Below are positions 1-56,365 of a DNA stretch of 56,365 nucleotides, piece after piece. This DNA is from Egicoccus sp. AB-alg2 (lineage in GTDB: Bacteria; Actinomycetota; Nitriliruptoria; Nitriliruptorales; Nitriliruptoraceae). The first letter of the stretch is position 1, and every line of letters begins with the position of its first letter. Below the pieces are notes generated by a model that searched no databases, was not told where the DNA came from, and saw nothing but the letters and a program-made list of their open reading frames with translations. A program made the position numbers and the translations under genes. The stretch is taken from positions 1 to 56,365 of the forward strand of contig NZ_JBGUAX010000015.1 of the NCBI RefSeq assembly GCF_041821065.1. Reading direction: 5' to 3'.

Positions 1-2
1 AA

Positions 3-33
3 CGTTGAGGCCGCCCACCGGGCGGCCTCAACG
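3..33. terminator. Perfect 14-bp hairpin at the left edge
   Basis: Arms CGTTGAGGCCGCCC (3-16) and its exact complement (20-33) enclose a 3-nt loop. No T-tract follows, as is common for actinobacterial stem-type terminators. It probably ends a gene lying left of the window. The rest of the first 328 bases shows no convincing gene, only the permease leader and promoter region. Confidence 0.7.
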
Positions 34-235
34 CATTCCACCAGCCTGCTCGCACCGCGCCGACGTCCACACGTCCGGCACCCAGCCGCCGCGCCGCGGA
101 CAAGCCGAGTTTCTCCATCCGGCCCGCCTCCGGGCGTCCCGTTCCGGGCGGCCGACATCGCGCCGCCCGCGGGCGGCCGCGTGCGCCGCCACGGCATCGG
201 CGGTGGCGTCACCGGGGCATTGGTCCCCGAATCAT

Positions 236-264
236 CGTTGGCATCCGAACGATTTGCGTATGCT
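236..264 (+). promoter_or_regulatory. Permease promoter with degenerate copy of the island operator
   Basis: CGTTGGCATCCGAACG (236-251) has a perfect right half-site (CCGAACG) of the palindrome found at 7826, 16916 and 16977, and a left half with two mismatches. TTGGCA (238-243) could be a -35 and TATGCT (259-264) a -10, 15 bp apart. The operator thus lies between the promoter elements, as it does before the P450 operon. The -10 is plausible. Operator identity is tentative. Confidence 0.4.
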
Positions 265-328
265 CTCGCGAGGCCGGCCCAGGGGAGACGGGCCGGCAGT
301 GCGTACGGGACGTGGGAGGAGTGCCACC

Positions 329-1792
329 ATGGCACGAAAGCGTGCTGCAGTCCGGGGCTCCGAGTCGGGCGGCGGCCCCCGGCTCGAGGCCAACGCCGTC
401 GGGTTCCCGACGGCACTCGCGACGGCCGTCGGGCTCATCATCGCCTCGTCGGTGCTGTTGACGGCCACGACCGGGTTCGGCGTCGGCGGCGTCGTGTTCG
501 CGATCGCGATCCTGATCGCCTACGTGCTCATGATCTTCCAATCCATGAGCTTCTCGGAGGCCTCCGGCGTCATGCCGTTGGCCGGCTCCGTCTACGACTA
601 CATCGCCTCGGGCCTCGGTCGGTTCTTCGGGGTGACCGGCACGCTGGTCGCCTACCTCGTGGTCCACCTGTTCGCTGGCACGGCCGAGACCGCGGCGGCC
701 GGACTGTTCGCCAGCGTGAACTTCCCGTTCCTCGAGGGGCTGACGCCCGAGACGTCCTGGGTGGTCGGCGTCGGGCTGCTGCTCGTCTTCGGGATCGTCA
801 ACGCACTCGGCATCCGCCTCTACGGCGCCGTCGAGGTCGCCCTTACCGCGGTGATGTGGGTCACGCTGGTCGTCTTCGGCCTGCTCGGCGTGCTCCGCGC
901 GGCGACGGTGGACACCGGCGGCTTCTTCGGCGAGTCGCTCGTCGGCAACGACCTGACGGCCGTGCTGTCCATGGTCGGCCTGGCCATGTTCCTGTTCGTC
1001 GGTGTCGAGTTCGTCACACCCCTCGCCGCCGAGCTGCGCGAGCCGGCTCGCACGATCCCGCGTGCCATGTTCCTGGGGCTCACCGCCGTCGCGGCCGCGA
1101 TGGTCCTGTACGGCGTGGCCGTGCTGCGACAGGTCCCCAACGAAGAGCTCGAGGGTGGTGTCCTGCTGTTCGAGACCCCGCTGCCGATCCCGACGTTCGC
1201 GCAGGAGGTGCTGGGCACGTTCGGGCGCTGGTGGCTGGCCCTCGCCGTGCTCTTCGCCGCCGCCGCGACCATCAACACGTTGCTCGCCGGCATCCCGCGC
1301 ATCCTGTACGGGATGGCGAAGGACAACGCCTTCCCGCCCGTCTTCGGCTGGCTGCACCCCCGCTACAAGACCCCGTGGGCCGGGATCGCGCTCGCGGTCG
1401 TCATCCCCGCGGCCCACGCCATCTACATCCAGGGCGACATCGACTCCATCATCGTGCTGATCCTAGCCGGCGTGTGCGCGTGGCTGTTCGCCTACATCCT
1501 CGTCAACATCTCGGTGATCCGCCTCCGCGCCCGGCGCCCGGACCTGCCGCGACCGTTCCGCACGCCCTGGTTCCCGGTGCCGCAGGTGCTGGCCAGCCTC
1601 GGGATGCTCGTCACCATCTGGTACATCGCGCCGCCCGGCATCAGCCGCGGTGACGTCTACCTGCGGTTCTTCGGCATGCTGGCGCTGACGGCACTGTTCG
1701 CGGTCTGGCAGACGGTCGTCAAGACGAAGAAGCCGCTGTTCGAGCCGGTCGAGCCCGAGGACTTCGTCCGCGAGGAAGCCGGCGCCGTATGA
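329..1792 (+). CDS. APC-family amino acid/amine permease
   Basis: A 487-residue integral membrane transporter of the amino acid-polyamine-organocation (APC) family, probably importing an amino acid or amine across the cytoplasmic membrane. About 12 hydrophobic segments fill the chain. The first carries the Gly-rich family motif, and a region near residue 230 with VGVEFVTPLAAELREPARTIPRA matches the conserved APC helix-8/loop signature in part. I chose ATG 329 because GGAGGA lies 8 nt upstream; the open frame continues far upstream without a ribosome site. Its stop overlaps the next start (ATGA). Neighbouring aldehyde dehydrogenase and decarboxylase genes suggest an amine or amino acid substrate. 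Confidence 0.88.
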   Translation: MARKRAAVRGSESGGGPRLEANAVGFPTALATAVGLIIASSVLLTATTGFGVGGVVFAIAILIAYVLMIFQSMSFSEASGVMPLAGSVYDYIASGLGRFFGVTGTLVAYLVVHLFAGTAETAAAGLFASVNFPFLEGLTPETSWVVGVGLLLVFGIVNALGIRLYGAVEVALTAVMWVTLVVFGLLGVLRAATVDTGGFFGESLVGNDLTAVLSMVGLAMFLFVGVEFVTPLAAELREPARTIPRAMFLGLTAVAAAMVLYGVAVLRQVPNEELEGGVLLFETPLPIPTFAQEVLGTFGRWWLALAVLFAAAATINTLLAGIPRILYGMAKDNAFPPVFGWLHPRYKTPWAGIALAVVIPAAHAIYIQGDIDSIIVLILAGVCAWLFAYILVNISVIRLRARRPDLPRPFRTPWFPVPQVLASLGMLVTIWYIAPPGISRGDVYLRFFGMLALTALFAVWQTVVKTKKPLFEPVEPEDFVREEAGAV

Positions 1793-2385
1793 GGCCGACC
1801 GACCTGCGCGACCGGGTGGCCGGCGACCTGGACGGTTGTCGGCTGCGCCCGGTCGACGCCACGCACGCCCTGCTCGAGACGGACGCCGGGCCGCTGTGCT
1901 GGTGGGAGGTTCGTCAGGAGCGTCGCCGCCTGCTGCAGTTGCAGGTCAGCGCCTTCCATCTCGACGGTCCGGCGACCACGGCCGACGTGCGGGTGACGTT
2001 CCGCCACACCGGCAACGTCCGCCGCACCGGCCTGCGCGCCAGCGTGAAGGGGCGTGACCAGCTCGTCGGCGTCTCGTTGCGCGACCAGCTGCTCGCGGAC
2101 GGCGAGCTGCAGGCGGCCAGTCTGCCGCTCGACTTCACCCGGTTCACCGTCGAACCCCTTCGGGGCCGGTGGCGCGCGACCCTCGAGCTGATGGGCGGCT
2201 CGTACGTGCGCACGACCTTCCCGCCCAGCGGCAGCTACGTGCGCCTGGCCGCCGACCAGACCGCCGCCCTGCTGGCTACCGTCCGCGTCCTGCACCGCCG
2301 GCTGCCGGTCGCGCCCGAGACGTTGCGCCCGGACCCCTCGCCGGCGAGCGACCTTTCCGACCACCTGCCCCGGAGAACCGTGTGA
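1789..2385 (+). CDS. Hypothetical protein (DUF3156-like?)
   Basis: A 198-residue soluble protein that I do not recognise firmly. It is rich in Arg, Leu and Asp, lacks membrane segments, and has a central region of predicted beta strands (residues about 60-150) with a Trp-Trp-Glu motif near residue 38. Such proteins next to APC permeases and aldehyde dehydrogenases are sometimes called DUF3156, but I cannot confirm that here. It overlaps the permease by ATGA and the next gene by GTGA, so the three genes are translationally coupled and probably work together. Confidence 0.65.
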   Translation: MRPTDLRDRVAGDLDGCRLRPVDATHALLETDAGPLCWWEVRQERRRLLQLQVSAFHLDGPATTADVRVTFRHTGNVRRTGLRASVKGRDQLVGVSLRDQLLADGELQAASLPLDFTRFTVEPLRGRWRATLELMGGSYVRTTFPPSGSYVRLAADQTAALLATVRVLHRRLPVAPETLRPDPSPASDLSDHLPRRTV

Positions 2386-3873
2386 CCGCTGCGACCACCG
2401 ACTGGCACGAGCTCGCGACCCGCACCACGCTGCGCAGCCGGGCGGTGATCGACGGCGCGCTCCACGACGCGGTCAGCGGGGCGACCTTCCCGGCGGTCAG
2501 CCCTCGCGACGGGCGCGTCCTGGCCGAGGTCGCCGCCTGCCAGGCGCAGGACGTCGACCGGGCGGTCGTCGCCGCACGCGCCGCCTTCGACGACGGCCGC
2601 TGGTCCCGTGCGCGGCCCTCGCACCGCCGGCAGGTCCTGCTGCGGCTCGCCGCCCTCGTCGAGCAGCACGCCGACGAGCTCGCTCTCACCATCTCGCTGG
2701 AGATGGGCAAGCCGATCAGTGACGCCCGGGCCATCGAGGTACCCGCGCTGGTCAAGACCCTCACCTGGTACGCCGAACTGGCCGACAAGTTGCTCGACGA
2801 GCTGCCGCAGACCGGCCCGGACGAGCTCGCGATGATCACCCCGCGAACCCGTCGGCGTCGTCGGGGCCATCGTGCCGTGGAACTTCCCGCTCACCATGGC
2901 CGGTTGGAAGCTGGGGCCCGCCCTGGCGGTCGGCAACTCGGTCGTGCTCAAGCCCGCCGAGCAGTCCCCGCTGTCGGCCCTTCGGCTGGGGGAGCTGGCG
3001 CTCGAGGCGGGCCTGCCCGACGGCGTGCTCAACGTGGTTCCCGGGCTCGGCCCCGACGCCGGACAGGCACTGGGTCGCCACGACGACGTCGACGTGCTCG
3101 CGTTCACCGGCTCGGGCGAGGTGGGCCGGCACCTGTTGCGCTACGCCGCCGACTCCAACCTCAAGCGGGTCTACCTCGAGCTCGGCGGCAAGACCCCCAA
3201 CGTCGTGTTCGCCGACGCCCCGGACCTCGCGGCCGCGGCCGCCACCGCCGCCTGGGGCATCACGTTCAACCAGGGCGAGATGTGCACCGCGGCCTCGCGG
3301 CTGCTGGTGCAGCGCGACGTGCACGACGAGTTCGTGCAGCAGGTCCTGGACGCCATCACCGCCCGGCGGGTGGGTGACCCGCTCGACGAGGCGACCCAGA
3401 TCGGCCCGGTCGTCGACGACACGCAGTTGCGCCGGGTGCTCGACTACGTCGACGTCGGTCGCGACGAGGGTGCCCGGTTGCGGCTCGGCGGCGCCCGGAC
3501 GCTGGAGGACACCGGCGGCACCTTCGTCGAGCCGACGGTGTTCACCGACGTGCGTCCCGACATGCGCATCGCCCAGGAGGAGATCTTCGGGCCGGTCCTC
3601 AGCGTGCTGCCCTTCGACGACGTCGACGACGCCGTCCGCCTCGCCAACGGCACGGTCTACGGGTTGGCCGCTTCCGTCTGGACCCGGGACCTGGCCACCG
3701 CGCACCGCGCCGCCCGCGCCATCCGGGCCGGGACCGTCTGGGTCAACTGCTTCGAGGAGGGTGACCTCAGCGTCCCCTTCGGCGGGATGAAGCAGTCGGG
3801 GACGGGCCGCGACAAGTCGCTGCACGCCATCGACAAGTTCGTCGACCTGAAGACGACCTGGATCGCCCTGTGA
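2382..3873 (+). pseudogene. PuuC-like aldehyde dehydrogenase, frameshifted
   Basis: A NAD(P)-dependent aldehyde dehydrogenase split by one extra C in the run CCCC at 2839-2842. The first part (GTG 2382) encodes the N-terminal 152 residues. The second frame resumes exactly at the conserved PWNFPLTMAGWK segment (2872 on) and runs to the TGA at 3873. Joined, it gives 496 residues, the normal length for gamma-glutamyl-gamma-aminobutyraldehyde dehydrogenase-type enzymes. The catalytic Glu (LELGGKTP, about 266) and Cys (NQGEMCTA, about 301) are intact. Preservation of everything after the break suggests either a very recent mutation or a sequencing error. The start overlaps the previous stop. Confidence 0.85.
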
Positions 3874-4364
3874 GCGCTCGCGGTCACCGGCCCGGGTTCG
3901 GCGTCCGCCCGGTGTCCCGTCCCCGGCCGGCGGCGCGTTCGGGCCGGCGCCACGGGTCGGGCCTCGGCGTGGCTGAGCGCCGCTCGCCCGCGGTGGCTGC
4001 GCTGGTCGGTCTGCTCCTCGTGCAGGCCGCTGCCGCCGTGGGCTTCGCCGTGTTCGTGACCTTCGCCGTCCTGCGGGAGTGGGGCACCGCCGCGGCGCCC
4101 GACCCCTCGGCGGTGGGCGTGCTGAGCGTCGGCGCCACCATGCTCCTCGGCGTGGTGGCCCTGGCCCTGGTCTGCGCCGGGGGGCTGTGGCGCGGGCGAC
4201 ACTGGGCGGGGACCATCACCGGGCTGCTGCAGGCGGTGCTGCTGGTGGGGGCCGGCGTTGGCCTGCTGTCGCTGGGTTGGCAACCGGCGTTGGGGCTCGT
4301 CGCGGCGGCCGGCGTCCTCGGGCTGCTGCTGTTGGCCGGTCGCCGCCGCGAAGTTCCCACCTGA
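3870..4364 (+). CDS. Small membrane protein of unknown function
   Basis: A protein of 164 residues if GTG 3870 is used, which overlaps the aldehyde dehydrogenase stop. The first 33 residues are Arg/Gly/Pro-rich. Four hydrophobic helices follow (about residues 40-68, 78-105, 113-132 and 135-156), then a basic tail. GTG 3969, just before the first helix, is an equally reasonable start. No family was recognised. The end-to-start overlap puts it in the permease operon. Confidence 0.6.
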   Translation: MSARGHRPGFGVRPVSRPRPAARSGRRHGSGLGVAERRSPAVAALVGLLLVQAAAAVGFAVFVTFAVLREWGTAAAPDPSAVGVLSVGATMLLGVVALALVCAGGLWRGRHWAGTITGLLQAVLLVGAGVGLLSLGWQPALGLVAAAGVLGLLLLAGRRREVPT

Positions 4365-4440
4365 CCCGCCCGTTCGGTCGCCGCGGGGAGGACACGAAAG
4401 CCGGTTGACTCGCTGACTGCCGTCCCGGGAGGCATCCGGC

Positions 4441-5004
4441 ATGAGCGCAGCAACGCGGCTCGAACGCAGCCGCCACGTCCTGCAGGCCGAGCACGCGGAG
4501 CTGCGGGTCGAGCAGGGCGTCGTCACGATCACGAAGCAGGTCGTGACCCGCCAGGAGCCGGTGGTCACCCACGTTGAGTTGGCGCGCATCCGCGGCGCCG
4601 ACCTGCGCAAGCCCACGCGTGGGCAACCCGGCTGGCTCCACGTCTCCGCCGTGGGTGGCACGACCAGCCCGCCGTCAGAGCTCGCCGCGGCCAGCGACCC
4701 CTACACGGTGCCCGTCACGATGCGCACGCTGGGCACCGCCCGGCGGTTCGTGCGCATGGTCACCGAGCACGTCCGCGACCGCGGCCTTCCCACCGAGCGC
4801 CCGGGCGACGCCCCCCGCTCCTCCAGCGTGCTGGTGACGCCGGCCGCGGCCCGCACGGCACCGTCGCCACCGCCGGCCACGACGACGAGCGTCCCGCCCC
4901 CGCCTCCACCCGCCGTCGAGGGCGGCCGGCCGCCGCTGCGTTCGTCCACGCCACCTCCGTCGGTGCCGCCGCCCGGCGCGACGGCGCCGTCAGTCCCCGG
5001 GTAG
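4441..5004 (+). CDS. Hypothetical protein with a PH-like N-terminal region and a Pro-rich tail
   Basis: 187 residues. The first 110 alternate strands and end in a helix (RRFVRMVTEHV), resembling the small pleckstrin-like folds of actinobacterial DUF4429/bPH proteins, though this is a fold impression only. The last 70 residues are Pro/Ser/Thr/Ala-rich and look disordered, with runs of up to seven prolines. GGGAGG lies 8 nt before the ATG. The gene converges on, and overlaps by 15 bp, the Lrp gene on the other strand. Confidence 0.6.
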   Translation: MSAATRLERSRHVLQAEHAELRVEQGVVTITKQVVTRQEPVVTHVELARIRGADLRKPTRGQPGWLHVSAVGGTTSPPSELAAASDPYTVPVTMRTLGTARRFVRMVTEHVRDRGLPTERPGDAPRSSSVLVTPAAARTAPSPPPATTTSVPPPPPPAVEGGRPPLRSSTPPPSVPPPGATAPSVPG

Positions 5005-5460
5005 CAGGAACGGCCGGCGAACCACCTCGTCCAGCACGAGGGAGGTCAGCGTGCCGCGGGCCCCGGTGAGACGGCGGATCTCTTCGAGCAGGAAACCGCG
5101 CAACTCCTCGAAGTCGGCGACGCGCACCATCAGCAGCACGTCGGCCTCGCCGGTCATGAGGGCGGCGTACTCGACGTGCGGGAGTGCCAGCAGGCCGGCA
5201 CGGACCGTCTCCCAGTCGAGCGTCGTGCCGGGGCCGGCGGAGAGCAGGACGACGGCCGCGACGCCCAGCCCGAGCCTGCGGCTGTCGACGACCGGCGCGA
5301 AGCCCCGCACGACACCGGCCTCGCGCAGCCGCTCCAGGCGTTGGTGCACGGCGGACCGCGACAGGTGCAGCCGCTCGGCCAACGCCGTGACCGAGGCGCG
5401 TCCGTCGTCGCGCAGCAGCGCGAGCAGCTCGAGATCCACGTCATCGGCCTGGAACGACAC
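4990..5460 (-). CDS. Lrp/AsnC-family transcriptional regulator
   Basis: A 156-residue DNA-binding regulator. A winged helix-turn-helix occupies residues 6-55 (LLRDDGRASVTALAERLHLS, then RSAVHQRLERL). An AsnC/RAM ligand-binding domain follows at about 65-150, with the usual acidic loop MTGEADVLLMV. Members sense amino acids and often control adjacent amino acid catabolic genes. It reads away from the decarboxylase gene across a 146-bp shared region that holds a palindrome at 5516-5533. That decarboxylase is its most likely target. GTG start. Confidence 0.88.
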   Translation of the reverse strand: MSFQADDVDLELLALLRDDGRASVTALAERLHLSRSAVHQRLERLREAGVVRGFAPVVDSRRLGLGVAAVVLLSAGPGTTLDWETVRAGLLALPHVEYAALMTGEADVLLMVRVADFEELRGFLLEEIRRLTGARGTLTSLVLDEVVRRPFLLPGD

Positions 5461-5515
5461 TCGTTCGAATCCCCGGTCGCGTGCGAGACAGGATGCTCAC
5501 GATAACCGCATTCGC

Positions 5516-5533
5516 CGCGCGATCTGTCGCGCG
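5516..5533. promoter_or_regulatory. Inverted repeat between lrp-type gene and decarboxylase
   Basis: CGCGCGA (5516-5522) and TCGCGCG (5527-5533) form a perfect 7-bp inverted repeat with a 4-nt spacer in the divergent gap. A -10-like TAGGCT lies at 5570-5575, upstream of the decarboxylase. The position suits an Lrp/AsnC operator, although the GC-rich arms could arise by chance in this genome. Confidence 0.4.
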
Positions 5534-5606
5534 CGTCGTTCGGTCAGGTGACGACGTGCGCGCACTGTCTAGGCTCGTGCGGTATCGCCGCACGCGAGGT
5601 GAACCC

Positions 5607-7049
5607 GTGCCCGAGGCGTCCTCCGCCGCCGACGAGCCCGCCTATGGTCGCGGCCTGCCGCTGGACCCGGATCCGGCGCAGGCCGAGGCGCTGCTCACGC
5701 GCGCCAGCACGCTCGTCGCCGCACTCTTCGACGGCGTCGGTGACCGGCCGGTCGCCGGGACGCCCACCGATCCCGCGTTCGTGGCCGGGCTGCTGGCCGA
5801 CCGTCCTGGCGAAGCTCAGCCGATCGAGGCCGCGCTGGCCACGCTGATGGAGGCCATCGCCCAGGGCCACGAGAGCCGCACGGGCGGCCACCTCGCCTAC
5901 ATCCCCGGCAGCGGGCTGCTGACCGCCGCGATCGGGGAGTTGTTGGCCAGCGCCGGCAACCGCTACACCGGCCTGCACGCGCCCTCGCCGGGGGCGGTGG
6001 CGCTGGAAGTCGGGGTGCTGCGCTGGCTGTGCGAGTTGTTCGGCATGCCCGAGGGCGCCCAGGCCGTGCTGCTCTCCGGCGGGTCGATGGCCAACCTGAC
6101 CGCGCTGGTCGCCGCCCGCGAACGTCACGCGCCGGGCCGGCCGCAGCTGGCGACCGTGTACGTCGGCGAGCAGGCCCACGCGTCGGTGCGCAAGGCGGCC
6201 CGCACGATCGGGATCCTGCCCGAGCACGTGCGTGTGTGCCCGTCCGGTGACGGTCTGCGCCTCGACGTGGAGACCGTCCGGGTGATGGTCAAGCAGGACC
6301 GCGCCGACGGGCTGGTCCCGACCGCGATCGTGGCGGCCGCCGGCACCACGAACTTCGGCGCCGTCGACTGCCTCGGACGTCTGGCCGACCTGGCCGCCGA
6401 CCTCGGCGTGTGGCTGCACGTCGACGGCGCCTACGGCGGGTTCTTCCGACTCACCGAGCGGGGACGGGCGCGGCTGGCGGGCATCGAGCGGGCAGACTCG
6501 ATCACCCTCGACCCGCACAAGTCGCTGTTCCTGCCGTTCGGCACCGGGGCCGTGGTCGTCCGCGACCGGCGCGCGCTCGTCGACGCCTTCGGTGAGGAAG
6601 CCGACTACCTGCGCGACCTGCCCGACGCCGACCAGCTCCCGGACCTGGCCGAGCTGACCCCGGAGCTGACCCGCGAGTGGCGCGGCGCGAAGCTGTGGCT
6701 GCCGCTGAAGCTCCACGGGCTGGCACCGTTCGTCGAGGCACTGGACGCCGACCTCGACCTGGCGGCGTGGGCACACGACGAGCTGGCGGCCATGCCGGGC
6801 GTGACCACGTGCGGGCCGCCGGACCTGTCCATCGTCGGCTTCCGGGTGCCCGGCGACGACGCCGCCCAGGACGCGGCCCTGGCCCACCTCAACGCCGAGG
6901 GACGGGTGCGCCTGTCCAGTACCCATCTGGACGGGCGGGTCGTGCTGCGGCTGGCGGTTCTCTCGCACCGCACGCGGCGGCACCACGTGCAGTACGTGCT
7001 GGATCGGCTGCGCGACTGGCTCGAGCGGCCGACGACCGGGACGACCTGA
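5607..7049 (+). CDS. PLP-dependent group II amino acid decarboxylase
   Basis: A 480-residue pyridoxal-phosphate enzyme of the aromatic L-amino acid/glutamate decarboxylase fold. It should convert an amino acid to the amine plus CO2 in the cytoplasm. Visible cofactor residues are Lys305 in DPHKSL (Schiff base), Asp273 in HVDGAYGG (pyridine nitrogen) and His191 in GEQAHASV (ring stacking). The closest impression is the tyrosine/DOPA/aromatic decarboxylases, but substrate cannot be read from sequence. I chose GTG 5607 because GAGGTG sits 5 nt upstream; the longer frame would run into the promoter. Probably controlled by the divergent Lrp-type regulator. Confidence 0.85.
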   Translation: MPEASSAADEPAYGRGLPLDPDPAQAEALLTRASTLVAALFDGVGDRPVAGTPTDPAFVAGLLADRPGEAQPIEAALATLMEAIAQGHESRTGGHLAYIPGSGLLTAAIGELLASAGNRYTGLHAPSPGAVALEVGVLRWLCELFGMPEGAQAVLLSGGSMANLTALVAARERHAPGRPQLATVYVGEQAHASVRKAARTIGILPEHVRVCPSGDGLRLDVETVRVMVKQDRADGLVPTAIVAAAGTTNFGAVDCLGRLADLAADLGVWLHVDGAYGGFFRLTERGRARLAGIERADSITLDPHKSLFLPFGTGAVVVRDRRALVDAFGEEADYLRDLPDADQLPDLAELTPELTREWRGAKLWLPLKLHGLAPFVEALDADLDLAAWAHDELAAMPGVTTCGPPDLSIVGFRVPGDDAAQDAALAHLNAEGRVRLSSTHLDGRVVLRLAVLSHRTRRHHVQYVLDRLRDWLERPTTGTT

Positions 7050-7071
7050 CGCCCTGGTCCGCCGCCGATGT

Positions 7072-7782
7072 TCAGACGCCGGCGACCTCGGCCAGGAAGC
7101 CGTCGACGAGCGTCGCCACGTCGCGTTCGCAGCGCTCGCGTTCCGCGGCGGCGATCGCCAGCAGCGTGTCCAGGTCGGCGCCCGTGGCGGCTTGCAGGTC
7201 GGCGTGTGCCGCCGCGCCGCCCATCTCCAGCCAGCTGGCGACGATGTCGGCGTCGACCTCGGGGTGGAACTGCAGGCCGAGGTTGCGCCGCAGCCGGAAC
7301 GCCTGCGGACCGACCTCGTTGCGGGCGAGCTCCTCGCCGCCGTCGGGGACGGTGAACACGTCGTGGTGCCATTGCATCCACGGGCCCGGCGGGACCAACT
7401 GCGGGGCCTCGGTGCGCACGGAGGTGAAGCCGATCTCCGCCTGGTCGGCCGCCTTCACCTCGCCGCCGTGGGCCGCCGCCAGGGCCTGGCCGCCGAAGCA
7501 GATGCCCAGCACCGGGACCGCCTCGCGGTCGGCCTCGCGCAGCAGGTCGAGCTCCCGCTGGATCCAGGTCCCGACGGCGCGATGGTCGTAGACCGACCAG
7601 ATCGCGCCCAGCGGCACCAGCAGGTCGAACTCGCGGGCGCGCGGGAACGGGCCGTGGTAGGTCGCGTCGTGGATCGAGCCGCCGATCGGCAGCAGCTCGA
7701 GCTCGAACCCACGCTCGGCCAGCGCGCGGCCGACCAGCCCGGGCTGCGAGCCGGGATCGTGCTGGATGAACAACGCACGCAC
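7072..7782 (-). CDS. Class I glutamine amidotransferase-like (gamma-glutamyl hydrolase) protein
   Basis: 236 residues, a single class I glutaminase domain. The nucleophile elbow is GICFGGQ with Cys95, and the His-Glu pair is in QFHPEVD (His173, Glu175). With no synthetase domain attached, such stand-alone enzymes hydrolyse gamma-glutamyl amides (as PuuD does) or serve partner synthetases. Two genes away is a gamma-glutamylamide synthetase-like gene, so the pair could attach and remove a glutamyl group on an amine. That is inference. It converges with the decarboxylase and diverges from the P450 gene. Confidence 0.85.
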   Translation of the reverse strand: MRALFIQHDPGSQPGLVGRALAERGFELELLPIGGSIHDATYHGPFPRAREFDLLVPLGAIWSVYDHRAVGTWIQRELDLLREADREAVPVLGICFGGQALAAAHGGEVKAADQAEIGFTSVRTEAPQLVPPGPWMQWHHDVFTVPDGGEELARNEVGPQAFRLRRNLGLQFHPEVDADIVASWLEMGGAAAHADLQAATGADLDTLLAIAAAERERCERDVATLVDGFLAEVAGV

Positions 7783-7825
7783 GGGAGCGCTCCTCTCGCC
7801 GGTCGGACAGTCTAACCCGGCAACT

Positions 7826-7852
7826 GTTCGGACCCGAACGGTCTGCTACCGT
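7826..7852 (+). promoter_or_regulatory. Operator copy 1 and -10 of the P450 operon
   Basis: GTTCGGACCCGAAC (7826-7839) is a perfect palindrome with a 2-bp centre. A -10-like TACCGT follows at 7847-7852, so a bound protein would sit between -35 and -10. The same palindrome occurs twice at 16916-16990. This suggests that a repressor, perhaps TetR-type and not encoded in the window, controls all three transcripts. Confidence 0.65.
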
Positions 7853-7904
7853 CGCGGGTCGGGAGTTGGGTGCAGGCCGCAAGGCACTCGGGAGGAGACG
7901 CGCC

Positions 7905-9206
7905 GTGACGACGCCGACGCTGCAGACCACGACCGCGCAGGCGACCCCGCCCGGCGTCGCGCCGTTCCTCGGCGACCGCTGGCTCGACCTCACCGACCCG
8001 GACGTCTACCGCGCCGGCGTGCCGCACGGCACCTTCGACCGGCTGCGCCGCGAGGACCCGGTCAGCTGGTGGGAGGAGCGCGAGGGCAGCGGTTTCTGGT
8101 CCATCACCCGCTACCGCGACCTGGTCGACCTCAACCGCGACTTCAAGGCCTTCACCTCGTCCAAGGGCATCCGCCTCGAGGAGATGGACGAGGAGGAGCT
8201 CGAGGCGCGCAAGACCATGATGGAGCTCGACCCGCCCGAGCACACCCGGCTGCGCCGGCTCGTGCAGGGCGGCTTCACCCGCCGCATGGTCGCCAGCTAC
8301 GAGGGCGCCATCCGGGCGCTCGCGACCGAGCTGCTCGACGAGGTGCTGCCGCGCCGGCACTTCGACTTCACCGTCGACGTCGCCCGTCAGCTGCCGCTGC
8401 GCATGCTGGGGCGGCTGCTCGGCGCGCCCGAGGAGGACTACGACTGGCTCGTCGCCCACGGCGACGCCATGATCGGCAACACCGACCCGGAGTTCACCGC
8501 CCACGTCGTCGACCAGACCGACACCGAGGCGTTCCGGCTGATGCCGTTCCGCAGCCCCTCCGGCGTGGAGTTGTTCGAGTACGCCCAGCGGCTCGCCGAC
8601 GCCCGCCGCGCCGCGCCCGAGGACGACGTCGTCAGCCAGATGCTCGCGCCCACCATGGACGGCGAGCCGCTGACCGACCTGGAGTTCAACAACTTCTTCA
8701 CCCTGATGGTGGCCGCCGGCAACGACACCACCCGCTACTCGATGGCGGCCGGCCTGCTCGCCCTGCTCGACCATCCCGACCAGCTGCAGCTGCTGCAGGA
8801 ACGCCCCGAGCTGATGCCGACCGCGGTCGAGGAGATGCTGCGCTGGTCGTCGGTCACCATGCACTTCCGCCGCACCGCCACCCGCGACGTGGAGATCCAC
8901 GGCCGCACCATCAAGGCCGGCGACAAGGTCGTGCTCTGGTGGATCTCGGGCGACTTCGACGAGGCCCAGTTCCCCGACCCGTACCGGTTCGACGTCACCC
9001 GCGACCCCAACGAGCACCTCGCCTTCGGACGCGGTGGTCCCCATCGGTGCATCGGGGAGTGGTTGGCGCGCCTGGAGATTCGCGTCACCATGGAGGAGCT
9101 GCTGCCGCGGCTCGCGTCGGCGCGGGTGGCCGGACCGATCGAGCGGCTGCGCTCCAACTTCATCAGTGGGATCAAGCACCTGCCGCTGGAGGTCACGCTG
9201 CGCTAG
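7905..9206 (+). CDS. Cytochrome P450 (CYP125/CYP142-like)
   Basis: A 433-residue heme monooxygenase. The I-helix oxygen-activating motif AAGNDTTR, the K-helix EEMLR, and the heme-thiolate loop FGRGGPHRCIG (Cys382) are all present. The loop spacing and the tail ERLRSNFISGIKHLP closely match actinobacterial CYP125/CYP142-type enzymes, which oxidise steroid side chains. The gene context here suggests another substrate. No ferredoxin or reductase gene lies nearby, so electrons must come from elsewhere. GGAGGAG stands 7 nt before GTG 7905. First gene of an operon with the glutamine-synthetase-like and aldehyde dehydrogenase genes, under operator copy 1. Confidence 0.93.
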   Translation: MTTPTLQTTTAQATPPGVAPFLGDRWLDLTDPDVYRAGVPHGTFDRLRREDPVSWWEEREGSGFWSITRYRDLVDLNRDFKAFTSSKGIRLEEMDEEELEARKTMMELDPPEHTRLRRLVQGGFTRRMVASYEGAIRALATELLDEVLPRRHFDFTVDVARQLPLRMLGRLLGAPEEDYDWLVAHGDAMIGNTDPEFTAHVVDQTDTEAFRLMPFRSPSGVELFEYAQRLADARRAAPEDDVVSQMLAPTMDGEPLTDLEFNNFFTLMVAAGNDTTRYSMAAGLLALLDHPDQLQLLQERPELMPTAVEEMLRWSSVTMHFRRTATRDVEIHGRTIKAGDKVVLWWISGDFDEAQFPDPYRFDVTRDPNEHLAFGRGGPHRCIGEWLARLEIRVTMEELLPRLASARVAGPIERLRSNFISGIKHLPLEVTLR

Positions 9207-9276
9207 CCGGCGGGCAGGCGAACGGGACGAATGGCTCCGCGACCGGGGAGGGCCGCGGGGCAGGAGAGAGAGCCGC

Positions 9277-10560
9277 ATGGACACCTACGACCGGATCCGC
9301 GTGCTGTGGCCCGACCACCTGGGCCTGGCGCGCGGGAAGTACCTGCCGATCCGCTACGCCGACAAGGGCGCCTTCCACTGCATGGCCCTGTTCGCGCTCG
9401 GCTACGACCGGGAGATGACCCCCGCGCCCGGCACCCGCATGCTCGAGGGCCTGCCCGACCTGCACGCCACGTTCGAGCTCGACCAGGTCCGCAAGGGCTG
9501 GGAGCCCAACACCGGCGTCGCCGTCGCCGACATCTGGTTCCGTGGCGAGCCGGTCGCGATGTCCGCGCGCCACGCGCTTCGTCGCGCCATCGACGACTGG
9601 GAGGCGCTGGGCTACAAGGCCAAGGTCGGCATCGAGCTGGAGGCCTACATCCTGCAGCCCGATGGCGAGGGTGGCTGGACCCCGTGGGAGACCCCGGGCG
9701 GCTACGTCTATGGCACCGGCACGGCCGTCGACCCGATCGGGCTGCTCGACGAGATCATGCGCGAGGCCGCCGACGCCGACCTGCCGATCGAGTCGATCAA
9801 CTCCGAGTACGACATCCCGCAGTTCGAGTTGACGCTGCACTACGACGACGCCCTCAAGGCCTGCGACGAGGCCTTCCTGTTCAAGGTCCTCGCTCGCGAG
9901 ATCGCCACCCGTCACGGGCTGCTGCTGACCTTCATGGGCAAGCCGCTCGGCGACCGCGGCGGCTCCGGCCTGCACGTCAACGTCTCCTTCGAGGACGTCA
10001 ACGGCCACAACGCCCTCAACGACGAGACCGCCGAGGACGGCCTGTCCAAGCTCGCCCACCAGGCAATTGGTGGGCTCATCGAGCACCACCGCGGGATGAC
10101 CGCGCTGCTCGCCCCGACCGTCAACGCCTACAAGCGGCTGCGGCCGGGACAGCTGTCCGGCTACTGGAACAACTGGGGCTACGACCACCGCGGCACGACC
10201 GTGCGGATCTCACCCGAGCGCGGGGCCGGCCTGCGGCTCGAGCACCGCATGGCCGACGGCGCCGCGAACCTCCACCTCGCCGCCGCCACCGTGCTGCAGG
10301 CCGCCCGGCTCGGCGTCGAGCACGACCTGACCCCGCCACCGGCGGAGACCCAGGACTGCCTCGAGTCCACCGACGCGACCGAGCACTGCCCGGACTCCCT
10401 GCGTCTGGCCCTCGACGCGCTCGAGGAGGACACCGTGCTCACCGACGCGCTGGGCAAGGACCTCGTCGACCACTTCCTCGTCATCAAGCGGGCGGAATGG
10501 GACCGCTTCGCCGCCGCCGTCACCGACTGGGAACTGCGCGAGTACCTGCCTTTCCACTGA
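9277..10560 (+). CDS. Glutamine synthetase family gamma-glutamylamide ligase (PuuA/GlnA3-like)
   Basis: 427 residues with the complete glutamine synthetase catalytic domain. Visible are the glutamate/metal loops GIELEAY and SEYDIPQFEL, the nucleotide-binding GSGLHVNVS, the NAYKRLRPG loop, and a C-terminal HRMADGAANLHLA helix. Family members outside primary nitrogen assimilation join glutamate to amines such as putrescine, or to alkyl or aryl amines, using ATP. It lies 70 bp after the P450 gene, and GS-like genes also adjoin the P450 genes for cyclic amine degradation in mycobacteria. A role in amine activation or nitrogen removal is likely. The acceptor is unknown. AGGAG precedes ATG 9277. 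Confidence 0.87.
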   Translation: MDTYDRIRVLWPDHLGLARGKYLPIRYADKGAFHCMALFALGYDREMTPAPGTRMLEGLPDLHATFELDQVRKGWEPNTGVAVADIWFRGEPVAMSARHALRRAIDDWEALGYKAKVGIELEAYILQPDGEGGWTPWETPGGYVYGTGTAVDPIGLLDEIMREAADADLPIESINSEYDIPQFELTLHYDDALKACDEAFLFKVLAREIATRHGLLLTFMGKPLGDRGGSGLHVNVSFEDVNGHNALNDETAEDGLSKLAHQAIGGLIEHHRGMTALLAPTVNAYKRLRPGQLSGYWNNWGYDHRGTTVRISPERGAGLRLEHRMADGAANLHLAAATVLQAARLGVEHDLTPPPAETQDCLESTDATEHCPDSLRLALDALEEDTVLTDALGKDLVDHFLVIKRAEWDRFAAAVTDWELREYLPFH

Positions 10561-10565
10561 CTTCG

Positions 10566-10725
10566 ATCCTGGGTCCCCCGTCTCGTCGCTGCGCTCCTCG
10601 TTGTCCCCCAGGCAACCCGCGCGTGGCAGGCTCACCGGGGAACCCGTACCGAGCCACAACCCATCCTGGGTCCCCCGTCTCGTCGCTGCGCTCCTCGTGC
10701 CCCCACAGGCAACCCGCGCGTGGCA
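10566..10725. repeat. Two 63-bp intergenic direct repeats
   Basis: A unit starting ATCCTGGGTCCCCCG occurs at 10566-10628 and again at 10663-10725, nearly identical apart from a small change after the shared CTCCTCG. Each copy is followed by a related accgggg...aaccc segment. Copy 1 can fold through CCTGGG (10568-10573) and CCCAGG (10607-10612). The 216-bp gap has no gene. The structure resembles REP-type intergenic elements of high-GC actinobacteria. Confidence 0.7.
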
Positions 10726-10776
10726 ACCGACCGGGGCCGGGAACCCGAATCCGTACGTCGCACGTGGAGGAACGTC

Positions 10777-12240
10777 GTGAGTGAGCACCGGATCGAGGTC
10801 GCGGGCGTCGAGGTGGCGACGCAGCACTACATCGGCGGGCGCCGGGTCGGCAGCGCGTCCACCTTCGAGGTGCGCTCGCCGCTGGACTGGGACTGGAAGC
10901 TCGCCGACGTCGCCCGCGGGGACGCGTCCACCGCGCGCGATGCCGTCACCGCAGCGGAGGAAGCCTTCCCCGCGTGGGCCGCGCTGAGCGCCAAGGAACG
11001 GGCCGAGCACCTGCACCGCCTGGCCGACGTCATCGACGCCAACGTCGAACGCGTCGCACAGGTGGAGACCGTCGACATGGCGATGCGGTTGCAGAGCCTG
11101 CGCGAACGGCTGGTGCACCGCGGCGCGGAGAACTTCCGCAACTACGCCGACCTCGCGGCCGGCTACGAGGAGCGGGTCTGGTCGTCCAAGGGCACGGAGA
11201 ACCGCGTCATCCGCATGCCGGCCGGCCCGGCCGTGATCATCACGCCGTGGAACGCGCCGTGGATGCTCTCGACCTGGAAGATGGCCCCGGCGCTCGCGGC
11301 CGGCAACCCCGTGGTGCTGAAGCCGGCCGAGTGGTCACCGCTGTCGGCCTCGATCCTCGCCGACCTCGCCGACGAGGCCGGCATGCCGCCGGGTGTGCTG
11401 AACGTCGTGCAGGGCATCGGCGAGGAGGTCGGGGCCGCGCTGGTGGCCGACCCGCGGGTGCGGCGCATCTCGTTCACCGGTTCGCCGGAGGCCGCCCGCC
11501 ACATCGGGCGGGCCGCCGCGGAGAACATCGTGCCGTTCACCGCCGAGCTCGGTGGCAAGGGACCGCTGCTGGTCTTCGAGGACGCCGACCTCGACGCGGC
11601 CGCGAAGAAGGCCGCCTGGCAGTACGACGACTCCGGCCAGGTCTGCCTCGCCGGCACCCGACTGCTGGTACAGGACTCGATCCGTGAGGCGTTCCTGGAG
11701 CGGTTCCACGCCTACGTGGACACGCACGTGCTCGGTGACAGCCGCGCCGACGACACCACCATCACGCCGATGATCCACCCCGACCACCTCGCGCGGGTCG
11801 ACGGCTTCGTGCAGCGGGCCCGGGACAACGGTGACCGCGTCGTCCGCGGCGGCCGGGTCCGTCCCGACGGCGGCCTGTTCTACGAGCCCACGCTGGTCGA
11901 GCCCGCGTCCAACGACAGCGAGATCGTCCAGCGCGAGGTGTTCGGCCCCGTGCTGACCTTCCAGACCTTCGCCGACGAGGACGAGGGCGTGCGGCTGGCC
12001 AACTCCACCGACTACGGGCTGTCCGGCATCGTCTACACCGGCTCGCGCGAGCGTGCGGAGCGCGTGGGCCGCGCCGTCCGGGCCGGCACCGTGTGGGTCA
12101 ACACCTTCCTCGTCCGCGACCTCACCGCCCCGTTCGGCGGGTGCCGGATCTCCGGCATCGGTCGCGAGGGCGGTCACTTCGCGCTCGAGTTCCACGCCGA
12201 CCTGAAGACCCTGCAGATCCTCGACGGCTCGACGGGCTAG
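10777..12240 (+). CDS. Aldehyde dehydrogenase, HpaE/DmpC-like
   Basis: 487 residues, NAD(P)-dependent. The catalytic Cys290 is in SGQVCLAG and Glu257 in AELGGKG. The segment ITPWNAPWMLSTWKMAPALA, the IHPDHLARV stretch, and the end APFGGCRISGIGREGG followed by a HADLKT tail resemble 5-carboxymethyl-2-hydroxymuconate semialdehyde dehydrogenase (HpaE), the step after homoprotocatechuate ring cleavage. The HpcB-like dioxygenase at 17993 supports this. Other hydroxymuconate or betaine-type aldehydes remain possible. GTG 10777 has GGAGG 6 nt upstream. Its TAG shares the palindrome CTAG (12237-12240) with the stop of the convergent regulator gene. Confidence 0.85.
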   Translation: MSEHRIEVAGVEVATQHYIGGRRVGSASTFEVRSPLDWDWKLADVARGDASTARDAVTAAEEAFPAWAALSAKERAEHLHRLADVIDANVERVAQVETVDMAMRLQSLRERLVHRGAENFRNYADLAAGYEERVWSSKGTENRVIRMPAGPAVIITPWNAPWMLSTWKMAPALAAGNPVVLKPAEWSPLSASILADLADEAGMPPGVLNVVQGIGEEVGAALVADPRVRRISFTGSPEAARHIGRAAAENIVPFTAELGGKGPLLVFEDADLDAAAKKAAWQYDDSGQVCLAGTRLLVQDSIREAFLERFHAYVDTHVLGDSRADDTTITPMIHPDHLARVDGFVQRARDNGDRVVRGGRVRPDGGLFYEPTLVEPASNDSEIVQREVFGPVLTFQTFADEDEGVRLANSTDYGLSGIVYTGSRERAERVGRAVRAGTVWVNTFLVRDLTAPFGGCRISGIGREGGHFALEFHADLKTLQILDGSTG

Positions 12241-12803
12241 TCGCCGGTCGCCGCGTCCGAGGTGCCCCCCATGGGCCGTTCCCGCGGTGCGCCACGGCCC
12301 GGCATCCGGTGCAGGCCCCAGAACGCGCCGTACCAGCGACCATCGGGGTCCTCGCGGTCGATGAACTCCTCGACGACCTGCGTGATCCGGGCGTTGAACT
12401 CGGCCAACGAGGCGTCGTCGAGGTAGAGGTCGAACCGCGCGCCGCCGGCCAGCGCGTCCGGGCCGGCGGCGTACAGCTCCTCGCGGAAGGCCTCCAGCCC
12501 GGCGTCGTACCAGCCGGGCTCGTCGACGGCCGTGTGGGGGAACGACAGCCGCCAGGACTTGCCCGTCGACAGGTACGGCTTCTCCAGCGCCCCCTTCGCG
12601 CCCTTGCGCACCTGCTGGGCCGCCAGGAACCCGGTGTCGACCAGCACCCGGACGTGGTGCAGGACCGTGCCCGGATCCTTGCCGAGCTCGTCGGCCAACT
12701 CGCGGTTGGTGCGCGGCTGTCGGTTGCACAACCGCAGGATCCGCAGGCGCAGCGGATTGGCCAGGGCCCGTACCTCGTCGGGCGTCGCTTCGCGTCGCTC
12801 CAT
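12237..12803 (-). CDS. ArsR-like winged-helix transcriptional regulator
   Basis: 188 residues. Residues 5-75 form an ArsR/HTH_20-type winged helix (ALANPLRLRILRLC, then TNRELADELGKDPGTVLHHV). The remaining 110 residues, acidic and Trp-rich, resemble no ligand domain I know. There is no metal-binding Cys pair, so it is not a typical metal sensor. The ATG is preceded by TAGCCT with exactly 6 nt between, the geometry of a leaderless actinobacterial transcript. The 12-bp palindrome at 12834-12865 covers its upstream region and that of the divergent exporter, so autoregulation and exporter control are likely. Confidence 0.85.
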   Translation of the reverse strand: MERREATPDEVRALANPLRLRILRLCNRQPRTNRELADELGKDPGTVLHHVRVLVDTGFLAAQQVRKGAKGALEKPYLSTGKSWRLSFPHTAVDEPGWYDAGLEAFREELYAAGPDALAGGARFDLYLDDASLAEFNARITQVVEEFIDREDPDGRWYGAFWGLHRMPGRGAPRERPMGGTSDAATGD

Positions 12804-12809
12804 GCGCCC

Positions 12810-12815
12810 AGGCTA
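12810..12815 (-). promoter_or_regulatory. -10 box for leaderless start of the HTH regulator
   Basis: On the minus strand TAGCCT is separated by GGGCGC (6 nt) from the ATG at 12803. This TANNNT-N6-ATG arrangement places transcription initiation at or next to the start codon. No Shine-Dalgarno sequence is available in the gap. Confidence 0.5.
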
Positions 12816-12833
12816 GCCATGCGGTGGGGAAGC

Positions 12834-12865
12834 GCACATCGATGGAGAAATGCCCATCGATGTGC
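12834..12865. promoter_or_regulatory. 12-bp palindromic operator between regulator and MFS exporter
   Basis: GCACATCGATGG (12834-12845) and CCATCGATGTGC (12854-12865) are perfect inverted repeats with an 8-bp centre. The left arm reaches the expected -35 region of the regulator promoter. The site lies upstream of exporter start GTG 12919. Length, symmetry and location are those of a winged-helix dimer operator. Confidence 0.75.
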
Positions 12866-12918
12866 CAGACTCCACGGCGGCCAACCATGGTGGTTGGCTG
12901 CGGAGGCGGAGCGGGCGC

Positions 12919-14364
12919 GTGTCGGACACCAGCCGGACCTCCTCGGACGCGCCGGCGGCACCGCCGGCCGACCGGCGTCTCGGGCGCGACTACGTCAAGT
13001 TGTGGACCGCGTCGACGGTCTCCAACCTCGGCGACGGCATCGACAACGCCGCGCTGCCACTGCTCGCCGAGGCCCTCACGCGCGACCCGTTGCTGTTCGC
13101 GGGCGTTGCGACGGCCAACCGCCTGCCGTGGCTGATGTTCAGCCTCCACGCCGGGGCGATCGCCGACCGGGTCGACCGGCGCAAGCTGATGGTGGTCTCC
13201 AACGCGGTCCGCTTCCTGCTCATGGGCGCGTTGGGCGTCGCGGTCCTGACCGGCACGGCCTCGATCTGGCTGCTGTACGTGGTCGCGCTCGGGCTCGGGA
13301 CCTTCGAGGTGCTGTTCGACAACGCGGCGCAGGCACTGATGCCGGCGGTCGTTCCCCGTGAGCACCTCGAGAAGGCGAACGGGCGCCTGTTCGCCGGCGA
13401 GATCGTCACCAACCAGTTCGCCGGACCGCCGCTGGGCGCGTTTCTGTTCGGTGTCGCGGCGGCGCTGCCGATCCTCCTGGACGCCGGGACCTTCCTGGTC
13501 TCCGCCGCGCTGATCGCGGCCATGACCGGCGACTTCCGCCGTCGGCGCACGGTCGCGCGCGGTGCCACCGAGGCCGCCGAGGCCGCCGAGGTGGCCGAAC
13601 CGACCTGGGCCGCGGATGGCGAGGCCGTCACGAGCCCGACCGAACTGGCACCGGGGGCGGATCCGACCGCAGCCGTCCCCGGTACCGGTGACCGTCTCAC
13701 GTCCGTCCCCGCGCCGGACGCCACGTCCGCGCCGAAGATGCGCCACGAGATCGCCGAGGGTCTGCGGTGGCTGTGGCGCCATCGACTGCTGCGCACGCTC
13801 GCGATCCTGCTCGCGGCCATGAACGGCACGGCCGCGTTCGGCATGGCCATCCTGGCACTGTTCGCCGTCGGCGAGGAGTCGGTCCTCGGCCTCAGCGCCT
13901 TCGGCTGGGGACTGCTGCTGACCGCCGGCGCGGCCGGGTCCTTCCTCGGCAGCCTCGTCGCCGAGCGTGTCGTCGCCCGCTTCGGGCGCGCCCGGACGTT
14001 GTGGGCCACGCTCGTGTCCGCGATCCTCGTGCCGGCCGCGATCGGCGTCGCCGACACGGTCTGGCTGGTGGTGGCCGCCCAGGCGTTGTTCGGCCTCACG
14101 GCCGTGCTCTGGAACGTCATCACGGTGTCGCTCCGGCAGTCGATCATCCCCGACGAGCTGCTCGGGCGCGTCAACAGCGTCTACCGCTTCCTCGGCTGGG
14201 GGGCGATCCCGGTGGGGTCCATGCTCGGCGGGGCCATCGCCAGCGGGTTCGGCCTGCGGGCACCGTGGTTCGCCGCGGCCGGCGTCATGGTGGTGGCGCT
14301 GGTCGCCGCCGTCGGCGTGATCGACGACCGCACCATCGACGAGGCCCGTGCCGCCGGCGAGTGA
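12919..14364 (+). CDS. MFS transporter (MFS_3/EntS-like exporter)
   Basis: 481 residues with about 12 membrane helices and a long polar, Ala/Glu/Pro-rich loop between helices 6 and 7 (roughly residues 190-260). The conserved loop-2 motif is AIADRVDRRKLMV. The family includes efflux pumps for siderophores and drugs. I prefer GTG 12919, which has GGAG 7 nt upstream, to the in-frame ATG at 12850, which lies inside the operator palindrome. Likely regulated by the adjacent HTH protein. The last six codons belong to an 18-bp tandem repeat. Confidence 0.85.
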   Translation: MSDTSRTSSDAPAAPPADRRLGRDYVKLWTASTVSNLGDGIDNAALPLLAEALTRDPLLFAGVATANRLPWLMFSLHAGAIADRVDRRKLMVVSNAVRFLLMGALGVAVLTGTASIWLLYVVALGLGTFEVLFDNAAQALMPAVVPREHLEKANGRLFAGEIVTNQFAGPPLGAFLFGVAAALPILLDAGTFLVSAALIAAMTGDFRRRRTVARGATEAAEAAEVAEPTWAADGEAVTSPTELAPGADPTAAVPGTGDRLTSVPAPDATSAPKMRHEIAEGLRWLWRHRLLRTLAILLAAMNGTAAFGMAILALFAVGEESVLGLSAFGWGLLLTAGAAGSFLGSLVAERVVARFGRARTLWATLVSAILVPAAIGVADTVWLVVAAQALFGLTAVLWNVITVSLRQSIIPDELLGRVNSVYRFLGWGAIPVGSMLGGAIASGFGLRAPWFAAAGVMVVALVAAVGVIDDRTIDEARAAGE

Positions 14365-14400
14365 CGTGCCGCCGGCGGGTGACGTGCCGCCGGCGAGTGA
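14347..14400. repeat. 18-bp tandem repeat spanning the MFS stop codon
   Basis: Three near-identical units of CGTGCCGCCGGCGAGTGA lie at 14347-14364, 14365-14382 (one change) and 14383-14400, with a partial fourth after them. Each unit encodes Arg-Ala-Ala-Gly-Glu/Gly-stop, so the first is the true C-terminus and the others are copies beyond it. It fills the gap to the convergent PPK2 gene. Confidence 0.8.
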
Positions 14401-14418
14401 CGTGCGCGGCGCCGCCCG

Positions 14419-15243
14419 TCAGTAGCGCCTGGGCACGAAGCGCTGCTGTTCCATCGGGGGTCGGTCGGCGTGGCTGGCGGGCGGCCGCAGCGGCAGGTCG
14501 ACCTGCTCGCCGGTCACGTCCTCGTACGGGATCTGCTCCAGCAGGTGCGCGATGCAGTTCAGCCGCGCGTTGCGCTTGATCTCGCCGTCGACGACCCACC
14601 ACGGCGAGGCGTCGGTGTCGGTGTGCGCGAACATGTCGTCCTTCGCGCGCGAGTAGTCCTCCCAGCGCTCCCACGACGCGACGTCCATGGGGGAGAGCTT
14701 CCAGCGCTTCACGGGGTCCTCGGCCCGGGCGCGGAAGCGGCGCTCCTGCTCCTCGTCGCTGACGGAGAACCAGTACTTGATGAGCTGGATACCGGCCCGC
14801 TGCAGCATCTGCTCGAACTGCGGCGCGGTGCGGAAGAACTCGGCGACCTCTTCCTCGGTCGCGAACCCCATCACCCGCTCGACCCCGGCGCGGTTGTACC
14901 AGGAGCGGTCGAACAGGGTGATCTCGCCGGCGGCCGGCAGTTGCTCGACGTAGCGCTGGAAGTACCACTGGGTGCGTTCGCGGTCGCTGGGCACACCCAG
15001 CGCGACGGTGCGCACGATGCGGGGGTTGGTCTTGGCGGCGATGCGCTCGATGGCGCCACCCTTGCCGGCGGCGTCGCGGCCCTCGAACAGCACGACGACC
15101 CGGTGGCCGGTCTCCCGCACCCACTGCTGGAGCTTGACCAGCTCGACCTGCAGCCGCGCCAGTTCCCGCTCGTAGTGCTTCTTGCGCACGCGTCCGCGCT
15201 CGTCGTACGCGTCAGATCCCAGCCGCCGTTCCCCGTTGGTCAT
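14419..15243 (-). CDS. ppk2: Polyphosphate kinase 2 (PPK2) family protein
   Basis: 274 residues, a single PPK2 domain. It transfers phosphate between polyphosphate and nucleotides. The Walker A-like EGRDAAGKGG lies at 54-63 and the lid/Walker B region FDRSWYNRAG at 111-120, with the downstream KYWFSVSDEEQ and KRWKLSPMD conserved stretches. Length and basic N-terminus fit the single-domain class acting on nucleoside diphosphates. Its start overlaps the end of the alpha/beta hydrolase gene by 32 bp, so it is the last gene of that leftward operon. Confidence 0.92.
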   Translation of the reverse strand: MTNGERRLGSDAYDERGRVRKKHYERELARLQVELVKLQQWVRETGHRVVVLFEGRDAAGKGGAIERIAAKTNPRIVRTVALGVPSDRERTQWYFQRYVEQLPAAGEITLFDRSWYNRAGVERVMGFATEEEVAEFFRTAPQFEQMLQRAGIQLIKYWFSVSDEEQERRFRARAEDPVKRWKLSPMDVASWERWEDYSRAKDDMFAHTDTDASPWWVVDGEIKRNARLNCIAHLLEQIPYEDVTGEQVDLPLRPPASHADRPPMEQQRFVPRRY

Positions 15244-16036
15244 CGCCGTCCGCCTCCCGTCGGTCGGGTGACGCTAACGCGACCAGCAGGTCGGCGACGC
15301 CGTGCGGTCGGCCATGGTGGGTGCCGTGGGCCGCGCCGGGCAGCTCGACCAGGCGGGCGTCGGGGGTGATGGCGGCCAGTTCCTCGACCCAGCGCCGGCC
15401 GACCATCGGGTCGCGCTCGCCGCGGACGATCAGGACCGGGTGGCGCACCAGCGGCAGGCGTCGGTCCAACCGGTGGCGCAGCGCTGCTCGCACGTACGTG
15501 ATCGCGGCCAGGCGGTTGGTGAGCAGGCCGTCGGTGACGGCGGTGGCGACCAGCGAGGGGCGCTCACGGGTCGCGTCGAGCAGCAGCCGCCCGGCCTGCC
15601 GGAAGAACCCGTGCCGGTGGCGGTCCACCGTCGGGCCGATCAGCGCGACGTGCCCGACCAGCTCGGGATGGCGGATGGCGAGGTCGGTGACGACCTGGCA
15701 GCCCATCGAGTTGCCGACCACCGTGGTCGGGTGCCGGCCGGTCGTGCGCAGCCAGTCGGCGAGCACGTCGGCCAGCCCGGCGACGTCGGTCGGCACCTCG
15801 GTCGGCGGGCTGTGACCGATACCGGGCAGCTCCAACGCGACGGCGGGCAGACGGCCGTCGAGGGCGTTCAGGAGTGGTCGGAAGTACCTCGAGGTGGTGC
15901 CCGAGCCGTGCACGAGCACCAGCGGTCGGACGCCGGGCCGGGCCGCGTCCGCGGTCTCGCGACTGTGCAGCACCCGCCGGGGACCGCCTCGCGAGGCGTC
16001 GACGACGGTCCAGCGGCGGATCAGTGCGATGGTCAG
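15212..16036 (-). CDS. Alpha/beta hydrolase
   Basis: About 274 residues with a complete catalytic set: oxyanion HGSGTT, nucleophile GNSMGC, acid in RGERDPM and histidine in PGAAHGTHH. The conserved N-terminal IRRWTVVD begins just inside the preceding gene's stop. No ATG or GTG precedes it, so the start is uncertain: CTG 16036 (overlapping the previous TGA), CTG 16024, or a GTG at 15973 that would cut the first strand. In a ring-cleavage operon it could act on a meta-cleavage product or an ester. Substrate is unknown. Confidence 0.8.
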   Translation of the reverse strand: MTIALIRRWTVVDASRGGPRRVLHSRETADAARPGVRPLVLVHGSGTTSRYFRPLLNALDGRLPAVALELPGIGHSPPTEVPTDVAGLADVLADWLRTTGRHPTTVVGNSMGCQVVTDLAIRHPELVGHVALIGPTVDRHRHGFFRQAGRLLLDATRERPSLVATAVTDGLLTNRLAAITYVRAALRHRLDRRLPLVRHPVLIVRGERDPMVGRRWVEELAAITPDARLVELPGAAHGTHHGRPHGVADLLVALASPDRREADGDDQRGTAAGI

Positions 16037-16887
16037 CCCTTCCGTGGGGCGCGGATACCCCGGAACTCCCAGTCTCCCCCGAGCGCGGTCGAGCGCACCT
16101 CCTCGGACTCGGTCGGTTGGGCGCCCACCTCGTCGCGGATGGCCGTCGGGCCGGTGACGATGCGGTTGCGCAGCGTGCCCAGGCCCTCGACCTCGACCTC
16201 GACGACGTCGCCCGGCTGCACCGGTCGGGAGTTGGCGGGCGTTCCCGACAGCACGACGTCGCCGGGCTCGAGGGTGATGGTGCGGGCCAGATCGGCCACG
16301 AGGTAGGCCATGTCCCACTCCATCTCCGCGGTGTTGCCGTCCTGCTTGACCTCGCCGTTGACGAGGGTGCGGATGCGCATCCCGTCGCGCGGGTCCCAGG
16401 CGTCGGCGCTCACCATCCCCGGCCCCAGCGGACACAGCGTGTCGGAGCCCTTCACACGCAGCATCGAGCCGGCGTCGGTGTCGCGGAAGTCGTGCAGGCC
16501 GTAGTCGTTGGCCACCGTGTAGCCGGCGATGTGGTCCCAGGCCTGCGCCTGGGTGACGTTGCGGGTGTGCCGGCCGATGACGATGCCGATCTCGCCCTCG
16601 TAGTTGAGCCACTGGCAGCGCTCGGGACGCACCACGTCACCCTCGTGGCCGTTGAGCGCGGACACCGGCTTGTGGAAGTAGGTGGGCGCCGGCGGCAGGG
16701 TCGTGCCGAACTCCTCGACGCGTGAGCGGTAGTTGAGGTGCACGCACAGGATCTTGGACGGCAGGACCGGGGGCAGGTGCACGGCTTGCGCGACCGGGAC
16801 GCGACGGCCGTCGCCGGCGACCAACTCGTCGCCCTCGCGCACCACCGTCGTGGCCGCGCCCGCCAGCAGGATCCGCCGTGTCTCCAT
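16033..16887 (-). CDS. Fumarylacetoacetase-family (HpaG-like) isomerase/decarboxylase
   Basis: 284 residues. The C-terminal FAH-fold domain has metal ligands in YEGEIGIVIG and NDYGLHDFRD, the catalytic loop LRVKGSDTLCPLGP, and the closing GDVVLSGTPA followed by GDVVEVEVEGLG. It resembles the C-terminal half of HpaG, which decarboxylates and isomerises 5-oxopent-3-ene-1,2,5-tricarboxylate and 2-hydroxyhepta-2,4-dienedioate in homoprotocatechuate degradation. FAH-family substrates vary, so other 2-oxo acids are possible. ATG 16887 is preferred; GTG 16899 adds four residues. Transcribed from operator copy 2. Confidence 0.85.
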   Translation of the reverse strand: METRRILLAGAATTVVREGDELVAGDGRRVPVAQAVHLPPVLPSKILCVHLNYRSRVEEFGTTLPPAPTYFHKPVSALNGHEGDVVRPERCQWLNYEGEIGIVIGRHTRNVTQAQAWDHIAGYTVANDYGLHDFRDTDAGSMLRVKGSDTLCPLGPGMVSADAWDPRDGMRIRTLVNGEVKQDGNTAEMEWDMAYLVADLARTITLEPGDVVLSGTPANSRPVQPGDVVEVEVEGLGTLRNRIVTGPTAIRDEVGAQPTESEEVRSTALGGDWEFRGIRAPRKG

Positions 16888-16914
16888 GTTCCTCGCCACT
16901 CCCGTCGCTCGTGT

Positions 16915-16933
16915 CGTTCGGCTCCGAACGGTA
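16915..16933 (-). promoter_or_regulatory. Operator copy 2 with overlapping -10 for the HpaG-like operon
   Basis: CGTTCGGCTCCGAACG (16915-16930) is a perfect 16-bp palindrome. On the minus strand TACCGT (16933-16928) forms a -10 that runs into the palindrome. This is the same register as TATCGT at copy 3, which suggests repression by direct promoter occlusion. Confidence 0.65.
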
Positions 16934-16972
16934 GTCGGCCGTCGGGGGGTCGCGCCCGACCGCGCGTTCGTC

Positions 16973-16991
16973 TATCGTTCGGGACCGAACG
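16973..16991 (+). promoter_or_regulatory. Operator copy 3 with overlapping -10 for the dioxygenase operon
   Basis: CGTTCGGGACCGAACG (16976-16991) is a perfect 16-bp palindrome. TATCGT (16973-16978) is a -10 candidate overlapping its left arm. Copies 2 and 3 are 61 bp apart, about six helical turns, in the 150-bp divergent gap. Confidence 0.65.
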
Positions 16992-17051
16992 GTTGGCTCG
17001 GGCACGCGTGCCCTCGGCCGGCCGGAACCGCACGCGGGTGAGGGAGCACAC

Positions 17052-17852
17052 GTGGCCGAGTTGCAGGGATTCGTCTTTCCGCGCACGGCGACCGGGCGGT
17101 CGTCGATCCTGCCGGCGCCGCCCTGGCACTACAGCGGCGACCTGCTGACGATCGAGTACCGCACCGATCCGGAGCGGGTGATCGAACTGCTGCCCGACCC
17201 GATCGAACCCGCCGACGACCCCGGCGCGGTCGCGCTGGTGTGGGCGGACTGGCAGTCGTGCTCCGACACCTTCGACGAGCTGCTCGACCCGGTCCGGGCG
17301 CAGTACAAGGAGGTGTTCTTCGTCGTCCGCGGTCGCTACCAGGGCGAGCACGTCTCGCGCTGCGTCTACATCTGGGTCGACAAGGACTACGCGCTCGTGC
17401 GCGGGCACTACCAGGGCTATCCGAAGAAGCTCGGGTCCATCCACCTCACGCGGCCGGTCGCCTACGGCAAGGCCGGCCCCCGGCTGGAACCAGGCGGCCG
17501 CTTCGGCGCCACCCTGGCCGCCTACGACCGCCGGCTGGCCGAGGCGCGCTTCACCATCACCGGTACCGCGGACCAGGGCGGCTTCGTGAACAGCCACGCG
17601 ATGCTGCACACCCGGTTCCTGCCGGCCATCGAGGGCGCGCAGGCACCGCCGTCGTTGCACGAACTGGTCACGATGAAGACCGTGGACGTCGACGCCGGAC
17701 CGGTGTACGTGGGCGACGCGGACCTGACGCTGTTCGATGTGCCCGGCGAGGAGTTCGGGCGGCTCGCGCCGCGCGAGATGATCGGTGCGTACTACCGGCA
17801 GGTCGGGGCGACGTTCGTCGGCGGGACCACGGTCCACTCCTACGACGACTGA
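17052..17852 (+). CDS. Acetoacetate decarboxylase-like superfamily protein
   Basis: 266 residues of the acetoacetate decarboxylase (ADC) fold. The adjacent active-site lysines, of which one forms the Schiff base in true ADC, are kept as Lys125-Lys126 in GYPKKLGS. Many ADC-like proteins in catabolic clusters are not acetoacetate decarboxylases but act on other oxo acids. Position directly upstream of a homoprotocatechuate dioxygenase suggests processing of a ring-cleavage product. No hydratase (HpaH) or aldolase (HpaI) is present in the window. GTG start with AGGGAG upstream, first gene under operator copy 3. Confidence 0.8.
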   Translation: MAELQGFVFPRTATGRSSILPAPPWHYSGDLLTIEYRTDPERVIELLPDPIEPADDPGAVALVWADWQSCSDTFDELLDPVRAQYKEVFFVVRGRYQGEHVSRCVYIWVDKDYALVRGHYQGYPKKLGSIHLTRPVAYGKAGPRLEPGGRFGATLAAYDRRLAEARFTITGTADQGGFVNSHAMLHTRFLPAIEGAQAPPSLHELVTMKTVDVDAGPVYVGDADLTLFDVPGEEFGRLAPREMIGAYYRQVGATFVGGTTVHSYDD

Positions 17853-17858
17853 ACACCC

Positions 17859-17910
17859 GACGAGCCGGCCAGGACGAGCCGGCCAGGACGAGCCGGCCAC
17901 GACGAGCCGC
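17859..17910. repeat. 14-bp tandem repeat, 3.7 copies
   Basis: GACGAGCCGGCCAG repeats at 17859-17872 and 17873-17886, with a one-base variant at 17887-17900 and a partial copy at 17901-17910. It lies in the 140-bp gap between the ADC-like gene and the dioxygenase gene. GCCGGC within each unit is self-complementary, so the transcript could fold here. Confidence 0.75.
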
Positions 17911-17992
17911 TGACAGCGACCCAGCGACACGACCAGAGCAAGCCGCGGCGCCGGCAGGCCGGCGACCGTCACCGAGCAGGGAGGAGCAAGCC

Positions 17993-18868
17993 ATGGGTGA
18001 GATCGTCGGAGCGGGCCTGATCTCGCACGCGCCCACCATCATGTTCGACGAGCCGACGCGCCGCGAACTCAACGAGGGCCAGGAGATCTCCCTCGTCCCC
18101 GGGCTCGTGCGGCTGCGCAAGGAGATCCTGGACGAGCTGCAGCCCGACACCATCGTGATCCTCGACACCCACTGGTTCACGACCGTCGAGCACGTCGTGT
18201 CGGCACACGAGCACCGTGAGGGCAAGATGACCTCGTCGGAGCTGCCGCGGGGCATGAAGCAGGTGCCCTACGACTACGACGGCGACCGGGAACTGGCGCT
18301 GCTCATCGAGAAGCACGGCAACGCGCTCGGGACGCCGACCACCGCAATAGACGACCCGTACCTGCCCGTCTACTACGCCACCGTCAACCTGGTCCACTAC
18401 CTGCACCAGGGCGAGAAGGTCGTGTCGATCTCGATCGTGCAGACCGGCGACGACGACGACTTCCTCACCTTGGGCCGGGCCATCGGCGAGGCCGTCGCCG
18501 CCAGCGACCGACGCGCGGTCGTGCTCGCCAGCGGCGGGATGAGCCACACCTTCCACCGGCTCAAGAACCTGCCCGAGCACGAGGCCAGCGACCCCGCCCA
18601 CATCATCACCCCGGAGGCGCGCGCGGCGGACGAGGAGCGGATCGCCTGGATGGAGGCCGGTGACCACGCGCGGATCATCGACGAGATGGACGCCTACCAC
18701 CCCCACAACCCCGAGGGCGGCTTCGGTCACTACCTGGCGATGGCGGCGGCGATCGGCGGACGCGACTGCCGGGCGCCGGGCCGCAAGCTGTCCGACTACG
18801 AGAACGCCACCGGCACCGGCCAGGTCCACGTCTGGTTCGACCGCCCGGAAGGCGGCTGGACGGCCTGA
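17993..18868 (+). CDS. hpaD: Class III extradiol dioxygenase, homoprotocatechuate 2,3-dioxygenase type
   Basis: 291 residues of the LigB superfamily. The first metal ligand is His12 (ISHAPT) and the second His60 in VILDTHWF. The block GKMTSSELPRGMKQVPYDYD, the region VLASGGMSHTFH, and the C-terminal GTGQVHVWF closely follow the E. coli HpcB/HpaD pattern. The enzyme opens 3,4-dihydroxyphenylacetate next to its diol using Fe(II) and O2. A related catechol substrate cannot be excluded. AGGGAGGAG precedes ATG 17993 by 6 nt. Second gene of the operon under operator copy 3, followed by a strong hairpin. Confidence 0.88.
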   Translation: MGEIVGAGLISHAPTIMFDEPTRRELNEGQEISLVPGLVRLRKEILDELQPDTIVILDTHWFTTVEHVVSAHEHREGKMTSSELPRGMKQVPYDYDGDRELALLIEKHGNALGTPTTAIDDPYLPVYYATVNLVHYLHQGEKVVSISIVQTGDDDDFLTLGRAIGEAVAASDRRAVVLASGGMSHTFHRLKNLPEHEASDPAHIITPEARAADEERIAWMEAGDHARIIDEMDAYHPHNPEGGFGHYLAMAAAIGGRDCRAPGRKLSDYENATGTGQVHVWFDRPEGGWTA

Positions 18869-18930
18869 CCACCCCGCCACCGCGCGTGTGCCACCTGGCG
18901 GGTGCGTGCGCGCGGACGCTGGCCACCTGC

Positions 18931-18966
18931 ACGAAGCCAAGCGCCCACCGGTGCGCTTGGCTTCGT
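18931..18966 (+). terminator. 14-bp perfect hairpin after the dioxygenase gene
   Basis: ACGAAGCCAAGCGC (18931-18944) pairs fully with 18953-18966 around the loop CCACCGGT. There is no T-run. It stands between the dioxygenase stop and the aminotransferase start, so the downstream pair probably has its own promoter or depends on readthrough. Confidence 0.8.
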
Positions 18967-19024
18967 CATCGGGCGAGCGACACGACGCCGACCGGCCACG
19001 GGCGGGCGGCCCCTGGAGAGCAGC

Positions 19025-20299
19025 ATGGACTCGCATCTCGCGGACGTCTGGTTCGAGCTGACCGACCTGCAGGTCGTCAGCGGGTCGGGCGCGACGATCA
19101 CCACCGCCGACGGCGTCGACTACCTCGACCTCACCTCCGGGATCGGCGTGGTCAACACCGGCCACTGCCACCCGGCCGTCGTCGAGGCGGTGCGCGAGCA
19201 GGCCGGCCGGTTCCTGCACGCGCAGGTCAACTGCTACCGCCACGACAAGCTCGAGCCGCTGGCCGCCCGGCTCGCCGAGGTGACCCCGACCGGCATCGAG
19301 CGCTTCTTCCTCGCCAACTCGGGCGCCGAGGCGACCGAGGCGGCGGTGAAGCTCGCCAAGCAGGCCACCGGCAAGCCCAACGTGATCGTCTTCCAGGGCA
19401 GCTTCCACGGCCGCTCGCACCTGACGATGGCGATGACCACGTCCAAGGCGGTGTACCGGGCCGGCCACGCACCGCTGCCCTCGGGCGTGCTGGTGGCGCC
19501 GTTCCCGTACACGTTCGTGACCGGCGAGGACGAGGACGCGTCGGTCGCCCGCTGCCTGCGCGAGTTCGACCTGCTGCTGAAGACCCAGACGGCGCCCTCG
19601 GAGGTCGCCGCGGTCGTCATCGAGCCCGTGCTCGGCGAGGGCGGCTACGTCCCGGCGCCGCGGGCGTTCCTCGAGGGCCTGGCCGAGCGCTGCCGGCAGC
19701 ACGGGTTGCTGTTCGTCGCCGACGAGGTCCAGACCGGCTTCGGCCGCACCGGCGCGTTGTTCGCCATCGAGCACACCGACGTCCAGCCCGACGTGCTGAT
19801 CATGGCCAAGGGGATCGCCTCCGGCTTCCCGCTCTCGGCGATCGGCGCGTCGGCCGAGACGATGGCGGGCTGGCCCGTCGGCTCGCACGGCGGCACCTAC
19901 GGCGGCAACCCGATGGGCTGCGCCGCGGCGCTGGCCACCATCGACGTGCTGAGCGCACCCGGCTTCCTCGACGCCGTCCAGGTCCGGGGTCGGCAGTTCC
20001 TCGACGGCCTCGAGGAGTTGCGGGCCCGGCACCCGGCGATCGCGGAGAACCGCGGCGTCGGACTGATGCTGGCGACCGAGATCGTCGACCACGCCGGACG
20101 GCCCGATCCGGTGCGGACCGCTGCCCTGTTGTCGCACCTGCTGCGCCGGGAACGCGTGGTCGTCATGAGTTGTGGGCCGTTCGGGTCCACCGTGCGGTGG
20201 ATCCCACCCCTGATCGTCGGCGAGGATCAGGTCGCCGACGCGATCGCCGCGTTCGATCGCGCGCTCACGGCCACCGAGGACGTGGAGGACGTCGCATGA
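19025..20299 (+). CDS. Class III omega-aminotransferase (GABA-transaminase-like)
   Basis: 424 residues, PLP-dependent. Lys262 in MAKGIASGFP binds the cofactor, Asp in VADEVQTGFGRTG contacts its nitrogen, and the NSGAEATEAAVK and FHGRSH motifs bind the phosphate. The family moves amino groups from omega-amino acids or amines to an oxo acid, giving an aldehyde. Four-base overlap (ATGA) with the following aldehyde dehydrogenase implies an amine-to-aldehyde-to-acid pair. If the decarboxylase at 5607 makes an aromatic amine, this enzyme could deaminate it. GGAGAG precedes ATG 19025. Confidence 0.9.
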   Translation: MDSHLADVWFELTDLQVVSGSGATITTADGVDYLDLTSGIGVVNTGHCHPAVVEAVREQAGRFLHAQVNCYRHDKLEPLAARLAEVTPTGIERFFLANSGAEATEAAVKLAKQATGKPNVIVFQGSFHGRSHLTMAMTTSKAVYRAGHAPLPSGVLVAPFPYTFVTGEDEDASVARCLREFDLLLKTQTAPSEVAAVVIEPVLGEGGYVPAPRAFLEGLAERCRQHGLLFVADEVQTGFGRTGALFAIEHTDVQPDVLIMAKGIASGFPLSAIGASAETMAGWPVGSHGGTYGGNPMGCAAALATIDVLSAPGFLDAVQVRGRQFLDGLEELRARHPAIAENRGVGLMLATEIVDHAGRPDPVRTAALLSHLLRRERVVVMSCGPFGSTVRWIPPLIVGEDQVADAIAAFDRALTATEDVEDVA

Positions 20300-21723
20300 G
20301 CCAGACCCCGGTCCGCATCGACGGCGAGTCCGTCACCACGGATGAGTCGATGGAGATCTACGCCCCCTACGACGGCAAGCTCGTCGGCGAGGTGCCCGCC
20401 TGCGGCGCCGAGCACGTCGACCGCGCCGTCGCCGCCGCCACCCGGGCCCTGCGCGAGGAGCGGCTGCCGGCATGGCGCCGTGCGGAGATCCTCGACCGCG
20501 CGGCGGAACAGCTCGCCGACGACGAGGTCGCCGAGGACTTCGCGCGCACCATCGCCCTGGAGGCGGCCAAGCCGATCAACACCGCCCGCGTCGAGGTGTC
20601 GCGGGCCGTGTCGACCTTCCGGTTCTCCGCCGCCGTGTGCCGCACCGTCGCCGGCGAGGTCCTGAACCTCGACGCCTCGCAGGCCGGGGAGGGCCGGCTG
20701 GGGTTCGGGCTGCGGATGCCGATCGGCGTCGTCGGCGCGATCACGCCGTTCAACTTCCCGCTCAACCTCGTCGCCCACAAGCTCGCGCCCGCCATCGCCG
20801 CCGGCTGCCCGGTCGTGCTCAAGCCCGCCCACCAGACACCGCTCACCGGCATCAAGCTCGCCGAACTGCTGATCGACCGCTGCGGGCTGCCCGCGTCGTG
20901 GCTGCACGTCGTGACCGGACACGGCTCGGAGGTCGGCGCCGCGCTGGTCGACCACGACGACGTGGCCATGATCACCTTCACCGGCTCCCCGCCGGTCGGC
21001 TGGGGCATCCGCGCGTCCGCGCCGCGCAAGAAGGTGTCGCTGGAGCTCGGCAACAACTCGCCGGTCATCATCCAGCCCGATGGCGACTGGCAGGGCGCGG
21101 CGAAGAAGATCGCGGCCGCCGGCAACAGCCACGCCGGGCAGTCGTGCATCTCGGTGCAGCGGGTGTTCGTGCACCGTGACGTCGCCGACGACTTCACCGC
21201 CGCGCTGGTGGAGGCGGTCGAGGCGCTCGTGGTCGGTGACCCGCTCGACGACGCGACCCAGGTCTCCACGCTGATCGACGAGGAGAACCGCGACCGCGTC
21301 GCCGGCTGGATCGACGAGGCCGTCGCCGCCGGTGCGACCGTGGCCACCGGCGGCAAGGTCGACGACGCCGGCGTGCTGCAGCCCACCGTGCTCACCGACG
21401 TCAGCGGCGACATGAAGGTCTGCGCCGAGGAGGTCTTCGGGCCGGTGGTCGGCGTCGCGACCTACGACGACGTCGAGGAGGCGTTGCGAGCGGCCAACGA
21501 CACCAAGTACGGCCTGCACGCCGGCATCTTCACGCAGGACCTCGCGGTCGCCAGGCGCGCCATCGAGGAACTCGACTTCGGCGGCGTGGTCGTCAACGAC
21601 GTGCCGACCTGGCGTGCCGACCAGATGCCCTACGGCGGCCTGCGCGACTCGGGGAACACCCGCGAGGGTCCGCTCTACAGCGTCCTGGAGATGACCGAGC
21701 TGCGGTCGGCCGTGTTCTCCTGA
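20296..21723 (+). CDS. Aldehyde dehydrogenase
   Basis: 475 residues. Cys284 in AGQSCISV and Glu250 in LELGNNSP are the catalytic pair. Note Asn instead of the usual second Gly in the Glu motif. PFNFPLN, FTGSPPVG and MPYGGLRDSGNTREG are family landmarks, closest in feel to lactaldehyde/short aldehyde dehydrogenases that end in EMTE-R. Translationally coupled to the aminotransferase, it should oxidise that enzyme's aldehyde product, for instance an arylacetaldehyde, to the acid. Substrate unproven. Confidence 0.88.
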   Translation: MSQTPVRIDGESVTTDESMEIYAPYDGKLVGEVPACGAEHVDRAVAAATRALREERLPAWRRAEILDRAAEQLADDEVAEDFARTIALEAAKPINTARVEVSRAVSTFRFSAAVCRTVAGEVLNLDASQAGEGRLGFGLRMPIGVVGAITPFNFPLNLVAHKLAPAIAAGCPVVLKPAHQTPLTGIKLAELLIDRCGLPASWLHVVTGHGSEVGAALVDHDDVAMITFTGSPPVGWGIRASAPRKKVSLELGNNSPVIIQPDGDWQGAAKKIAAAGNSHAGQSCISVQRVFVHRDVADDFTAALVEAVEALVVGDPLDDATQVSTLIDEENRDRVAGWIDEAVAAGATVATGGKVDDAGVLQPTVLTDVSGDMKVCAEEVFGPVVGVATYDDVEEALRAANDTKYGLHAGIFTQDLAVARRAIEELDFGGVVVNDVPTWRADQMPYGGLRDSGNTREGPLYSVLEMTELRSAVFS

Positions 21724-21792
21724 ACCTGTCACCGCCCGGGTGGCCGGTCGCGTCCAGGCGAGAGCGTGCACCGGTCGCCCGGCGCACGGGGG

Positions 21793-22332
21793 TCAGGGGA
21801 GCTGCCCGCACCAGGCCAGGGCGCGGCGGACGATGCGGCCGTGCCCCTCGGACATCTCCTCGGCGATGTGCGGGCTGACGGCCTCGCGCGGCGAGAGCCA
21901 GGCGAGGTCCAGCGCGTCCTGCGGCGGCCGGCACTCGCCGTCGCAGGGCACGACGTAGCCCAGCGCCACGGCGTGCTGGCGCGGGTCGTGGAACCCGCGG
22001 CCCTCCTCGGGGAAGTACTCCGCGACGGTGAAGGGCGCGATCCCGGGCGGCAGCTGCGGTGCCGCCTCGGCGCCGAGATCCTTGGTCAGGTGGCGCCAGA
22101 GCGCGTCGCGCAACGTCTCGCCGTACATGACGCGGCCCGACACCACCGCGCGCGAGACGCTGGCGTCGGGCTGTGCTCGGAGGAGCAGCCCGACCTTCTC
22201 CACGCGGCCGAGGTGGTCGACGCGGACCGGGACAGCCTCGACGTACACCATCGGTACCTGGCGTCGGACCTCGTGCAGGGCGTCCTCGTCGAGCCAGGAC
22301 GGGTGGGTCTCCGTGAGGTCGGACGTCGACAT
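21793..22332 (-). CDS. DUF4916 Nudix-fold protein
   Basis: 179 residues matching an actinobacterial family related to Nudix hydrolases. Key stretches are VSGRVMYGETLRDALWRHL, PFTVAEYFPEEG, FHDPRQHAVALGYVVPCDG and QDALDLAWLSP. The canonical Nudix box with its paired glutamates is not evident, so pyrophosphohydrolase activity is doubtful. Convergent with the aldehyde dehydrogenase and single in its transcript. Function unknown. ATG start. Confidence 0.82.
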   Translation of the reverse strand: MSTSDLTETHPSWLDEDALHEVRRQVPMVYVEAVPVRVDHLGRVEKVGLLLRAQPDASVSRAVVSGRVMYGETLRDALWRHLTKDLGAEAAPQLPPGIAPFTVAEYFPEEGRGFHDPRQHAVALGYVVPCDGECRPPQDALDLAWLSPREAVSPHIAEEMSEGHGRIVRRALAWCGQLP

Positions 22333-22624
22333 GGTTCGCGGCTCCGGGGGTCGGTGGCGCGCAGTGTTCCACCCGCGACGCTCTCACGTGTCGAAGCTGC
22401 GGCCGGCGAACGGCGACGATGGTGCATCCGACTGCACGAAGCGGACCGGTCGGACAGCGCCCGGCCGTCGGCACCGCCACGGCAGCGCGGACGTGTGTCC
22501 CGGGCGACCGGGGTCCGCCCGGACGTGGCGGCTCGGCGGCATCCCCACGGGCCGCGTCACGGTGGCGCTCGTGCCCTGCGGGCCCTGTCGACGAGGGGCC
22601 CCCGCGACCGGAGGAAGACACACC

Positions 22625-24358
22625 GTGAAACCGTTCCACCGATCCGGGCAGCGCGCCCTGGCCGCATCCGCAGCCGTCGCGCTCGCCCTCGCCGCCTGCA
22701 ACCAGGAAGGCGACCAGCCCGAGGAGTCGCCCGAGCAGACGCAGACGGACCCGGGTACGGAGGCGGAGACCGACGACGAGGTCGCGCTGCCCACCGGGGT
22801 CTTCGGCGAGCAGTGTCAGGAGATCCTCGCCGCCGCCGACCTCGAGAACGGGGCCACGACCGAGCCCGGCACCGTCGGTGACGACGACGCCGGGACGGAC
22901 GCGGGTACCGACACCGAGGCGGGCACCGACACCGGCACGGAGACCGACACGGACGCGGACGCCGGTACCGACACCGGCGCGGACGCCGGTACCGACACCG
23001 ACGCGGACGCCGGCACCGACACCGACGCGGACGCCGGCACCGACACCGACACCGACGCGGACGCCGGCACGGACGACGCCGGCACGGACGACGCCGGCAC
23101 CGAGGGCGACACCGGTGACCTCGACGCCGAGGCCGACACCGAGTCCGACGACCCCGGCGGCACGGCCGGTGACGAGGACGCCACCGCCGACACCGACGAC
23201 ACGACCGGCGCGGACACCGACCCCGGCACCACCGGTGAGTTCGGCGAGCAGCAACTGCGCGAGATGCCGCTGGTCGAGGTCGTCCAGGCCCTGCCGGCAC
23301 TCTCCCAGCTGGCCGGGATGCTGCAGACGTCCGACCTGCTCACGCAGCTCGAGGGTGGCCAGGTGACGCTCTTCGCGCCCACCGACGAGGCCTTCCAGGG
23401 CTTCGACTCGCCGGGCGTCGCCACCGACGAGGGCGACACCGGTGCAGCCGACGACACGGGTGCGACCGACGACACCGGTGCGACCGACGACGCGGCCGGC
23501 GACACCGGTGCGACCGACGACACCGGCGCGACCGACGACGCGGCCGGCGACACCGGTGCGACCGACGACACCGGCGCGACCGACGACGCGGCCGATGACG
23601 CGGGTGCGACCGACGACACCGGCGCGGCCGACGACACCGGTGCCGCCGGCGACGCCGGCGTGGCCACCGACCCGGGTGCCGAGGCCGGGGACACGGAGAG
23701 CGTGCTCGCCTACCACGTGCACCCCGACGGTGCCCTGATGGCCCAGGACCTGGTCGACCAGGGCTCGGTGTCCACGCTGCTCGGCGCCACGGGCGCGACC
23801 GGCGACGCCACGACGGACGACGCCACGACGGACGACGCGACCGACGAGACCGGTGCGACGGATGACACGGGCGCTGCCGACGACGCGACCGACGACACGG
23901 GTGCGACGGATGACACGGGCGCTGCCGACGACGCGACCGACGACACGGGTGCGACCGACGACACGGGTGCGACCGACGACACGGGTGCGACCGACGACAC
24001 CGGCGCGACCGACGACACCGCGACCGGTGGCGAGGAACTGACCGTCACCGCGACCGACGACACCGTCACGATCGAGGGCGCGCAGAACAGCGCCACCGTC
24101 GTCTGCGCCAACATCGAGACGGCCGACGGCGTCATCCACGTGATCGACGAGGTGCTGCTGCCCGACACCCAGAACGGTGCCGCGCAGCAGGACGACACGA
24201 CCGAGGGTGCGACCGGCGGCGAGACCGACGCCGGCGCAGACGACACGGGCACGGACCTCGAGGACGAGGCCGACACCGGCACCACCGCCGACCCGGGCAC
24301 GGACACCGGCGTCGACGGGCAGACCGAGGGCGACACGGACGGTGGCGCGACTGGCTGA
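22625..24358 (+). CDS. FAS1-domain lipoprotein split by acidic repeats
   Basis: 577 residues. A signal peptide ending in the lipobox LALAAC gives lipid-anchored Cys25, so it is exported and tethered to the membrane. The fasciclin (FAS1) fold appears in three pieces: about 214-260 (PLVEVVQALPALSQLAGML to VTLFAPTDEAF), 358-387 (VLAYHV to STLLG) and 469-514 (ELTVTATDD to VIHVIDEVLLP). Asp/Thr/Gly/Ala-rich repeats lie before, between and after them. FAS1 proteins mediate adhesion or matrix contacts. GTG start with GGAGGAAG upstream. The repeats are extremely acidic. Followed by an overlapping CPBP protease gene. Confidence 0.82.
   Translation: MKPFHRSGQRALAASAAVALALAACNQEGDQPEESPEQTQTDPGTEAETDDEVALPTGVFGEQCQEILAAADLENGATTEPGTVGDDDAGTDAGTDTEAGTDTGTETDTDADAGTDTGADAGTDTDADAGTDTDADAGTDTDTDADAGTDDAGTDDAGTEGDTGDLDAEADTESDDPGGTAGDEDATADTDDTTGADTDPGTTGEFGEQQLREMPLVEVVQALPALSQLAGMLQTSDLLTQLEGGQVTLFAPTDEAFQGFDSPGVATDEGDTGAADDTGATDDTGATDDAAGDTGATDDTGATDDAAGDTGATDDTGATDDAADDAGATDDTGAADDTGAAGDAGVATDPGAEAGDTESVLAYHVHPDGALMAQDLVDQGSVSTLLGATGATGDATTDDATTDDATDETGATDDTGAADDATDDTGATDDTGAADDATDDTGATDDTGATDDTGATDDTGATDDTATGGEELTVTATDDTVTIEGAQNSATVVCANIETADGVIHVIDEVLLPDTQNGAAQQDDTTEGATGGETDAGADDTGTDLEDEADTGTTADPGTDTGVDGQTEGDTDGGATG
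22880..23107 (+). repeat. Coding repeat 1: acidic GTDTDADA-type tract
   Basis: Degenerate 6- to 24-bp units of the form GAC-GCC-GGC-ACC-GAC-ACC encode Gly-Thr-Asp-Thr-Asp-Ala-Asp-Ala repeats in the lipoprotein, upstream of its FAS1 core. Unit number is likely to vary by slippage. Confidence 0.75.
23434..23655 (+). repeat. Coding repeat 2: GATDDT hexapeptide tract inside FAS1
   Basis: 18-bp units (GGTGCGACCGACGACACC and variants) encode repeated Gly-Ala-Thr-Asp-Asp-Thr with Ala-Gly-Asp variants. The tract interrupts the FAS1 domain after its first strand-helix block. Confidence 0.8.
23786..24024 (+). repeat. Coding repeat 3: GATDDT tract in the second FAS1 loop
   Basis: The same hexapeptide code as tract 2, with larger units of Gly-Ala-Ala-Asp-Asp-Ala-Thr-Asp-Asp-Thr. 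It separates the STLLG helix from the final ELTVTAT strand of the FAS1 domain. Nucleotide identity between neighbouring units is high, so expansion is probably recent. Confidence 0.8.
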
Positions 24359-25079
24359 CCGACCGTTCCCCCGCGCGCGGGACGAGGAGGGTGACCTCCT
24401 CGTCCCGCTCGCCGTGTCCGGGGCCCTGCTGACGTGGTCGGTCGGGACCAACCTCGGGCTCGGTGACGAGGGGTACCTCGAGCGCAACGTCGCCCTCGCC
24501 GTCGGGTTGTGGTGGTTGGCACGGCGACTGGGGTACGACGCAGCCGAACTCGGCCTCGGCCGTGCGAGCCTGCGGCGAGGCACCGTCGTCGGTGCCCTCG
24601 CGTTCGCGGCCGTCGCCGTCGCGGTGGCGCTGGGCGTGGCGCTGCGCGACCGGCTCCCGATCGTGGACGCGCTGCTGGCGGACCAGCGCGCCGACCTCGC
24701 TCCATCGGAGCTGGTCCACCAGGTGCTGCTTCGCATTCCCGTCGGCACGGCGGCGTTCGAGGAGTTCGCCTTCCGCGGTTTCCTGCTGGCCGTGCTGCTC
24801 CGCCACCTCGACACCCGCACCGCCTGGCTGTGGGCGGCGGCCGTGTTCGGACTGTGGCACGTCCCACCGACGATCGTGACGCTGCGCATGAACGGCGTGG
24901 CTCCGGCCAGTGGGGAGGGGCTGGTGGCCGTCGCCGGCGCCGTGGCCGTGACGGCCGTGGCCGGGCTCGGCTTCACGTGGCTCCGCCGGCACGGTGGGCA
25001 CCTCGTCGCGCCCGTGCTCGCGCACTGGGCGACCAACGCGACCGGGCTGCTGGCTGCCGCTGCGGCCCGTTCGGGCTGA
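24342..25079 (+). CDS. CPBP-family intramembrane metalloprotease
   Basis: 245 residues with about six to seven hydrophobic helices. The CAAX-prenyl-protease/bacteriocin-processing signature is complete: Glu140-Glu141 with Arg145 (EEFAFRG), His173 (LWHVPPT) and His228 (AHWATN). Such enzymes cleave substrates within the membrane. GTG 24342 lies 17 bp inside the end of the FAS1 lipoprotein gene with no clear ribosome site, so expression is coupled or starts slightly downstream. Substrate unknown. Confidence 0.82.
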   Translation: MARLADRPFPRARDEEGDLLVPLAVSGALLTWSVGTNLGLGDEGYLERNVALAVGLWWLARRLGYDAAELGLGRASLRRGTVVGALAFAAVAVAVALGVALRDRLPIVDALLADQRADLAPSELVHQVLLRIPVGTAAFEEFAFRGFLLAVLLRHLDTRTAWLWAAAVFGLWHVPPTIVTLRMNGVAPASGEGLVAVAGAVAVTAVAGLGFTWLRRHGGHLVAPVLAHWATNATGLLAAAAARSG

Positions 25080-25198
25080 CCTGCCCCGGGTTCCCACCTC
25101 GGCCACCGACGATCGGCCATCTCGGGGGACCGGAGTCCCGGGTCGGTCGGCAACCCTGCCGCGGTCCGTGACCGTCCCTCTCCGCACGAAGGTCCATC

Positions 25199-25690
25199 GT
25201 GGATCCGGTTCTGCTGCTCGCCGTCGTGGTGATCGCCGTCGTCGTGCTCATCGGCGTGCTCGTGAGCGCGCAGCGTCGACGCGACGCCGCGCTGGAGCCC
25301 GTGGCGCTCGGTCCCAGCTGGACCCCGCCCGGCGTGGACCCGGACGACGACGCGCCCGACACCGCGTACCCGGACGTGGATCCCGAGGACCAGGCCAGCT
25401 TCATCGCCGAGCGCACCGGTGCCCCGCGCAAGGTCATCGACGAGGTCGTCAACGCCTGGCACGAGTACCTGTCCGTGATCGGCCTGGCCAGCCTCCCGGC
25501 GACGCACCGCTATCGCATCTACGACCCGTACAACCCGCCGGTCGCGCGACGTGGCCACGACGGCACCCCGGTCGCGGACCCGGACCGTGTCGCTCGCGAC
25601 ATCGGCATGCGCACCGGCATCCCGGAGCGCGACGCCGCTGACGTGCTCGCCGCCGAGCTCGCCTACCTGGAGCGCGTCGACCGCGCCTGA
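25199..25690 (+). CDS. Single-pass membrane protein of unknown function
   Basis: 163 residues. An N-terminal helix (residues 3-23, LLLAVVVIAVVVLIGVLV) is followed by a Pro/Asp-rich linker and a mostly helical soluble part. That part has two similar stretches, FIAERTGAPRKVIDEVVNAW and DIGMRTGIPERDAADVLAAE, which look like an internal duplication of a short helical motif. No family recognised. GTG start. Confidence 0.6.
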   Translation: MDPVLLLAVVVIAVVVLIGVLVSAQRRRDAALEPVALGPSWTPPGVDPDDDAPDTAYPDVDPEDQASFIAERTGAPRKVIDEVVNAWHEYLSVIGLASLPATHRYRIYDPYNPPVARRGHDGTPVADPDRVARDIGMRTGIPERDAADVLAAELAYLERVDRA

Positions 25691-25707
25691 CCCCGACAGC
25701 CTCGGGG
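25691..25707. terminator. Short hairpin between convergent genes
   Basis: CCCCGA (25691-25696) pairs with TCGGGG (25702-25707) around a 5-nt loop, followed by the palindrome GGCAGCTGCC. It is a modest terminator candidate serving the small membrane protein gene, the phosphofructokinase gene, or both. Confidence 0.4.
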
Positions 25708-25781
25708 GAGCGGCAGCTGCCGTGCGTCACACCGTCGGGACGGCCAGCCGGGCTAGCGGGCCAGGACGTCAGTGACCCGCG

Positions 25782-26918
25782 TCAGTACAGGAACATCGGC
25801 TTGTCGACGACCGTGCGGACCTTGGGTTTGTAGGCGTCGGCGTCGTACAGGGCGGCGACGTCCACGCGCTTCACCCCCCGGTCGATGACGTCCAGCGGCA
25901 CGTCGCCGTAGGTGCCGGCCTGCAGCCCCACCAGCCGGCCCTTCTCGTCGTCCAGGGTGAGGTCGGCCGCCATGACGGCGTAGTTGGTGGCGACCATGAG
26001 GTCGAGGGAGTCCGGCCGCCCGGAGCGCATCAGATGGCCGAGGCTCTGCACGATCACGTCCTGGCCGGTCAGGTGCGTGATGAAGGCGCCGGTCGCCGAA
26101 CCGATGCTCTCGCGCGGGATCAGCGGGTCCTGCACGTCGTCGAGCTCGCCGGTCATGCGCGCCCCCTCGGACACGGTGACCATCGCGTAGCGGCTCGGGT
26201 TGCGTCGCCGGTCCTCGACCAGCAGCGCGGCCAGCCGCTCCGGGTCGAAGGGCACCTCGCAGATCAGCGCGCGGTCGACGCTGGACAGGTAGGCCGACAC
26301 CAGCGACGTCTCGCCCGAGTGACGGCCGAACAGCTCCACGACGGCGATGCGCTCGTGGGAGCCGGTCGACGTTCGCAGCTGGTGGATGAACTCCACGCTG
26401 CGGGTGACGGCGGTGGAGAAGCCGAGGCAGTAGTCGGTGCCGTGGACGTCGTTGTCCATCGTCTTGGGGACGCCGATGACCGGTACGCCCTCGTGGTGCA
26501 GCCGGAGCGCGTAGGTCAGGGTGTCGTGCCCGCCGATCGCGACGATGGCGTCGAGCCGCAGGGCGTCGATGACCGACAGGACGTGCGTGGTGACGTCGTA
26601 GGGACCGTCGCCGAGCTGACGGTGCGCCAGGAACCGCGGCAGTTCGTGCGGCTGTGCGCGCGACGGATCGACCCGCGAGGTGTGCAGCACCGTGCCGCCG
26701 GAGCGGTCGATGGTGCGCACCCGCTCGGCGTCCAGGGCGTACAGCGAGCGCTCGGCCGAGCCCTCGGGATCCTCCGGCTGGTACTCGACCAGGCCGGCCC
26801 ACCCCCGCCGGATGCCGACCACCTCGTGGCCGTCGTTGGAGACACGCTCCACGAACGCCTTGATGCAGCGGTTGACGCCGGGCACGTCGCCACCGCCGGT
26901 CAGGATCCCGATCCGCAC
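25782..26918 (-). CDS. 6-phosphofructokinase, PPi-type active-site motifs
   Basis: 378 residues of the PFKA superfamily, phosphorylating fructose 6-phosphate in glycolysis. The donor-site motifs read GGHDTLTY and PKTMDND. ATP enzymes usually have GGDGS and PGTIDND, while Asp in the first and Lys in the second mark pyrophosphate-dependent enzymes. The N-terminal GGGDVPGVN loop and the C-terminal SIGSATGAFI stretch are typical. I infer PPi use but the phosphoryl donor needs assay. GTG start. Confidence 0.88.
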   Translation of the reverse strand: MRIGILTGGGDVPGVNRCIKAFVERVSNDGHEVVGIRRGWAGLVEYQPEDPEGSAERSLYALDAERVRTIDRSGGTVLHTSRVDPSRAQPHELPRFLAHRQLGDGPYDVTTHVLSVIDALRLDAIVAIGGHDTLTYALRLHHEGVPVIGVPKTMDNDVHGTDYCLGFSTAVTRSVEFIHQLRTSTGSHERIAVVELFGRHSGETSLVSAYLSSVDRALICEVPFDPERLAALLVEDRRRNPSRYAMVTVSEGARMTGELDDVQDPLIPRESIGSATGAFITHLTGQDVIVQSLGHLMRSGRPDSLDLMVATNYAVMAADLTLDDEKGRLVGLQAGTYGDVPLDVIDRGVKRVDVAALYDADAYKPKVRTVVDKPMFLY

Positions 26919-27014
26919 CGGTTCTGCTCCTCCGACGGGCGCAGCATGCCATCCCGCGACCCACGTGCCCGGAACCGCGCGTTCCCGGACGGGCCGGCGG
27001 CGGCCCCGCTCGCG

Positions 27015-27530
27015 TCAGGTCGCCGGCGTGGCCCTCTGGTAGGCCTCCGACAGGAACACGTAGCCGGCGACGTTGGGCCGCGGGACCTCGGGAACCTGCC
27101 GTTCCACGATCTTGGCCGGGACTCCCATGGCGATGGTCCGGGCCGGCACCTGGGTGCCCTCGGTCACGACCGCGCCGGCGGCGACGACGGCACCCTCGCC
27201 GATCACGGCGCCGTTCATGACCACCGCTCCCATGCCGATCAGGGCGTCGTCGCCGACGGTGCAGCCGTGCAGGATCACCCGGTGACCGACCGTGACGCGA
27301 TCCCCGATGGTCACGGGAAAGCTCGGGTCGGCGTGCACGACCGTGAGGTCCTGCAGGTTGCTCTCCGTGCCGATGGAGACGGTCGCCAGTTCGGAGCGCA
27401 CCACCGTGCCGAACCAGATCGACGCCTTCGGCCCCACCAGCACGTCACCCGCGACGGTCGCCGTCGAGGCGACGAACGCCTCGGGGTCGATCCGCGGCGT
27501 GTGGCCGTTCACGGTCAGCACGTTCGCCAT
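27015..27530 (-). CDS. Gamma-carbonic anhydrase family protein
   Basis: 171 residues of left-handed beta-helix (hexapeptide) repeats. The three zinc-binding histidines of the family are visible in VVHAD, VGHRV and ILHGC. A C-terminal helix closes the trimer. Members are metal-dependent carbonic anhydrases or related acyltransferase-like proteins. Catalysis is not assured without a test. Forty bases downstream of the RNB exonuclease, so possibly cotranscribed. Confidence 0.88.
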   Translation of the reverse strand: MANVLTVNGHTPRIDPEAFVASTATVAGDVLVGPKASIWFGTVVRSELATVSIGTESNLQDLTVVHADPSFPVTIGDRVTVGHRVILHGCTVGDDALIGMGAVVMNGAVIGEGAVVAAGAVVTEGTQVPARTIAMGVPAKIVERQVPEVPRPNVAGYVFLSEAYQRATPAT

Positions 27531-27570
27531 GTGTCGCTCCTCGCCGTCGTCGGTGCGGTAGGCCAGGACC

Positions 27571-29676
27571 CTAGGCGGGCTTGCCCATCCGCCAGTTGGC
27601 GCGGCCGGTGTCGTCCAGGCCGACGAACCGGACGTCGATGCGTGACCCCAGCCGCCAGCGGCCCGTGGTGGTCGTCACCCCGTGCTCGTCGACGTCGAGG
27701 CGGCCGCGCTCGCGCGGCGGCAGGTCCAGGGCCCGCTCGGCGGTGACGAACCCCGTGACGCCCAGGCGTGGGAGCCGGATCCGCAGGCCGTTGACGGTCA
27801 GGCCCGTGACGACGGCCGGTTCCGGACCGTCCAGGAACCCGCGGTCGAGCAGCCGCGACCAAAGATCGCCGCGTTCGCGGGCCTGCAGGAAGTTGATCGC
27901 GCCGGCCCGCGCGTCGAGCCAGCCGGCCAGCCCGCGCAGGTCGTCCACCGACAGCGGCGGTGTCTCGCCGGCCAGCGCCGCACGGATCTGGCGGTGGACG
28001 GTCAGGTCCGCGTAGCGCCGGATCGGCGAGGTGAAGTGGCAGTAGGCCGCCGCCGCGAGACCGCGGTGGGCGGACGGGTCGGGCTCGTAGCTCGCCCGGG
28101 CGGTCGAGGAAGTGGCGGCCGCCACCAGCAGGTCGCAGTCCTCCGTGCGGCCCTCGGCGGCCAGCCGGTCGACCTCGGCCAGCACCTGGCCGACGACCTG
28201 GTCGGCGTCGCCGGCCGCGGCGTCGAGGGCCGGGATGGTCGCGCCGGCGAGTTCCGCTGCGGCGCGCAGGCGCTCGAGCCGTTCGGGGTCGACCCCTTCG
28301 TGGGCGCGGTACAGCGCCGGCACGCCCGCGGCCACGAGCCAGCCGGCCACGCTCTCGTTGGCCGCCACCATCAGCCGCTCGACGAGCCGGTACGCGTCCG
28401 CGTGCGGCTCGGCCTCGACGGTCGTGAGCCTGCCGTCGACGACGGCCGGTGCCACCTCGGCGGCCGCGAACAGGTCCTCGAAGGTCGTGCGGGCGTCGCG
28501 CTCGGCACCCAGACGCCGCGCGGCCTCCACGACCGCGTCCAGCACGCCGCCGACCTCCGCAGCCGGGTCGCCGGACAGGCGCTGGACGGGCCGCTGGTCG
28601 CCGCGCAGCCAGGCCTCGGTCGCCGCGTAGCTGAGCTTGGCGCGCGAGCGGATGGCCGCGACCTCGAGGTGCGGCTCGCCGAGCCGCCCCTCGCGGTCCA
28701 CGGCGAACCGGATCGACAGGGCCTGCCGCTCCACGTCCGGTAGCAGCGACAAGGCGTCCTCGGACAGCGCCGGGTCGAGCATGGGCGCGTTGGCGCCCGA
28801 GGCGAGGTAGGCGCTGGAGGCGACGGTGCGGGCGTAGAGGTCGGCGGGCGAGCCGAGGCCGACCGTGCCCGCGGCGTCGGCGATGTGGACGGCCACCTCG
28901 ACGGGGCCCTCACCGCCGTCCCAGTGCGCGGCGATGGCGTCGTCGAGGTCGCGGGCGTCGGCGTCGTCGATCGTCACGCACGTCTCACCGGTCCGGTCGA
29001 CGACCGTCAGCGCCGCGCCCGGGATCGCTCCCTCGACCGAGAGGCCGTCGGCCCCACCACGACCACCGCCCGCCAGTTGGCCGACCACCCGGGTGTGGGT
29101 CGTGTTGGCCTGCACCGGGTCCAGGCCGGCGGCCTGCGGTCCACCCACGACGAGGGAGGGGGCGGCGCGACCGAGGGCGACCACCACGGCCGCGGCACGG
29201 ATCGCCTGCGGCGAGCCGACCACGTGGGGGCCGGCGACCAGCGCCTTGCCGACGGGCGCGCCCTCGTCGTCGTCGACGGCCAGCACGACGATCTGCCGAC
29301 CGACCTGTGCCTGCAGCCGCGGCGCCAGCGACGGGTCCAGACGGATCCAGCCGCTTCCGATCGCCGGGTCCGGTTCGAGCACGAGCCGTCCCGGGCCCTG
29401 CTGCACGCGGCCGACGAGCATCCGGCGGGCGCGCTCGACCAGCGTCATCGATTCGACGCTCGCGCCCTTGTCGTCGAAGGTCACGGTCGCGTCGACGAGG
29501 TCGTCCGCCAGGAACCCGGATGCCACCGGTGGCGGCACGAAGGCGGAATCGACGGTGCGTGCGGCGCCGTCCGGGTCGTGCCCGGTGACCTCGACCGGGG
29601 TGGCGCCGTCGGTCGCGACGGGGGTGAGGAAGCCGAAGCCTCGCGGGTGGGGGCGGTAACGGGCGCGGACCTGCAC
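27571..29676 (-). CDS. RNB-domain 3'-5' exoribonuclease (RNase II/R family)
   Basis: About 701 residues. An N-terminal cold-shock/OB-like part (to about 230) leads to the RNB catalytic domain. Its metal-binding acidic cluster is TIDDADARDLDDAI, and the conserved CHFTSPIRRYADLTVHRQI ends it. A short C-terminal S1-like barrel follows. The enzyme degrades single-stranded RNA processively. I chose GTG 29676; the open frame continues upstream into the next gene without a sensible N-terminus. Probably in one leftward unit with the Mut7-C gene. Confidence 0.87.
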   Translation of the reverse strand: MQVRARYRPHPRGFGFLTPVATDGATPVEVTGHDPDGAARTVDSAFVPPPVASGFLADDLVDATVTFDDKGASVESMTLVERARRMLVGRVQQGPGRLVLEPDPAIGSGWIRLDPSLAPRLQAQVGRQIVVLAVDDDEGAPVGKALVAGPHVVGSPQAIRAAAVVVALGRAAPSLVVGGPQAAGLDPVQANTTHTRVVGQLAGGGRGGADGLSVEGAIPGAALTVVDRTGETCVTIDDADARDLDDAIAAHWDGGEGPVEVAVHIADAAGTVGLGSPADLYARTVASSAYLASGANAPMLDPALSEDALSLLPDVERQALSIRFAVDREGRLGEPHLEVAAIRSRAKLSYAATEAWLRGDQRPVQRLSGDPAAEVGGVLDAVVEAARRLGAERDARTTFEDLFAAAEVAPAVVDGRLTTVEAEPHADAYRLVERLMVAANESVAGWLVAAGVPALYRAHEGVDPERLERLRAAAELAGATIPALDAAAGDADQVVGQVLAEVDRLAAEGRTEDCDLLVAAATSSTARASYEPDPSAHRGLAAAAYCHFTSPIRRYADLTVHRQIRAALAGETPPLSVDDLRGLAGWLDARAGAINFLQARERGDLWSRLLDRGFLDGPEPAVVTGLTVNGLRIRLPRLGVTGFVTAERALDLPPRERGRLDVDEHGVTTTTGRWRLGSRIDVRFVGLDDTGRANWRMGKPA

Positions 29677-29728
29677 GGCGGACGGGACCTTCGTTCTCGG
29701 GGGTGGAGGCGGCGCGGCAGTGTGGCAC

Positions 29729-30493
29729 CTAGCGGGGCCCCGGCGGCAACCCGCCCGGGTCGACGTCCTGGACCCGCGCGGTGACCTCGTCGAGCGGCCC
29801 GCGGTGGGTACCCGGCCAGTAGACGCGCTCGCAGTCGCGACAGCGCGTGAACGACTCCTGGCCCGCCCGCACCAACGGTGGCAGCGCGTCGAGCACCTCG
29901 GCCTTGTCGACCGCGACCAGGCGGCCGTTGCAGCGCACACACCGGGTCCCGGGCCGCATGCGCGGGGCCAGCGCGTAGCGCTCGGCGACCTCCAGCAGTT
30001 GCACCTCGGGGTCGTCGGCCCGTGGGCAGTAGCCGTGCACGACGTCGCGGCGCATCAGCAGGCCACGGTCGCGGCTGAGCAGGATCCGCTCGCTGGTCAC
30101 GGCCACCTCGGCCAGCCGTGCGTCGTCGACGTCACGGTCCCACCACGTGTCGAACCCGAGCCAGCGCAGCCGCCGCGCGAGCGTGCCGAGGTGCACGTCC
30201 AGGGCGAACCGCCGCGGCTCGGGCGGCGGCGGGAACAGGTCGAGGCCCGGCGGCGGCGTGGCGCGCGTGAAGGGGGGATAGGCCGCGATCCGTTCACCGC
30301 CGGCGACGAGGTGGTCGAACCCGACCGCCGTGCCGTCCACCACCAGCAGCCCGAGCTCCACGTGCGGGACGCCGATCGACTCCACGACGTCCTTGACCGA
30401 GCGGGGGCTGCCGACCGGGACGCGGAGCTCGGGCTGGCCGGCCAGCACGGCGAGGCCGGCGTAGCACCGGACCTCGACGTGCCGGACCTCCAC
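29729..30493 (-). CDS. Ubiquitin-fold/Mut7-C RNase-domain protein
   Basis: 254 residues. An N-terminal ThiS/ubiquitin-like domain (1-80, strands VEVRCYAGLA and VGSPRSVKDVV) precedes a Mut7-C domain (about 93-245). The latter has a PIN-like core with Asp residues (DVHLGTLARRLRWLGFDT, LLSRDRGLL) and a zinc ribbon (CVRCNG, then CRDCERVYWPG). The fusion is known across bacteria, and an RNA-processing role is predicted from the fold. GTG start. Neighbour of an RNB exonuclease, consistent with RNA turnover. Confidence 0.85.
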   Translation of the reverse strand: MEVRHVEVRCYAGLAVLAGQPELRVPVGSPRSVKDVVESIGVPHVELGLLVVDGTAVGFDHLVAGGERIAAYPPFTRATPPPGLDLFPPPPEPRRFALDVHLGTLARRLRWLGFDTWWDRDVDDARLAEVAVTSERILLSRDRGLLMRRDVVHGYCPRADDPEVQLLEVAERYALAPRMRPGTRCVRCNGRLVAVDKAEVLDALPPLVRAGQESFTRCRDCERVYWPGTHRGPLDEVTARVQDVDPGGLPPGPR

Positions 30494-30499
30494 GACGCG

Positions 30500-30958
30500 T
30501 CAGTTCTCGTACACGCCGACGACGCGGTTCTGCTCGATGATCGCGTCGGCGTAGGTGTCGAGGAACTCGCGCCGGCTCGGGCTGCCCTCGACCGGGCGCG
30601 ACAGCGCGTACACCCAGAAGTAGTAGTGGTGCGGACCGTGGCCGGGTGGTGGCTGCGGCCCGCCGTAGCCGGCCTCGCCGAAGTCGTTGGTGCCGGCGCG
30701 GTACTGCTCGTCGGCGCCCGGTGCCACCTCGGTCGTGTCGGCGGGCAAGCCGTAGAGCAGCCAGTGCGTGAACCCATCGGGCAGCGGCGCGTCGGGGTCG
30801 TGGCAGACCACGGCCAGTTCGACGGCGTCCGACGGCACGCCGGAGATGCGCAGGGTCGGCTGCTCGTTGCCCTTGTCGTTGGCATGGCGGTCCTCGAGCC
30901 GGCCGAGCGGCTCGAACTCGGGACTCGAGATGGCCAGGTCCTGGATGTTGAGACCCAT
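30500..30958 (-). CDS. YbhB/YbcL family (PEBP, Raf kinase inhibitor-like) protein
   Basis: 152 residues of the phosphatidylethanolamine-binding protein fold. CHDPDAP and HWLLYGLPA form the anion/ligand pocket, and GYGGPQPPPGHGPHHYYFWVYAL is the second conserved block. Bacterial members are small cytosolic or periplasmic proteins of unclear function. No signal peptide here. Its stop is only 6 bp from the Mut7-C gene's start. Confidence 0.9.
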   Translation of the reverse strand: MGLNIQDLAISSPEFEPLGRLEDRHANDKGNEQPTLRISGVPSDAVELAVVCHDPDAPLPDGFTHWLLYGLPADTTEVAPGADEQYRAGTNDFGEAGYGGPQPPPGHGPHHYYFWVYALSRPVEGSPSRREFLDTYADAIIEQNRVVGVYEN

Positions 30959-31189
30959 GGGTCCTCCGGGATCGGGGCGGTCAGGTTCGTCCGCAACGCT
31001 AGGCGGGCCGATCCGCGGCAGGCCCGCCCTTCAGCCGTGTCCGGAGGGCCGGCCCGCGCCGGCAGCAGCAGGGAGGACTTCGTCCGTTTGACGGCCAGAA
31101 GTCGCGCGTGATTGGTTTCCTGCATGGACGAAGTCGTGGAGCCGTGCCCAACACCCGTACCTCACCGTCGTCGCCACCTGGGGCGGCGC

Positions 31190-32113
31190 GTGAACCGCGA
31201 CCGACTGGCGGTCGGGGTCGATCTCGGTGGCACCAGCCTGCGTGTCGGCCTGGTCCCGGGGGACGGCCGTCTGCTGGCGCGTGACAAGGTCCCGACGCCA
31301 CCCGAGGGTGCCGACGCGGTCCTCGAGCGCATCGCCGGCCTGGTCCGGGACGTCGCGGACGAACGCTGGGGCGAGGTGGCCGCCGTCGGGGTCGGGATCC
31401 CGGCCGCCGTGGCGCCGGACACCGGTGCGGCCGCGCTCGTGCCCAACGTGCCGGGGCTCGAGGGCCGTCGGGTCGCCGAGGCCTTGGCGTCACGGTTGCG
31501 ACGGCCGGTGCACGCGGACAACGACGTGGCCCTGGCCGTGGTCGGCGAGCGCTGGTGCGGTGCCGCGGTCGGGCACGACGACGTCGTGCTGCTCTCGCTC
31601 GGGACGGGCGCGGGAGCCGGGATCGTCAGCGGCGGTCGCCTGGTCACCGGACATCGAGGCGCGGCGGGCGAGATCGCCGACCTGCCGCTGCCCGGCCCGG
31701 TCGCGCAGCGCGACGGCACCTGGTTCGAAGCCGCCGTCGGCACCCCCGCGTTGCGCCGGCGTGCCGCGGAAGCCGGGCCCTGGGACGGTGCCCCGGCGCT
31801 GCTCGACGCCGTGGGTCGGGGCGACGCCGCGGCCGCACGGGTGCTGGACGCCTGGGCGGGCGACGTCGCGCTGGCCGCGATGACGCTGGTCGCGGTGCTC
31901 GACCCGTCCCTGCTCGTGCTCGGCGGCGGCATCGGTCGTCGCCCCGAGGTCGTGGAGGCCGTGACCGGCGCGCTCGGCCGGCTGACGTCACGCGCCCCCG
32001 AGGTCGTGGCGGGCACGCTGGGGGACTGGGCCGGGGTGGTCGGCGCGGCCTCGCAGGCCGTACCCTCTGCGTCGGCCGCCGGGGACGCCGCCGGCCGACA
32101 GGAGCACGTGTGA
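31190..32113 (+). CDS. ROK-family sugar kinase/glucokinase-like protein
   Basis: 307 residues. The ATP-binding AVGVDLGGTSLRVGLV begins at residue 6, the second phosphate loop is SLGTGAGAGIV, and the sugar-binding HADNDVAL and GHRGAAGEIADL motifs are present. The zinc-binding CxCGxxGCxE element typical of ROK kinases is absent, replaced by a GPVAQRDGTW stretch. Phosphorylation of glucose or another hexose is likely. I chose GTG 31190, near the first strand; ATG 31124 would add 22 residues. Overlaps the next gene (GTGA). Confidence 0.82.
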   Translation: MNRDRLAVGVDLGGTSLRVGLVPGDGRLLARDKVPTPPEGADAVLERIAGLVRDVADERWGEVAAVGVGIPAAVAPDTGAAALVPNVPGLEGRRVAEALASRLRRPVHADNDVALAVVGERWCGAAVGHDDVVLLSLGTGAGAGIVSGGRLVTGHRGAAGEIADLPLPGPVAQRDGTWFEAAVGTPALRRRAAEAGPWDGAPALLDAVGRGDAAAARVLDAWAGDVALAAMTLVAVLDPSLLVLGGGIGRRPEVVEAVTGALGRLTSRAPEVVAGTLGDWAGVVGAASQAVPSASAAGDAAGRQEHV

Positions 32114-32526
32114 GCACCCAGGCCGGCCCTGCCGGGCGCGCCGCCAGCCAGGACACCGGTCGACCGCAGCCCGCTCAGCGGTCGACGGCCGAGCGCATCG
32201 CCCGGGCCGTGCTCCGCGTGGAGAACGCCGAGCCCCGGGCGCTCATGCCCATGAAGGGCTCGCTCGTCATCTCCGCCGTCCGCTGCGTCATCACCTACGC
32301 CATCATCCCCGCGATGGCGCCGATCATCAGCGGCATCGGGGTGCTGGCCACGCCGCTGTCGCTGCTGTTGTCGGCGGTCGCCGCCGTGATGGCCGTCGTC
32401 AGCCTGCGCCGCGTCTGGCTCGCCGACTGGAGCGGGCGCTGGGGCTACACCGTGTTCGCCGTGATCGTGCTCGTGCTGCTGGCCGTCGTGATGGCCTTCG
32501 ACGTGCAGCGGCTGCTGGCCGCCTGA
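32110..32526 (+). CDS. Small membrane protein of unknown function
   Basis: 138 residues. A polar N-terminal 45 residues is followed by three hydrophobic helices (about 52-75, 77-97 and 110-133) with a basic loop VSLRRVWLADWSGRWGY between the last two. Translational coupling to the ROK kinase (GTGA) suggests linked expression. No family recognised. Confidence 0.7.
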   Translation: MSTQAGPAGRAASQDTGRPQPAQRSTAERIARAVLRVENAEPRALMPMKGSLVISAVRCVITYAIIPAMAPIISGIGVLATPLSLLLSAVAAVMAVVSLRRVWLADWSGRWGYTVFAVIVLVLLAVVMAFDVQRLLAA

Positions 32527-32552
32527 GCCCCCGTCGCGGCCGGTCCGCCCGT

Positions 32553-33284
32553 TCAGGCCTCGGCGCCGGTGCGCGTCCAGGCCGCGAGCGGCCAGTCGAG
32601 CTGGTCGAGCAGGACCTCGAGCCGCTCGACGGCCCGCACCGCGGTCGCGCGCCGGTCCTCGCTGGGCACCAGCTCGCTGCGCAGCCCGGTGGAGCTGGAG
32701 CTGCGGGTGCGCTGCCACACGCCGTCGAGCTTGGCGCCGTCCAGCGCCTTGCGGGCCTTGCGCGTCGAGCCACGCACCTCCAGCACGACCACGTCGCGGC
32801 CGCGGTCGTCCGTGCCGGGTGCGACGCGTAGCTGGGCCGTGAGGTCGCTGGCCAGCATCCGGGCCAGGCCGTTGGCCTTCGACCCCGGCGCCCGGCTGGT
32901 CGCCGTCAGCGGTCGGACACACCCGCTGCCCCCGTGGGCGAGCCACACCGCCACCTCGTCGCGCCCCAGCCGTCGCTCGCCGTCACCGGGGTCGGCGTCC
33001 CAGTCGATCGTCGCGAGGTCGGCATGAACCGGGTCGGCGTAGCCGGCGTGCGGCCGCGAGGGCCGGCCGGGCACGATGGCCGGCGGCACCTCGCCGCCCT
33101 CGTCGTTGAGCCGTTCGTAGGCCCGCTGGAGCCGGTGGAACGTCGCTGGATCGCCACCACGGTCGGGATGGTGTTCCCGGACCAGCCGCCGGTAGGCCTT
33201 CTTGATCGCCTCGCCGTCGGCCGTGCCGGGCAGCTGCAGGGTGCGCAGCGCCTCGGAGCGGGTCGGGCGATCCACGGGGAGCAT
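32553..33284 (-). CDS. J-domain protein
   Basis: 243 residues. The N-terminal J domain (about 8-60) has the HPD tripeptide in REHHPDRGGD and should stimulate a DnaK ATPase. There is no Gly/Phe region or zinc finger, so it is a type III co-chaperone. The remaining 180 residues hold a basic/acidic domain (LASDLTAQLRVAPGTDDRGR, then KARKALDGAKLDGVW) that I cannot assign. ATG 33284 chosen because the J domain begins directly after it. Confidence 0.78.
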   Translation of the reverse strand: MLPVDRPTRSEALRTLQLPGTADGEAIKKAYRRLVREHHPDRGGDPATFHRLQRAYERLNDEGGEVPPAIVPGRPSRPHAGYADPVHADLATIDWDADPGDGERRLGRDEVAVWLAHGGSGCVRPLTATSRAPGSKANGLARMLASDLTAQLRVAPGTDDRGRDVVVLEVRGSTRKARKALDGAKLDGVWQRTRSSSSTGLRSELVPSEDRRATAVRAVERLEVLLDQLDWPLAAWTRTGAEA

Positions 33285-33361
33285 CCTCGGCGACGGTGAC
33301 GATCGGGCGGCGAGCAAGCGTACGACTAGCGTGGCCGACCGGTTCGACCCGGGAGCGCTGG

Positions 33362-34240
33362 ATGGACGAGGGCAGGGCGGCGACGGCATCCGAGCCGGCG
33401 GTGGTCGCCCGGCGACTGTGGAGCCGGCTGGAGGTGGTCCACACCGTGGCGTACTTCTCGCCGATCGTGGCCGACGCACAGGCCCGGGTCGGGCTGGACG
33501 CGGGGCTGATGTCCTATACGGCGGCGCGGATCGGGCCGCTGGGCGCCGTCGGGCCGGAGACCGCCGCGGCCGTCTTCTACGGGTTCTCGCCGACCGCGCT
33601 GGCCGCGGTGCTGCCGGCAGCCTGGGAGTGGGCCACGCCGACCGAGGTCGTGGCCGCTACCCGCGACGCCGTGGGCCGCACGCTGGCGCCGTTCTGCGAC
33701 GGCATCGAGGAGGACGTGTCGCGGGCGGCCGAGCTCGCGCGCGAGGTGGCGGACCTGCATTCCCTCGCGGGCCGGCCGATGGGTGCCGCCCGTCGCGCCG
33801 TGCCGTGGCCCGATGAGCCCCACCTGGTGCTGTGGGAGGCGGCCACCCGGGTCCGCGAGACCCGCGGCGACGGGCACGTCGCCTGCCTCGTGGCGGCCGA
33901 CGTCGGCGGGATCGAGTCGCACCTGCTGGCGCGGGGTGACAGCCCGCGGCTGCGGCAGATCCTGTCGCCACGGCGCGGATGGAGCGACCCGGAGTGGGAC
34001 GCCGCCGTCCGGCGCCTGGTCGAGCGGGGCTGGCTGGACGGCGAAGCTCGACCGACGCCGGCCGGCACGGAGGTGCACCGCCACGTCGAGGCGCGCACCG
34101 ACGTGGTCGCGGCCGCGCCGTGGGTCGCGTTCGGCGACGCCAAGACGGCCCGCCTGGAGGCGTCGCTGGAGCCGCTGGTCGGGCGGCTGGTCGACAGCGG
34201 CCTGCTCCCCGGGGTGGTGACACGCCTGATCACGGGCTGA
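33362..34240 (+). CDS. SCO6745-family helix-turn-helix protein
   Basis: 292 residues resembling an actinobacterial family (SCO6745 type). It starts with a helical LWSRLEVVHTVAYFSPIVADA segment, has a central TAARIGPLGAVGPETAAAVFYGFSP stretch and a C-terminal winged-helix-like part (RRLVERGWLDGEARPTPAG). DNA binding is predicted from the fold only. ATG 33362 is preceded by GGGAG. Its end overlaps the convergent HDAC-family gene by 11 bp. Confidence 0.75.
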   Translation: MDEGRAATASEPAVVARRLWSRLEVVHTVAYFSPIVADAQARVGLDAGLMSYTAARIGPLGAVGPETAAAVFYGFSPTALAAVLPAAWEWATPTEVVAATRDAVGRTLAPFCDGIEEDVSRAAELAREVADLHSLAGRPMGAARRAVPWPDEPHLVLWEAATRVRETRGDGHVACLVAADVGGIESHLLARGDSPRLRQILSPRRGWSDPEWDAAVRRLVERGWLDGEARPTPAGTEVHRHVEARTDVVAAAPWVAFGDAKTARLEASLEPLVGRLVDSGLLPGVVTRLITG

Positions 34241-35306
34241 CGCGGCCTTCCTCCACGCCAGCCGGACCGCCCAGCGGGGCGAGGACCGCCGCCGCGCACG
34301 GGCCGAGCCGGTCGATGGCGTAGCCGCCCTCCTGCAGCACGACCAGCGGGCGGCCGAGCGCGGCCAGGGCCTGGCCGATGCGGGGGTAGGCCGCGGCCGT
34401 GAGCGCGAGCGAGCCGATCGGGTCCTCGACGGTGGTGTCCAGACCCAGCGACACGACCACCGTCGCGGGGTCGAACGCTTCGACGGCCTCCAGTGCGACG
34501 CGCAACGCGTCGAGGTAGGCGTCGTCGGCGGTGTCGCGCCCGAGCGGCAGGTTCAGAATCGTGCCGCGCCCGGGACCCTCGCCGCGTTCCTCGGCGAAGC
34601 CGGTGAAGAACGGGTAGAGGTGGTCCGGATGGCCGTGCAGCGAGACGTACTGGACCGCGGGATCACGCCAGAAGACGTCCTGCGTCCCGTTGCCGTGGTG
34701 CACGTCGAGGTCCAGGACGCTGACCCGGCCGCCGGCGGTCAGCCAGCGGGCCGCCACCGCCGCGTGGTTGAACAGGCAGAACCCGCCGAAGTAGTCGGCG
34801 CCGGCGTGGTGGCCAGGCGGCCGGGTGAGCCCGTAGACCGCGGGTGCGCCGTCGGCCACGAGGCCGGCCGCGGTCATGGCCACGTCGACGGCGGCCCGAG
34901 CCGCGGCGTACGAGCCCTCCACCAGCGGGGTGGCGGTGTCGAAGCACCACCAGCCGAGCTCGGCGAACGGCGACGACGAGCGGCGCCCGCCGCCGCCGAC
35001 CCGTGGGTGGCGGAACGTGTCGGCGATCATCACCTCGGGCCCGCCGGCGGCCCGCCAGGCCGCGTAGCCGTCGCGCAGGAAGGCGACCATGTCGGCGTCG
35101 TGGACGGCGAGCAGGGCGCCCTCGTCCGCGGCCTTCGCCGGGGTCAGCGGGTGACCGGCGGCCTCCAGCGTCGCCCGGATCGCGTCCAGGCGGGCCGGCC
35201 GCTCCCACACCGGGGACACGGCCTGCCCGGCGTTGAGTTCGAACGGCGGGTCGTGACGCCGGTGGGTGTCGTCGTCGACGACGGGGACCGGCCCGGGCGC
35301 GCTCAC
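34230..35306 (-). CDS. Histone deacetylase/acetylpolyamine amidohydrolase family protein
   Basis: 358 residues, zinc-dependent deacetylase. RPPGHHAG provides the catalytic histidines, LDLDVHHGNGTQ the zinc ligands Asp and His, and SLGLDTTVEDPIGSL the last metal Asp. Bacterial members remove acetyl groups from polyamines, acetoin-linked or protein substrates. The GTG overlaps the stop of the upstream DUF3618-like gene (GTGA), giving a three-gene leftward operon with envelope proteins. The isoform's substrate cannot be told from sequence. Confidence 0.88.
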   Translation of the reverse strand: MSAPGPVPVVDDDTHRRHDPPFELNAGQAVSPVWERPARLDAIRATLEAAGHPLTPAKAADEGALLAVHDADMVAFLRDGYAAWRAAGGPEVMIADTFRHPRVGGGGRRSSSPFAELGWWCFDTATPLVEGSYAAARAAVDVAMTAAGLVADGAPAVYGLTRPPGHHAGADYFGGFCLFNHAAVAARWLTAGGRVSVLDLDVHHGNGTQDVFWRDPAVQYVSLHGHPDHLYPFFTGFAEERGEGPGRGTILNLPLGRDTADDAYLDALRVALEAVEAFDPATVVVSLGLDTTVEDPIGSLALTAAAYPRIGQALAALGRPLVVLQEGGYAIDRLGPCAAAVLAPLGGPAGVEEGRVSP

Positions 35307-36010
35307 GTGGTGGGAGGCCGGGAACCGAACAGGTTGCCGTCGGTGTCGTCCGCCAACGTCGAGGTGCCCGGGGTCGTGCCGGGACCCGCCGTCGGCGGCC
35401 CCGACGGGGCCGGAGGCGGCAGCGGCCCGTCGCCGCCCGCCGTCGGCGCCGGTGGAGGACCCCAGATGTCGGGTTCCTGGGCGCGGTTGCGTAGCTGGGT
35501 CCACACCGCGAAGCCGGCGGACGCCAGCAGGGCCAGGATGGCGAGCGTGCGCCCCGCGCGGCCCTTCTTCCCCGGCGTCTCCACGACGGTGGGGCGGATG
35601 GGCGGCGACACCTCGGCGATCGCCGCGGGCAGGTGCCGGGCGATCGCACGGGCGACCTTGTCGGCCTCTTCCTCGACCTTCTTCTTGTCCTTGCGCTTCT
35701 GCTGCACGGTCGCGGCCGCACCGACCAGGCCGACCACGCCCAGCACGGCACCACCGACGGCGCGGGCCTGACCGACCAGGGTGTCACGGGGCGGGATGCG
35801 GGCCTCCAGGGCGGCCAAGTCCCGGTCGAGGGCCGACCGCAGGTCGCGCACCTGCCGCAGCGCCTGGTCGGCGTCCTCGGCCGGCGGCAGCTGGGAACGC
35901 TCGTTGGTCTGCTCGGCCCGTTCCTTTGCGGCCTCGAACTGGCGCTGCGCCTTGGCCACGCCGTCCTGGGCCTGCTGCTTGATCCGCTGGGTCGCGTCGC
36001 CGGCGCTCAC
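35303..36010 (-). CDS. DUF3618-like coiled-coil membrane protein
   Basis: 235 residues. A charged helical N-terminus (IKQQAQDGVAKAQRQFEAAK) leads to a DUF3618-like segment (DADQALRQVRDLRSALDRDL, residues about 45-70), a hydrophobic patch near 90-105, another membrane helix near 165-180 (TLAILALLASAGFAVW), and a Pro/Gly-rich tail. DUF3618 proteins commonly follow holin-like DUF1469 genes in actinobacteria, as here. Both ends overlap neighbours by GTGA. Function unknown, probably at the envelope. Confidence 0.75.
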   Translation of the reverse strand: MSAGDATQRIKQQAQDGVAKAQRQFEAAKERAEQTNERSQLPPAEDADQALRQVRDLRSALDRDLAALEARIPPRDTLVGQARAVGGAVLGVVGLVGAAATVQQKRKDKKKVEEEADKVARAIARHLPAAIAEVSPPIRPTVVETPGKKGRAGRTLAILALLASAGFAVWTQLRNRAQEPDIWGPPPAPTAGGDGPLPPPAPSGPPTAGPGTTPGTSTLADDTDGNLFGSRPPTT

Positions 36011-36447
36011 GGCTGCACCCGCTGCTTGGCCCATTCCACGGTTTCCTCCACCGACGCCTTGGTGCGCTCCGGGGTGTTGGACGGCTTCTGCAGCTTGCGC
36101 TTGCCGATCAGACCCAGGATCGCTGCGATCAGGATGTAGACGAACGTCACGATCAGCCAGGCCGCCCACGGCGGTAGGACCTCCTCGAGCGCCTTGGCGC
36201 CGGTCACGCCGACGAAGCCGAGGATGAACAGACCCAGCACCGCCGCGCCGAGGAACATCGCGACGGCGGTGACGCGGGCGACCAGGATCTCCGTGAGCTC
36301 GAGCTTCGCGAGCTCGATCTCCTTGCGGACGAGTGCCTGGCCGTTGGCGGTCAGCGACCGCATGATCTCCGAGGTCGGGCGTGGGTCGCCGTCCGCGGGC
36401 GTGCTGGCCGGCGGGGGGCTGGTACCCGCGGCGTGGTCGGTGGACAC
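36007..36447 (-). CDS. Phage-holin-like DUF1469 (Act_Holin III) membrane protein
   Basis: 146 residues. A polar Pro-rich start, an amphipathic helix (GQALVRKEIELAKLELTEIL), then two membrane helices (about 62-87 and 95-117) and a basic cytosolic tail. This is the pattern of the actinobacterial holin-superfamily DUF1469 proteins, which are chromosomal and not linked to phage lysis. First gene of a coupled operon. GAGGAGA lies upstream of GTG 36447. Confidence 0.82.
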   Translation of the reverse strand: MSTDHAAGTSPPPASTPADGDPRPTSEIMRSLTANGQALVRKEIELAKLELTEILVARVTAVAMFLGAAVLGLFILGFVGVTGAKALEEVLPPWAAWLIVTFVYILIAAILGLIGKRKLQKPSNTPERTKASVEETVEWAKQRVQP

Positions 36448-36471
36448 CCTGGGCTCTCCTCGTGCGGTGTC

Positions 36472-36494
36472 GTCGAACCCTAGGTCAGTTCGAC
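36472..36494. promoter_or_regulatory. Inverted repeat and -10 upstream of the holin-like operon
   Basis: GTCGAAC (36472-36478) and GTTCGAC (36488-36494) are perfect inverted repeats with a 9-nt spacer. On the minus strand TAGGGT (36482-36477) is a -10 candidate within it. A bound regulator would block that promoter. The gap also serves hrcA on the other side. Confidence 0.45.
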
Positions 36495-36603
36495 CGCTGG
36501 GGGGACGAGCGTCACCCCGTGCACTCGGTCGGGGAAGTGACCTCCGCCCCGGCCGGCCGAGGTCCGGACGTTGGCACCCGGGGGTGGGGACTGCCAGCGC
36601 CGC

Positions 36604-36609
36604 TACCCT
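36604..36609 (+). promoter_or_regulatory. -10 box of the hrcA promoter
   Basis: TACCCT lies exactly 6 nt before GTG 36616, an arrangement that could give a leaderless hrcA message. With the preferred TTG 36655 it would give a leader of about 40 nt. No CIRCE element (TTAGCACTC type) is seen here. Confidence 0.45.
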
Positions 36610-36654
36610 GCGAGGGTGGCCGCGACGACGTTGACGATCGATGGAGGTGGGGCG

Positions 36655-37761
36655 TTGAACGACCAGCGCGGCGAACCTCTGCGCGTCCAGGTCGAGGTGC
36701 CGGGCCGGCTGGCTCCCGAGCCGGCCGCCGAGCCGGCACCGCCACTCGACGAGCGCAAGCTGGCGATCCTGCGTGCGATCGTGACGGAGTACGTGTCCAG
36801 CGGCGAGCCCGTCGGCTCCAAGCGGGTCGTCGAGTCGGCGCAGCTGTCGGTGTCGGCCGCGACCGTCCGCAACGAGATGGCCGCGCTGGAGGAGCTGGGC
36901 TACATCCGCCAGCCCCACACGTCGGCCGGCCGGGTGCCGACGGACCGTGGTTACCGCCGGTTCGTGGACGACCTCGCCGACCGCGCCGACCTCGACGTGC
37001 AGCGCCGGGAACTGATCGGCGAGCTGCTCGGGTCGGCCCGTGACGTCGAGGACCTGCTGGCACGGACCACCTCGGTGCTCTCGCAGCTGACCCGGCTCGT
37101 GTCGCTGGTCATCGCCCCGGCGATCGAGTCGTCGCGTCTCAAGCTCGTGGAACTCGTCGCGCTCGGCCCCACGTCGGCGCTGCTGCTGCTGGTGGCCGAC
37201 ACCGGTCGGGTGGAGAAGCGGTCCGTGGAGCTGCCGCACGGCACCACCGAGACCGAGCTCGACCGGGTCCGGGTCGTGCTCGGCGAGCACGTGCGCGGCC
37301 GCCGGCTGGGCGACGTCCACGGCTCGTTGACGGCCATCGTCGACGACGCGCCCGCGGACCTGCGCGACATCCTGCAGGCGGTGGCGGACGCGACGGCGGA
37401 CGACCTGCGCGACGACACCGTCCACCACGTCTTCGTCGGCGGGCAGGCGTCTCTGGCGGGCGAGCAGGCGTTCGAACGCGACCAGCTGTCGCGGGTCTTG
37501 CAACTGCTCGAGGAACGCGCCACCCTGGCGCGGCTGCTGTCGCAGAGCACCGCCGACGACGAGCCGACGGTCCGCATCGGCGGCGAGAACGAGGTCGAGG
37601 ACCTGCGCGCGACCTCGCTGGTGGCCCAGCGCTACCGGCTGGTGACCGCCGGCTCGCTGGGCGTCCTCGGCCCGACCCGCATGGACTACGCGGCCGTGCT
37701 CGCCACCGTCCGCGCCGTCGCGGACCAGCTGCAGGCCTCGCTGACCGACCTGTCGCGATGA
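36655..37761 (+). CDS. hrcA: Heat-inducible transcription repressor HrcA
   Basis: 368 residues. An N-terminal winged helix (KLAILRAIVTEYVSSGEPVG, SAATVRNEMAALEELGYI) is followed by the hallmark QPHTSAGRVPTDRGYRRFVD and a GAF-like regulatory domain ending LGPTRMDYAAVLATVRAVAD. HrcA represses chaperone genes until heat stress. GGAGG with 7-nt spacing favours TTG 36655; GTG 36616 with a leaderless arrangement is the alternative. dnaJ follows, the conserved actinobacterial order. Confidence 0.93.
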   Translation: MNDQRGEPLRVQVEVPGRLAPEPAAEPAPPLDERKLAILRAIVTEYVSSGEPVGSKRVVESAQLSVSAATVRNEMAALEELGYIRQPHTSAGRVPTDRGYRRFVDDLADRADLDVQRRELIGELLGSARDVEDLLARTTSVLSQLTRLVSLVIAPAIESSRLKLVELVALGPTSALLLLVADTGRVEKRSVELPHGTTETELDRVRVVLGEHVRGRRLGDVHGSLTAIVDDAPADLRDILQAVADATADDLRDDTVHHVFVGGQASLAGEQAFERDQLSRVLQLLEERATLARLLSQSTADDEPTVRIGGENEVEDLRATSLVAQRYRLVTAGSLGVLGPTRMDYAAVLATVRAVADQLQASLTDLSR

Positions 37762-37827
37762 GCCACCCGGTGACCGGCCGGCACCGCCCCCGCATCCGAC
37801 TTCCCTGACGAGACGAGTCCCAGAGCC

Positions 37828-38967
37828 GTGCCCGACCTCTACGAGCTGCTCGGTGTGCCGCGCGACGCCTCCGCCGAGGACATCAAGCGCGCCTACCGCC
37901 GCCAGGCGCGTCAGCACCATCCCGACGCCGGCGGCGACGAAGACACCTTCAAGCAGATCACCCACGCCTACCAGGTCCTGTCCGACCCGCAGAAGCGGGC
38001 CCGCTACGACCGGTTCGGTGACGACGGCACGCCCCAGTCGCGCGGCGCCGGTCAGGACCCGTTCGGGTTCGGTGCCGGCGGGTTCGGCGGCATCGGCGAC
38101 GTCATCGACGCCTTCTTCGGCTCCGCGTTCGGCGGCGCCACCGGCGCCACCGGCGGCAGCGGCCGCGGCCGCACGACGCCCGGCCGTGACGTGCTGGTCG
38201 GCGTGGAGCTGGAGCTCGAGGACGTCGTCACGGGCGTGCGCCGCGAGGTCGAGGTCGAGGTCGCCACGCCGTGCGACCTGTGCGGCGGCTCCGGGTCCGC
38301 CAGCGGCCGCCCGCCGAGCGCCTGTGCGACCTGCGGCGGCAGCGGGCAGGTCCAGCGGGTGGTGCGCACCGCCTTCGGGCAGCTGGCGACCGCGGCGCCC
38401 TGCACCAGCTGCGAGGGGACCGGACGCAAGGTCGCCGATCCCTGCACCGGTTGCGGCGGCGAGGGCCGGCGCGTCCAGCGCCGCACGCTGGGCATCGACG
38501 TGCCCGCCGGCGTGGAGGAGGGCGACCGCCTGCGCGTGCCGGGTGCCGGCGAGGCCGGCCGCCACGGCGCGCCACCCGGTGACCTGTACGTCGAGGTGCA
38601 CCTGGCCCCGCACGAGTGGTTCGAGCGCGACGGTCGCGACCTGGTGGCCGAGATCACGGTGCCGGTCACCCAGGCCGCCCTCGGCGGCAGCGTGACCGTG
38701 CCCACGGTCGACGGCGCCGAGGTCGAGGTCGAGGTCCCGGCGGGCACCCAGAACGGCGAGGAACTGCTGATCCGCCGCGCGGGCCTGCCCAACACCGCCA
38801 ACGGCCGGCGCGGTGACCTGCGTCTGGTCGTGCGCGTCGAGGTCCCGATGGGTCTGAGCACCGAACAGCGCGACCTGCTGGCGAGACTCGCAGAACTGCG
38901 CGACGAACCGCTGGCCGCGGACGGCCGCGGCCTGTTCACCCGCCTGCGTGACGCCTTCCAACGCTGA
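37828..38967 (+). CDS. dnaJ: Chaperone protein DnaJ
   Basis: 379 residues, type I Hsp40. The J domain (1-65) has HHPD, then a Gly/Phe-rich linker (GFGAGGFGG). Four zinc-binding CxxCxGxG repeats follow ([32 protein letters not shown]), then the substrate-binding beta domains. It delivers clients to DnaK and stimulates its ATPase. GTG start after hrcA, which would regulate it. This is the hrcA-linked second copy (DnaJ2) in most actinobacteria. Confidence 0.95.
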
Positions 38968-38976
38968 CGACGTGGC

Positions 38977-39708
38977 ATGAGCCTGACGCCCTACGTGCAC
39001 GTCGACGCGTCGCTGGCCGGGGCGCCCGCCGGGCACGAGGTGGTGCTGGACGAGGTCGCACGTCGCCACCTCGCGACCGTGCTACGGCTGTCACCCGGCG
39101 CGGCGTGCCACCTCGCCGACGGGGCCGGTTCCCACGCTCCTGCCGTGCTCACGGCATCGGGGGCCCGGCTGGCGGAGACGGCCGTCACCCAGCCGACGCC
39201 CGCGCCCCGGCTGGTCGTTGCCCAGGCCCTGGCGAAGGGCCGCAAGTTCGACGACGTGGTCCGGCTGGGCACGGAGCTCGGGGCGGACGGGTTCCTACCC
39301 GTGGTCGCCGCCCGCAGCGTCGTACGGATCGACGGCAAGACCGACCGGGTGGTCGCACGCTGGCTCGCGGTCGCCCGCGCCGCCGCCGAGCAGTCGCGGC
39401 GGCCGTTCCGGCCCGACGTCGCGGCGCCCGTGCGGCCCGCCGACCTCGCCGCACGCGCCGGCACGACCCTTCTGGTGGCCCACCCCGGCGGATCGCCGCT
39501 GCACCGCCGCCTCGAAGCGATCGGTGACGAAGCCGAGCTGGTGCTGGCCGTCGGGCCGGAGGGCGGCTGGACCGACGAGGAGGTCGAGGGCCTGTGTGCC
39601 GCCGGCGCCATACCGGTAGGACTCGGACCTGCCGTCCTGCGCACCGAGCACGCCGCCGCCGCCGGCCTCGCCGTCCTCGGCGCGCTGACCGGCCGTTGGG
39701 ACAGCTGA
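38977..39708 (+). CDS. rsmE: 16S rRNA (uracil1498-N3)-methyltransferase RsmE
   Basis: 243 residues of the SPOUT class. An N-terminal PUA-like domain is followed by the deep-trefoil-knot domain with AVGPEGGWTDEE and LGPAVLRTEHAAAAGLAVLG, which bind S-adenosylmethionine. It methylates U1498 in 16S rRNA. Ten bases after dnaJ, so cotranscribed, as in many actinobacteria. ATG start. Confidence 0.94.
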   Translation: MSLTPYVHVDASLAGAPAGHEVVLDEVARRHLATVLRLSPGAACHLADGAGSHAPAVLTASGARLAETAVTQPTPAPRLVVAQALAKGRKFDDVVRLGTELGADGFLPVVAARSVVRIDGKTDRVVARWLAVARAAAEQSRRPFRPDVAAPVRPADLAARAGTTLLVAHPGGSPLHRRLEAIGDEAELVLAVGPEGGWTDEEVEGLCAAGAIPVGLGPAVLRTEHAAAAGLAVLGALTGRWDS

Positions 39709-39728
39709 CTTCGCCCGTTCGCACTCCG

Positions 39729-39744
39729 CCGGGCAGCCGCCCGG
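39729..39744. terminator. Hairpin after rsmE
   Basis: CCGGGC (39729-39734) and GCCCGG (39739-39744) form a 6-bp stem with loop AGCC. It may close the hrcA-dnaJ-rsmE transcript before the BldD-like gene. The TAGCTT at 39749 immediately after is a weak -10 candidate for that gene. Confidence 0.4.
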
Positions 39745-39783
39745 TTGCTAGCTTCGTGGTCGGGTCACCACAGGCGGTGAGGA

Positions 39784-40284
39784 ATGGGCTCGACGGTGGA
39801 CACGCCGACCCTGGACGATCCCTACGCGTTGGCGCTCGGCGAGCGCCTGCGTCGTGTGCGGCAGCAGCAGCGGCTGTCCCTCCACGACGTCGAGGCGCGC
39901 AGCGCGGGCGAGCTCAAGGCCAGCGTCCTCGGCGCGTACGAACGGGGCGAGCGGGCGGTGTCGATCAGCCGCCTGCACCTGATGGCGCAGTTCTTCCGGG
40001 TCCCCGTCAGCGAACTGCTGCCGGAGCCGCGCGGCGGGGCGGGCGCGTCGGCCGCCGATGCGGACAACGACGGAATCTCGCTCGACCTGGTCGCCCTCGA
40101 CCAGATCCGCGACGACGAGCCCGCGCTGGCCCGCTACATCGATGCGATCAAGGCCCGACGCGGCGACTACAACGGCCAGGTCCTCACGATCCGGGGTGGG
40201 GATCTCGAACTCCTGGCGGCCGTGCTGGGGGCGAGTGCCGACGAGCTGCGGACGCGGCTGACCACCGCCGGGCTCGTGCGCTGA
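39784..40284 (+). CDS. BldD-like c-di-GMP-responsive transcriptional regulator
   Basis: 166 residues. An HTH_3/XRE domain covers about 15-80 (ERLRRVRQQQRLSLHDVEAR, VLGAYERGERAVS, PVSELLP), matching Streptomyces BldD. The C-terminal part keeps the BldD ligand signature RGD-X8-RxxD, here Arg126-Gly-Asp128 and Arg137-Gly-Gly-Asp140. BldD dimerises around cyclic di-GMP to repress developmental genes. The start could also be GTG 39796. It stands between rsmE and phoH. Confidence 0.86.
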   Translation: MGSTVDTPTLDDPYALALGERLRRVRQQQRLSLHDVEARSAGELKASVLGAYERGERAVSISRLHLMAQFFRVPVSELLPEPRGGAGASAADADNDGISLDLVALDQIRDDEPALARYIDAIKARRGDYNGQVLTIRGGDLELLAAVLGASADELRTRLTTAGLVR

Positions 40285-40347
40285 GGGGTACGCTGCAGGG
40301 CCGCCATCCGCGTCCGGCGACCCCGATCCAGGAGCCAGAGAGTCTCC

Positions 40348-41397
40348 GTGAGTAGCACATCGTCGCCGCTCGGCGACCCCCGCACGGCGCCCCTGCCGGC
40401 GGACACCGTGAAGGTCCTCGTCCCCGGCGAGCACTCGATGGTCTCCCTCCTCGGGACCAACGACGAACTGCTGAAGCTGATCGAGAACGCGTTCACCGCC
40501 GACATCCACGTCCGTGGCAACGAGATCACCATCGCCACCGCCGATCCGGCGGAGACGGCGCGGGTCGCGCGGCTGTTCGAGGAGCTCGTGCTGCTGCTCG
40601 GCCGTGGCCAGCTGCTCGACAAGGCCCTCGTGCGCCAGACCATCCGCATGATCCGTGCCGACGAGGACGAGCGCCCCTCCGACGTGCTGTCCGAGGCGCT
40701 GATCACCCACCGCGGCCGCACCATCCGGCCGAAGACGCTGGGCCAGAAGCGCTACCTCGACGCCATCAAGGCCAACACCGTCACCTTCGGGATCGGACCG
40801 GCCGGGACGGGCAAGACCTACCTCGCGATGGGCGCTGCCGTGCAGGCGCTGCGGGCCAAGCAGGTCAACCGGCTGATCCTCACGCGCCCGGCGGTGGAGG
40901 CGGGGGAGCGGCTGGGGTTCCTGCCCGGCACGCTGCACGAGAAGATCGACCCGTACCTCAAGCCGCTGTGGGACGCCCTCCACGACATGATGGAGGCCGA
41001 GGAACTGATCGCCCACGTCGACCGCGGCACCATCGAGGTCGCGCCGCTGGCCTACATGCGTGGCCGCACCCTGAACGACGCGTTCATCGTGCTCGACGAG
41101 GCGCAGAACACGACCGCCGAGCAGATGAAGATGTTCCTCACGCGCATCGGCTTCAACTCGAAGGCGGTCGTGACCGGCGACGTCAGCCAGGTCGATCTGC
41201 CCTCGGGCCGCAAGTCCGGCCTGCGCATCGTCGGCGACATCCTCGAGGGCATCGAGGGTGTCGCCTTCTCCCGCCTCGGCTCCGGTGACGTGGTCCGCCA
41301 CCACATCGTGCAGCGCATCGTGGAGGCGTACGCGGAATGGGACAAGGCGCAGGAGGAGGCGGCCGACCGCGACGGTGCCACAGGTCGGGAGTCGTAG
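40348..41397 (+). CDS. phoH: PhoH-family ATPase
   Basis: 349 residues. An N-terminal KH-like region precedes the PhoH P-loop domain with Walker A GPAGTGKTYLAM and Walker B FIVLDEAQNT, then TGDVSQVDLP. The family has ATPase and probable RNA-helicase roles and is almost always followed by ybeY, as here. GTG start, and ybeY begins 3 bases after the stop. Confidence 0.94.
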   Translation: MSSTSSPLGDPRTAPLPADTVKVLVPGEHSMVSLLGTNDELLKLIENAFTADIHVRGNEITIATADPAETARVARLFEELVLLLGRGQLLDKALVRQTIRMIRADEDERPSDVLSEALITHRGRTIRPKTLGQKRYLDAIKANTVTFGIGPAGTGKTYLAMGAAVQALRAKQVNRLILTRPAVEAGERLGFLPGTLHEKIDPYLKPLWDALHDMMEAEELIAHVDRGTIEVAPLAYMRGRTLNDAFIVLDEAQNTTAEQMKMFLTRIGFNSKAVVTGDVSQVDLPSGRKSGLRIVGDILEGIEGVAFSRLGSGDVVRHHIVQRIVEAYAEWDKAQEEAADRDGATGRES

Positions 41398-41399
41398 GG

Positions 41400-41858
41400 G
41401 TGGCCGTCTTCCTCGCCGACGAACAGGACGTCGCCGTCGACACCGACGACCTCGTCGCCCTGGCCCGCCACGTGCTGCGTGCCCAGCGCGTCCCCGAGGA
41501 CATGGAGCTGTCGCTGCTGCTGGTGGACGCCACCACGATCGCCGGTCTCAACGCCCAGCACATGGGCAAGGCCGGCCCGACCGACGTGCTCGCCTTCCCG
41601 ATCGACGAACCCGGCGAGACGCCACCGGACGCCCCGGCCGTCCTCGGCGACGTCGTGCTGTGCCCGGCGGTCGCCTACGAGCAGGCCGGACAGTTCGACC
41701 GCACCCCCGACGACGAGCTGCGCCTGTTGACCGTGCACGGGATCCTCCACCTGCTCGGCATGGACCACGCCGAGCCGGAGGAGGAACGGGCGATGTTCGG
41801 GCTGACCGACGAGCTGCTGGCCTCCTACGCCCGTGGCGCGGCGGCTGGACCCAGCTGA
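41400..41858 (+). CDS. ybeY: Endoribonuclease YbeY
   Basis: 152 residues. The zinc site HGILHLLGMDH is complete (three histidines), and the upstream TDVLAFPIDEPGE block is typical. It is a metal-dependent endoribonuclease for 16S rRNA maturation and ribosome quality control. GTG 41400 follows the phoH stop almost directly, so translation is probably coupled. Confidence 0.93.
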   Translation: MAVFLADEQDVAVDTDDLVALARHVLRAQRVPEDMELSLLLVDATTIAGLNAQHMGKAGPTDVLAFPIDEPGETPPDAPAVLGDVVLCPAVAYEQAGQFDRTPDDELRLLTVHGILHLLGMDHAEPEEERAMFGLTDELLASYARGAAAGPS

Positions 41859-41919
41859 TGGCCGAACCCGGCAGCGAACCCGTGCGCCCCCGGCGCGCAC
41901 CGCGCTCGGGGGCGCGCCC

Positions 41920-43206
41920 GTGAACGTCGCGCTGACGCCCCTGCTGGTCGCCGGCGGCCTGCTGCTGGTCGTCACCGCCCTGCTGGCCGCGATGGAGACG
42001 GTCATCGACCGGGTCAACGTCGTGCGGGCCCTGCGCCTGGACGAGGAGGAGCGCCGCGGGGCGCCGGCGCTGCTGTGGCTGACCGAGCACCGCGCCACGA
42101 GCCTCAACGTGCTTCTCGCCCTCGGCCTCACGATCCGCCTCACCCTGGGCGCCGTCGCGGCCCTGATCGGCTGGCGCCTCGACGCCGGTCCGGGAGCCCT
42201 GCTGTCGGTCGTCCTGGCGATCGCCGTCGCGCTCGTCGCCGGCGAGGTCGTGCCGCGCACGATCGTCCTGCGGCACCTGGAGGCCAGCGGGCTGCGGCTG
42301 GCCCCGCTCGCCAAGGGCCTGGTCCGTGGGCTCGATCCCGTCGCCCGCGGGGCCGTGACGCTGGGCCGGGCACTGGTCCCGCGCCGCCACGAGGTGTCCG
42401 GGCCGTACGCCACCGACGACGAGCTGCGGCAGCTGGACGCCGACGGGGACGACCAGGACGAGGAGCTCGAGCCCGAGGAGCGGGCGATGATCCGCTCCAT
42501 CTTCGAGCTCGCCGACACGATCGTGCGCGAGATCATGGTCCCGCGACCGGACATGGTGACGGTGCCGGAGGACGCGCCGTTGCGCGACGTCGTCCAGGTC
42601 GTGCTCGAGCGCGGCTACTCGCGCGTGCCGGTCCACGACCCCGACGACGTGGACACGATCGTCGGGGTGGTCTACGCCAAGGACCTGCTGCGTCGCGTCG
42701 CGACCGAGCAGCGTCGTGAACGGTGGGGCGACCTCGTGCGCCGGCCGACGTTCGTGCCGGAGACCAAGCGCTGCGACGAGCTGCTGCGCGAGCTGCAGGA
42801 AGCCACCGTCCACCTCGCGATCGTGGTCGACGAGTACGGCGAGATCGTCGGGCTCGTCACCATCGAGGACATCCTCGAGGAGATCGTCGGCGAGATCGTC
42901 GACGAACACGACCACGAGGAACCGCTGGTCGAGCTGCTCGACGACGACGTGATGCGTATCGACGCCCGGTTGGGGGTCGACGACCTCAACGAGCTGCTGG
43001 ACGCGACCCTGCCCGAGGAGGGCTGGGACACGGTCGGCGGGCTGGTCTTCGGCACGCTCGGCCGCGTGCCGGTCGAGGGCGAGCGGCTCGAGCTCGAAGG
43101 CCTGTGCATCACGGTCGAGCGCGTCCAGGGCCGGCGTGTGGGCAAGGTCCTCGTGAGTCGCCGCAACGGCAACGACGGCCGGGCCGGCGACTCGGGGCCG
43201 GCGTGA
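41920..43206 (+). CDS. CorC/HlyC-family CBS-domain membrane protein
   Basis: 428 residues. An N-terminal DUF21/CNNM-like membrane domain (about 1-175) is followed by two CBS domains (from REIMVPRPDMVTVPE and VHLAIVVDEYGEIVGLVTIE) and a C-terminal CorC_HlyC domain (DTVGGLVFGTLGRVP). The family is linked to magnesium/cobalt handling. The actual transported ion is unproven. GTG start, in the ybeY-era block as in other actinobacteria. Confidence 0.9.
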   Translation: MNVALTPLLVAGGLLLVVTALLAAMETVIDRVNVVRALRLDEEERRGAPALLWLTEHRATSLNVLLALGLTIRLTLGAVAALIGWRLDAGPGALLSVVLAIAVALVAGEVVPRTIVLRHLEASGLRLAPLAKGLVRGLDPVARGAVTLGRALVPRRHEVSGPYATDDELRQLDADGDDQDEELEPEERAMIRSIFELADTIVREIMVPRPDMVTVPEDAPLRDVVQVVLERGYSRVPVHDPDDVDTIVGVVYAKDLLRRVATEQRRERWGDLVRRPTFVPETKRCDELLRELQEATVHLAIVVDEYGEIVGLVTIEDILEEIVGEIVDEHDHEEPLVELLDDDVMRIDARLGVDDLNELLDATLPEEGWDTVGGLVFGTLGRVPVEGERLELEGLCITVERVQGRRVGKVLVSRRNGNDGRAGDSGPA

Positions 43207-43273
43207 CGCCGTACGCTGCCAGCCCGCCCCCACCCGCCGGTCCGGCGGCGGGCACGCGCCGGAGGAACCCCAC

Positions 43274-43714
43274 ATGAAGGCCGATCCACGCCCGCGCGGC
43301 GCCACCTACGACGAGGCCGACCTGCTGCGACGGGCCCGCGCCGTCCGCTCCCGCGCGTATGCCCCGTACTCCCACTTCCGGGTCGGCGCCGTCATCGTCA
43401 CCGACGACGGGCAGGTCTTCGAGGGCGTCAACGTGGAGAACGCCTCCTACCGGATGACCACCTGCGCCGAACAGACCGCCATCGCGACCATGGTCACCGC
43501 CGGCGTCCTCCGTCCGATCGTCGCCGTCGCCGTCGTGGGCGACGGCGAGGACCCGTGCACCCCATGCGGCGCGTGCCGGCAGACCATCTTCGAGTTCGGC
43601 CCGCAGGCGACCGTCTACTCGTCGGGGGACGGCGGCCGTCCGCTCGTCACCCACATCACCGAGCTGTTGCCGCACGGCTTCGGCCCCAAGCGCCTCGCCC
43701 AGGGCCAGTCGTGA
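43274..43714 (+). CDS. cdd: Cytidine deaminase
   Basis: 146 residues. The zinc site is TCAEQTA with its catalytic Glu, plus CTPCGACRQ. It deaminates cytidine and deoxycytidine for pyrimidine salvage. The substrate loop PYSHFRVGAV and the ENASY motif are intact. TACGCT at 43211 could be a -10. Between corC-type and era genes, the usual order. ATG start. Confidence 0.94.
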   Translation: MKADPRPRGATYDEADLLRRARAVRSRAYAPYSHFRVGAVIVTDDGQVFEGVNVENASYRMTTCAEQTAIATMVTAGVLRPIVAVAVVGDGEDPCTPCGACRQTIFEFGPQATVYSSGDGGRPLVTHITELLPHGFGPKRLAQGQS

Positions 43715-43741
43715 CCGACGCCCCACGACCGGGAGCCCGCC

Positions 43742-44704
43742 ATGGAGGGCCGTGAGCTGGACCTCGCCGCGATCCTGGCGGGCGCCGACGAGCCGACGCC
43801 CGAGGGGCACCGGTCGGGGCTGCTGGCGCTGGTCGGGCGGCCCAACGTCGGCAAGTCGACGCTGCTCAACCAGATGGTCGGCGAGAAGGTCGCGATCGTC
43901 ACGCCCGTGCCAGGTACGACCCGCAATGCCATCCGCGGCGTCGTCACCCGCGAGGATGCGCAACTGGTCTTCCTCGACACGCCCGGGCTGGCCAAGCCGC
44001 GCACCCTGCTGACCCGACGTCTCAACGAACTGGTGCGCGACACCTGGGCCGGCGTGGACGCGATCTGTTTCCTGGTCGACGTCGCCGCGGGCATCGGCAA
44101 GGGTGACGAGTACCTGGCGAGCGAGCTGGCCGGGATCCGCACTCCCATCGTGGCCGTCGCCAACAAGGTCGACCTGGTCAAGGACAAGAACGCGCTGCTG
44201 CCCCGCCTCGAGCGGCTGCAACACCTGCTGGGCGAGGGGCGCGAGTTCGCCGACCTCGTGCCCGTGTCGGCCCAGAACGGCCAGAACGTCGACCGGCTCC
44301 TCGACGTGCTGGTGTCGCACCTGCCGGAGGGGCCGCGGCTGTTCGGCAGCGGCCAGGTCTCCGACCAGCCCGAGGCACAGCTCGCGGCCGAGATCCTGCG
44401 CGAGAAGCTCATCGCCGGCCTCCAGCACGAACTGCCCCACTCGGTGGCCGTCACGGTCGACGAGATCCGCCCCTCCGAGGAGCGCGACGACCTGCTCGAG
44501 GTCGACGCCGTCGTCCACGTCGAGCGCGACAGCCAGAAGGGCATCATCATCGGTAAGCGCGGCGCGAACCTCAAGGCGGCCGCCACCGAGGCGCGCAAGG
44601 AGCTCGAGGTGCTGCTCGGGGCAAAGGTGTTCCTGACAACGCATGTCACGGTCGCCAAGGAGTGGCAGCGCGACCCCAAACAGCTCGGCCGTCTCGGCTA
44701 CTGA
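43742..44704 (+). CDS. era: GTPase Era
   Basis: 320 residues. The GTPase domain carries G1 GRPNVGKS, G3 DTPG, G4 NKVD and G5 VSAQ. The C-terminal KH domain reads GIIIGKRGANLKA. It binds 16S rRNA and helps assemble the 30S subunit. About 20 extra residues precede the G domain. ATG start soon after cdd. Confidence 0.96.
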   Translation: MEGRELDLAAILAGADEPTPEGHRSGLLALVGRPNVGKSTLLNQMVGEKVAIVTPVPGTTRNAIRGVVTREDAQLVFLDTPGLAKPRTLLTRRLNELVRDTWAGVDAICFLVDVAAGIGKGDEYLASELAGIRTPIVAVANKVDLVKDKNALLPRLERLQHLLGEGREFADLVPVSAQNGQNVDRLLDVLVSHLPEGPRLFGSGQVSDQPEAQLAAEILREKLIAGLQHELPHSVAVTVDEIRPSEERDDLLEVDAVVHVERDSQKGIIIGKRGANLKAAATEARKELEVLLGAKVFLTTHVTVAKEWQRDPKQLGRLGY

Positions 44705-44724
44705 CCCGCCGCACCGGAGGCCGC

Positions 44725-45348
44725 GTGCCCGCACCGCTGGACGACCTCGTGCTGCTGGACTACCGGCGGCGCGTGGCCGGCCTGTACGCGGGCCTGCGCG
44801 CCCGCGGCATCGACGAGGACGGCTGGCGCTGGTGGCGGGCGCAGCGCGACGAGCTCTTCGCGTCCCATCCGGCCAGTCCCGTACCGGCCGACCGGCGCGC
44901 GGGTTTCGACGGGCTCGCCTACCACCCTTACGACCCGCGCCTGCACCTCGGCGAGATCGCGCTCGAACCGGCCGAACCCGCCGTGCTCGAGGTGGCCCAC
45001 AGCGCCGTGGGCACCACGCCGGCGCGCCGCTTCGCGGTCCTGCCGCTGCACCTCGACGGCCACGTGCACCGGGTGTCGGTGTACTGGCTGGACGTCTACG
45101 GCGGCGGGGTGTTCGTCCCGCTGCGGGACGCGACCAACGGCACCACCAGCTACGGCGGTGGGCGCTACCTGCTGGACACCGTGAAGTCGGCCGACCTCGG
45201 CGGGGACGTCGACCGGCTGGTGGTGGACCTCAACTTCCTGTACCACCCCTCCTGTGTGCACGACCCGCGGTGGTCGTGCCCGCTCGCGCCGGCCGATGAG
45301 CGGCTGCCCGTGCCGGTCGCGGCGGGTGAGCGCCTGTCGGTAGCGTGA
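44725..45348 (+). CDS. DUF1684 family protein
   Basis: 207 residues. The C-terminal two thirds match DUF1684: VYWLDVYGGGVFVPLRDATN, YGGGRYLLDTVKSADLG and FLYHPSCVHDPRWSCPLAP. These motifs include conserved Tyr, Asp, His and Cys residues, but no activity is known. GTG 44725 has GGAGG 6 nt upstream. It overlaps the tail region of the next small gene's promoter. Confidence 0.85.
   Translation: MPAPLDDLVLLDYRRRVAGLYAGLRARGIDEDGWRWWRAQRDELFASHPASPVPADRRAGFDGLAYHPYDPRLHLGEIALEPAEPAVLEVAHSAVGTTPARRFAVLPLHLDGHVHRVSVYWLDVYGGGVFVPLRDATNGTTSYGGGRYLLDTVKSADLGGDVDRLVVDLNFLYHPSCVHDPRWSCPLAPADERLPVPVAAGERLSVA
45341..45346 (+). promoter_or_regulatory. -10 box overlapping the DUF1684 stop region
   Basis: TAGCGT is followed by 7 nt and ATG 45354. 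This suits a leaderless start for the next small gene. The box spans the last codons of the DUF1684 gene. Confidence 0.4.
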
Positions 45349-45353
45349 GCACC

Positions 45354-45623
45354 ATGGACGGGCCCGTGGTGCTGCAGACCGGGCCGGAGACCTTCCAGGT
45401 ACTGCTCGGAGGCGGTCGCCGGCTCGATGCCGTGCTGGCCCACCACACCCGTCGCGGACTCGGCCTGCACGGCGTGCCCCCCGTCCAGGTCGCGACCGAG
45501 ATCGTGCGTTTCCTGCTCGAGCGCGACGGGCTCCCGGAGCCGGGGGAGCGGCCCGTCGTGCTGGCGGCCGCGGCCGGCCGCTACCCGGAGTTCGTCGAGG
45601 AGGTCCGGGGCCGTCTGGGCTGA
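45354..45623 (+). CDS. Small hypothetical protein
   Basis: 89 residues from ATG 45354, or 92 from GTG 45345 that overlaps the previous stop. It contains an ETFQVLLGGGRRLDAVLAHH stretch and a helical C-terminus (VATEIVRFLLERDGLP, FVEEVRGRLG). No family recognised. The ATG fits a leaderless promoter, and the GTG fits translational coupling. Confidence 0.6.
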   Translation: MDGPVVLQTGPETFQVLLGGGRRLDAVLAHHTRRGLGLHGVPPVQVATEIVRFLLERDGLPEPGERPVVLAAAAGRYPEFVEEVRGRLG

Positions 45624-45699
45624 CGATGCCGGGCACCACGATGGTCGTTCGTTATCTTCGGTCGCGCGTCCAAGGCGACGAGCGCAAGGAGGAGCGGGC

Positions 45700-45981
45700 A
45701 TGCCCAAGGCGGTCTGGAACGGCGTCGTGATCGCGCAGTCCGACCGGACCATCATGATCGAGGGAAACCACTACTTCCCGCCCGGCAGCGTCGACCGGTC
45801 CCTGCTCCGCGAGGCGGACAAGACGACCCGCTGCCCGTGGAAGGGCAAGGCGTCCTACTTCGACCTGGTCGTCGAGGGTCGGGTCAACTCCGCCGCCGCC
45901 TGGACCTACCCCGACCCACGGTCGAAGGTGGCCCACATCAAGGACCACATCGCCTTCTGGGGTGGCGTGCAGGTGGGCTGA
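45700..45981 (+). CDS. DUF427 family protein
   Basis: 93 residues, nearly all DUF427: VWNGVVIAQSDRTIMIEGNH, YFPPGSVDRSLL, TRCPWKGKASYFDLVV, AAWTYPDPRSKVAHIKDHIAFW. A small beta-tent fold of unknown function, common in actinobacteria. AAGGAGGAG is placed 6 nt before the ATG. A TATCTT box at 45653 is a likely -10. Confidence 0.92.
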   Translation: MPKAVWNGVVIAQSDRTIMIEGNHYFPPGSVDRSLLREADKTTRCPWKGKASYFDLVVEGRVNSAAAWTYPDPRSKVAHIKDHIAFWGGVQVG

Positions 45982-46035
45982 CCGGGCGGACCGGCCGGGT
46001 GTCGGCGCCGGTTCGTCGGCGGATTCGTCGGCCGG

Positions 46036-46079
46036 TTCGTACGACGTCTATCGAACGGATCCCGGATTCGTACGGCGTC
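46036..46079. repeat. Direct repeats in the promoter region of the acidic lipoprotein
   Basis: TTCGTACGACGTC (46036-46048) and TTCGTACGGCGTC (46067-46079) repeat 31 bp apart, about three helical turns. A third partial TCGTACGG follows at 46083. They lie upstream of GTG 46165 and could bind a regulator. Confidence 0.4.
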
Positions 46080-46164
46080 CGGTCGTACGGGGCCGGTGTC
46101 GGGGCCGGCCGATGGGTCGGGAACCCTGTCAGCTCCCACGCCCTACGTCCTTCCAGGAGCTCCC

Positions 46165-46872
46165 GTGAAGCTGCGTTCCCGCTTCCTCCCCATCGCCGCG
46201 GTCGCGGCACTCGCCCTTGCCGCCTGCGACGCCGGCGACGACGCCGCCGACCCGGGCATCGAGGACACGGAGACCGGCGCCGACACGGCGACCGACGAAG
46301 GCGCCGACGAGACCGACACCGGTGCCGACGACGAGGCCGCCGGCGAGGAGGCCGCCGGCGATGACGCCGCTGGCGACGAGGCCGCCGGCGACACCACCGA
46401 CGAGGTCCAGGGCGACGCCGCCGGCGAGATCGAGCTGCAGATCGCCTCGTCGGACCTCGGTGACCACGTGGTCGACGGTGAGGGGCGCACCCTCTACGTC
46501 TCCACCAACGACGAGGAAGGCGTGGCCAACTGCCTCAACGACTGCGCCCAGATCTGGCAGCCGCTGCTCGTCGACGGTGAGCCCGCCGCCGGTGAGGGCG
46601 TCGACGAGGCGCTGCTCGGTACGTTGGAGCGCGAGGACAGCGGCGAGACCCAGGTCACCTACGACGGCTGGCCGCTCTACACCTTCGTCTCCGACGCGGA
46701 GGCGGGGGACGTCCGTGGCCAGGGCATCAACGGGACCTGGTGGGTCGTCGCCGCCGAGGGTGGCCCGCTCGAGGAGGGCGGCGCCCAGTCCGAGCCGGGT
46801 GACGCCGACGCCGACGGCCAGGCCGACGAGGCCGACGCCGAGGGTGAGGACGAGGGCGACGAGGACGCCTGA
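46165..46872 (+). CDS. Acidic COG4315-type secreted-repeat lipoprotein
   Basis: 235 residues. The signal peptide and lipobox LALAAC lead to lipid-anchored Cys22. An Asp/Glu/Ala/Gly-rich linker follows to about 90, and then two copies of the secreted-repeat (Lipoprotein_15) motif, GRTLYVSTNDEEG...CLNDCAQIWQPL and GWPLYTFVSDAEAGDVRGQG...WWVV. The tail is also acidic. Function of the family is unknown, with a conserved Cys pair. AGGAG before GTG 46165. Confidence 0.85.
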   Translation: MKLRSRFLPIAAVAALALAACDAGDDAADPGIEDTETGADTATDEGADETDTGADDEAAGEEAAGDDAAGDEAAGDTTDEVQGDAAGEIELQIASSDLGDHVVDGEGRTLYVSTNDEEGVANCLNDCAQIWQPLLVDGEPAAGEGVDEALLGTLEREDSGETQVTYDGWPLYTFVSDAEAGDVRGQGINGTWWVVAAEGGPLEEGGAQSEPGDADADGQADEADAEGEDEGDEDA

Positions 46873-48480
<1,608 letters not shown>

Positions 48481-48490
48481 GGTCAGGCGG

Positions 48491-49174
48491 ATGTACGCGG
48501 CCCGAGACGAGCGGTGGGGACCGGTCGACGAGCTGTTCACCTCGCTGCTGGTCGGTGAGGACGACCTGCTGCGGTCGATCCGCTCCTCGACGGCCACGGC
48601 CGGACTGCCGGCGCACGAGGTCGCCCCGAACCAGGGGGCGCTGCTCGCGCTGCTGACCCGGATGGTCGAGGGCCGCCGGGTGCTGGAGATCGGGACGCTG
48701 GCCGGCTACTCCACGATCTGGTTCGCGCGTGCGGTCGGCCCCTCGGGCCACGTCATGACGCTGGAGGTCGACCCGCGCGCCGCGCACCTGGCGAAACGGA
48801 ACCTGGTGATGGCCGGGGTGGACGCGTGGGTGGAGGTCATGGTGGGTGCGGCGACGACCTCGCTGACCGAACTGGTCGAGCAGGGGACCGAGCCCTACGA
48901 CGTCGTCTTCATCGATGCCGACAAGCCGAACAACCCCGCCTACCTGCAGGCGACGTTGCAGCTGACACGCCCCGGCAGCCTCGTCGTGGCCGACAACGTC
49001 GTCCGTGACGGTGCGATCCTGGACCGCGACTCCGGCGACGCACGGGTCCGCGGCGTCAGAGCGTTCCTCGAGATGATCGCGGAGGAACCCCGCCTGGAGG
49101 CGACGGCGCTGCAGACCGTCGGGGTCAAGGGCTGGGACGGGTTCGTGCTGGCGCGGGTCCGCGCGCCGGCTTGA
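48491..49174 (+). CDS. O-methyltransferase (class I, Methyltransf_24/COMT-like)
   Basis: 227 residues of the small cation-dependent O-methyltransferase family. The SAM loop is VLEIGTLAGYSTIWFARAVG, the metal site VFIDADKPNNPAYL and VVADNVVRDGAI. Substrates of relatives are catechols or related small phenols. It begins 10 bp after proS. ATG 48491. Substrate unknown. Confidence 0.9.
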   Translation: MYAARDERWGPVDELFTSLLVGEDDLLRSIRSSTATAGLPAHEVAPNQGALLALLTRMVEGRRVLEIGTLAGYSTIWFARAVGPSGHVMTLEVDPRAAHLAKRNLVMAGVDAWVEVMVGAATTSLTELVEQGTEPYDVVFIDADKPNNPAYLQATLQLTRPGSLVVADNVVRDGAILDRDSGDARVRGVRAFLEMIAEEPRLEATALQTVGVKGWDGFVLARVRAPA

Positions 49175-49190
49175 GGAGGAGGTGGTACCC

Positions 49191-49883
49191 GTGCCGACGC
49201 TGCCCGAGTTCGCCGGCTTCCCGCCCGAGGCGTTCGACTTCTACGCCCGGTTGGCCGACGACGACAACAACGCGCGGGAGTGGTTCGACGCCAACCGCGA
49301 CGTCTACGAGCGCGCCGTCCGTCTGCCGATGGAGGCGCTGCTGGCCCGAGCCGACGACGAGGGGTGGGGCGACGGCAAGGTGTTCCGGCCCAACCGCGAC
49401 GTGCGCTTCTCCAAGGACAAGCGGCCGTACAAGACCCACTGCGGGGCGGTGATCGCCTTCCGTGACGGCACCGGGCGAGCCAGCAACTACGTGCAGTTGG
49501 ATGCCGAGGGCATGATGGCCGGCTGCGGCTACTGGGAGCTGTCACGGGACCAGTTGGACCGCCTTCGTCGTGCCGTGGACGACCAGCGTCACGGCACCGA
49601 GCTGGTGCGGCTGGTCGACGCGGCGCGCGGCGCGGGGGTCGAGGTGCTGGGCAGCGAGCTCAAGCGGGCCCCGCGCGGCTACGCCGCCGACCATCCGCGG
49701 ATCGAACTGCTGCGCCACACGCGGCTCGCGGCCTCGCGTCGCTGGCCGGTCCAGCCGTGGATGCACACGGCCGAGGCCTACGACCGCGTGACCGGCCTGT
49801 GGCGGGAGGCCGCCCCGATCGCCGTGTGGCTGGAGACCCACGTCGGCGCCGCCGTCGAACCTCGACGTCCCCGCGGGGGCTGA
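49191..49883 (+). CDS. DUF2461 family protein
   Basis: 230 residues. It contains LADDDNNAREWFDANRDVYE, FRPNRDVRFSKDKRPYKTHC and the WELSRDQLDRLRRAV segment of DUF2461. No activity is established. AGGAGGAGG lies 7 nt before GTG 49191, better than GTG 49182. It follows the methyltransferase gene by 16 bp. Confidence 0.88.
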   Translation: MPTLPEFAGFPPEAFDFYARLADDDNNAREWFDANRDVYERAVRLPMEALLARADDEGWGDGKVFRPNRDVRFSKDKRPYKTHCGAVIAFRDGTGRASNYVQLDAEGMMAGCGYWELSRDQLDRLRRAVDDQRHGTELVRLVDAARGAGVEVLGSELKRAPRGYAADHPRIELLRHTRLAASRRWPVQPWMHTAEAYDRVTGLWREAAPIAVWLETHVGAAVEPRRPRGG

Positions 49884-49965
49884 CGGGCGTGGGCGGCCGG
49901 CCGAACGGGGCGGGCGGTCTGGTGTCGTGGAGTAGCGTCAGCCGCAACGATCTCGAGGAGTTGCC

Positions 49966-50676
49966 GTGGCGACGATCCTGCTGGTCCGGCACGCGACGAC
50001 GGCCGCGACCGGCAAGCGCCTGGGCGGCTGGACCCCGGGCGTCCACCTCGACGACGCCGGCCGCGAGCAGGCCGAACGCACCGCCGGACTGCTTGCCGGG
50101 CTGCCGATCGCGGCCGTCTATGCCTCGCCGCTGGAGCGCACCCAGGAGACGGCGCGGATCGTGGCCCGCCCGCACGGCCTGCGGGTGCGCACCCGCCGCG
50201 ACATCGGCGAGGTCGACTACGGCGAATGGACCGACAAGCCGCTCGGCCAGCTGCGCCGGCGGTCGCTGTGGCCCGTGATCCAGCACACGCCCTCGCGCGT
50301 CACCTTCCCAAGCGGCGAGTCGATGCGCGGCATGCAGTGGCGCGCCGTCGAGGCGCTGGAGAAGATCGCAGGTGACCACGCCGGCGAAACGGTCGTGGCC
50401 GTCAGTCACGCCGACGTCATCAAGGCCGCGCTGGCCCATTTCCTCGGCATGCCGCTGGACACCTTCCAGCGACTGCTCGTCTCGCCGGCGTCCGTCAGCG
50501 TCCTCCACCTCGGCGCCGACGGACCGCCGATGCTGCTCGGGTGCAACCTGACCGGCGAAGCGCCCGCGGTGCCGCCACCGCCGAAGAAGAAGACGGGCCG
50601 GCGCGACACCACCGGCGCCGACGCCCGCCGGGCCGAGGCCGCCCCCCGTACCGCGACGAAGGCCGATCGACCGTGA
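49966..50676 (+). CDS. MSMEG_4193-family histidine phosphatase-like protein
   Basis: 236 residues of the phosphoglycerate-mutase/phosphatase fold. The catalytic RHATT motif and the second-site SHADVIKA histidine are present, with YGEWTD between. A basic, Pro-rich tail follows (about 195-236). The family is coupled to DUF3090 and SCO1664-type genes, as here (GTGA overlap with the next). TAGCGT at 49933-49938 is a candidate -10, and GTG 49966 has GAGGAG upstream. Confidence 0.9.
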   Translation: MATILLVRHATTAATGKRLGGWTPGVHLDDAGREQAERTAGLLAGLPIAAVYASPLERTQETARIVARPHGLRVRTRRDIGEVDYGEWTDKPLGQLRRRSLWPVIQHTPSRVTFPSGESMRGMQWRAVEALEKIAGDHAGETVVAVSHADVIKAALAHFLGMPLDTFQRLLVSPASVSVLHLGADGPPMLLGCNLTGEAPAVPPPPKKKTGRRDTTGADARRAEAAPRTATKADRP

Positions 50677-51203
50677 TCGACGTCGAACTGACCGATCCTC
50701 ACCACGTCACCGTCGGGACCGTCGGCGAGCCCGGCAACCGCACCTTCCACGTCCAGGCGCAGGACGAGGACGAGCTCGTGACCCTGGTGCTGGAGAAGCA
50801 GCAGGTTGCCGGGATCGGTGAACTGCTCGCCCAGCTGCTCGCACGGGTCGACGACCGGCCGTCGACGGACTGGGACCGAGCCGCTATGGCCCTGCGGGAG
50901 CCGATCCAGCCACGCTGGCGCGTCGGTGAGCTGGGCGTGGGCATGGACGAGACCGGCGAACGGTTCGTGCTGGAGTTCACGGAGCTGCTGATCGTGGACG
51001 ACGACATCGACGTCGAGGAGGCACCCGAACCGCGCGAGGTCCGGATCTGGTGCAACCACGACCAGGCCCGCCGGCTCGCGGCCCACGCCGACGAGGTGGT
51101 CGGCCAGGGCCGACCCCGCTGCCAGCTGTGCGGGCGGCCGATGGGCGCCGACGGCGAGCACGTGTGCCCAGCGACCAACGGTCACGGGCGGCTGACCCGC
51201 TGA
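50673..51203 (+). CDS. DUF3090 family protein
   Basis: 176 residues. ITDs of DUF3090 are seen as GEPGNRTFHVQAQDEDELVT and VGMDETGERFVLEFTE, with a C-terminal zinc ribbon CQLCGRPMGADGEHVC. It has no known activity but is consistently linked to the preceding phosphatase-like and following kinase-like proteins. GTG overlaps the previous stop. Confidence 0.9.
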   Translation: MIDVELTDPHHVTVGTVGEPGNRTFHVQAQDEDELVTLVLEKQQVAGIGELLAQLLARVDDRPSTDWDRAAMALREPIQPRWRVGELGVGMDETGERFVLEFTELLIVDDDIDVEEAPEPREVRIWCNHDQARRLAAHADEVVGQGRPRCQLCGRPMGADGEHVCPATNGHGRLTR

Positions 51204-51205
51204 CC

Positions 51206-52072
51206 GTGACCGGCGACGACGACCGCGCGATCCCGCACACCGCGGCGGGACCCGCCGCCCCTGGCGATCCCGTCCGGCGCCGGCTGCTGGAGGCGCCGCT
51301 GGAGATGGTCGGACAGTTCGCGGACGCGTCCAACGCGACGCTACTGGTCCGCCTGCGCGACCGTGATCGCCGCAGCCTCGACGAGGTCGTCGCCGAGCTC
51401 GGCCACGAGCCGTCGGTCGAGGACCTCGACCCCTCGGACCTGGCGGTCTACAAGCCGCGACGTGGCGAGACACCGCTGTGGGACTTCCCCGAGGGCACCC
51501 TGCACGCCCGCGAGGTGGCCGCCTTCGAGGTGTCTGACTGTCTGGGCTGGGACCTCGTGCCCGCGACAGTACGTCGCAGCGACGCCCCGTTCGGGGTCGG
51601 CAGCCTGCAGCGGTTCGTGCCACACGACCCGGAACAGCACTACTTCTGGTTGCTCGAGCACGGCGAAGACGCGGTCGTGCGACAACTGCAGGCGATGGTC
51701 GTGTTCGACCTGCTGATCGACAACGCCGACCGCAAAGGGGGCCACGTGCTGCTGGAACAGCCGGGTTCGTCGACACCGCCGGACCCCGCAGCGCCGCGCA
51801 TCCAGCTGGTCGACCACGGCGTCAGTTTCTCGACCGAGCCGAAGCTGCGCACGGTGGCGTGGCACTTCGCCGGCGAGCCCGTCCCGCCGCGACTGCGCGA
51901 CGACGTCGCCGTGCTGGCGGCGGACTTCGACCGGCGGTTGCGACCCCGCCTCGACGGCCTGCTCGACGACACCGAACTGGCGACGTTGGTGGCCCGGGCA
52001 GGCCGGCTCGCCGACCTCGCGGTCTTCCCGCACCCACAGGGGCCGCGGCCGTTCCCGTGGCCGCTGCTCTGA
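51206..52072 (+). CDS. SCO1664-family PI3/4-kinase-like protein
   Basis: 288 residues of an actinobacterial family with a kinase-like catalytic loop (VVFDLLIDNADRKGGHVLLE, with Asp and Asn) and an Asp-containing DHGVSFS metal motif. The N-terminal LVRLRDRDRRSLDEVV likely forms the ATP site. It resembles phosphatidylinositol or protein kinases distantly, and no substrate is known. Third gene of the conserved triad; 2 bp after DUF3090. Confidence 0.88.
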   Translation: MTGDDDRAIPHTAAGPAAPGDPVRRRLLEAPLEMVGQFADASNATLLVRLRDRDRRSLDEVVAELGHEPSVEDLDPSDLAVYKPRRGETPLWDFPEGTLHAREVAAFEVSDCLGWDLVPATVRRSDAPFGVGSLQRFVPHDPEQHYFWLLEHGEDAVVRQLQAMVVFDLLIDNADRKGGHVLLEQPGSSTPPDPAAPRIQLVDHGVSFSTEPKLRTVAWHFAGEPVPPRLRDDVAVLAADFDRRLRPRLDGLLDDTELATLVARAGRLADLAVFPHPQGPRPFPWPLL

Positions 52073-52145
52073 GCGCCACCGAGGGGCGCGCGGACCTCGC
52101 CGCGTGGTGACCGGATCGGCCCGCGACGTCCGGTACAACGGCGGC

Positions 52146-52601
52146 ATGGAGATCGCCCCGCTGACCGATGCCCACCTCGATGCCGCGCTGGACCTGTGGC
52201 GGCGGACCGAGCACCTCGCACCCGCGCCGCGCGAGGAGGTCGAAGGGCTGCGCGCGCACGACGCCGGCCTGGTGCTGGCCGCGGTGGACGAGGGTCGGCT
52301 GCTCGGTGTCGTGCTGGGCTCCTGGGACGGCCGGCGCGGCGCGATCAGCCGACTGGCGGTCGACACCACGACACGCCGTCGCGGTGTCGCGCAGGCGTTG
52401 GTGAAGGAACTCGAGGACCGGCTGCGCGAACGCGGGTGCACCCGGGTCAGCCTGTTCGTCTACGGGGGCAACGATGCCGGCCGCGCCTTCTGGTCCGCGG
52501 CCGGCTACCGCGAGGCCCCGGACGTCGTGATGTTCTCCCGCAGCCTCGTCACCGCGTGCGACGGCGGCGCCGTGGACGACGACGCGCATCCGGGCTGCTG
52601 A
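52146..52601 (+). CDS. GNAT-family N-acetyltransferase
   Basis: 151 residues. The acetyl-CoA loop is RRGVAQALVKELEDRL, and the core strands read LVLAAVDEGRLLGVVLG and ISRLAVDTTTR. FWSAAGYREAP is the characteristic C-terminal motif. Acceptor unknown. TACAAC lies just before the ATG, a weak leaderless promoter. It overlaps recO by one base (TGATG). Confidence 0.85.
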   Translation: MEIAPLTDAHLDAALDLWRRTEHLAPAPREEVEGLRAHDAGLVLAAVDEGRLLGVVLGSWDGRRGAISRLAVDTTTRRRGVAQALVKELEDRLRERGCTRVSLFVYGGNDAGRAFWSAAGYREAPDVVMFSRSLVTACDGGAVDDDAHPGC

Positions 52602-53338
52602 TGGCCACCTACCGCGAGCAGGGCATCGTCCTGCGGACCTACAAGCTCGGCGAGACCGACCGGATCCTGCACGTGTGCACGCAGGGCCGCGGAAAGGTCC
52701 GGGCGGTCGCGAAGGGCGTTCGCCGACCGGGCTCGCGGTTCGGAGGACGCCTCGAGCCGTACAGCCACGTGGACCTGCAGCTGTACGAGGGCCGCAACCT
52801 CGACATCGTCAACCAGGCCGAGTTGATCGCGCCGCACGCCCGGGTGCGCGAGGACTTCGCATTGTCGGCGTGCGCGGGCACGATGACCGAGCTGACCGAC
52901 GCGGTCGCCCAGGAGGGCGAGCGCGACAACGCCCTGTTCCTCCTGCTGCGCGCGGGCCTGCAGGCGCTGGACGCTGCGCCCCCGGACCCAGCCGTGTTCG
53001 TCGACGCCTTCCTGCTCCGGCTGGCGTCGATCGTCGGTTTCCACGCGTTCACGGACGCCTGCGCGGTCTGTCGCACCCCCGGCGAGCACGCCTTCCTCAG
53101 CGTGAAGGCGGGCGGCACGCTGTGTGCCACGTGCGCGCCGACGGGTACGCGTGCGGTCGACCGTGAGGTCGTCCACGCGGTCCGGCTGCTGGGGGCGCCG
53201 GGGGAGTGGTCGGCGCTGCCGAGCATCGTGCGCGATCATCCCGACGCGCAGCGCACCGCCGCCTCGTACGTGCGCGCCTTCGTCGAGCACCACCTCGACC
53301 GGCGCCTGCGCAGCTACGACCTGGTTCCCCGCGCCTGA
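52601..53338 (+). CDS. recO: DNA repair protein RecO
   Basis: 245 residues. An N-terminal OB fold (REQGIVLRTYKLGETDRILHV, KVRAVAKGVRRPGSRFGG) is followed by a helical domain with a zinc site (CAVCRTPGEHAFLS, CATCAPTG). RecO loads RecA onto ssDNA in the RecFOR pathway. It joins uppS as in other actinobacteria, with a hairpin at 53370-53395 after it. Confidence 0.94.
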   Translation: MATYREQGIVLRTYKLGETDRILHVCTQGRGKVRAVAKGVRRPGSRFGGRLEPYSHVDLQLYEGRNLDIVNQAELIAPHARVREDFALSACAGTMTELTDAVAQEGERDNALFLLLRAGLQALDAAPPDPAVFVDAFLLRLASIVGFHAFTDACAVCRTPGEHAFLSVKAGGTLCATCAPTGTRAVDREVVHAVRLLGAPGEWSALPSIVRDHPDAQRTAASYVRAFVEHHLDRRLRSYDLVPRA

Positions 53339-53369
53339 GGAACCCGACCGGCGTCGGACGGACGGCGGC

Positions 53370-53395
53370 CTCGGGGCAGCCCACTGCACCCCGAG
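53370..53395 (+). terminator. Hairpin terminator after recO
   Basis: CTCGGGGCAG (53370-53379) pairs with CTGC-A-CCCCGAG (53384-53395), one bulged A, loop CCCA. It precedes uppS and a -10-like TAGGCT (53396-53401). Confidence 0.6.
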
Positions 53396-53449
53396 TAGGC
53401 TCGGTGCGGCAGGCACGGACCGATCGAACGGCGTTCGCGAGGAGGCGGC

Positions 53450-54259
53450 GTGGACCTCGAGGATCTCGACCTCGACCGCATCCCGAAGCACGTCGCCATC
53501 ATCATGGACGGCAACGGTCGGTGGGCCAACCGGCAGGGCCTGAAGCGCAACGCCGGCCACGAGGCGGGCGAGCGGGCGCTGTTCGACACGGTCGAAGGGG
53601 CGCTCGAGCTCGGGATCACGGATCTGACCGTCTACGCGTTCTCGACCGAGAACTGGAAGCGTCCGCCCGACGAGGTCCGCTTTCTGATGGGCTTCAACGA
53701 GTCGCTGCTGGTTCGCCGGGCGGACGAGCTCCACGACCGCCGGGTGCGGGTGCGCTTCATCGGCCGGCGCAACCGTCCGGTTCCGAAGCGGCTGGTGCGG
53801 CTGATCGAGGACACCGAGGCGCTGACGGCCGGCAACCGGCGCATGACGCTGCGGATCGCGTTCAACTACGGCGGCCGCACGGAGTTGTTGGACGCCGCCC
53901 GCCAGCTCGCGGACGACGCGGCCAGTGGCCGGATCCGCAAGATCGACGAGCAGGCGATCGCCCGCCGGCTGTACGACCCGGAGATGCCCGACGTCGACCT
54001 GCTGGTGCGTACCTCGGGCGAGCTGCGCCTGTCCAACTACCTCCTGTGGCAGGCGGCCTACGCGGAGCTGTACTTCACCCAGACGTTGTGGCCGGACTTC
54101 GACCGACACGAGCTGCGGCGCGCCGTGCATGCCTACCAGTCGCGCGACCGGCGATTTGGCGGCGCGGTCGACCGGCCGGACGCGGCATCGACCGATACGC
54201 CGTCGACCGATGCGCCGAGGACCGATCCGTCGGCGGCGGTCTCCGACCTGTTGCGCTGA
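53450..54259 (+). CDS. uppS: Isoprenyl transferase (UppS-type)
   Basis: 269 residues of the cis-prenyltransferase family. The catalytic Asp20 and phosphate-binding residues lie in IIMDGNGRWANRQG. AFSTENWKRP, RIAFNYGGRTELLDAA and VRTSGELRLSNYLLWQAAYAE are the conserved blocks. It makes a polyprenyl diphosphate for cell-wall lipid carriers. A short Asp/Thr/Pro tail ends the protein. GTG with GGAGG upstream. Confidence 0.94.
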   Translation: MDLEDLDLDRIPKHVAIIMDGNGRWANRQGLKRNAGHEAGERALFDTVEGALELGITDLTVYAFSTENWKRPPDEVRFLMGFNESLLVRRADELHDRRVRVRFIGRRNRPVPKRLVRLIEDTEALTAGNRRMTLRIAFNYGGRTELLDAARQLADDAASGRIRKIDEQAIARRLYDPEMPDVDLLVRTSGELRLSNYLLWQAAYAELYFTQTLWPDFDRHELRRAVHAYQSRDRRFGGAVDRPDAASTDTPSTDAPRTDPSAAVSDLLR

Positions 54260-54279
54260 CCCTGGACGAGGAGACGCGG

Positions 54280-54507
54280 ATGGCCCGGTTCGAGGTGCAG
54301 CAGATCAATCCCAAGCGCTACGACCCGCGCTCGGCGACGTACGAGGTCGTCGACACCCGCGACGGTCATGCGGTGGCGAGCTTCCGTGACCGCGCCGACG
54401 CCCAGACACACGCCGACCGGCTCAACGAGGGTCCGTTCGACCTCGACGACCAGGACCGGCGTCGCCGGCAGGAGGACGACTGGGGCTCGTGGAAGAAGTG
54501 GGACTGA
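54280..54507 (+). CDS. Small hypothetical protein
   Basis: 75 residues, acidic and basic, including VQQINPKRYDPRSATYEVVD, VASFRDRADAQTHADRLN and a terminal WGSWKKWD. The N-terminal pattern suggests a single short beta-hairpin followed by helix. No family recognised. GAGGAGA upstream of ATG 54280; directly follows uppS. Confidence 0.65.
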   Translation: MARFEVQQINPKRYDPRSATYEVVDTRDGHAVASFRDRADAQTHADRLNEGPFDLDDQDRRRRQEDDWGSWKKWD

Positions 54508-54523
54508 CGCCCCGCCGGTCGCG

Positions 54524-55219
54524 TCAGCGTCGGGTCCCGGCCACGGTGCCGACGAGGTCGCCTTCCCACGGCCGGACCGCGCAGACGACCGCGCGTTCGC
54601 CGGCGGCGAAGCGGGCGTCGTCCGGCACGAACGCGACGTAGTCGTACTCGCTACGGCTGTACGCCGCGCCGACGAACGCGGAGAAGGCGGGCTCGCAGAC
54701 GTCGAGGGCGGCGTCCGGAACCGACAGCCCAGGTGCCACGTCGAGGTTCGTCACGAGGTAGACCTCGAGGTCGTGTCGCCGCTCGCAGTCGACCGGCGAG
54801 ATCACCGTGGGCCACCAGAGGTCGTCCGTCGTCGCGCAGGTGCCCACCTCGACGTCCAACCCGGTCAGGTCGCTGTCGGGTCCGACGGGGACGACCCATT
54901 CGCCGTACTCCGCGAAACCCTCGAAGCCCTCGAGGGCGCCTTCAAGGAGGGGCCGGGCCGCGAAGGTGGCAGCGACGAGCAGGACGATCATGCCGGCCAC
55001 CAGGACCAGCGCCAGCGGCCAGCGGTGCCTGGACGGGCCGGGCGGCTGCCAGGCGGCTCCGCCGCTCGGGGGCGGCGCCTGCCAGTGCGGCCCGCCGGTC
55101 GGCGCCTGCCAGTGCGGTTCGCCGGTCGCGCCTGGTGCCAGCCCTCGTGGTCCGTCGACCGCCGGCGGCTGCCACGCGGGTCCCCCCGACGTGGACGGCG
55201 GTGGCGGTGGGTAGGTCAT
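54524..55219 (-). CDS. Septum_form-domain membrane protein
   Basis: 231 residues. A Pro/Gly/Trp-rich N-terminus with repeated HWQAP units leads to one membrane helix (about 68-88, PLALVLVAGMIVLLVAATFA). The extracellular Septum_form (DUF4190-related) domain follows: VGTCATTDD, VDCERRHDLEVYL, CEPAFSAFVGAAYSRSEYDY, VCAVRPWEGDLVGTV. The cysteines probably form disulfides. The name refers to a domain from mycobacterial septum-formation proteins, function unproven. ATG start. Confidence 0.85.
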   Translation of the reverse strand: MTYPPPPPSTSGGPAWQPPAVDGPRGLAPGATGEPHWQAPTGGPHWQAPPPSGGAAWQPPGPSRHRWPLALVLVAGMIVLLVAATFAARPLLEGALEGFEGFAEYGEWVVPVGPDSDLTGLDVEVGTCATTDDLWWPTVISPVDCERRHDLEVYLVTNLDVAPGLSVPDAALDVCEPAFSAFVGAAYSRSEYDYVAFVPDDARFAAGERAVVCAVRPWEGDLVGTVAGTRR

Positions 55220-55398
55220 CCCTGACGGCTCCTGGACGGCGAGCGGAGGTCGCCGGACGGCTCGACGCCGGCGAAGCGTAAGGACGCCGCCAGCCGAGAT
55301 CGGGCCGTTTCCAGCAGTCGGCCGGACGGCGCGCGTGGCCAGCCCACTCGAGCCCGTCGGCCCACTGGCGGGGGATCGTGGCCACCAACGGACGACAC

Positions 55399-55782
55399 CT
55401 ACTCGCGCGAGCCGCCTGCCGTCTCGACGAGGGTGTCGGCGACCGCGGTCAACGGAACCGTCTTGTCCAGGAACGCCGCGGCTCCGGCGTCGCGCGCTTC
55501 CCGCTCGACACGCTCGTCGCCGTAGCCGGTGAAGACGACGACCGGCAGGTGCGGGAAGTCCTGTTTCAGGAGTCGGGTGGCGGTGATGCCGTCCATGACC
55601 GGCATGGCGACGTCCATGAGCACGATGTCGGGCACGTGCTCATGGACGGCGTCGATCGCTTGCTGACCGTCCCCGACGTCGGCCACGACCGTCAACCGGG
55701 GATCGCGAGCGAACGCGAAGACGAGCAATTGCCGCAGGTCGGCCGCATCGTCCACGATCACCACGCCGCAGGCCATGCTCAC
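55399..55782 (-). CDS. Stand-alone receiver-domain response regulator
   Basis: 127 residues, a complete CheY-like receiver. Acidic pair DD at 11-12, phosphoacceptor Asp in VLMDVAMPVMDG (about 57), Thr/Ser in VVFTGYGDE and Lys in AFLDKTVP. No DNA-binding output domain follows, so it acts by protein interaction or phosphotransfer. GTG overlaps the stop of the upstream kinase-like gene (GTGA), so they are a translational pair. Confidence 0.9.
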   Translation of the reverse strand: MSMACGVVIVDDAADLRQLLVFAFARDPRLTVVADVGDGQQAIDAVHEHVPDIVLMDVAMPVMDGITATRLLKQDFPHLPVVVFTGYGDERVEREARDAGAAAFLDKTVPLTAVADTLVETAGGSRE

Positions 55783-56365
55783 GCCTCGGAGGGCGCCGGC
55801 GCGCGGCGCATCAGCACGTGTTCGTCCACGGGGCTGTCGGCGAGGAGTTCGGCCACCAGTGACTGCGACGCCTCCAACGCTCGGGACACGGCCGTACCCG
55901 TCATCTCTTCCTCGCCCAGCGAGCGTGCGTAATTGGCCGTCGCCAAGGCCTGGACGACGTTGTCGTGCAGTTCGAGCGCCGTCCGTCGGCGCTCCTCGGC
56001 CCGCTGCACCGCCGTCTCAGCCTCCGTGCGAGCGGCGACCGAGCGGGCGACGTCGTACATCCCGAGGCCTTGTACCGCCGTCACCACCGTGACGAACGAG
56101 ACGTGGACGGCCGCCCAGAACAGCGGGCGCTCCATCTGGTACGGCTGCTCGAAGAGGAGCCCCCCGGCCACCGCGAACACCACGTGATGCCCCACCGCGA
56201 AGATGGCCGCCGCGAAGAACACCACCCAGTCGCGGTAGAGCGCCACGAGACCGAAGGCGACGAAGAAGTAGAAGTGCGCCTCGGTGACGCCTCCTGTCAC
56301 GTGCACCAGCACCGCCGAGACGTACATCAATCCCAGTCCGCCGGCACCGGCCGCCAGTCGAGGGT
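55779..56365 (-). CDS. Membrane sensor with H-box, no ATPase domain; N-terminus outside window
   Basis: At least 195 residues; the start lies beyond the right edge. Several membrane helices (including THE FYFFVAFGLVALYRDW region and VFFAAAIFAVGHHVVFAVAG) precede a coiled-coil and an H-box RRTALELHDNVVQALATA of the HisKA_3 type. The protein ends about 45 residues later, with no HATPase_c domain, although its stop codon is inside the window. It may take phosphate from another kinase or sense only. Coupled by GTGA to the response regulator. Confidence 0.78.
   Translation of the reverse strand, partial: PRLAAGAGGLGLMYVSAVLVHVTGGVTEAHFYFFVAFGLVALYRDWVVFFAAAIFAVGHHVVFAVAGGLLFEQPYQMERPLFWAAVHVSFVTVVTAVQGLGMYDVARSVAARTEAETAVQRAEERRRTALELHDNVVQALATANYARSLGEEEMTGTAVSRALEASQSLVAELLADSPVDEHVLMRRAPAPSEA

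Follow-up and report, generated by a model that had tools for sequence, protein, structure and literature searches.

A bacterial gene cluster linking a cytochrome P450, a gamma-glutamyl amine ligase and ring-cleavage enzymes, with a probable role in aromatic amine catabolism

Introduction

In the aniline and 1-naphthylamine systems (AtdA, TdnQ and NpaA), a ligase resembling glutamine synthetase (GS), a protein resembling glutamine amidotransferases (GATase) and a Rieske dioxygenase lead to a catechol, which is then ring-cleaved. The Puu pathway (PuuA, PuuB, PuuC and PuuD) and the Streptomyces GlnA3 and GlnA4 systems share capping of the amine, oxidation of the capped aldehyde, gamma-glutamyl hydrolysis and a permease, the aldehyde being formed by amine oxidation. 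The homoprotocatechuate (Hpa/Hpc) pathway uses HpaD, HpaE and HpaG on a substrate with an acetate group and has the MarR regulator HpaR. In the mycobacterial degradation of morpholine and piperidine, a P450 is paired with a GS-like gene, and in the Pip/Mor cluster the P450 gene is followed by genes for a ferredoxin and a reductase.

Here we describe a locus of Egicoccus sp. AB-alg2 in which elements of these systems stand together. The window is the whole stretch of DNA analysed, 56,365 nucleotides of contig NZ_JBGUAX010000015.1. We consider it probable that a P450, a GS-like ligase and an HpaE-like dehydrogenase encoded there catalyze the entry steps of a conserved cluster for the catabolism of an aromatic amine; an arylethylamine is the most likely substrate, with tyramine as the first candidate and phenethylamine or dopamine after it.

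Results

Organization of the locus

The P450 (7905-9206), the ligase (9277-10560) and the dehydrogenase (ALDH2, 10777-12240) follow one another on the plus strand. Their open reading frames and their matches to PF00067, PF00120 (E 4e-83) and PF00171 bear out the position and common orientation given in an initial annotation of this DNA. The gaps between them are 70 bp and 216 bp, the latter containing a 63-bp sequence twice, and no terminator-like site was seen in either gap. Given the shared strand, the short gaps and the lack of a terminator-like site between the genes, the single operon asserted in the initial annotation is best called plausible. That annotation covered this trio only. The full cluster spans 329-21723 of the window, with its remaining genes at 329-7782 and 16033-21723, and includes a decarboxylase, a PuuC-like aldehyde dehydrogenase (ALDH), a GATase, an FAH protein, an acetoacetate-decarboxylase-fold protein (ADC), a ring-cleavage dioxygenase and a GABA-type transaminase. 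ArsR, MFS, PPK2 and alpha/beta hydrolase genes break up the operon parts within the window, which counts against the reading we favor.

The earlier remark that no ferredoxin or reductase is encoded nearby holds for the annotated genes in the first 22 kb of the window, a difference from the Pip/Mor cluster. Unlike the window, the loci of relatives do contain a ferredoxin, and in S. canus a ferredoxin and a ferredoxin reductase adjoin the GS gene. The genes annotated between 1 and 22 kb include no Rieske dioxygenase, nor is this enzyme a recurring neighbor family in the related loci. Whereas the AtdA, TdnQ and NpaA systems rely on that enzyme, the oxygenase here is a P450, and its partners suggest an arylethylamine substrate and a Puu-type finish.

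The ligase has lost the ammonia site

The ligase retains the metal and glutamate residues of the GS catalytic domain: the equivalents of Glu129, Glu131, Glu212, Glu220, His269, Arg321, Arg339, Arg344, Glu357 and Arg359, which form its metal, ATP and glutamate sites, are conserved across the 14 aligned homologues. Both ammonia-site residues, equivalent to Asp50 and Glu327, are lost. The homologues carry Phe, Tyr, Leu or Cys at the Asp50 position and Leu, Phe, Met or Ile at the Glu327 position. The same genome holds two ordinary GlnA-type copies besides the cluster ligase, and both keep the Asp and the Glu. The loss of these two residues, together with the two GlnA-type copies, led us to reject an ordinary glutamine synthetase. 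The same positions are likewise lost in the gamma-glutamyl ligase GlnA4 (PMC6529630) and in NpaA1-type ligases (PMC11335346). The score against the PuuA equivalog model NF045547 was 214.8 bits, below its cut-off of 650. By its residues the protein looks like a gamma-glutamyl-amine ligase of the GoaS, GlnA3 or GlnA4 type, in keeping with its first description as PuuA/GlnA3-like.

The P450 forms a group apart from CYP125 and CYP126

The P450, which is predicted to hydroxylate the ring of the gamma-glutamyl amine, has the heme motif FGRGGPHRCIG. Its best PDB match is CYP125MRCA, followed among the nearest solved structures by CYP126, CYP125 and CYP124. Sequence identity is 38.9% to CYP125A1 and 43.6% to CYP126A1. 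When the usual family threshold of about 40% identity was combined with grouping with CYP125, the protein fell outside that family: it groups with other GS-linked P450s, with CYP125 and CYP126 apart, at moderate support (90/66 to 90/78). The initial label of a CYP125/142-type P450 is approximate at best: the enzyme is neither a CYP125 nor a CYP142.

A ring-cleavage module that resembles the Hpa pathway

ALDH2 is an HpaE-like semialdehyde dehydrogenase. Its best NCBIfam model is HpaE (TIGR02299, 488.5 bits versus a cut-off of 638), its best solved chain is the HpaE structure 2d4e, and the GQxC motif is present in 68 of 68 homologues. An HpaG-C-like FAH protein, the predicted decarboxylase/isomerase, is encoded on the minus strand at 16033-16899 (TIGR02303, 212 bits, cut-off 276), and 68 of its 70 homologues have the EGE motif. 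The LigB-type, HpaD-like extradiol dioxygenase (17990-18868, plus strand) scores 127 bits against HpaD_Fe (TIGR02298, cut-off 316) and keeps the His motifs; its best solved chain is 8iq8, with 2-aminophenol 1,6-dioxygenases as the next solved relatives. No cluster protein reached the equivalog cut-offs for HpaE, HpaD or HpaG.

The ADC (17052-17852, plus strand, PF06314) is a predicted hydratase-aldolase releasing pyruvate. It matches MppR (4jm3, E 3e-60), 4zbo (6e-47) and 5upb (2e-25), its Schiff-base lysine aligns with Lys156 of MppR, and GxPK occurs in 63 of 64 homologues. With this lysine, and being closer to MppR and Sbi00515 than to true decarboxylases, it belongs to the MppR-type branch, although a different substrate is predicted here. 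The same branch includes the ADC-like proteins induced during phenol degradation in Saccharolobus, which have been proposed to act as aldolases in meta-cleavage (PMC7820114); the substrate predicted here differs from theirs as well.

In the window's genome (98% complete), profiles for HpaB (PF11794) and HpaH (TIGR02312) found no match, and matches to the HpaI-type aldolase profile PF03328 were general and not specific. The closest dioxygenase that is not GS-linked is that of Sphingobium TomTYG64, where it is part of a classical hpc operon; a hydratase and an aldolase are encoded in this operon, but no ADC. Unlike the Hpa/Hpc pathway, the locus has neither an HpaBC hydroxylase nor HpaH, and the ADC is predicted to take the hydratase and aldolase steps. 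The substrate here would carry a gamma-glutamyl-aminoethyl group in place of the acetate. The module works like the Hpa pathway and is not a member of it. The presence of HpaD-, HpaE- and HpaG-like genes in one cluster with the ligase and the P450 supports the masked route to a catechol that was proposed initially. The parallel drawn at the same time with mycobacterial cyclic-amine genes is weak, because the partner genes here belong to aromatic ring cleavage.

Genes for amine supply, uptake, regulation and finishing

At 329-1792 (plus strand) lies an APC-type permease matching NCBIfam amino acid transporter models, probably for amino acid or amine uptake. A DUF3156 gene follows it (1789-2385, plus strand, PF11354), as one also does in four Chloroflexota loci (L067, L068, L071 and L074). 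The next gene on this strand, ALDH1 (2382-3873, start approximate), is PuuC-like and predicted to oxidize gamma-glutamyl-4-aminobutanal. PuuC is its best NCBIfam model, at 430 bits on the C-terminal 333 residues of a partial frame versus a cut-off of 850. The frame is broken once near 2843 by an extra base in a C run, and relatives in three loci (L038, L039 and L058) have a long unbroken frame.

An Lrp/AsnC-type regulator (4990-5460, minus strand, PF13404 and PF01037) is divergent from a PLP group II decarboxylase (5481-7049, plus strand, start approximate at 5481 or 5607, PF00282), the predicted source of the amine. The latter belongs to the aromatic-amino-acid decarboxylase superfamily; its nearest solved chains are 4obu, DesA-type enzymes, a plant Trp decarboxylase and DOPA decarboxylases. 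On the minus strand at 7072-7782 is the class I GATase (PF00117), a predicted gamma-glutamyl amide hydrolase whose nucleophile motif GxCxGxQ is kept in 23 of 25 homologues. Downstream of the dioxygenase, NCBIfam models identify a GABA transaminase-like class III aminotransferase (19025-20299, plus strand) and ALDH3 (20299-21723, plus strand), possibly a succinate-semialdehyde dehydrogenase, which matches lactaldehyde, phosphonoacetaldehyde and succinate-semialdehyde dehydrogenase models, none above cut-off.

The end of contig C6 carries a PuuD-like gene (116.8 bits versus a cut-off of 266) and then an HpaR-like MarR gene. This order matches the region upstream of the permease in a related locus (L064), and C6 probably joins the window. 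Neither the PuuC nor the PuuD equivalog cut-off of the Puu pathway was reached. In S. canus, S. lunaelactis and Embleya, the cluster itself contains both PuuC-like and PuuD-like genes.

Conservation of the cluster

We examined 50 non-redundant loci around ligase homologues, drawn from several phyla and each flanked by 6 kb or more of sequence to either side. In 45 of them a P450 gene is found no more than about 10 kb from the GS homologue. Also linked are an ADC (43), a ring-cleavage dioxygenase (42), an HpaG-like FAH protein (41), an HpaE-like ALDH (38), a GATase or C26 gamma-glutamyl hydrolase (38), a permease (25) and a decarboxylase (16), the last missing from most Acidimicrobiia loci. Over 77 loci the P450 and GS identities correlate with r = 0.88, to which shared ancestry contributes. 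When the dioxygenase was searched against 72,556 plasmids, 6 records were found, 5 of them also with a GS homologue, and Streptomyces, Embleya and Novosphingobium have plasmids with near-complete gene sets. The linkage counts led us to reject chance neighbors, and the correlated identities and the plasmid records likewise speak against a chance linkage. The trio is part of a widely conserved bacterial gene cluster. Ruegeria TM1040, in which the P450, the GS and the GATase are present but no ring-cleavage gene lies within 10 kb, counts against our reading of it.

Some members replace one another. A LigB-type HpaD is present in 36 loci and a VOC-type HpaD relative in 6, never both together. An alpha/beta C-C hydrolase-like protein occurs in 5 loci, never alongside the HpaE-like ALDH and/or the FAH protein. 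These replacements fit the chemistry proposed below, in which either option would give the same next intermediate.

Discussion

From the observed gene set, linkage, replacements and residue losses we infer the following substrate, reactions and order of steps. The decarboxylase would convert an amino acid to its amine, probably tyramine, and the ligase would cap the amine with glutamate at the expense of ATP. Ring hydroxylation by the P450 would give a masked gamma-glutamyl catechol, which the LigB dioxygenase would open beside the side chain. The HpaE-like ALDH would then oxidize the semialdehyde, the FAH protein would decarboxylate and isomerize the product, and the ADC would add water and split off pyruvate, leaving gamma-glutamyl-4-aminobutanal. 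This compound is an intermediate of the Puu pathway; the route would therefore be finished by the PuuC-like ALDH, a PuuD-like or GATase hydrolase, the GABA transaminase and a semialdehyde dehydrogenase, ending at succinate. Whereas the aldehyde of the Puu, GlnA3 and GlnA4 systems comes from amine oxidation, here it would come from aromatic ring cleavage. The cap would stop the amine from cyclizing onto the ring-cleavage product. Besides the interrupting genes and Ruegeria TM1040, further points against this route are the subthreshold scores of the HpaD-, HpaE-, HpaG-, PuuC- and PuuD-like proteins, the lack of a decarboxylase in most Acidimicrobiia loci and the broken frame of ALDH1. More tentatively, we propose that this is a widespread route, in which a capped arylethylamine is turned into a P450-made masked catechol and cleaved while capped, to pyruvate and gamma-glutamyl-4-aminobutanal, so that the Hpa and the Puu/GABA routes are joined. 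No description of gamma-glutamyl-tyramine or gamma-glutamyl-dopamine catabolism with a GS, P450 or extradiol enzyme was found in the open-access literature, a scope that stops short of proof of novelty.

The cap might be removed sooner. Were a GATase or C26 hydrolase, present in 38 of the 50 loci, to take off the gamma-glutamyl group before ring cleavage, the ligase would serve hydroxylation or uptake only. The ring-cleavage products of free dopamine are expected to cyclize, and the PuuC-like and PuuD-like pairs in several clusters suggest that the cap is kept to the end; we regard early uncapping as unlikely. Its model would be the aniline-type systems, for which the role of the ligase is debated and in which a GS-like ligase, a GATase-like hydrolase and an oxygenase precede meta-cleavage of the free catechol (PMC11335346). 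Those systems also speak for a different aromatic amine under the same logic of glutamylation, P450 and ring cleavage, be it an aniline type with its nitrogen attached to the ring, an aminophenol, or a methoxylated or benzylic amine, since NpaA1 and AtdA1 act on anilines (PMC11335346). The kinship of the LigB protein to 2-aminophenol 1,6-dioxygenases, the many loci without a decarboxylase, and the second P450 and F420-type oxidoreductase of S. canus point the same way. However, a side chain of two carbons agrees with the recurring decarboxylase, PuuC, PuuD and GABA-transaminase partners, and the matches to HpaD, HpaE, HpaG and HpaR suggest a ring of the homoprotocatechuate type, so that we give this alternative about as little credence as early uncapping.

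Considerably less probable is an action of the P450 on a gamma-glutamyl amide that is not aromatic, or on a cyclic amine, by N-dealkylation or ring opening. The pairing known from mycobacterial morpholine and piperidine degradation counts for it, as does a more distant P450-ferredoxin-reductase-GS-C26 set without ring-cleavage genes on a Microbacterium plasmid, but the dioxygenase is linked in 42 of the 50 loci. The least credible reading makes the P450 a CYP125/124/142-type hydroxylase of steroids or lipids whose place beside the ligase is accidental, or takes the ligase for an ordinary glutamine synthetase. The nearest solved structures would suit such a P450; the low identity to CYP125A1 and the separate tree grouping disfavor it, its linkage to the ligase crosses phyla, and steroid genes are absent among the conserved neighbors. 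An ordinary glutamine synthetase is opposed by the lost ammonia site and the two GlnA-type copies elsewhere.

If the capped arylethylamine route is correct, many uncultured bacteria of soils, lakes and the sea would break down biogenic amines in a new way, with Acidimicrobiia, Nitriliruptoria, Chloroflexota and others among the carriers. The route would give a function to a whole P450 group that is now likely labeled CYP125-like, and roles to genes annotated generically or wrongly as glutamine synthetase family, acetoacetate decarboxylase family or catechol 1,2-dioxygenase. The plasmid-borne clusters of cultured strains make the pathway directly testable. The general principle at stake is that masking the amine while the aromatic ring is cleaved would keep the product from cyclizing.

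Gene organization in the window

The three genes of the core lie on the plus strand: a cytochrome P450 (7905-9206), a glutamine-synthetase-like (GS-like) ligase (9277-10560) and an HpaE-like aldehyde dehydrogenase (ALDH; 10777-12240), separated by gaps of 70 bp and 216 bp. No terminator-like or sigma-70-like sites were found in a search of positions 7700-12400. The initial annotation had assigned the three to one operon; their coordinates and common strand were borne out, while a single operon is plausible from the gene arrangement. Two 63-bp copies, 94% alike and 97 bp apart (10566-10725), lie in the 216-bp gap ahead of the ALDH gene, and a 24-base core of this repeat has no further occurrence in the genome beyond that gap.

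The three-gene core is part of a larger gene set. Upstream are a permease, a PuuC-like ALDH (2382-3873), an Lrp regulator, a decarboxylase and a class I glutamine amidotransferase (GATase), and downstream are an HpaG-like (FAH) protein, an acetoacetate-decarboxylase-fold (ADC) protein, a LigB-type HpaD-like dioxygenase (17990-18868), a GABA transaminase-like protein and a further ALDH. A single base within a run of C at about 2843 causes the one break in the frame of the PuuC-like ALDH; in same-genus relatives the frame is long and uninterrupted. Either sequencing introduced this break or the gene mutated recently. A secreted-looking protein at 22625-24358 has a possible fasciclin-like domain flanked by long tandem repeats rich in TD.

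In the 4.84-Mb, 98% complete assembly, the window is a contig taken from its first base, and the sequence before position 1 is missing. The end of another contig, C6 (L163:307-1652), has a strong PuuD-like hydrolase gene followed by an HpaR-like MarR gene, the same order as that upstream of the permease in a related locus, L064. Because of this shared order, C6 probably adjoins the first base of the window and supplies the missing upstream part of the cluster. Neither HpaB nor HpaH has a match in this 98% complete genome.

Linkage to the ligase in other genomes

Ligase homologues were sought in same-family genomes, the phylum, 84,980 named species genomes and plasmids, and their neighbours were then mapped. 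Neighbours were counted over 50 non-redundant loci in which the ligase gene is flanked on each side by 6 kb or more of sequence; this set, picked by ligase similarity, gauges linkage to the ligase and not cluster frequency. The families counted were a P450 (45 loci), an ADC-superfamily protein (43), a ring-cleavage dioxygenase (42), an FAH protein (41), an HpaE-like ALDH (38), a predicted gamma-glutamyl hydrolase of the C26 or class I GATase type (38), a MarR regulator (35), a permease (25) and a decarboxylase (16). The species-genome records bear the names of Acidimicrobiia, Nitriliruptoraceae, Anaerolineales, Thermoflexales, Deinococcales, Acidobacteria and SAR324; many are metagenome-assembled and individual ones may be misbinned, yet the pattern recurs. 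An F420-dependent luciferase-like oxidoreductase also recurs (e.g. L091:13389-14336 and L153:5674-6597), as does a second P450 in some clusters.

With the dioxygenase alone as query, 6 records matched among 72,556 plasmids, five of them already recovered with the ligase. The Novosphingobium sp. EMRT-2 plasmid encodes the dioxygenase (60% identity), P450 (50%), GS (50%), HpaE-like ALDH (72%), ADC (60%) and FAH (75%) proteins together with a 2Fe-2S ferredoxin. On the S. canus NBC_00633 plasmid there are GS, P450, ferredoxin, ferredoxin-reductase-like, ADC, ALDH, dioxygenase and FAH genes, a second P450 with ferredoxin, a permease, and PuuC-like and PuuD-like genes. The same enzyme set is found in the unannotated record of Embleya sp. 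NBC_00896; it is also present in S. lunaelactis, but with no P450 close by. In the sixth record, Sphingobium TomTYG64, the dioxygenase (43%) lies inside a classical hpc operon that also includes hpaE, an isomerase gene, hpcG (hydratase) and hpcH (aldolase) but has neither ADC nor GS. Together the plasmid records indicate that the dioxygenase branch is tied to homoprotocatechuate-type pathways and that ADC occupies the place of the hydratase and aldolase of the classical route. The Microbacterium sp. YJN-G plasmid pYJNG (L154) has a more distant set made up of a P450, a ferredoxin, a reductase, a GS-like protein, a C26 hydrolase and a GATase; no ring-cleavage genes occur in this set, which may belong to a different amine pathway.

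Affiliations of the ligase, P450 and ADC proteins

Asp50 and Glu327 bind ammonium in glutamine synthetase. Whereas the metal, ATP and glutamate residues of the ligase are conserved in the alignment, the positions matching Asp50 and Glu327 are occupied by hydrophobic residues or lost in 14 aligned cluster homologues; both residues are present in the two GlnA-type paralogues of the same genome. The cluster ligase resembles in this loss GlnA4, in which a nonpolar Phe replaces Glu327 (PMC6529630), and the NpaA1-type ligases, which attach glutamate to aromatic amines but not to ammonia (PMC11335346).

The best solved relative of the P450 is CYP125MRCA (52% identity), by its name a reconstructed ancestor; identities to CYP126A1 and CYP125A1 are 44% and 39%. 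The heme and I-helix motifs are conserved. In the tree, the GS-linked P450s group apart from CYP125 and CYP126; the deepest fork is moderately supported (90/66), and a core clade of 37 strongly so (100/99). The ADC protein was placed in the MppR/Sbi00515 branch, whose members are aldolases or aldolase-dehydratases. Aldolase activity of MppR has been described, and a role of ADC-like proteins in meta-cleavage suggested (PMC7820114).

Mutually exclusive replacements

In meta-cleavage, the aldehyde carbon is removed by hydrolysis or by oxidation and decarboxylation, both leading to the same 2-hydroxydienoate. As raw locus counts with kinship among loci ignored, a meta-cleavage-hydrolase/PcaD-like alpha/beta hydrolase was present with the HpaE-like ALDH and FAH absent in 5 loci, and no locus had this hydrolase alongside either; a VOC-type protein matching HpaD TIGR02295 stood in for the LigB dioxygenase in 6 loci (Chloroflexota, Deinococcota and an actinobacterial family, f15), and no locus had both. 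The hydrolase variant lacking ALDH and FAH was noted at L127, L128, L131, L132, L133 and L122, and an acyl-CoA-dehydrogenase-like gene adjoins it at L127.

Proposed pathway

The individual modules are all known already; in the literature covered, mostly open-access papers, we did not find a P450 ring hydroxylase combined with ring cleavage of a capped amine. The proposed route takes over the reactions of the Hpa pathway for a predicted substrate that bears a gamma-glutamyl-aminoethyl side chain where the classical one has acetate. We prefer an arylethylamine as substrate mainly for the stoichiometric fit of this route, taken together with a decarboxylase of the aromatic amino acid family. Ring cleavage would be followed by oxidation, decarboxylation, hydration and a retro-aldol step, giving pyruvate and gamma-glutamyl-4-aminobutanal. 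The latter is the substrate of PuuC, at which point the PuuC-like enzyme would take over, and such a product would make sense of the PuuC-like, PuuD-like and GABA transaminase-like genes of the cluster.
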